In this document: positions 1 through 22,701 of the stretch, piece by piece | Position numbering within the stretch: position 1 is the first letter of the stretch | How the letters are laid out: each line of letters opens with the position of its first letter | Source of the DNA: a virus | DNA length: 22,701 bases | Strand: one strand, 5' to 3' | IMG/VR virus record: IMGVR_UViG_3300017708_001836 | Span: 1 to 22,701 of that record | Program-made: the position numbers and the translations under genes | The notes under the pieces: generated by a model | The model's input: only the letters and a program-made list of their open reading frames with translations | What the model was told of the DNA's origin: nothing | Databases searched by the model: none

Positions 1-1838
1 TTACTAGTGTAACTGATGACACAAACATCCTTTCGGTTGGTTGTCCTTACTTCTTATCTCCAACAACTCCCGGTAACATTACGCTTACTGAACCATCAAC
101 CGAGGGACATGTCTCGAAGCCAGTATTCGTTGGTCTATCTCCAGACAGAGGCGTATTGCTGAACTATCGTGGACAAGTAATCAATTCAGTAGGTGGTGCT
201 GGTGGTGGTGGTGGATCCGGAGATGGAGTTTCCGTCCGCACAACAATTGCTGGATCTGGATTTGAAATCGGTGATATTGTAGCCCTCGAAGAACAGGGCG
301 GTGGATATGAAAAACTAAATGAGTCAAACAAGACTAGAGTTTTCGGTTTGATTGTCAATGAAGTTTCTGGTGGTTATGAATTACTTCTATACGGAATGTC
401 AAAAGACACTGATACATTCAGAGATACAATTCATACAGATAGACAAGCAGGAGATGATCCTCTATTATACATGAACCAAAACAATAGTAATGTTGGTCAG
501 TTTGGTTTAACAAGTAACAATCCAACGAGAGATTTCTTGTCTCCATCTGCAATTGTGTTGGGAGTTAAGATATTCTTCTTCAACACTAGATTCGCAGCGG
601 GTTATGCTACACCCAGCGACAATAACTTCGATAATACACAGAGTTCATCACAGGCGTTTACTGCTCCGATTGTAGCAGGTGGTGGATATGTTAATTCAAC
701 TACATCAGGGTCTGCAAAAAATCAATTAGATAATGGCGCATTCGATATCTGGCAAAGAGGTATCGGAGTTGATGCTGCACATATTGGAACAGATGATACT
801 TACTTTGCTGATCGCTGGATTAGAAAAAGCACACTCACCGGATCTTATGACAAGGATTTCTCAATCAAGAGAGAGAAGTTCTCATTCGGTCAGGCTGAAG
901 TTCTAGGAAACCCTGAGTATTATTCTGTGCTTAGATCAGGTCAAACTGGTTCTAGTGGTTTTACGTTCGGAGATAATATTTTCTACGGCAATATTATCGA
1001 GGACGCAAACACATACGCTGGAGTTCCAGTAACAGTTTCGTTCTATGCGAAAGGTGCAACTGGAGTAACAGGATTTATTGCAGCAGAATATCAACAATTC
1101 TGGAACGGCGCTCCTGTTGGGGATATAAGCACTCAAAAATTAAATTTAATTTACATCGATGGTGCTACGGGATATACCAGATACGCATTATCGTTTAAGC
1201 CAAAAAATCTTCCAGCAGGAGCAACAACAAATCCAAATGATAGTTATGCGATCTTCTCTTTATTACCATATCGATATAATGGAATAACAGGTAACACTGG
1301 AGCCGCTGACGTTGCATACAATGATGATCTATACCTAGCAAAGTTCCAAATGGATTCTGGTTTCGTTGTTACAAACCCAGTGCCATCAGACAGGACAAAA
1401 GAGAGAAGTAGAGCAAACAAATTCTATCAAACTAGTTATACCAAAAATGATTATCTTGGTAAAAACACTATGATCACAGGAACCAACATTCCCAAAGATG
1501 GAAGTCCTTCAGTGACGATGAATACAAGTGGTAACATGCAGTTTAGTCTCTCTGATGAAATGAGAATTCCACCAACCATAATTGATATTTTCTCTCCAAC
1601 TGGTGTTAAAGATATGGCATTCAATGCGAGTGCAGGTAAAGATCTTAATAAGACTTCTGGAACAAAGGGTTTTGATAATGCTACAAGAAGTGTTATCGGC
1701 AAAGGAAAACAAGTTTCAGCAGCCTCTAATTCAGAAAAAGGATTTAACTTGTTCTTACAGGACGGTGCCGTGACTCTTGATGATATAAGAATAGAATACG
1801 CAGCAAAAGCAGAATACAACACAGGAGTTGACGCCTAA
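1..1838 (+). CDS. Tail fibre / baseplate-associated structural protein, 5'-truncated, carbohydrate-binding-like C-terminal domain
   Basis: The frame is open from base 3 with no stop, so the gene begins upstream of the window; the internal TTG at 156 is not a real start. The first residues contain a VGCPYFLSP...HVSKPVFVGLSP...LLNYRG pattern, which I recognise from beta-rich modules in marine T4-like phage structural proteins. A Gly-rich linker (about bases 192-222) follows, then a second, similar module. From about base 720 there is an NGAFDIWQRG...FADRW signature, seen in phage fibre proteins with a carbohydrate-binding-type jelly roll, running to about base 1430 and ending in a short tail region. 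Lying just before a tail-collar gene, it occupies the T4 gene 10/11 neighbourhood, so a baseplate wedge-associated fibre is plausible. It shares a TAATG overlap with the next gene, implying coupled translation. The structural role is fairly sure; the exact T4 counterpart is not. Confidence 0.75.
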   Translation, partial: TSVTDDTNILSVGCPYFLSPTTPGNITLTEPSTEGHVSKPVFVGLSPDRGVLLNYRGQVINSVGGAGGGGGSGDGVSVRTTIAGSGFEIGDIVALEEQGGGYEKLNESNKTRVFGLIVNEVSGGYELLLYGMSKDTDTFRDTIHTDRQAGDDPLLYMNQNNSNVGQFGLTSNNPTRDFLSPSAIVLGVKIFFFNTRFAAGYATPSDNNFDNTQSSSQAFTAPIVAGGGYVNSTTSGSAKNQLDNGAFDIWQRGIGVDAAHIGTDDTYFADRWIRKSTLTGSYDKDFSIKREKFSFGQAEVLGNPEYYSVLRSGQTGSSGFTFGDNIFYGNIIEDANTYAGVPVTVSFYAKGATGVTGFIAAEYQQFWNGAPVGDISTQKLNLIYIDGATGYTRYALSFKPKNLPAGATTNPNDSYAIFSLLPYRYNGITGNTGAADVAYNDDLYLAKFQMDSGFVVTNPVPSDRTKERSRANKFYQTSYTKNDYLGKNTMITGTNIPKDGSPSVTMNTSGNMQFSLSDEMRIPPTIIDIFSPTGVKDMAFNASAGKDLNKTSGTKGFDNATRSVIGKGKQVSAASNSEKGFNLFLQDGAVTLDDIRIEYAAKAEYNTGVDA

Positions 1839-3142
1839 TGAGTAATTGTAATAATTCAAGTTCAAATATATCAGGAACTCCTATTGCTGGAGAAGTAACA
1901 CAGGTAGGTTCTAACTTAGAAATAGGACCGATTGTTCAAACAAACCACGGGTTCACCGCTGGTAATGTCATTCGTTTTGATGTTGGTTCAAATGGATACA
2001 CTCTAGCCCAAGCAAACACTCCAGCAAACGCAGAAGTTTGTGGTATAGTTAGTTCAACATCAAGTGCAAGTGTGTTTACTTTTGTTGTTGGAGGTGATGT
2101 TGAAACAACACAATTTATACGGAACAACACAATCTATGGATCAACAGGAGATGAGGTATTCTTCTTAAGCGGAGAAACTGCTGGTGTATTAGATAGTGTT
2201 CCACCTAACGATGCTGGAAAAGTTCTCAAATCTGTCGTAGTGCGGTTGCCTTCAATTCAAGACGGCTCTGGAATAACTCAAGAAAGAGGATTAGTTAAGA
2301 ACTACGTTGGTAATTATCTGGGTGGAGATACTGCAATCTACATGAGTGCAGTAAACCCAGTAGGTTCAATTCATGCCTTTGTTGGAGACACCTCCAGTAT
2401 TCCATCTGGTTGGGCTCTTTGTGATGGTGGTCCCATCAGTGTGACGACTTATCCAAACTTCTCTACAGCAGTTCAGAAGAGATATGGATTTAGAGAGGTA
2501 GTCACGTTTGCAGGTAATATTCCAAATGGAACTATCATAGAGCAAGGTGATAATATAAAGGCAAGAATAATTGAAACAAGTGGTCAGAAGGCTTTAGTTG
2601 AACACTTTGGTTTCCTTAATGTAACAAGAAATGAAAACGTTCGTGGTCCTGCATCTGGATCTCAAGATGCAACAATAACTACTACACCAACTATTGATGG
2701 ATTTGATGTAACAAAAACAGTTAACGTAATTAATGGAAATCTACCTCCTTCAGTTGATCGAGCAATAACTTTAGTCACGCTAGAATCAGCACTGACTCCT
2801 GATCTAAGAAATAAATTTATTATGGGTGCGCCAGTAGATACAGAAGAAGTGGCAGGTTTAAATCAAGAGGGTGGTTATGCTAAATTAGAAATGGATGATA
2901 TCGGAGATAATACAGGAACCATCAATCGTGGGTTTAATGAAGAAACATATCAGTATCTAACAAACCTCCCTCCTTACGTTACTGTAAATTGGATCATCCG
3001 CGTGGGAGACTCAAGTTACACTTCCCTGCTTAATCAGTTGAGTCTAAAAACTCTCAGTCTAACTGGACTACCTACTAGTACCAGTGGACTGGAAGTTGGA
3101 TCTGTGTATAACGATAGTGGTGTTCTTAAAATCGTAACTTGA
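1838..3142 (+). CDS. Tail collar domain protein, short tail fibre-like (T4 gp12 position)
   Basis: A 434-residue protein. The ATG overlaps the previous stop (TAATG), with AGGAG at 1823-1827 as ribosome binding site. Residues about 1-170 form a beta-rich module (HGFTAGNVIRFD..., then VFFLSGETAGVL) like the one in the gene before. From residue about 175 the tail collar signature appears: GSIHAFVG, then IPSGWALCDGGPIS and TTYPNF. It continues after an insertion with LTPDLRNKFIMGAP (near residue 325) and LPPYVTVNWIIRVG (near residue 377). In known phages this domain sits in trimeric receptor-binding fibres such as T4 gp12, which binds the host surface irreversibly. Gene order (just before the whisker/neck region) agrees with gp12. 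An insert of about 100 residues splits the collar domain. The 45-residue tail may form a small trimerisation region; that is inference. Confidence 0.85.
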   Translation: MSNCNNSSSNISGTPIAGEVTQVGSNLEIGPIVQTNHGFTAGNVIRFDVGSNGYTLAQANTPANAEVCGIVSSTSSASVFTFVVGGDVETTQFIRNNTIYGSTGDEVFFLSGETAGVLDSVPPNDAGKVLKSVVVRLPSIQDGSGITQERGLVKNYVGNYLGGDTAIYMSAVNPVGSIHAFVGDTSSIPSGWALCDGGPISVTTYPNFSTAVQKRYGFREVVTFAGNIPNGTIIEQGDNIKARIIETSGQKALVEHFGFLNVTRNENVRGPASGSQDATITTTPTIDGFDVTKTVNVINGNLPPSVDRAITLVTLESALTPDLRNKFIMGAPVDTEEVAGLNQEGGYAKLEMDDIGDNTGTINRGFNEETYQYLTNLPPYVTVNWIIRVGDSSYTSLLNQLSLKTLSLTGLPTSTSGLEVGSVYNDSGVLKIVT

Positions 3143-3150
3143 GGCGATAA

Positions 3151-4356
3151 ATGGCAAACAGCATAACAGGATATAACTTCGGGCCCGTTGGACCCACTGG
3201 TGATACAGGTGGGTTCGGCCCTAATGGCGCACCCGGTCCAGCAGGGCCCACTGGGCCTACTGGTGGAATTGGTTCTACCGGTGCTTCTGTTTCTGAAGTC
3301 ATAATTAGTGATTTTAGTGAAGACGGTACTTTAGATATTAAAACATTTTATACTAATGGTGCTAATGTTTTTTCTCCCAATGTCGAAGGTGAAGGAAATA
3401 ACGGTGGAGGTGGTGGTCCCGGTAGTATTGGTGGTGGTGACGGTGGAGAAGATATATCAATAGGCCCTGTTGGTAATTTTGTATATAAATTATTCGTTGA
3501 AGATATAGGAATTTGTGGTGCAAGTGAACTCGTTAAAGGCAACATTGATAATTGTTACATCGGGACAATGGATCTTAAAACCATCAAAGGAACTGGTGGT
3601 ATTGCTGTTACTCAAATAGAAGATGACATTTTTGTTGAGTATATAAACTATAAACAAATCGTAGGTGTCACACCAGCAAAGAAAAATCAAATAGCCTTTA
3701 TGAGTGGAACTGCTGGTAACAGTGCGGAAGCCACTCCTCTTGTTCGGGGTGCAACAGGTTTTAATTATAGACCTGAAAGTAACTCAATAAATGCAATATG
3801 TCGTAAGTACAGGGAAGTTGGTTTTAGATTTGGCATAACTGAGGTCAGTGGTGGATCTATAAATGATTCAACACGAATCATAGAATTTAATGTAGATCCA
3901 GGCCTACACCTCGGTACAAGATATGTTCAAGAAGATCCACACGGACCATCTGGACCTTGGGGAAACACTTGGTATATTGATGTTAATCAATTGTATATTT
4001 CTCAAGTTCCCTCGGCTTCGACTCCTCTCGGAGTATCGGCTCCTTTCATTAAAATCAATGATGTTACGGCAACTGCTGATACATTTGAACAATACTTTGG
4101 AAGTGGTAGAGCAACTTCGTTTACTCTTGCAATTAAGGGTGGAAGTAGTAGACCTAGAACTGATGGAAAAACTTGTGGGGTGGTGTGGCCAGAAAACTGG
4201 ATATTCCCTTACAAACTAAATCCAGTTTTAACTTCAGGTATTGATGTTTATCAATTCTATAGTCTTGGTAAAAAAGACAATAAAAAAAGAACCGTGTGGT
4301 ATGGTGTTCCATTAAAATCTAGTTCGGGTATAGATATATTCTTTCCTACATATTAA
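3151..4356 (+). CDS. Collagen-like phage structural protein
   Basis: A 401-residue protein whose start is supported by GAGG at 3141-3144, which overlaps the upstream stop codon. Residues 11-46 are 12 uninterrupted Gly-X-Y triplets, predicting a short collagen-type triple helix and a trimer. A Gly-rich linker follows (residues about 86-100). The rest looks beta-rich, with a motif (GGIAVTQIEDDIFVEY, then IVGVTPAKKNQIAFMSG) that resembles the head part of the next gene. The C-terminal part (GKKDNKKRTVWYGVPL) matches no family I know. Collagen-like segments are common in phage tail fibres and head fibres, where they act as rigid trimeric stalks. This is the first of three consecutive genes with the same start, so they probably form a related set of fibres. 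Virion location is inferred from the neighbours. Confidence 0.75.
   Translation: MANSITGYNFGPVGPTGDTGGFGPNGAPGPAGPTGPTGGIGSTGASVSEVIISDFSEDGTLDIKTFYTNGANVFSPNVEGEGNNGGGGGPGSIGGGDGGEDISIGPVGNFVYKLFVEDIGICGASELVKGNIDNCYIGTMDLKTIKGTGGIAVTQIEDDIFVEYINYKQIVGVTPAKKNQIAFMSGTAGNSAEATPLVRGATGFNYRPESNSINAICRKYREVGFRFGITEVSGGSINDSTRIIEFNVDPGLHLGTRYVQEDPHGPSGPWGNTWYIDVNQLYISQVPSASTPLGVSAPFIKINDVTATADTFEQYFGSGRATSFTLAIKGGSSRPRTDGKTCGVVWPENWIFPYKLNPVLTSGIDVYQFYSLGKKDNKKRTVWYGVPLKSSSGIDIFFPTY
3181..3288 (+). repeat. Collagen-like Gly-X-Y repeat, 12 triplets
   Basis: Codons 11-46 of the 401-codon gene encode GPV GPT GDT GGF GPN GAP GPA GPT GPT GGI GST GAS with no break. The segment is visibly richer in G and C than the DNA around it because of the Gly and Pro codons. 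It predicts a short triple helix that would hold the protein as a trimer. Confidence 0.9.
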
Positions 4357-4375
4357 GACTATCGTGAGTTAAAGC

Positions 4376-7300
4376 ATGACTAATTCCTCTACTATCTCTA
4401 CAATCATGGGACCAAGTGGACCGAGAGGACCACAAGCACCTTTAGGATCAACAGGACCAACTGGTCCAATTGGTCCTACTGGATCAATTGGAGCCACAGG
4501 ACCAACTGGATATGCTATAGTTGGTTGGACTGCTGGAATCATAGATTGTAATAGTAGAGTTCTTGTCAACGCTGACGGATCTACCGCATCGCTTGGACCT
4601 ATTGCTGGAAAAACAGCAGGTAGCAACGGTTCAGTAGGAACGCCAAACTTTTACGTTCAGCAGTTGGGTGGTGGGGCTCAGATCTTCAAAAACTCAGAAG
4701 GCGATACTGCATTTTTCCGATCTTTTAGAACCAGTCCCGATATTAATATCAATGAAACCCCAAACAACATTGAGTTAAACGCTCCATTTGGTTCTGGTCT
4801 ATTATCACAAGTTGTTGGTAAGACAGGTGAACTCTTACACTATGCGGGAACTACTTTTATTCGAGGTGCAGATGATACTTTCTTTGCAGAAGGCCTTAGT
4901 GCCGAAGAAGGTTCTCTCCAGGCAGTTCTTGGAGACTTTAAAGAATTAATCAAACGTTATGATCCAGAAAACGGGGAATCAATAACTGTAGATACAACAA
5001 TCACAAACAATCATTATATTGTTGGTCAAGCGGATTTTGAAATTACAGATGCTATTGTAAATGTTCAAGGTTTTGAACCTGTAACAACAGACGATGTGAC
5101 TTTTGGTGAAACAGTAAATACAACATTCATAATTAAAAATGGTGGACTAGCGAAAAACCAAAACCCGTTCAATGAAAACAAGTTCAAGTTCAGTCCAGTG
5201 GGGCCCACTTTCAGTACAACCAGCACTGACATTGTAAACTGCATCACTTTCAACAATGGTGAAACTTGGCAGTGCTTCATCGCTGGTAGAGATTATGATA
5301 CTACGTTTGATGGAACACTTAAAATAGGAGCCTGTTGTGGTGAAGAATGTAATGATTATGTTCTTTCACAAAACTGCTCAGGTTCTTTCTTCAATCAAAT
5401 TTCCTGCAATGCAGATCCATGTGATGGAACACTCGGTTCATGTTGTGTAAATAATTCTTGCTTTAGATTTTCTTTAACCAAATGTAGTGATATCGGTGGT
5501 AAATTTTTTCCAAATCTATTATGTGAAGATTTTACGTGTCCCGGTCCATGTGAAGGTTTAGGTTGTTGCTGTCTCGGAATTGAAGGACAAGTTACTTCCA
5601 ATCAAGATATATGTGTTGAACTCGGTGGTTTGTTTAATGATGAAAAAACTTGTGAAGGATTTATTATTGATGGTGAAGATGGTTGTGAAGAATTAACACG
5701 AGGATGTTGCTGCCTTCCTGATACATCTCAAGTGTCTGACGTTCTACCACTAGAGTGTCGTGATTTAGGTGGAATTCACATGGGTGCTGGAACTCAATGC
5801 AGTGAGGTAGATTGTTGTGCAGGTAGAAGCATACCAACAGGAGCGTGTTGTTGTTCTGATGGCACATGTAACGATCGAATAGTACAGACTCTATGTCCTT
5901 CTAATTGTCAATGGACTCAAGATGCAGGATGTGATGTTTGTGGTACAGTTCTAAATTGCAACTGTACACAAGAAGGTGAAAACCAACCCCCCGGATTCAA
6001 GAAGTGGGCTTTGTGGATAAAAGAAATTTTTGAAGCAGAAGAGGGAGAGCCTGACATCAAACTTCTAGGGACTTTTGTTAACTTAGATGATATAAGTGGT
6101 GCTTTCGGATGTGATAGACTATCCGATGGATTACACAACACATACTACACAAATTATGAAAACGTAACACATGATGAAAAAACAGAAGCGATACCTTATG
6201 CAAGGTCATTAAATGTGCCAGGTTTCTCTAACCAAGGAAATTATTATATTCCAAGTCTAAATGAGATGGCTTTCATTGTGTTGAAGAATCGTATTCACTC
6301 TAATATTCTTATCGGAGACACAGTAAACGATGTTCCATACTGGACTTCGACGAGAGCAAACGATACTGATTTCTTCTTTGTGAATGAGTCGGGTTTTGTT
6401 TTACAAACTCAGATGTCCAATGTCGGGGAACCAAATCTGAAAAAGAGAGCCGTTGTTGTTAGAAGATTATTACTAGAAAACGGAGCAGACGAAAGTGGTC
6501 TACCAACCGTTGGTCAAGAAAATGATGATGGTGAAAAGTTTGTGGGAGTTTTTGCCGCTGGATGTTCTGTGATCTTAAGTAACCAAAATACAGGACCATA
6601 TGAACTACCAACATACACATGCTCCGATCCACTAGAAACTGGACAGTGTTGTACCAATAAAGAATGTAGTGTGGTAAATGAATATGACTGTATTTTATCT
6701 GAACCACCTGGCATTTATTCTGGAGACAACCAAAATGCTAGTTGTGTTGACAATCCCTGTAATCCAGACGGCCCAGTTCAAGTTGAAACTTTAAACTGTG
6801 CAAGAGCAGGAGTTTTATCATATAAAGCAACTGAAGTCGGAGGTCCAGATTCATGTGCAAATGGTTTATCCAAGCAACTATATTACTATGCAGGAACCGT
6901 GGACATTGATGGTGTTCCTAATGATCTCGCCAACTACGACAAATTGAATGTCACAGGTAAGAATGATACAACACCAGACTATGATATTCGTGCCGATGCA
7001 GTAGATGTAGATACAGGTATTCTTGTTCAGGGTTATTGTCTCGGACATGATAAGGCAATGGAGTGTAATACAGATAGAAACATTCTATCCCCCACTGCGA
7101 TTGCAGCACCAACACTCAGAGCCTATTGTAATCAAGATTCACTTTATGGAAAAGATTATTCCTGTGCTGATGATAATGTTTGTGGTCAAGCAAAATCTAG
7201 TTTTGATACTGTGATAGACGATTGCTTATCAGCAAATAATGATGCTCTTTGTGGAAAATCAATTCAGACAGAAACTATAGATATACTCAACACGCTAGAT

Positions 7301-10228
7301 AGCACAACGTGTAGTACCACAAACTGGCCTTCCAATACAGATTGGAATTACCCATGTAATTCTGTGGGTCCAGAATGCAATTCACCAATTCGCATATGGA
7401 ACGGCCAACAAGCGAACTGGGAAAAATCGACGAATGGAAGACCAACTGTATTCACATGTGAACCATGTTTAAACTCTTTCTGTGCATACACTACATCCGT
7501 TCGAGATGATACAGTAAATTGTTGCAAGAGTGGTGGTGAGTGGAACGATACTTGTGCTGATCTATACAAGAGTTATTTAGAGAGTGTTTACTATAATGAG
7601 TGTGGTAACTCTGTTAACCTAGACAATCCTTTCTGTGGAGGAGAGGCTACAAACATTGAGTGGTCTAATGTAAGTAATTCTAATATTGGAACTTATTCTG
7701 ATTTAGATAGGGAAACATTCGAAGAGTCTTCTACCAAGTGCAGATCCTTGATAGATGAACTACGGTCATCTAATCTGGTAGGAGAGGGTTGTAACGACTT
7801 TGATGAAGATCGTGACTTCGAGAATCTTCAGTATGTTGATTACTCTGCTAAGGCAACCTATCAAACTTTGATACAACCACTAGCGCCACTACCTGGCGGA
7901 CTGGCGTTTGAGTTCGTTCCTGTTATCTGCAACCAAACCATTCCATGTATCGCGGGACAGTCTGACTGGCCATCAGAGTTTGACAACTCAAGATATACTT
8001 CATTGCTATATGGTATCAACAATCCAGCAAATGAAAACCAATCTTTGATTGGAACAACAGACAACAATTTAGGTCTTTGTTTAAATGATGGTTGTGAAGA
8101 TAATCTACAACCGAAAACAGGAACTCCAAAGGATAGAATCGAAACGACTATTAATCAAACTCCCGCCGGTATTCAGCAACATGAGCAGAGAGGTCTGTTG
8201 ATCACAAACTGTCAGAACAGAGTATTCTGTAGAGGAGATAGTTGTACTGAGTGTGGTGGCTTTGCAGATCTTGTTGAACCATTCAATCAACCTTTAGTCT
8301 CTTGCTGGGATTGCTCAACTGGAAACTGCACACAAGAGACAACGTGTAGTGAAGACTCCTCACTCTTCCCCGCAGAGTCATGTGATCCATCAGACAACCC
8401 ATGTCCATTCGGTCAGTGCTGTGATGGAGATTGTACCGAAAAGAGACTTACAGACTGTGGTGGAGTATGGATACAAACAGATAATCCATGTCCAAACGGC
8501 AACTTAACATGCGATTGCGGATCCGATGCACTCGGTAACTGCTGTACAGATTCGGTTCATAGTTATACATGTCAAAATCAGTGTGGAGGTGCATGGGAAG
8601 AAGGACCAGACGAAGGGCCTGAATCTTGTAATTCAAATCCAACAGGTTGCTGTTATCAGGTTCTAAACACTAGTGGCGATCCTTCACTAGCAGAAGCCGT
8701 AACATCACAAACAATCGAAGCAGAGTGTGGTGGTGCAACCGACGGGATCGCCGGCGTGGGTGGTCTGATCAAAATCTCATGGACAAAGGGTGTTGATTGT
8801 AGTGCAGTAAACCCAACTGGTAGATTCTGTAAGTCCCCGCCCGCCTTCTCAATTGAAAGTTGTGAGGATAACGTATTACCAGAGGACGGAACAATTCTTA
8901 CAGGCGGTGGTAACATTAGTATTGAGAACTGGACTCTAGATGGATCATGTGTAGGAGAAAATCCATGTAACTTCTCTACTGATCTAGCACCAATTTGTTG
9001 TCAGGGAATACCAGCAACAGATGGAACTGGAGCGTTTAATTGCTTTGAAGATCCAAACCGTGCAGTATGCTTCCCTCAGTCTCTCAATGTGATTGGAAGT
9101 TCAACTACATATGCGGGTGTAGAGGATACTACATGTGACGATTTTGATTGTTCAACTCAGTCTGGCTGGGGTCACTGTTGTTACAAGTCAAGTGAGGAAG
9201 CCGAATGGCAGTGTGCATATCCAGTAGGAGAGTATCACTGCTTGAACACCTTACACTCAGATGTATCAACCAACCCATCTTGGACTCTAACTGGCAGTAA
9301 CTGTGACACATGTGGTGATCCTAAAGATCCAACACTAGTAAATTGCTGCTACAATGTAGATCAATTTGGAACCAAGAGATGTCGTGTTGTTGAGGAAGGT
9401 AATTGCACCGCCTCAATATTAAGTGGATGTGGTGTTAGAGATATGGTTGGAACCAACACCAATGTTAACGGAAGTGCCAGTGTAGATTCTGAAGTGTGTG
9501 ATGTGTGTAACGGATGTGGTTCGCCTTCTTTAGTTAACTGCTGTTTCGACAATGGATCAGAATGTATTATGGTTCCCGAAGATCAATGTAATACTAGTGG
9601 ACTCAACCTATGCGATAGGGCCTGGAGTATTAGTCCTCCAGTAGTTAGTGGAAACGTAACTGATTCCGACGCAATTGGTTGTCAGGAATGTGCCGCGGGA
9701 TCCTGTGAGACTAACCCCTATACAGAGGGTTTTGAAGGTCTTGCGTGTGGAGGATTAAGTCCTCAGGGTTCTCAGTGTCCTTGCTGTCAAGATACCTATG
9801 GAGCGGGTTCGCTATTTAGGAACCAATTGTCAATTGAAAAAATAAACTTCAGATATATTCCGGAGAATCTAGGTATTCCCGAAGAATGGCGAATAGAACT
9901 AATATTCAGTAACAATGATGAAGCACAAGACTTTAAAGCAAATTATACTCTTGAGAATATTAACAACACGACGAATGATAAGGATGGAGATCAATTCATA
10001 AGATTCCGCGAGGAGGCCACCGAGGTAGGACCAGAGTATATTCCAAATGTATTACCAGACTTTCCATTCGGCGAGACCAATAGCGAAAAATTATACTTTA
10101 GTTCGTTCTCAAACGCGGTAGAAATAACATCTGGTAATTCCAGACCTGTTAAAGAATTCTTTAGTAATGCAAATAACGAAAATGCATTCATTAACGGTCG
10201 GGCTAGATGGAGAGTAAGATTTCCCTGA
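4376..10228 (+). CDS. Giant collagen-like, cysteine-rich fibre/adhesin protein with a lectin-like domain
   Basis: A 1950-residue protein, no family recognised as a whole. The start has only a weak Shine-Dalgarno (GTGAG), but the collagen-like segment begins 11 residues in. Order of parts: Gly-X-Y segment (12-47); beta-rich head (about 55-180) resembling the previous gene; beta-sandwich-like module (about 220-315, ending ITFNNGETWQCFIAG); first cysteine-rich modules (about 318-535); a DUF1566/C-type-lectin-like domain (about 540-702, with YYIPSLNEMAFIV, PYWTSTRAND and RAVVVRRL); more cysteine-rich segments with a long unrecognised middle (about 830-1340); a second module array (about 1345-1805); and a Cys-free C-terminal domain of about 140 residues. 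There are about 15 CC-containing modules. No signal peptide is visible, as expected for a virion protein released by lysis. I infer a long disulfide-rich fibre that binds a surface ligand. Confidence 0.75.
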   Translation: MTNSSTISTIMGPSGPRGPQAPLGSTGPTGPIGPTGSIGATGPTGYAIVGWTAGIIDCNSRVLVNADGSTASLGPIAGKTAGSNGSVGTPNFYVQQLGGGAQIFKNSEGDTAFFRSFRTSPDININETPNNIELNAPFGSGLLSQVVGKTGELLHYAGTTFIRGADDTFFAEGLSAEEGSLQAVLGDFKELIKRYDPENGESITVDTTITNNHYIVGQADFEITDAIVNVQGFEPVTTDDVTFGETVNTTFIIKNGGLAKNQNPFNENKFKFSPVGPTFSTTSTDIVNCITFNNGETWQCFIAGRDYDTTFDGTLKIGACCGEECNDYVLSQNCSGSFFNQISCNADPCDGTLGSCCVNNSCFRFSLTKCSDIGGKFFPNLLCEDFTCPGPCEGLGCCCLGIEGQVTSNQDICVELGGLFNDEKTCEGFIIDGEDGCEELTRGCCCLPDTSQVSDVLPLECRDLGGIHMGAGTQCSEVDCCAGRSIPTGACCCSDGTCNDRIVQTLCPSNCQWTQDAGCDVCGTVLNCNCTQEGENQPPGFKKWALWIKEIFEAEEGEPDIKLLGTFVNLDDISGAFGCDRLSDGLHNTYYTNYENVTHDEKTEAIPYARSLNVPGFSNQGNYYIPSLNEMAFIVLKNRIHSNILIGDTVNDVPYWTSTRANDTDFFFVNESGFVLQTQMSNVGEPNLKKRAVVVRRLLLENGADESGLPTVGQENDDGEKFVGVFAAGCSVILSNQNTGPYELPTYTCSDPLETGQCCTNKECSVVNEYDCILSEPPGIYSGDNQNASCVDNPCNPDGPVQVETLNCARAGVLSYKATEVGGPDSCANGLSKQLYYYAGTVDIDGVPNDLANYDKLNVTGKNDTTPDYDIRADAVDVDTGILVQGYCLGHDKAMECNTDRNILSPTAIAAPTLRAYCNQDSLYGKDYSCADDNVCGQAKSSFDTVIDDCLSANNDALCGKSIQTETIDILNTLDSTTCSTTNWPSNTDWNYPCNSVGPECNSPIRIWNGQQANWEKSTNGRPTVFTCEPCLNSFCAYTTSVRDDTVNCCKSGGEWNDTCADLYKSYLESVYYNECGNSVNLDNPFCGGEATNIEWSNVSNSNIGTYSDLDRETFEESSTKCRSLIDELRSSNLVGEGCNDFDEDRDFENLQYVDYSAKATYQTLIQPLAPLPGGLAFEFVPVICNQTIPCIAGQSDWPSEFDNSRYTSLLYGINNPANENQSLIGTTDNNLGLCLNDGCEDNLQPKTGTPKDRIETTINQTPAGIQQHEQRGLLITNCQNRVFCRGDSCTECGGFADLVEPFNQPLVSCWDCSTGNCTQETTCSEDSSLFPAESCDPSDNPCPFGQCCDGDCTEKRLTDCGGVWIQTDNPCPNGNLTCDCGSDALGNCCTDSVHSYTCQNQCGGAWEEGPDEGPESCNSNPTGCCYQVLNTSGDPSLAEAVTSQTIEAECGGATDGIAGVGGLIKISWTKGVDCSAVNPTGRFCKSPPAFSIESCEDNVLPEDGTILTGGGNISIENWTLDGSCVGENPCNFSTDLAPICCQGIPATDGTGAFNCFEDPNRAVCFPQSLNVIGSSTTYAGVEDTTCDDFDCSTQSGWGHCCYKSSEEAEWQCAYPVGEYHCLNTLHSDVSTNPSWTLTGSNCDTCGDPKDPTLVNCCYNVDQFGTKRCRVVEEGNCTASILSGCGVRDMVGTNTNVNGSASVDSEVCDVCNGCGSPSLVNCCFDNGSECIMVPEDQCNTSGLNLCDRAWSISPPVVSGNVTDSDAIGCQECAAGSCETNPYTEGFEGLACGGLSPQGSQCPCCQDTYGAGSLFRNQLSIEKINFRYIPENLGIPEEWRIELIFSNNDEAQDFKANYTLENINNTTNDKDGDQFIRFREEATEVGPEYIPNVLPDFPFGETNSEKLYFSSFSNAVEITSGNSRPVKEFFSNANNENAFINGRARWRVRFP
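4409..4516 (+). repeat. Collagen-like Gly-X-Y repeat, one imperfect triplet
   Basis: Codons 12-47 of the 1950-codon gene encode GPS GPR GPQ APL GST GPT GPI GPT GSI GAT GPT GYA. One Gly is replaced by Ala in the fourth triplet. It has nearly the same length and position as the repeat of the preceding gene, suggesting a shared fibre attachment or trimerisation stalk. Confidence 0.88.
5326..5944 (+). repeat. Cysteine-rich module array I (five modules)
   Basis: Five successive degenerate modules begin with GACC, GSCC, GCCC, GCCC and GACCC. The rough pattern is G-x-C-C, a third Cys a few residues later, C-x3-GG with an aromatic or hydrophobic residue, then C-x2-4-C. Module length is about 35-45 residues. 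The repeats are clear in protein and diverged in DNA, so they are old or fast-evolving. The pattern resembles a GACC...GG...C repeat that I recall from large secreted proteins of planctomycetes; that link is from memory and unchecked. Confidence 0.75.
8410..9787 (+). repeat. Cysteine-rich module array II
   Basis: About eight further CC-containing modules with starts such as FGQCCDGDC, LGNCCTDS, TGCCYQV, PICCQGI, WGHCCYKS, VNCCYNV, VNCCFDN and CPCCQDT. Spacing is less regular than in array I, with modules from about 28 to 65 residues, some with long inserts. The even-looking Cys pairing suggests disulfide-stabilised beads rather than metal sites, but no pairing can be proved from sequence. Confidence 0.7.
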
Positions 10229-10253
10229 GTCTGATATATAATAAGAGGATCAT

Positions 10254-13200
10254 ATGGCTTACACTACGTTTCAATCTATAACTGGACCTTCGGGACCAGA
10301 GGGAATTAAAGCAATCGGTGCCACTGGTAATACTGGTGACACTGGTCCTATTGGTGTAACTGGACCAGATGCTCCTTATGTTTTACGTTATAAGTGGTCT
10401 GAAATTGATCCATCCAATGGTGAAGAAAGAATCAAACTAACACTGTCTGATGAGAGTGTGGTTTATGTTGCTGGTATTTCTGGACAGAATGCTTATGTTG
10501 AAGGAGTGACTGCACTCGGTGATTCAGTCGGCAATCCATCTGGTCAAATCTTCAAACAAACCACCACTGCTGGTCCAAATCCAAGCGGAGCAACTTTTCA
10601 ATTCAGAGGACTAACTGCTGCCGTTGATCTTGGCATTGAGTTCGACGAAGATACGATTTCCATCTCCTCTCCATTAGGAATAACAACGGGTTATGTAGAT
10701 TCAGGTAGCACAGGTGAGTTCCTATTCCTATCTCCTCGCTATAAAGCACAAGGCGGCTCTGGTAGTTTTTATGATAATTCTGGTGTATCAAATCCCACTG
10801 GAACTGATAATACAATAAATGTCAAGTTCAGAAATGCTACTACTAATCTTGGCGATGAGTATAGTGCTGACTTCTGTGAATTGATCGTGGTGAGTGATGG
10901 GGGAGATGAATTAAAAGAATATATTCTTGATGTAAAAAATCTAGTTCGCTTTAGTCCACCAGAAGAAAACGGAAAACGTTTTGGTTATCTCTGTATGAGT
11001 GTTAGATTTTTGAGTGTTCCAGATCGACTTGTAGTTCTACGAACAAAGGTAGACGACGATCAAGATACGGAAATAATTCGTAAACCTTTATATGGTGCTT
11101 CTGAGGTAAACTTTGAAAATCCACTAGAAGGTAACCTTCTACTTGTTTCTGGAGAAAATAATAATGGAGAAGGTTATGGTAACACCGATTATCGTCGAGA
11201 TATAATAGGTTTCAATACACCATATCAAAATTTAAATGAAGGTTATTCGGCGGGTATCCATCCTCAAGTGTGGAGTGGATCTACGGGCGCACCTGCCGTT
11301 GATTACCCCAGCGAACAAGCAGTAATTTTTGATACGAACTGTGTATCTGACGATAGTCTAGAAGGTAAGTTCTTTAGAGGTAAACCATTCTGCACAGATC
11401 CAGACTCTGACTTGGGCGAAAAAACACATAGTTATTGTATTCGTATAGAAGAAGATTATTTTGAATCTCAAAATGAAAGCAGTCCGTGGTATGGTAAGAT
11501 TCGTTTAGTTGTAATGCCTGGTTGTGGATTCGTTTCGTCGAACGGCACTGCATGGAACTGGAAAATTTCATGTGATTCAGTTTGTTCGTGTCAGGATGCA
11601 GGTACAGTAGAAGACAATCCGTATGGTGGTTGTTGTACCAGTACAGTTTCAGAATGTGATTCGTTAATAAGTGGATCTATTAGCGGTAGAGTAGAACTCG
11701 ATATTACTAATACCGACGTTTTTAATGTTTCTGCACCTATTGATATCTCAGGTATTACTTGGTCATATGAACAGCGGGCTGGAATATCTCTTGGTAGTAA
11801 TGATGGTAATGAATTTGGTGAAATGAAAAACGTCACTCTCATTATTGATGGCGGGCCAAATAATATCAAATTCCCAGAAAATATAAAATTTGCTGGAACA
11901 CCAATTTTCACAAACGGTGTTGATATAGTAAACCTTGTAACAATTGATAATGGTGGCACTTGGTTTGCAACACAAACAGGATATGGTTGGGATGTTGATA
12001 TATTCAAAGAAGATGAATTAGGATCATGTTGTAGTAATCTTGGTTGTATTAACTTTGTAAATAAAACATACTGTGATGGATTAAATGGATCTTTTGAGTC
12101 ATCAGTTCCCTGCTATAGAAGAACTGATTCAGAATGCGGTGGCGGAATTACAGGTGGATGTTGTTCTGGAATAGAGGGTGTAGTAAATACAGGAATTCTT
12201 TGTGATGATGGTGATTATGAACCACCACCTGGCCACTCTTGCTGTGGAGATGACGGCAATGATTGTATACCTACCGGAGCAGATTTTCCAGAATATTTAA
12301 ATTGTTTTCTTGGAAATTGTGATGTGTGTTGTGGTGAAGGAAAGTTTAACTATGCACACTGTGATTTCGACGTATGTAATTTACCAGTACAGAAGTGTTG
12401 TTTTGCTGATAGAGGATATTGTTTAACAATAGCAGATGGTTGTAATAGTTGTGAGTCGTTAGGTGCAACAACAGTAACCAGTTGTGAAGAATGTAATATA
12501 GGAAACGACTTACCAGTTAAATGCTGTGCGCCATGTCCATTTGGTTGTGTTGAAGTTCGAGATACGGCCGCTTGTACTGAACTACAAGGAACTCCTTCAC
12601 CCAACGGTTTATGTTCAGGATGCTTAGGTCAACCTCAGTATGGTGAGGGAGCAAGTGCTTCTGCACCACCTAAATGTTTAACACCATCTACTCTACTACA
12701 ATGTAATTTAATCAATGGATATTTTGTTCCATCATCAGTAACAGAAGATGTGTGTAGTATTTGTGACGATATAAATGTATGTAGTCCTGATCCAGTAGGT
12801 GCTTGTTGTGACGACGCAAATGGCAATTGTCGTGGTATCATGTTGGAAAGTATTTGTCTTGCGATCGCTGAGACGAATCCTGGCACAATATGGTTGGGAC
12901 CAAATACAGAATGTGATGATTGTTGTGGTAATCAAGAGTTCCGTGGAGCGTGTTGCTTCTGCGACGAAAATTGTGTAGGGGATTTAACTACACAAGAATG
13001 TTCTTCGTTACAAGGAATCTTTATGGGAATAGATTCTACATGTGGTTCTGTTAATTGTAGCATTGCAGGGCCTTGTATCTGTCCATGTGAATTAACTGGT
13101 TGTTGTGATTGTCCTACTGGACATCCATTTAGAAGTCCTTGTTGTGATGACCCACAGTCTCCTGAGTGTTGTGGTCCTACTGATAGTTGTGACGATGATG

Positions 13201-14666
13201 ATGATGACGACGACGATGACGATGATGAGGATCGCGAAATAGATGATACTGAAGGTTTCTTTTTCTCAGGATTTGGGGCCGTGAGTAGTCCCGGCAATGG
13301 TAGCGTAACTCCGGACTTGCCTTGGGTTAAGGGAGCATGTTGTTTGGATGGGGGGAACTGTTTTCATTTTATTCAACCTTCCATTTGGTTGGGCCAGCAG
13401 ATAGATCCGAGTAATCCCGATAGTTATTTCAACACAAATAATCGATGCAAAGAATCAGTGGGTGGAGTGTGGCATCCATGGCAAACTTGTGACGATGTAG
13501 GATGTGTTAAGGGTGATTTTATTGCTGCATGTTGTTGTGCAACTTGGAGTATTGATTGTGATGACAATGAAGAAAAGATTGATCCTGAAAATCCAAATGA
13601 AGGATGCGAATGCGACATAGATGACATTGTAATTACTTGTAGTGATTGTGGTTTCAATGGTGGAAAGCCTGGTTTTTCAAAACCAGTAGGTTCTGCTGGT
13701 GGTCCATATAAACCAATACCACCAGGCTATCCTCCAGTGTTTTCACCACCCGGTGCTACAGCCTTCAAAGGAAGACCATCTTTTAAACCATTCGTCACTC
13801 CAGAAGGAAATGAAATTCCATACAATGCAGGTGAATGTTGTAGAAATCCCGGTGGTTGCAAATCAGCACCATGTACTCTAGATCAAAGAATATATTTTGC
13901 TGACGAATTTGATATAACACCTAGTGGTTCTAGTGGCGAAATATGTGATGAATACAATCAACTAGGGGACTTCGCCGGCGACTGTCTCGGTGATGAAGGA
14001 CTATGTAGTGAAAATAGTGATCAGAGTAGAATTGCAAAGGAGTGTGGTTGGTGTTCGGGCTCTGGTGTCTGTCCTGTCGGCGATGGTTGTCAGTTCGCGG
14101 AAGGAATAGATAGAACAATAATAGATCCAGAAACAGGAAGTCCAAAATATCTATTAGATGCTGCTAACACATCTTCATGTGATGTATGTAATTGCATCAA
14201 TTGTACAAACTTGTGTCCGGGTCCGAATAATCGATTATGTGAAGATAAAATACAAAGCACATGCAGGTTATTGTTCGATAAGAGTACAAAGAGAAGTCCA
14301 TCTGTGACAGGAACTTCATGCGATACTCCAGTAAGAATACCTGCCAATAAGAATCCTCATAGAAATGGTGGAAGTAATTCAGCGTCCGGTTTTAATAATC
14401 ATATACCGTCAAATAAACCACCATACAAGCCAGATCCAAATAGCATTTGTCGAAAGAATGGTAGAGTATTTGGACCATCTTTGAAAGATGGCGGAAACGG
14501 AAATACTGAATATCCGTCACCTTTCTATAGATCAAATATAAACAGACAGGCAGTCAATGAGTCTAATAAACAAAACGACATAGATTTTAGACAGATAAAT
14601 ACTACAGTGAAATTAGTGATATCTAAACTAAATGGTAAAACTAATATAAGTTATAAGCGAAGGTAA
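10254..14666 (+). CDS. Large collagen-like, cysteine-rich fibre protein with a poly-aspartate tract
   Basis: A 1470-residue protein with a good ribosome binding site (AAGAGGA at 10243-10249). Order of parts: an interrupted Gly-X-Y segment (11-39); beta-rich head (about 40-450) with a mid part (SYCIRIEEDYFES, WYGKIRLVVMPGCGF) I do not recognise; a beta-sandwich-like module (about 480-580, IVNLVTIDNGGTWFATQTG) matching one in the preceding gene; cysteine-rich modules (about 588-1090); 12 consecutive Asp (980-991) inside the module array; a Pro-rich segment (about 1136-1183, GPYKPIPPGYPPVFSPPGA); further Cys clusters; and a Lys/Arg/Asn-rich C-terminus ending KLNGKTNISYKRR. It is a paralogue of its upstream neighbour in layout, without the lectin-like domain. 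I infer a secreted-type, virion-attached fibre; the aspartates could bind calcium. No known family covers the whole chain. Confidence 0.72.
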   Translation: MAYTTFQSITGPSGPEGIKAIGATGNTGDTGPIGVTGPDAPYVLRYKWSEIDPSNGEERIKLTLSDESVVYVAGISGQNAYVEGVTALGDSVGNPSGQIFKQTTTAGPNPSGATFQFRGLTAAVDLGIEFDEDTISISSPLGITTGYVDSGSTGEFLFLSPRYKAQGGSGSFYDNSGVSNPTGTDNTINVKFRNATTNLGDEYSADFCELIVVSDGGDELKEYILDVKNLVRFSPPEENGKRFGYLCMSVRFLSVPDRLVVLRTKVDDDQDTEIIRKPLYGASEVNFENPLEGNLLLVSGENNNGEGYGNTDYRRDIIGFNTPYQNLNEGYSAGIHPQVWSGSTGAPAVDYPSEQAVIFDTNCVSDDSLEGKFFRGKPFCTDPDSDLGEKTHSYCIRIEEDYFESQNESSPWYGKIRLVVMPGCGFVSSNGTAWNWKISCDSVCSCQDAGTVEDNPYGGCCTSTVSECDSLISGSISGRVELDITNTDVFNVSAPIDISGITWSYEQRAGISLGSNDGNEFGEMKNVTLIIDGGPNNIKFPENIKFAGTPIFTNGVDIVNLVTIDNGGTWFATQTGYGWDVDIFKEDELGSCCSNLGCINFVNKTYCDGLNGSFESSVPCYRRTDSECGGGITGGCCSGIEGVVNTGILCDDGDYEPPPGHSCCGDDGNDCIPTGADFPEYLNCFLGNCDVCCGEGKFNYAHCDFDVCNLPVQKCCFADRGYCLTIADGCNSCESLGATTVTSCEECNIGNDLPVKCCAPCPFGCVEVRDTAACTELQGTPSPNGLCSGCLGQPQYGEGASASAPPKCLTPSTLLQCNLINGYFVPSSVTEDVCSICDDINVCSPDPVGACCDDANGNCRGIMLESICLAIAETNPGTIWLGPNTECDDCCGNQEFRGACCFCDENCVGDLTTQECSSLQGIFMGIDSTCGSVNCSIAGPCICPCELTGCCDCPTGHPFRSPCCDDPQSPECCGPTDSCDDDDDDDDDDDDEDREIDDTEGFFFSGFGAVSSPGNGSVTPDLPWVKGACCLDGGNCFHFIQPSIWLGQQIDPSNPDSYFNTNNRCKESVGGVWHPWQTCDDVGCVKGDFIAACCCATWSIDCDDNEEKIDPENPNEGCECDIDDIVITCSDCGFNGGKPGFSKPVGSAGGPYKPIPPGYPPVFSPPGATAFKGRPSFKPFVTPEGNEIPYNAGECCRNPGGCKSAPCTLDQRIYFADEFDITPSGSSGEICDEYNQLGDFAGDCLGDEGLCSENSDQSRIAKECGWCSGSGVCPVGDGCQFAEGIDRTIIDPETGSPKYLLDAANTSSCDVCNCINCTNLCPGPNNRLCEDKIQSTCRLLFDKSTKRSPSVTGTSCDTPVRIPANKNPHRNGGSNSASGFNNHIPSNKPPYKPDPNSICRKNGRVFGPSLKDGGNGNTEYPSPFYRSNINRQAVNESNKQNDIDFRQINTTVKLVISKLNGKTNISYKRR
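10284..10370 (+). repeat. Collagen-like Gly-X-Y repeat, interrupted
   Basis: Codons 11-39 of the 1470-codon gene encode nine Gly-X-Y triplets (GPS GPE GIK, then GAT GNT GDT GPI GVT GPD) with a two-residue interruption (AI) after the third. It is the shortest and most degenerate of the three neighbouring collagen-like starts. Confidence 0.8.
12015..12033 (+). repeat. 19-base exact repeat, copy 1
   Basis: GAATTAGGATCATGTTGTA encodes the ELGSCC start of a cysteine-rich module. The same 19 bases recur in frame at 15212-15230 in the next gene. Flanking bases differ, so this is a short identity inside otherwise diverged modules. Confidence 0.85.
12018..13523 (+). repeat. Cysteine-rich module array III
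   Basis: Modules begin with LGSCC, TGGCC, VQKCC, PVKCC, VGACC, RGACC, TGCC and KGACC, with the pattern C-C-x-n-C-x-n-C-x3-G...C-x2-4-C. Typical examples run from VGACCDDANGNC and RGACCFCDENC to the closing CGSVNC. The poly-Asp tract lies between two modules. The array differs in spacing from the arrays in the neighbouring genes but uses the same basic unit. Confidence 0.72.
13191..13226 (+). repeat. Poly-aspartate tract: 12 GAC/GAT codons
   Basis: Twelve consecutive Asp codons, a mix of GAT and GAC, followed by Glu, Asp and Arg. The trinucleotide tract could change length by replication slippage without breaking the frame. An acidic run of this kind could bind divalent cations; that is inference only. 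Confidence 0.93.
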
Positions 14667-14671
14667 TATGA

Positions 14672-17600
14672 ATGCCAATCAACTTTAGAACAAGATCAAA
14701 ATCAATTCAACCCGATCCCTCTGATGTAGGTGCGTGTTGTAAATTGAACACAGATAATACTGAATTTGTTTGTGAGGATAATGTAAAATTTATAGATTGT
14801 AAAAGAGAACTCGGATTGTTTCGAGGGAAAAATTCATCTTGTTTAAATAATTCATGTCCTACAGTAGATGATTCTGGTTTTAATGACGGTCTTGATAACT
14901 TTAATTCAGATCAACACGGAGCATGTGTAAGATGTTCTAGTTGTATTGAAAATGTAACAGAAGAATTTTGTATTGATGCAGAAAACTTTGATGCAGAATT
15001 CTTCGGGGGTAAGACTTGCAAACAAGCAGACTCTAGCATTACACCGAACAGTGTAAAGCACGCATGTTGTATCGATGATGGTTGTTTTGATACATGCAAT
15101 AAAAGTTATTGTCTAGACTTAGGTGGTATTTACCATGATGGTATTTCAACAGAACTGGCAGTTAGATGTAGTTCAAATCCATGTGGATTTGAACGACTAC
15201 CCAATACTCAAGAATTAGGATCATGTTGTAAGGCACAAAAATGTCTTGGGGTTTTAACTCAAGTGGATTGTGTCAACAATGGTGGTTCTTGGAAGGGCGA
15301 AGGAACAGACTGTAATACTAATGGTAATTACGACTGTATAAATGATCGACTTATTGGAGACAGACAACCACCCATACCAAGAGAACCCAGCGGGCTAGAG
15401 GGCGCTTCTGTGGTTTGTTCCAAACCAACCACAATGAAATATTATGGAACGACAGGTGCATGGAATGGTGTTACACTACCAGAATATACGGATGTTGAAT
15501 TAGAGGCTCGAAGGAATGCATTAAACTCTTTAGATATGCTTGATTTAAGAATAAAGGCAAGAGAAAGTGTATGGGTCGAACTTATGTCAGATGAGGGTCA
15601 ATGCACCGGTGAGGGTGGCGTCGTTAGTTCAACTGATGGTGATGTAAGCAAGGCAACTATGTGGGGTGGATGTCAGTGGTATGATAATGATGATCCGGAT
15701 CGATCTCGTTGGAGATGTGATGCTACAACATATGATGGATGTGCTGATAAGAAGGGTGTTTGGCACGCAGGACTCTATTGTGATGAAATTGAGAATTGGC
15801 CTGTAAATGGAAAATTATTAGCAAAAAACTTACCTTCGGGTGTTGGAATCAAATTTCTTGCAGGTAGATGTAATGTTATCGACAATTTAAATAATATAAG
15901 TTCCTTTGTTCCAGGCGAAAGCATTAATAATGTTGAGTGTCATGATATGTTAACAGAGTTTCAATGTTATGAAACCATGGCAAGAAGAAAAGATAGATAC
16001 GAAGCCGCAGGGAATGTGTTGCCGGCTGATCCGAGTGATTATATACGAAGTGAATGGGAGGGTGGTAAGAAGTGTACTGACTGTATTGAAGGCGGATTAG
16101 AAACTCAAGATACATTAGGTCTTTGTATTCTGGATACTGTAGCACAAGGTTCTTACTATAGCAACACAAGTGCTGGTGATTTGATTTCATATAGAGCAGG
16201 AACTGGTAAGCAGCGATCTTGTTTATCAGGGTTTACGGTCAAAGATTGTGAACTTCAATTTGGTCAGTGGATTAACACATGTGAAACATGTGAAGAACAT
16301 GACTCAACATACCCAGAGCCAGTATCAACAGGATCTTGTTGTACATCTGCAACTAACTGTGTTGATAATAAGTCCTTTGGAGAATGTGAAGCCTTAAATG
16401 GATTCTTCCACGGAGCGGGAACAGTTTGTACAGATACAAATGGAAATAGTAGAGACTGTGGTAAGGTTGCATATCTAACCAAAGACTTTTCTGATGTTCC
16501 AGTCAACTTAGATCCAGCAGTGTGTCAGTGTAAAGAGTCAGATAATCCAAATGCTGCTGATCCTGATGTAGTCAGTATTTTTGCAAGAAGAGATAGACAA
16601 AACCAAGATGACATTTGGGCTGGTTCGCAATGTGGAGATCCCACAGTTTCTGCTTTCCCATTATCAAGTCAACAAGTGGGGTATCAAGCAGATGTCATGG
16701 GACTATATTCTCTTGATGGAGGCCCTACCGACTCGGAACCAACATCGGGTAAATTTACAGACTCAAGAGAAATTTCTTTACGGAAATATAACTGGGAGTT
16801 TGAACCATTCAGAGACTTCATAAAAGGTGTTTCTGGTGCCTCTGGATCCTTCTTAGATAATATATTAATTGAATTTGGTTCACCTCTGTTCTTCCGAGTG
16901 GATAAACAAGAACCTTTCATGATTCCAAAATCAAGAGAAACACTAAAAGAAATTCGTGGTTCTGTTCTACAAACAAATCAACCAGCAAGTGATATTACAA
17001 GTATAAGTTTGAATGATCCTCAATTTGGTTGGCAGGTTGCTCCACCACCCCTTGATAGAAAGATTACTTATGTCAATCTAGAAGGAATGACAAATCTGAG
17101 AGAATTTGCAGTTCAGGGTAACAACTGGACTACTCTACAAGAAGATTTTGAGGCTGTATCATTACCTCTTCTTAGGATATTAGATCTAAGGAGTAGCAAT
17201 CTTCAAGGCCTTAATTTGGATAATGCTCTTGCAATTGAGTCTCTTAACTTAAGTAATAATAACATAACAGGAAATTATGATTTATCTTCGGCGAGATATC
17301 TCACAACTCTAGATGTTTCTTATAATAACATAAGTGAAATTGATTTTGGTAATGAAGATAAAATTTATCTAACTAATATTAATTTAAGTTACAATAATAA
17401 CTTATCTTCAATACGAGGGACTTTCCCACAGATAGTAAGTTTTAGTGCAATTAGATGTAACATATCTGAGATTGATCTAACAAAGAAACCATTCCTAACT
17501 GATATTGAATTACTAGGAAATTCATTAAGTTATGTTAAGATTTCAAAGACTCCTAGTATAAGATATATTGGATTAGATAATACTATTGGAAGTGATACAC

Positions 17601-18124
17601 AATTAAGCGAGTGTATATTGCCTACCTTAGTGAACAGAAAAATGCTCGCTAGTGATTTACCAACGTCTATTGAAGAAGCCGTAATACCAGATGTTTTATA
17701 CATGAACAAATTAAACTTCAGGAAGAACACTATCGACAATTTAGGTTATGATGATTTTGTTTCTAACTTAGCAGAAACAGTAGCAATCACATTTGTCTCT
17801 AAGTTTACTGAAACTAATTTCACAACAGTAGGTAATCTTAAAACAAGAAGTGGGTCAATATACTGTAAAGAAATTGACTTTAGTCATGTCACAGAAAGTA
17901 CAACAGAAAATTCTAGTAGTGTTGTAGAATTCCTGAAGTGTCTTTTCGGGAATGCGAATCCTGGCCAGTTGATAGGAATTTCTGGTGAAGAAAAAATAAG
18001 AATAATCTTGACGGGTATAAATACTAGTGTAAGATGGGAAAATAGTGATCCGGATAGTTTGAGAACAGCATTACAAAATGCTATCCCAACAAATGTTTAC
18101 AATAAACTAGCCCTTATAATTTGA
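14672..18124 (+). CDS. Cysteine-rich protein with C-terminal leucine-rich repeats
   Basis: An 1150-residue protein. The ATG at 14672 follows AAGG at 14660-14663; another ATG at 14668 is out of frame. Unlike its two upstream neighbours it has no collagen-like start and enters a cysteine-rich module directly (VGACCKLN at about 19). Modules recur at HGACVRC, KHACCIDD, LGSCCKAQ and, after a longer unrecognised stretch (about 240-540), TGSCCTSA. Cysteines become rare after about residue 651. Residues about 652-790 are an unrecognised linker domain. From about 796 to 975 there are leucine-rich repeats (LRILDLRSSNLQGLNL, IESLNLSNNNITGNYDL, LTTLDVSYNNISEIDF, LTNINLSYNNNLSSI), then a C-terminal domain of about 170 residues. 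LRR domains usually bind proteins, so an adhesive or receptor-binding virion protein is the best guess. Virion location is inferred from the surrounding genes. Confidence 0.72.
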   Translation: MPINFRTRSKSIQPDPSDVGACCKLNTDNTEFVCEDNVKFIDCKRELGLFRGKNSSCLNNSCPTVDDSGFNDGLDNFNSDQHGACVRCSSCIENVTEEFCIDAENFDAEFFGGKTCKQADSSITPNSVKHACCIDDGCFDTCNKSYCLDLGGIYHDGISTELAVRCSSNPCGFERLPNTQELGSCCKAQKCLGVLTQVDCVNNGGSWKGEGTDCNTNGNYDCINDRLIGDRQPPIPREPSGLEGASVVCSKPTTMKYYGTTGAWNGVTLPEYTDVELEARRNALNSLDMLDLRIKARESVWVELMSDEGQCTGEGGVVSSTDGDVSKATMWGGCQWYDNDDPDRSRWRCDATTYDGCADKKGVWHAGLYCDEIENWPVNGKLLAKNLPSGVGIKFLAGRCNVIDNLNNISSFVPGESINNVECHDMLTEFQCYETMARRKDRYEAAGNVLPADPSDYIRSEWEGGKKCTDCIEGGLETQDTLGLCILDTVAQGSYYSNTSAGDLISYRAGTGKQRSCLSGFTVKDCELQFGQWINTCETCEEHDSTYPEPVSTGSCCTSATNCVDNKSFGECEALNGFFHGAGTVCTDTNGNSRDCGKVAYLTKDFSDVPVNLDPAVCQCKESDNPNAADPDVVSIFARRDRQNQDDIWAGSQCGDPTVSAFPLSSQQVGYQADVMGLYSLDGGPTDSEPTSGKFTDSREISLRKYNWEFEPFRDFIKGVSGASGSFLDNILIEFGSPLFFRVDKQEPFMIPKSRETLKEIRGSVLQTNQPASDITSISLNDPQFGWQVAPPPLDRKITYVNLEGMTNLREFAVQGNNWTTLQEDFEAVSLPLLRILDLRSSNLQGLNLDNALAIESLNLSNNNITGNYDLSSARYLTTLDVSYNNISEIDFGNEDKIYLTNINLSYNNNLSSIRGTFPQIVSFSAIRCNISEIDLTKKPFLTDIELLGNSLSYVKISKTPSIRYIGLDNTIGSDTQLSECILPTLVNRKMLASDLPTSIEEAVIPDVLYMNKLNFRKNTIDNLGYDDFVSNLAETVAITFVSKFTETNFTTVGNLKTRSGSIYCKEIDFSHVTESTTENSSSVVEFLKCLFGNANPGQLIGISGEEKIRIILTGINTSVRWENSDPDSLRTALQNAIPTNVYNKLALII
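14729..15340 (+). repeat. Cysteine-rich module array IV (four modules)
   Basis: Four modules in a row start VGACCK, HGACVRC, KHACCI and LGSCCK, each closing with a Cys pair such as CLNNSC or CSSNPC. The third and fourth show the standard C-x3-GG-x-[YW] core (CLDLGGIY, CVNNGGSW). A fifth module lies apart near base 16336 (TGSCCTSATNC). The unit is the same as in the two preceding genes. Confidence 0.75.
15212..15230 (+). repeat. 19-base exact repeat, copy 2
   Basis: Identical to 12015-12033 and in the same reading phase (ELGSCC). The copies are about 3.2 kb apart in two adjacent genes, consistent with exchange of modules between genes, although conserved codons alone could produce part of it. 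Confidence 0.85.
17060..17590 (+). repeat. Leucine-rich repeat region
   Basis: The translation shows repeated LxxLxLxxN-type units about 20-24 residues apart: VNLEGMTNLREFAVQGNN, LRILDLRSSN, IESLNLSNNN, LTTLDVSYNN, LTNINLSYNN, then weaker units (FSAIRCN, LTDIELLGN, IRYIGLDN). Irregular unit lengths and Asn at the turn are typical of bacterial LRRs. About eight units would form a curved solenoid. Confidence 0.85.
18016..18023 (+). promoter_or_regulatory. Candidate T4-type late promoter TATAAATA
   Basis: An exact match to the T4 late promoter core TATAAATA lies inside the end of the LRR gene, 112 bases before the ATG at 18135. I noticed no other exact match on this strand. T4-like phages often place late promoters inside upstream coding sequence. 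Transcription would start near 18029 and serve the small Cys protein and the neck genes. In AT-rich DNA a chance match is quite possible. Confidence 0.35.
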
Positions 18125-18134
18125 TGGAGTTCAT

Positions 18135-18671
18135 ATGTCAGAATCAGATATCCAACGACGGCTTGATGCGGAAAAGAAAAAAAAGAACAAAAAAAAAGAA
18201 GATGTAAAGTTTGCACCTGCAAAGGAAGTAAAAAAGAAAACCCTAAAAGATAGAATTGGTATGGTAGGTTCTTTTGCTGCCGCAATGGCATCAAGAGGTT
18301 TATCAAACAATAAAATCGATAGGAAAACTAAGCAACTTCGTGTTCTTTCATGTCAGGGAAGTGGAGAACTACCACCCTGTGAATATTTAAGACAAAGTAA
18401 AGTAAATCCAGAACGATCTTATTGTGGTGGTTGTGGCTGTGGAGATAGGAAGCAAACTTGGTTAGTTGCTGAAAATGATGAGTATGGTAAACTAGATTAT
18501 CCAAAAGTTTCGTGTCCTCTAAACATGCCTGGATTTACTAACTATGAACCATCCTCCCCAGATGAGGCAAATAATCCTATCACTAGACGTTACTACATAG
18601 AACAAATGGATATGAAAGATGTAGAAATGGTTCAGGTTACAATTAACCAAGCACCACCACCAACCGCATAA
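18135..18671 (+). CDS. Small lysine-rich protein with a six-cysteine, possibly metal-binding, centre
   Basis: A 178-residue protein with GGAG at 18126-18129, five bases before the ATG. Residues 1-40 are very rich in Lys (KKKKNKKKED) and likely disordered or nucleic-acid-binding. Six cysteines occur at 73, 82, 97, 100, 102 and 127, with YCGGCGCGDRK in the middle and the block LDYPKVSCPLNMPGFTNYEP after it. The CxxCxC cluster plus outlying cysteines could hold zinc or an iron-sulfur centre. The second block looks strongly constrained, and I have an unsure memory of similar small proteins beside the neck genes of marine T4-like phages. It does not resemble the GxCC modules of the preceding fibre genes. 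Its position between fibre and neck genes suggests a structural or assembly role. Function is unknown. Confidence 0.7.
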   Translation: MSESDIQRRLDAEKKKKNKKKEDVKFAPAKEVKKKTLKDRIGMVGSFAAAMASRGLSNNKIDRKTKQLRVLSCQGSGELPPCEYLRQSKVNPERSYCGGCGCGDRKQTWLVAENDEYGKLDYPKVSCPLNMPGFTNYEPSSPDEANNPITRRYYIEQMDMKDVEMVQVTINQAPPPTA

Positions 18672-18692
18672 TAATATTCTAAATCTATAGCG

Positions 18693-18730
18693 CCTCCTAT
18701 GTTCTTATACATACCTAAGAACATAGGAGG
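18693..18730 (+). promoter_or_regulatory. Perfect 15-bp hairpin hiding the gp13 ribosome binding site
   Basis: The left arm (18693-18707) CCTCCTATGTTCTTA is the exact reverse complement of the right arm (18716-18730) TAAGAACATAGGAGG, with an 8-base loop. The right arm ends in AGGAGG (18725-18730), the Shine-Dalgarno of gp13, seven bases before its ATG at 18738. In a transcript containing both arms the site would be paired and translation of gp13 reduced. No U-run follows the stem, so it is not a standard Rho-independent terminator. Confidence 0.85.
18706..18713 (+). promoter_or_regulatory. Candidate late promoter TATACATA across the hairpin loop
   Basis: TATACATA differs from the T4 late core TATAAATA by one base and lies mostly in the loop of the gp13 hairpin. 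Using T4 spacing, transcription would start near 18719, inside the right arm. Such a transcript would lack the left arm, leave AGGAGG free and allow gp13 translation. This parallels T4 genes e, soc and I-TevI. Confidence 0.4.
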
Positions 18731-18737
18731 TTCTCAT

Positions 18738-19544
18738 ATGGGTAGTCTTGCATCAAGAGAGCAAATTATCGATTACGCCATGCGTAAATTGGGCGCACCT
18801 GTTGTTGAAATTAATGTTGATTACCAGCAGGCAGAAGATCGTTTAGACGAAGCACTTGAATTCTTTACAGAACGACACTTCGATGGCGTTGAGCGTTGTT
18901 ATTTCAAGCATCAAATAACTTCTAATGATATCACAAATCGATACATCTCTACATCTAATCTACCACCCGTTGATGGTCCTACTGGAAATGGACCTGATGG
19001 TTCAGATATTGTTTCGGTTGTGAGAATCTTCCGCATGGAATCTTCGTCATCTAACATGTTTGATGTTCGTTATCAGTGGGCATTGAATGATGTCTTTGGT
19101 ATTAATACAGGCAATGCGTTTGGTGGAGGATCAGAACCTCTTGCTTCTTATGATATCTTCAGACGTTACAATAGTCTAATCAACGACTTCTTCAATCCAG
19201 ACAAGGCATTACGATTCAGTAAAGTAACAAATAAATTACACATCGATATGGACTGGTCTACTGATGCAACAGTTGGTGACTTCATAGTCGTAGAAGCGTA
19301 TGCCGCTTTGAATCCAAATTTATACACTGAGATATTTAATGATAGAATGCTAAAGAAATACTTCACTGCATTGTTAAAGAAGCAGTGGGGTATGAACATG
19401 CTCAAGTATGATGGTATTCAGTTACCTGGCGGAGTCAGTCTCAAGGGTGGAGAGATATACCAGCAAGCAGAGCAAGAGGTAGAAAGACTAGAAGAAGAGA
19501 TTAGAGGGCAATACGAACTTCCTATCGACTTCATGACAGGGTAA
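18738..19544 (+). CDS. 13: Neck protein gp13 (head completion)
   Basis: T4 gp13-like head completion/neck protein. In T4, gp13 and gp14 form the connector between the portal vertex and the tail. I chose ATG 18738 (268 residues) over the in-frame ATG 18699 because AGGAGG sits seven bases upstream and the extra 13 residues would be encoded by the hairpin. Family signs: RKLGAPVVEINVDYQQ near the start (T4 has RRLGAPIINVELTPDQ), the acidic helix ending FTERHFDGVE (about 43-52; T4 YGEYHFDGV), and the C-terminal LPGGVSLKGGEIYQQA (229-244; T4 LPGGVTIDGQRLIEEA) leading into a charged helix. It is shorter than T4 gp13 (309). It lies three bases before gp14 in the canonical order, and its translation may be controlled by the hairpin just upstream. 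Confidence 0.93.
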   Translation: MGSLASREQIIDYAMRKLGAPVVEINVDYQQAEDRLDEALEFFTERHFDGVERCYFKHQITSNDITNRYISTSNLPPVDGPTGNGPDGSDIVSVVRIFRMESSSSNMFDVRYQWALNDVFGINTGNAFGGGSEPLASYDIFRRYNSLINDFFNPDKALRFSKVTNKLHIDMDWSTDATVGDFIVVEAYAALNPNLYTEIFNDRMLKKYFTALLKKQWGMNMLKYDGIQLPGGVSLKGGEIYQQAEQEVERLEEEIRGQYELPIDFMTG

Positions 19545-19547
19545 TAA

Positions 19548-20465
19548 ATGGCAACAAATCCATACTTCAACTTTAAAAGTTCTGCTCCAGAACAAAGCCT
19601 AATGGAAGACCTAACCATCGAAGCAATCAAAACGATGGGTATGGATGTTCTATATCTTCCTAGAGAATATGTGAAGAAGGATCTTTTATTCGGAGAAGAC
19701 GTTCTTAGTCAGTTTACCAAGACATATGAAATTGAAATGTACCTCCAGAGTGTCGACGGGTTCCAAGGCGAAGGTGATATTCTAGCCAAGTATGGACTAG
19801 AGATTAAAGATAAAGTTGAGATGGTTGTTTCTCGTCGTAGGTTTATAGATGAGATTGGTAATCTAGAAACTGATATTAATCGACCAAGAGAAGGCGATCT
19901 TATATTCTTTCCCTTTGGTAATTATCTGTTTGAGATTAACTTCGTAGAGCATGAGAATCCATTCTATCAGTTAGGTAAGAATCAAACCTACCTTATTCAA
20001 GCCGAACTCTTCACCTACTCACTAGAAAAATTCCAGACTGGTGTATGTGGTCCGGATCAACTACAGAACACGAAGGAATACGCAACAGAGTTTACAGTAG
20101 GAACAGCGGTCAACTCTGGACCTGGCTACTACTTAGGTGAAACAGTATTCCAAGCCGTTGGACTAACGGGTGCAACACTAGGACAGGCAACTGCTTCTGC
20201 AACCGTAGTTGGCTGGTCACTATTAACAAGTAAACTAACAGTGTCGAGTGCGAGCGGTTCGTTTGTAACTGATGGTTCGGAAACAGTTAAAGGTAATAAA
20301 TCTGAAACAGAATACTATCTAACAGACTCAGATACTACTAACCTTATAATTCCAGAGAATGTTGTTAGTAATATTCCTGACGGTGATGCTAATACTTTTG
20401 GTGTCGAGAAACAAAGCATATTAGACTTTTCCGAAACAGATCCATTCTCGGAGGGTAACTATTAA
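19548..20465 (+). CDS. 14: Neck protein gp14
   Basis: T4 gp14-like neck protein of 305 residues (T4: 256), partner of gp13 in the head-to-tail connector. Strong family blocks: YLPREYVKKDLLFGEDVLSQ (36-55; T4 YVPREYVSPDLIFGED), MYLQSVDGFQGEGD (64-77), REGDLIFFPFGNYLFEINFV (114-133) and ENPFYQLGKNQ (136-146). The C-terminal ETDPFSEGNY echoes the SPFDNDF end of T4 gp14. Between them, residues about 190-258 are an insert (GYYLGETVFQAV...GSFVTDGSETVKG) resembling a small beta module seen in other marine phage virion proteins. The ribosome binding site is AGGG at 19538-19541. It overlaps the next gene by one base (TAATG), implying translational coupling. Confidence 0.93.
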   Translation: MATNPYFNFKSSAPEQSLMEDLTIEAIKTMGMDVLYLPREYVKKDLLFGEDVLSQFTKTYEIEMYLQSVDGFQGEGDILAKYGLEIKDKVEMVVSRRRFIDEIGNLETDINRPREGDLIFFPFGNYLFEINFVEHENPFYQLGKNQTYLIQAELFTYSLEKFQTGVCGPDQLQNTKEYATEFTVGTAVNSGPGYYLGETVFQAVGLTGATLGQATASATVVGWSLLTSKLTVSSASGSFVTDGSETVKGNKSETEYYLTDSDTTNLIIPENVVSNIPDGDANTFGVEKQSILDFSETDPFSEGNY

Positions 20466-22525
20466 TGTTTAGTACATACTATAATGCAGCAATAAGAAAG
20501 TTAGTTGTTGGTTTTGGATCTTTGTTTGATAACATAGTAATTCAAAGAACTAACAGAGCCGGCGACCAGATAGATCGTATTAGAGTCCCCCTAGCATATG
20601 GTCCCTCTGAAAAATTCTTGATGCGCCTTGATCAGCCAAGTAGCATTAACGAAGAGCAAACTAGCGTACAGATCACTCTACCTAGAATGTCATTTGAAAT
20701 CACGGCAATATCATACGATTCTGGTAGAGTAAAAAACAGACTCAATCAAACTTGGGCCACTCCATCCTCTGATGGAACCACGACATTTTCATATTCAGAA
20801 GTGCCATACAATGTCACGTTCTCCCTTTATGCTATGGTAAGAAACATGGATGACGGGTTCCAAATAATGGAGCAAGTTCTACCATTGTTCTCCCCTGACT
20901 TCAATATCAGAATAAATTTCACCGATCTATTCAAGAAGGTAGACGTTCCAATCATTCTAAATGATGTAACACTGGCAGAAGACTATGATGGTGATTTTGA
21001 AACCAGAAGAAATATTCTTCTAACCTTTGACTTTACTGCCAAGACATATGTGTATGGTCCGGAGAAATCTTCTAATATTATTACAGATGCAACCATAAGA
21101 TCATGGGACTATAACTTGGGTAAATCTGGAGCATATCAATTTTTCCAGACTGGTATTTCTGGTGACATATCTGGCTTTACCGCAGGACAAACATACGATA
21201 CATATCAACACACATATGAAGTAGGGAACTATGGCGTAACTGGAGCGATAGATACTTACGGAAACTATATTGGGCCTACATTTGGGTCTACTAAATATAA
21301 GTCATTTGTTGTAGATAGAAGACCATTTTATTCTATAGATTTGTCTGTCGGGAATAAGGGAATCGAAGCCTGGAGAATGACATCTGACGCGACTCAGATA
21401 ACGAACCCAGGCGTAACTTCAGGTAGCACTGCTGATCCACAGGATGCCATAAGAACTCTCGCTGAAATAACTCTACAGAGAGAATATGAAAGAGGATTCC
21501 GTAGATTTAGTATAAGAGGTGCAATGGGTAGTAGAACTAGCAATTTCACGGGTAATGGAGTACCTAGTGCATCATGGTCAGCGGGTGATCCAAATCTAGG
21601 AACTTGGAGTGATAAACAAAATATAGCAACCGTGAAGTCAAGTGGGGCAACACTTGAATATGTGTTCACTACTACAGGTAAACGAAAGAGCGTGGATGTG
21701 ACTGCTGCAACTGCTGATCGTCAGCAATCATTTATTAACTTCCTGAAACCTTGGATAGACTCGAAGGCCGCAGCCGGCGATCCAGTACAAGTCTATGTCT
21801 ATGATGGTTACCAGTTGGCATTCCATGATACCGCACAGACTGATCCAGCAAAGGGAAATCTGGCCATGGTCTTGAAATCTAATTCTGGTTGGTCTGGGGA
21901 TACAAAGGAAAGATTCCCTATACCAGACTTTAGTAAATCTTCACATATAGAATTCCGTGAGAACGAAGTCATTCCTTGGAGAGATGAAGTTGGGATCCAT
22001 GGTTTCATGGTAGATGCTGCCTCTAATGCTGGAGATACAGCAGGTAATTATGGAATTCCCCGTGCGCCGGGTTACTTTGAGTTTTACCGTGATCGAGGAT
22101 TAGATATTATAGGAGAAGCAGTTCCTATGATTCAGGGTGCAGGAGGTACATATGATTTGAACCCTGATCTGTATAAACTCACACCGTATGTTGGATATGG
22201 TGGTGGAACAGCAGACGGATTAGCAGGTAATTTCTGGGGAAATCGTAACTGGAGAACTATTTTCCCATCAACCACTGACAGTGAAATTCATATGGTAGTG
22301 CAATGGACATTTCAAGGAGCGCCTGGTGGAATTAATAGTGAATACTGGAACGGGGCAACCTACGACTTTGCAGGAATTACTGCGGAAATTAAACAAGCAC
22401 ACGATAATGGATTTATTGTTGATGCTGGATTCGGCCCGTATTTATCAGCAAGTCCAGCAGAAGAAGCAAAGAGATCTATCGTACTAGATTACATCGTTGA
22501 ACTGGGTGGATCTGCTGCTGAATAG
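20465..22525 (+). CDS. 15: Tail sheath stabiliser gp15 fused to a C-terminal TIM-barrel-like domain
   Basis: Residues 1 to about 200 match T4 gp15, the tail terminator/sheath stabiliser that caps the tail and joins it to the neck: FSTYYNAAIRKL at the start, IRVPLAYGPSEKFLMRL (39-55), and the hallmark GFQIMEQVLPLFSPDFNIRI (131-150; T4 MFQIVEQILPYFQPHFN). T4 gp15 is 272 residues; this protein is 686. A Gly/Tyr-rich linker (about 217-279) leads to a domain of about 400 residues alternating strands and helices: AIRTLAEITLQREYERGFR, FINFLKPWIDSK then VQVYVYDGYQLAF, GIHGFMVDAASN (Asp517), LDIIGEAVPM (Glu551) and a closing GFIVDAGFGPY (Asp653). This looks like a glycoside-hydrolase-type TIM barrel, with Asp517 and Glu551 as candidate acidic residues. 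That reading is inference. The start follows GGAGGG at 20450-20455. Confidence 0.88.
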   Translation: MFSTYYNAAIRKLVVGFGSLFDNIVIQRTNRAGDQIDRIRVPLAYGPSEKFLMRLDQPSSINEEQTSVQITLPRMSFEITAISYDSGRVKNRLNQTWATPSSDGTTTFSYSEVPYNVTFSLYAMVRNMDDGFQIMEQVLPLFSPDFNIRINFTDLFKKVDVPIILNDVTLAEDYDGDFETRRNILLTFDFTAKTYVYGPEKSSNIITDATIRSWDYNLGKSGAYQFFQTGISGDISGFTAGQTYDTYQHTYEVGNYGVTGAIDTYGNYIGPTFGSTKYKSFVVDRRPFYSIDLSVGNKGIEAWRMTSDATQITNPGVTSGSTADPQDAIRTLAEITLQREYERGFRRFSIRGAMGSRTSNFTGNGVPSASWSAGDPNLGTWSDKQNIATVKSSGATLEYVFTTTGKRKSVDVTAATADRQQSFINFLKPWIDSKAAAGDPVQVYVYDGYQLAFHDTAQTDPAKGNLAMVLKSNSGWSGDTKERFPIPDFSKSSHIEFRENEVIPWRDEVGIHGFMVDAASNAGDTAGNYGIPRAPGYFEFYRDRGLDIIGEAVPMIQGAGGTYDLNPDLYKLTPYVGYGGGTADGLAGNFWGNRNWRTIFPSTTDSEIHMVVQWTFQGAPGGINSEYWNGATYDFAGITAEIKQAHDNGFIVDAGFGPYLSASPAEEAKRSIVLDYIVELGGSAAE

Positions 22526-22576
22526 AACTACGAGTCATACATAAGGTATATTTTCACTTTTGTGATAGGAATTATT
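22526..22576 (+). other. 51-base gap before the gp16-position gene
   Basis: The gap holds CATACATA at 22536-22543, which shares ATACATA with the candidate promoter in the gp13 hairpin, and an AGGAA ribosome binding site at 22567-22571. A very short TCAC-TTTT-GTGA inverted repeat is also present. None of these is strong enough to call a promoter or terminator. Confidence 0.4.
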
Positions 22577-22701
22577 ATGGATCCCAACAAAAATCTAGCA
22601 AAGGCGTTAGGCGTGGATTTTGAAAAGAAAGACATAGTAAAGAAGAAACCTACTGAGATCACAGTCAATCATAAGGATATACAAGATCCTGATCTTAAGA
22701 A
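22577..22701 (+). CDS. Probable small terminase subunit (gp16 position), 3'-truncated
   Basis: The first 41 codons of a gene that runs off the window. The ATG is five bases after AGGAA. The visible residues (MDPNKNLAKALGVDFEKKDI, then KKKPTEIT and DIQDPDLK) are charged and helix-prone. No catalytic motif can be seen in so short a piece. In T4-like phages gene 16, the small terminase subunit that recognises DNA for packaging, follows gene 15 directly, and position is the main reason for this call. Confidence 0.55.
   Translation, partial: MDPNKNLAKALGVDFEKKDIVKKKPTEITVNHKDIQDPDLK

Follow-up and report, generated by a model that had tools for sequence, protein, structure and literature searches.

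Giant, collagen-starting and cysteine-rich putative fibre genes between the tail-collar gene and gp13 of an uncultured T4-like phage

The window analyzed here, a whole virus record of 22.7 kb, carries a block of giant genes between a tail-collar gene and gp13. This interval probably belongs to the host recognition cluster of an uncultured T4-like phage and represents the cluster's fibre part, encoding collagen-stalked receptor-binding fibres that are likely hardened by disulfides. Gene layout, homology together with a conserved domain architecture, cysteine conservation and the fold match of a tip domain led us to this reading, from which we infer that the products sit on the virion and bind receptors. 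A host recognition cluster in this interval and cyanomyoviruses devoid of wac were already known. The arrays of GxCC cysteine modules in phage fibres, the N-terminal motif that precedes their collagen, and the gene beside gp13 are new here.

Gene layout between the collar gene and gp13

The cassette consists of four ORFs at positions 3151-4356 (P0003, 401 aa), 4376-10228 (P0004, 1950 aa), 10254-14666 (P0005, 1470 aa) and 14672-18124 (P0006, 1150 aa). All four lie on the plus strand with gaps of 5-25 bases, forming a tightly packed operon. The first-pass annotation had described four genes of 401, 1950, 1470 and 1150 codons at 3151-18124, three of them with collagen-like starts; the coordinates proved exact, and collagen-like starts were found in P0003, P0004 and P0005 and not in P0006.

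The left border of the cassette is P0002 (1838-3142, plus strand), a 434-aa protein in the gp12-like slot, which contains a phage tail collar domain (PF07484, E=4e-8) and matched the gp12 collar domain of T4-like phages in a local tblastn search. The right border is gp13, the head-tail adaptor Ad2 (18699-19544, plus strand; phrog_211, E=1e-37), followed by gp14 (19548-20465) and gp15 (20465-22525), both identified by PHROG and Pfam, and by the start of gp16. The proposed flanks, a tail-collar gene on one side and gp13 on the other, were therefore both present, except that a 178-aa gene, P0007, separates the giants from gp13. In close relatives, gp15 (the tail sheath stabilizer) ends after 274 aa and gp16 begins directly behind it; gp15 of the window is about 412 aa longer at its C-terminus (21287-22525). 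Viral contigs and cultured phages contained no relative of this extension, and the PDB yielded only a weak similarity to alpha-amylase (E=0.012).

P0007 (18135-18671, plus strand) lies directly upstream of gp13. An alignment of 58 sequences revealed six invariant cysteines in the pattern C-C-CxxCxC-C. The gene adjoined gp13 in the loci mapped, was present in 12 of 19 records and was found in 84 viral contigs. None of 50,697 cultured phage records matched it; Pfam gave no convincing match, and a PDB fold search gave nothing significant. Genes upstream of P0007 had a median cysteine content of 4.3% (101 loci, some redundant), compared with 0.6% in 18 loci lacking P0007. Since the most distant P0007 carriers have an ordinary cysteine content, P0007 is not tied to the cysteine trait.

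Fibre architecture and the GxCC module

An alignment of 34 giants revealed a common order: a short peptide at the N-terminus leads into a collagen stem, and a beta-rich tip region and then GxCC cysteine modules come next. P0003, with 4 cysteines, is the plain fibre of the set: a collagen stem (aa 11-45) is followed by fibre domains and, at the end, a tip-type motif, and its ortholog in a 97-kb relative (G002) lies at L086:6133-7296. P0004 contains, all on the plus strand, a collagen-like Gly-X-Y stem (aa 12-46; 4409-4513), a fibre tip domain (about aa 200-312; 4973-5311), an array of six-cysteine GxCC modules (about aa 318-520; 5327-5935), an Lcl_C, C-type-lectin-like stretch (about aa 545-700; 6008-6475) and a second cysteine-rich half. 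P0005 likewise has a collagen stem and a tip domain (about aa 474-585; 11673-12008, plus strand), which matched the tail fibre family phrog_7760 (E=8e-6) and aligned with the P0004 tip, followed by cysteine-rich arrays. Within this cysteine-rich part lies a run of about 12 aspartates (13190-13232) encoded by a 9-base tandem repeat. P0006 has no collagen; the module profile detected at least four GxCC modules (aa 20-62, 131-171, 183-222 and 554-596), and a leucine-rich-repeat region follows at about aa 800-960 (LRR_8, E=0.003, below the cut-off).

The arrangement that marks a collagen-stalked fibre, in which a Gly-X-Y repeat at the N-terminus precedes a phage fibre domain, was thus found. The P0004 stem was recognized by its repeat pattern, with a Pfam Collagen score (E=0.0018) below the curated cut-off because the stems are short. 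Ahead of the collagen, the motif G[SNF]Sx[ILVFM] occurred within the first 20 residues in 28 of 50 collagen-starting ORFs and in 6 of 732 other ORFs, a difference whose p value is descriptive only, as the motif was defined on the data used for counting. The three collagen fibres of the window carry a looser form of this GSSxI motif. The recurrence of a GSSxI-type peptide before collagen in many different fibres suggests one common docking site on the particle.

We modelled the P0004 tip together with two GxCC modules (4937-5581) using AlphaFold2 and obtained a mean pLDDT of 82. In a search of BFVD, a library of viral structures, the model aligned over about 120 columns with major tropism determinants, tail fibres and collagen-like fibre proteins at a probability of 1.00 and with E values down to 2e-6. 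Against PDB folds, this tip-plus-GxCC model gave nothing significant. Tip regions also matched PHROG tail fibre families. Adhesion-type domains among the giants included Lcl_C in 4 members, VWA in 2 (9.5e-13), LRR, FG-GAP (2.5e-53) and dockerin. The Lcl_C stretch of P0004 was weak when searched alone (E=0.13), and PF07603 was detected in 4 of 34 relatives (best E=3.4e-5). A search for a DGR reverse transcriptase, which could diversify the lectin-like domain, found none.

The giants P0004, P0005 and P0006 contain 136, 108 and 53 cysteines, respectively (4.6-7.4%). Because gp13, gp14 and gp15 contain one, one and no cysteine, the enrichment within the window is limited to the fibre cassette and P0007. 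Profile hits with the spacing GxCC-C-C-GG-C-C were obtained in all three giants (consensus GACC-x-C-x-C-xxxGG-x-G-x-C-x-C), and residue-shuffled copies contained no module. Between relatives, 86-98% of aligned cysteines were kept at an overall identity of 43-66%; this conservation, well above overall identity, indicates structural cysteines. The dN/dS ratio of the cassette genes was about 0.2-0.3, a rough value with synonymous sites near saturation. Taken together, the absence of modules from shuffled copies, the cysteine conservation and the dN/dS ratio indicate that the cassette is not a product of chance.

We then looked for the module in cellular genomes. For the locus search, the initial alignment proved too divergent and one module by itself did not offer enough length, and a tandem consensus succeeded; this tandem, half profile consensus and half an idealized hand-written variant, served only as a search probe. 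GxCC modules, often in tandem, were found mainly in Planctomycetota (Phycisphaerae) and also in Gemmatimonadota, Eisenbacteria, Acidobacteriota and others. Several of the Planctomycetota proteins had apparent signal peptides and dockerin-like ends, as read by eye. The tandem modules in Planctomycetota (L172-L251) may give a clue to the hosts or to where the module came from. An apparently unrelated phage contig (L253) also encodes a protein of 417 aa that has 32 cysteines and includes a GxCC module.

Relatives of the cassette and the role of its products

The gp14 of the window was at most 40% identical to that of cultured phages, with Kyanoviridae cyanophages closest, and many uncultured relatives were closer, at up to 93%. 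Locus searches with gp14 and P0007 gave about 150 viral contigs. The window and most of its relatives are fragments, so the absence of a gene from them is weak evidence. In the 97-kb relative, gp53 ... gp6 are followed by an unnamed gene, gp8, a 267-aa gene, a P0001 homologue (911 aa), the collar gene, P0003, P0004, P0005, P0006, P0007 and gp13 to gp21, which, with T4 as the reference, identifies the slot as that of T4 12-wac-13. The T4-type order 10-11-12-wac-13 suggested by the first-pass annotation is resembled only at its ends, since gp9, gp10, gp11 and wac could not be recognized in this relative. A comparison of this interval in other T4-like genomes showed the cassette in dozens of viral contigs from uncultured relatives, whereas cultured cyanophages carry giant structural genes devoid of cysteine (2073 and 2301 aa) in the same slot. 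Within one genome pair, P0006 was 66% identical and gp13 94%, indicating that P0006 evolves faster than the neck genes.

Megablast and tblastn searches of the giants against cultured phages left P0003 and P0004 unmatched, and P0005 gave only weak tip-region matches (E=0.1-1), mostly to fibres of rV5-like and Aeromonas phages. Fibres containing more than 100 conserved cysteines had no counterpart in the 50,697 phage records or in the literature searched, and we found no isolate belonging to this phage group. The cyanophage marker psbA was present in both cyanophage controls and in none of 22 relatives, which, as these records are fragments, only suggests a non-cyanobacterial host. Cysteine giants also occur outside the wac slot: one relative (G004) has, between gp53 and gp6 in its baseplate region, an ORF of 2745 aa (L096:5162-13399) in which 296 residues (10.8%) are cysteines.

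The giants do occupy the locus of fibritin, as had been proposed: the slot between the gp12-like collar gene and gp13 is syntenic, with P0007 also in between. PHROG and Pfam scans detected no fibritin in P0003-P0006 or other proteins of the window, and a wac homologue sought in relatives was likewise missing (phrog_1056 in 0 of 22 records, PF07921 in 0 of 16), while the T4 control was positive for phrog_1056 (E=1e-207). Together with the conserved extra gene P0007 adjoining gp13, these results would fit fibres at the neck or collar that took the whisker's place and its functions, namely to hold or retract the long tail fibres and to sense the environment. We consider such a replacement unlikely, and nothing places the products at the neck. 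The short peptide that precedes the collagen differs from the N-terminal domain of fibritin, and neither a fibritin domain nor a conserved fibritin N-terminus was found. Marine cyanomyoviruses without wac, g10, g11 and g12 were reported in 2010 (PMC2984593). Their slot holds the cysteine-poor giants mentioned above. In cyano- and pelagimyophages, this interval has been described as a host recognition cluster that is hypervariable and contains fibre genes (PMC7029224). The data therefore show a whisker-less slot filled by fibre genes rather than a neck location or a whisker function. Gene position does not fix a product at the neck; attachment to the baseplate or tail is at least as likely, and the adjoining collar gene argues equally for the baseplate.

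With the products read as receptor-binding fibres, P0003, P0004 and P0005 would be virion fibres docked on the particle by their short N-terminal peptides. Their collagen parts would trimerize into a triple helix forming the stem, with the phage fibre tip domain next. In P0004 and P0005, the chain would run on past the tip into GxCC arrays and other surface-binding domains, displaying more binding sites, and P0006, a related module-plus-LRR protein, may cap or accompany the fibres. Of the earlier description as collagen-stalked, disulfide-rich adhesive fibres, the collagen stems, the extreme cysteine richness and the phage-fibre tip match were all observed; the disulfides are our inference. 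Judging from the sequences, disulfides are the simplest reading of the GxCC cysteines, which would most probably be oxidized after cell lysis to give a disulfide-knit adhesive fibre resistant to proteases and shear. Counting against this model, assembly in the cytosol would hold thiols reduced until lysis, and no DsbA was found in the relatives, which are fragments. The same two points, a reducing cytosol and no oxidase in the DsbA search, would favor modules that bind zinc or an iron-sulfur cluster and fold in the cytosol as metal-stabilized domains. This appears improbable, as the module has no conserved histidine and no zinc-ribbon CxxC pair, several bacterial GxCC proteins look exported, and the only PDB similarity among searches without a significant sequence or fold match was to the extracellular part of iRhom1 (weak, E=0.36). 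The exported look of those bacterial proteins, and the resemblance of VWA, FG-GAP and dockerin to domains of secreted bacterial exoproteins, would also suit giants that are not virion parts and instead leave the cell at lysis or are displayed on it during infection, forming a sticky matrix or blocking co-infection. We regard this as very unlikely: the giants lie inside a structural operon and carry a phage fibre tip domain, and no signal peptide was seen at their starts, which consist of the short peptide and collagen.

Collagen-stalked fibres on the virion thus remain the preferred reading. More tentatively, it is possible that a large uncultured T4-like group has a distinct fibre class, built from a GSSxI-like docking peptide, a collagen stem, a phage tip, long disulfide-knit GxCC arrays of a kind common to bacterial proteins, and swappable VWA, LRR, FG-GAP or lectin domains. 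Such fibres would be covalently hardened and multi-site, unlike those of any cultured phage searched. To our knowledge, few phages rely on disulfides. If real, these fibres would represent a hardening strategy in uncultured phages from many metagenomes, and would raise the question of how fibre proteins made in the cytosol become oxidized. The GxCC module would also tie phage fibres to Planctomycetota proteins and may hint at the hosts.

Comparison with known systems

In the gene maps of the relatives, variable fibre-type genes lie between baseplate and neck genes, as expected of a host recognition cluster. The cluster described in pelagimyophages and cyanomyophages (PMC7029224) is likewise a large variable block of fibre genes in this position, with collagen and other receptor-binding domains in the structural operon. 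A word search of that paper found no mention of cysteine, whereas here P0004-P0006 carry their cysteines in GxCC modules and a conserved 178-aa gene stands beside gp13. T4 fibritin shares the slot between the gp12-like collar gene and gp13; it is a coiled coil with a foldon encoded by one gene of 487 codons, in contrast to several giant genes with collagen, a beta-rich tip and cysteine arrays and no sequence match to it.

Collagen helices are known from trimeric fibres of phages (PMC3368898). The EPcl proteins of E. coli prophages described there resemble the present fibres in having a collagen helix as the stem with end domains; the present fibres differ in that their collagen occupies the very N-terminus and the tip is followed by long cysteine arrays. 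The Planctomycetota GxCC proteins share the six-cysteine spacing, the glycine positions and the frequent tandem arrangement. There, the modules belong to proteins several of which are apparently exported, whereas here they are joined to a phage collagen fibre.

Agrobacterium phage Milano (PMC10491603, PMC10811340) is the best-documented disulfide-rich phage in the literature searched. Both systems show an unusual enrichment of cysteine in proteins of the virion, putative ones in the present case, with disulfides as the stabilizer, proven in Milano and presumed here. Milano has 2.1% cysteine in its structural proteins, no whiskers, and disulfides in the sheath, collar and capsid demonstrated by cryo-EM. 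In the present phage, the higher cysteine content of 4.6-7.4% is found in putative fibres, while gp13-gp15 are cysteine-poor.

Follow-up and report, generated by a model that had tools for sequence, protein, structure and literature searches.

The window analysed here, the whole 22,701-nt stretch of IMG/VR virus record IMGVR_UViG_3300017708_001836, carries three long adjacent ORFs, designated genes A, B and C, followed by a smaller companion gene, g7, and by neck protein genes. The features considered in this study are as follows.

4376..10228, + strand: gene A (1950 aa, of which 136 are Cys), with a collagen-like N-terminus, six clear Cys modules and a weak Lcl_C-like region
4409..4510, + strand: collagen-like GXY stretch, gene A residues 12-45 (sequence; Pfam Collagen E 0.0018; BclA 1wck E 0.053)
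5324..5425, + strand: Cys module A1, residues 317-350 (module profile)
5432..5542, + strand: Cys module A2, residues 353-389 (module profile)
5558..5668, + strand: Cys module A3, residues 395-431 (CCC variant lacking canonical Cys 3)
5699..5815, + strand: Cys module A4, residues 442-480 (CCC variant)
6179..6385, + strand: candidate Lcl_C-like domain, gene A residues 602-670 (E 0.13; stronger in relatives)
6638..6763, + strand: Cys module A5, residues 755-796 (module profile)
8408..8512, + strand: Cys module A6, residues 1345-1379 (module profile)
10254..14666, + strand: gene B (1470 aa, of which 108 are Cys), with a short GXY-like N-terminus and four clear Cys modules
12018..12131, + strand: Cys module B1, residues 589-626 (module profile)
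12795..12926, + strand: Cys module B2, residues 848-891 (module profile)
12942..13061, + strand: Cys module B3, residues 897-936 (module profile)
13329..13508, + strand: Cys module B4, residues 1026-1085, containing an insertion (module profile)
14672..18124, + strand: gene C (1150 aa, of which 53 are Cys), with four Cys modules followed by leucine-rich repeats
14726..14860, + strand: Cys module C1, residues 19-63 (module profile)
15059..15187, + strand: Cys module C2, residues 130-172 (module profile)
15215..15340, + strand: Cys module C3, residues 182-223 (row 1 both in alignment A2 and in the first structure model)
16328..16456, + strand: Cys module C4, residues 553-595 (module profile)
17093..17344, + strand: leucine-rich repeats, gene C residues 808-891 (Pfam LRR_8 E 0.0031; Internalin-J 3bz5 E 0.00097)
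18135..18671, + strand: g7, 178 aa companion; six invariant Cys, CGGCGCGD motif
18699..19544, + strand: gp13-like neck protein, head-tail adaptor (PHROG 211 E 1e-37; context)
19548..20465, + strand: gp14 neck protein (PF11649 E 4e-43; context)

The first-pass annotation had described one cysteine-rich unit recurring dozens of times over three consecutive giant phage proteins. Downstream of A, B and C lie gp13, gp14 and gp15, in support of a T4-like structural cassette. A single six-cysteine module was indeed found in the three adjacent ORFs, from the first clear copy at 5324 to the end of the last at 16456; its copy number fell short of dozens, with 14 firm modules by iterated HMM (six in A, four each in B and C) and 22 by a loose regular expression, for which shuffle means per protein were 1.56, 1.46 and 0.15 (A, B and C). 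With the iterated HMM, none of 300 composition shuffles of the three proteins yielded a module. When the test protein was left out of the HMM, at E ≤ 0.01, the modules recovered were 3 of 6 in A, 4 of 4 in B (two of them marginal) and 3 of 4 in C, while any domain at that level was seen in 8, 7 and 2 of 200 shuffles, respectively. At the DNA level, the module pattern matched twice in the window and not at all in 100 shuffles.

Cysteine makes up 7.0% of A (136/1950), 7.3% of B (108/1470) and 4.6% of C (53/1150), with 3.4% in g7 and 0–1% in the structural genes on either side (g1, g2, g3, gp13, gp14 and gp15). The firm modules contain just 84 of the 297 cysteines in A, B and C; the other 213 lie outside clear modules, where close C-x-C and C-x2-C pairs are numerous. 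Among relatives, 113 of 136 cysteines in A, 89 of 108 in B and 50 of 53 in C are invariant (82–94%), compared with 22–25% of all residues. Where module cysteines are lost, they tend to be lost together, C1 with C4 in 3 of 3 cases and C2 with C6 in 5 of 6, although these events are few and partly confined to single lineages, the C1/C4 losses probably representing one lineage. Judging by this co-loss and by the paired counterpart in iRhom (see below), the module cysteines look disulfide-paired; the pairing would be C1-C4, C2-C6 and C3-C5, with putative disulfides in the phage proteins. Computation establishes the module family, its conservation and its position.

That position is constant. In all 21 loci with both a gp13 homologue and a module ORF (17 distinct contigs), every module ORF lies upstream on the same strand, and a T4 neck protein is present in 24 of the 50 module-bearing virus records. 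Modules occur in 33 of 37 g7-anchored loci but in none of 34 Melnitz-type controls, and a set of 80 Melnitz-type loci had neither modules nor g7. This cassette is characteristic of an uncultured group of T4-like phages and travels with g7, a linkage shown by computation. The TerL of one relative, L007, is 57–58% alike to those of Methylophilales and cyanobacterial phages, and no host marker was seen. For g7, no convincing family was found in PDB, Pfam or PHROG; its CGGCGCGD motif has the appearance of a possible metal binder. A search for Erv1/Alr in 24 phage records was silent, as were its controls, and is uninformative.

Searches against named families and isolates were negative. Among 50,697 phage records, nothing truly matched A, B, C, g7 or the proteins of two relatives, and a two-module consensus gave one match there, at chance level (E 4). 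Gene B, searched against viral contigs, found no relative: its patterns picked out 600 stretches, including an Asp run, but not one could be confirmed. No consistent match was obtained for 76 module sequences in Pfam, PHROGs and NCBIfam, and none of the known Cys-rich families in these databases fits the module. Within the limited set of journals covered by the literature search, no publication was found that describes the module in phages or planctomycetes or that mentions bacterial relatives for the iRhom domain.

The first-pass annotation had also pointed to a resemblance to planctomycete secreted proteins, and this proved to be real. The module pattern matched at least 119 genome stretches, mostly in Phycisphaerae-type MAGs; an HMM of the viral modules retrieves the bacterial ones, and iterated profiles span both. 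By a crude signal test, 74 of 87 bacterial carriers have export-signal-like N-termini, compared with 1 of 97 phage carriers and none of A, B and C. The sharing of the module with planctomycetes is established by computation. Its bacterial distribution is patchy, not phylum-wide: counting the centre genome, the module was found in 18 of 101 in the class of a Phycisphaerales MAG, 5 of 149 in the phylum of a Planctomycetia MAG and 1 of 148 in the phylum of a "Bacteroidetes" MAG. A Roseburia match was discarded, as rescoring gave nothing at E ≤ 1e-6. For the T4-group modules, which are short sequences, 67% of nearest neighbours fall within their own group.

Against 177,635 PDB sequences, the module profile (alignment A2) matched only iRhom1 and iRhom2, at E 2.4e-7. 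The iRhom proteins were also the top match of a virus-only profile (alignment A3, E 1.1e-5) and of a genome-only profile (alignment A4, E 1.1e-4), and a control profile with residues shuffled around fixed cysteines gave none. In the reciprocal search, an iRhom2 fragment found 20 real ORFs at E ≤ 1 and no Cys-preserving decoy. Structure prediction, proposed in the first-pass annotation as a check, points to a common fold among the modules. The first model, of a single module (alignment A2), had no Foldseek match and was placed by VIA at iRhom2 467-566, the wrong site, so it gives the iRhom link no support. The second does: with this 83-residue AlphaFold2 model, Foldseek at E ≤ 10 returned only iRhom chains (rmsd 1.6 over 38 columns), and VIA alignments at 596-639 and 568-612 correspond to the module site of iRhom, with modest scores (Foldseek E 0.5–1.5; VIA Z 4.2–4.9). 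A viral structure library gave 16 weak matches, with probability never above 0.28. The sequence match to iRhom and the match of the predicted fold are established by computation. A Pfam search of A, B and C detected no rhomboid family.

We consider it probable that the modules are disulfide-stapled spacer beads within A, B and C, which would be tail fibres with collagen stalks and adhesin tips; synthesis would be cytoplasmic, and oxidation would probably follow lysis. The collagen-like N-terminus of gene A has plain GXY triplets, with a Pfam score below the curated cut-off. Also below cut-off are LRR_8 in gene C and Lcl_C in gene A and in relatives (4.3e-8, 3e-4 and 0.009); the relatives have collagen-like N-termini and Lcl_C-like or leucine-rich-repeat C-termini. 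In the proposed scheme, A, B and C would be long fibre or adhesin proteins of uncultured T4-like phages. The short collagen-like N-terminus of A, B and relatives would form a trimer stalk, the beads, small beta-beta-alpha-beta units with three disulfides as staples, would serve as rigid, exchangeable spacers, and the Lcl-like or leucine-rich-repeat C-termini would contact the host surface. Since A, B and C have no export signal, the chains would be made reduced in the cytoplasm, and the disulfides would most likely form post-lysis in oxic water, or through a helper such as g7. Virion location, trimers, disulfides in the phage proteins, oxidation timing and receptor binding are inferred.

Several other explanations must be weighed. 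A, B and C could be decoration or escape proteins in the structural block, such as glycan-binding coats or host-surface modifiers, and not fibres. Their giant size, their variability, their absence from Melnitz-type relatives and the leucine-rich repeats of gene C would suit such a role, which we regard as unlikely given that they precede gp13 in all 21 loci and that relatives have collagen-like stalks and Lcl_C-like tips. Somewhat less likely still, the cysteines could be ligands for a metal, either zinc or iron-sulfur, under the reducing conditions of the cytoplasm, A, B and C then folding before lysis as metalloproteins without disulfides. The missing export signal, the g7 motif and the many close cysteine pairs outside modules are consistent with metal; however, the bacterial relatives are mostly exported, cysteines are co-lost in pairs, and the iRhom counterpart is disulfide-bonded according to PMC11248996. 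Mis-binned planctomycete DNA is a very improbable source of the module-bearing virus contigs, and the data on the window and the T4 group already speak against it. In some virus contigs that lack T4 genes, modules do have bacterial copies as their closest relatives (48% of nearest neighbours), but the window modules adjoin gp13-gp15, and gp13 and gp14 adjoin the cassette in 79 of 80 g7-anchored loci.

A stronger contender, though one we would not favour, is that the iRhom match reflects convergence of a small disulfide-rich fold, with homology limited to the phage and bacterial modules. The match covers only about 38 residues, Foldseek E is about 0.5, and the window-only and tandem profiles reach iRhom at just E 1.1 and 0.77. 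Against convergence, the virus-only and genome-only profiles each rank iRhom first, shuffling around the cysteines abolishes the match, the reciprocal search separates real ORFs from decoys, and the fold search with the predicted model yields iRhom chains only, at the same site.

Returning to homology, the phage bead is the module of Phycisphaerae-type exported proteins, and it also appears in the animal iRhom homology domain (IRHD). We propose, tentatively and as somewhat less than an even prospect, that the IRHD was built from a mobile bead of planctomycete exported proteins and T4-like tail fibres, the phage beads being put together in the cytoplasm, where g7 would act as a dedicated, cysteine-containing helper, and stapling themselves on oxidation post-lysis. 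Part of the IRHD gains relatives in sequence and predicted fold, which makes it possible to test where a central cofactor of animal sheddases came from. For phages, a disulfide-type fibre cassette, odd for proteins from a reducing cytoplasm, defines an uncultured T4-like group, with g7 as its named companion gene.

Among the closest known arrangements is the T4-like tail fibre cluster, as in Methylophilales phage Melnitz, where three "tail fiber" genes directly upstream of the neck proteins occupy the place of A, B and C, and in the "structural protein" of Synechococcus phage S-SZBM1. Position and neck genes are as here, but the Melnitz-type relatives lack both modules and g7. The Legionella adhesin Lcl (PMC11162425) combines a collagen-like stretch with a C-terminal Lcl_C, an arrangement that the phage relatives may share through their below-cut-off Lcl_C matches; they differ in carrying Cys modules between the two. 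The unnamed GACC-type six-cysteine repeat of exported proteins in Phycisphaerae and other planctomycetes has the same profile and Cys pattern as the phage module, with C-C...C...C...G-x-[FWY]...C...C spacing in common. The bacterial copies reside in proteins with export-like N-termini, some also having dockerin, multicopper oxidase or FG-GAP domains, whereas the phage copies reside in unexported fibre-type proteins. Finally, the IRHD is described as unlike any known domain in a review and in structure papers (PMC6451368, PMC10148629, PMC11248996), the latter two of which report 16 cysteines, all paired in 8 disulfides. In animal iRhom1 and iRhom2 (9xy4, 9q7y, 9o58, 8snl) it holds one full module and a half module, the full one agreeing with the phage module in its six Cys, their spacing, and the G and aromatic positions; unlike the multi-module phage proteins, it is one membrane-tethered domain of 230-243 residues in a rhomboid pseudoprotease.

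Between a left end encoding one tail-collar and one collagen-like protein and a right end encoding T4-like gp13, gp14 and gp15 proteins, the window, a complete 22.7-kb IMG/VR virus record, has three long ORFs and one small one:

4376-10228, + strand, giant fibre-type ORF A, 1950 aa
10254-14666, + strand, giant fibre-type ORF B, 1470 aa
14672-18124, + strand, giant fibre-type ORF C, 1150 aa
18135-18671, + strand, small ORF g7, 178 aa, between C and gp13

The three long ORFs encode 136 (A), 108 (B) and 53 (C) cysteines. A repeat-unit profile of the six-cysteine module found 6, 4 and 4 copies, respectively, and none in 300 composition shuffles; leave-one-protein-out profiles recovered 3 of the 6 modules in A, all 4 in B (two marginal) and 3 of the 4 in C. 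The strict-unit DNA pattern matched twice in the window and never in 100 shuffles, while a loose pattern yielded 22 modules, with shuffle means totalling ~3.2. Firm modules account for 84 of the 297 cysteines. Given these counts and controls, the first-pass annotation was right that the modules recur in three adjacent genes, but its "dozens" was too high (14 by profile, 22 by loose pattern). Within B, a run of ~12 Asp adjoins a Cys cluster (window 13190-13232).

Relatives of C are present in nine virus contigs, where the order A-B-C-g7-gp13-gp14-gp15 is syntenic as far as the contigs extend. In comparisons at 41-66% identity, 113 of the 136 cysteines of A (three relatives), 89 of the 108 of B (three relatives) and 50 of the 53 of C (six relatives) are invariant, whereas all-residue invariance is only 22-25%. 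The window's gp15-like protein (20465-22525) has 686 aa vs 274-277 aa in the relatives on contigs L004-L010, a C-terminal extension of ~410 aa. Loss patterns bear on the proposed disulfide pairing. Among 829 non-redundant modules (63 of 892 were dropped for a deleted Cys column), the fourth cysteine (C4) was lost too in all three losses of C1, and C6 in five of six losses of C2; an earlier count on 804 modules gave co-loss in 4/5 and 7/7 cases, respectively. The C2/C6 losses represent about four lineages and the C1/C4 losses probably one. With these two pairs assigned, C3 would pair with C5, only by elimination.

Relatives of the fibre proteins have collagen-like N-termini and either Lcl_C-like (best E 4.3e-8) or leucine-rich (E 1e-7) C-termini, and the repeats of C match Internalin-J (E 0.00097). 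In the T4-like Methylophilales phage Melnitz, three "tail fiber" genes directly precede the neck genes. Together these features point to a predicted layout of trimer stalk, beads and adhesive tip; all Pfam matches that A, B and C of this window give for the stalk and tip parts fall under the curated cut-off. We favour a reading in which the phage proteins would be stalk-bead-tip fibres that oxidise once the cell is lysed, with the location and oxidation being what we infer.

Modules are present in all 50 of the virus records taken as module-bearing, and 24 of them have the T4 neck protein. Wherever gp13 and a module ORF occur together (21/21 loci, 17 distinct contigs), g7 occurs as well, and the module ORFs share the strand of gp13 and lie upstream of it. 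A search with g7 alone retrieved no fewer than 344 relatives. Among the 80 retained, gp13 and gp14 occur in 79 loci; of the 37 loci whose upstream sequence spans at least 3 kb, 33 contain module ORFs. Two of the remaining four still have a Cys-rich ORF. Neither g7 nor the module was found in the 80 loci retrieved by Melnitz gp14, 34 of them with at least 3 kb upstream, and isolate phage records gave no match to A, B, C or g7. The g7 product has six invariant cysteines (15-member alignment) and the motif CGGCGCGD, with nothing below E 0.49 in the PDB and no convincing Pfam or PHROG family. Within an uncultured T4-like group the gene is strictly linked with the cassette, and its product has no known relatives. 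The nearest neighbours of T4-group modules (labels that include a few loci assigned by synteny or likeness alone) are 67% T4 group, 18% other virus contigs and 15% genomes, which suggests mostly vertical spread within the group, with some exchange possible. One relative (L226 and L227, G001:C1:1-40000) has a run of what, judged by eye, seem to be sugar-transfer and sugar-nucleotide genes, perhaps serving surface glycans; the same record holds a further Cys-rich ORF distant from the trio (L229:4205-5641, 20 Cys in 478 aa).

The strict pattern occurs in 48 and 51 stretches of viral contigs (one figure per first-Cys codon form) and in at least 119 genome stretches, the latter biased to GC-rich genomes by a first Cys codon fixed as TGC. 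Profile rescoring backs 191 of the 223 loci scanned at that stage, and single genomes have up to 110 module matches at E<=1e-6. Planctomycete names, including Phycisphaerae and Phycisphaerales, stand on 69 of the 80 genome matches listed (counted by eye). These results confirm the resemblance to planctomycete secreted proteins that the first-pass annotation had raised. The spread across bacteria is patchy: counting the central genome, modules occur in 18/101 genomes of the class of a Phycisphaerales MAG, 5/149 of the phylum of a Planctomycetia MAG and 1/148 of the phylum to which a MAG with the title Bacteroidetes belongs. By a crude test, export-signal-like starts occur in 74 of 87 complete bacterial module ORFs vs 130 of 370 other ORFs there, in 1 of 97 module ORFs of virus contigs vs 32 of 438 others, and in none of A, B and C. 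A Phycisphaerae multicopper oxidase (L163:3996-6827) also bears the module. Host and direction of transfer are matters of inference.

Searched against the PDB, a 76-row module profile matched four sequences at E<=1, all animal iRhom1 or iRhom2 (best 2.4e-7). iRhom ranked first with virus-only rows (E 1.1e-5) and was the sole match with genome-only rows (E 1.1e-4); the window's 12 rows alone reached it at E 1.1 and a tandem profile at E 0.77. Shuffling residues with the cysteines held fixed left no match at E<=10. In reverse, of 13,934 locus ORFs an iRhom2 fragment matched 20 at E<=1 and an iRhom1 fragment 12, vs none in equal decoy sets that preserve cysteines and so retain the Cys pattern by which the loci were picked. 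A first AlphaFold2 model, from the module alignment behind the iRhom-matching profile (pLDDT 82.7), gave no useful structural match. A second, of a tandem spanning 83 residues in virus contig L024 (37 rows, pLDDT 92.9, pTM 0.58), has beads predicted to be firm and their mutual placement loose. Against 350,542 PDB chains, its only matches at E<=10 were three chains of iRhom, superposed over 38 columns with an rmsd of 1.6; their E values of 0.51-1.5 and probabilities of 0.84-0.98 are modest scores of the kind expected at 40 residues. The VIA sites on iRhom chains, 596-639 and 568-612 (Z 4.9 and 4.3), coincide with the sequence-search site (571-606 in iRhom2).

We regard the module as a real disulfide-type spacer common to bacteria and phages and, with fair support, to animal iRhoms. 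Passages of PMC6451368, PMC10148629 and PMC11248996 describe the iRhom homology domain as having 16 cysteines in 8 disulfides and as unlike any known domain; its disulfides also appear in passages of PMC12184519 and PMC13277793, and a passage of PMC13142363 terms it a signature of iRhoms.
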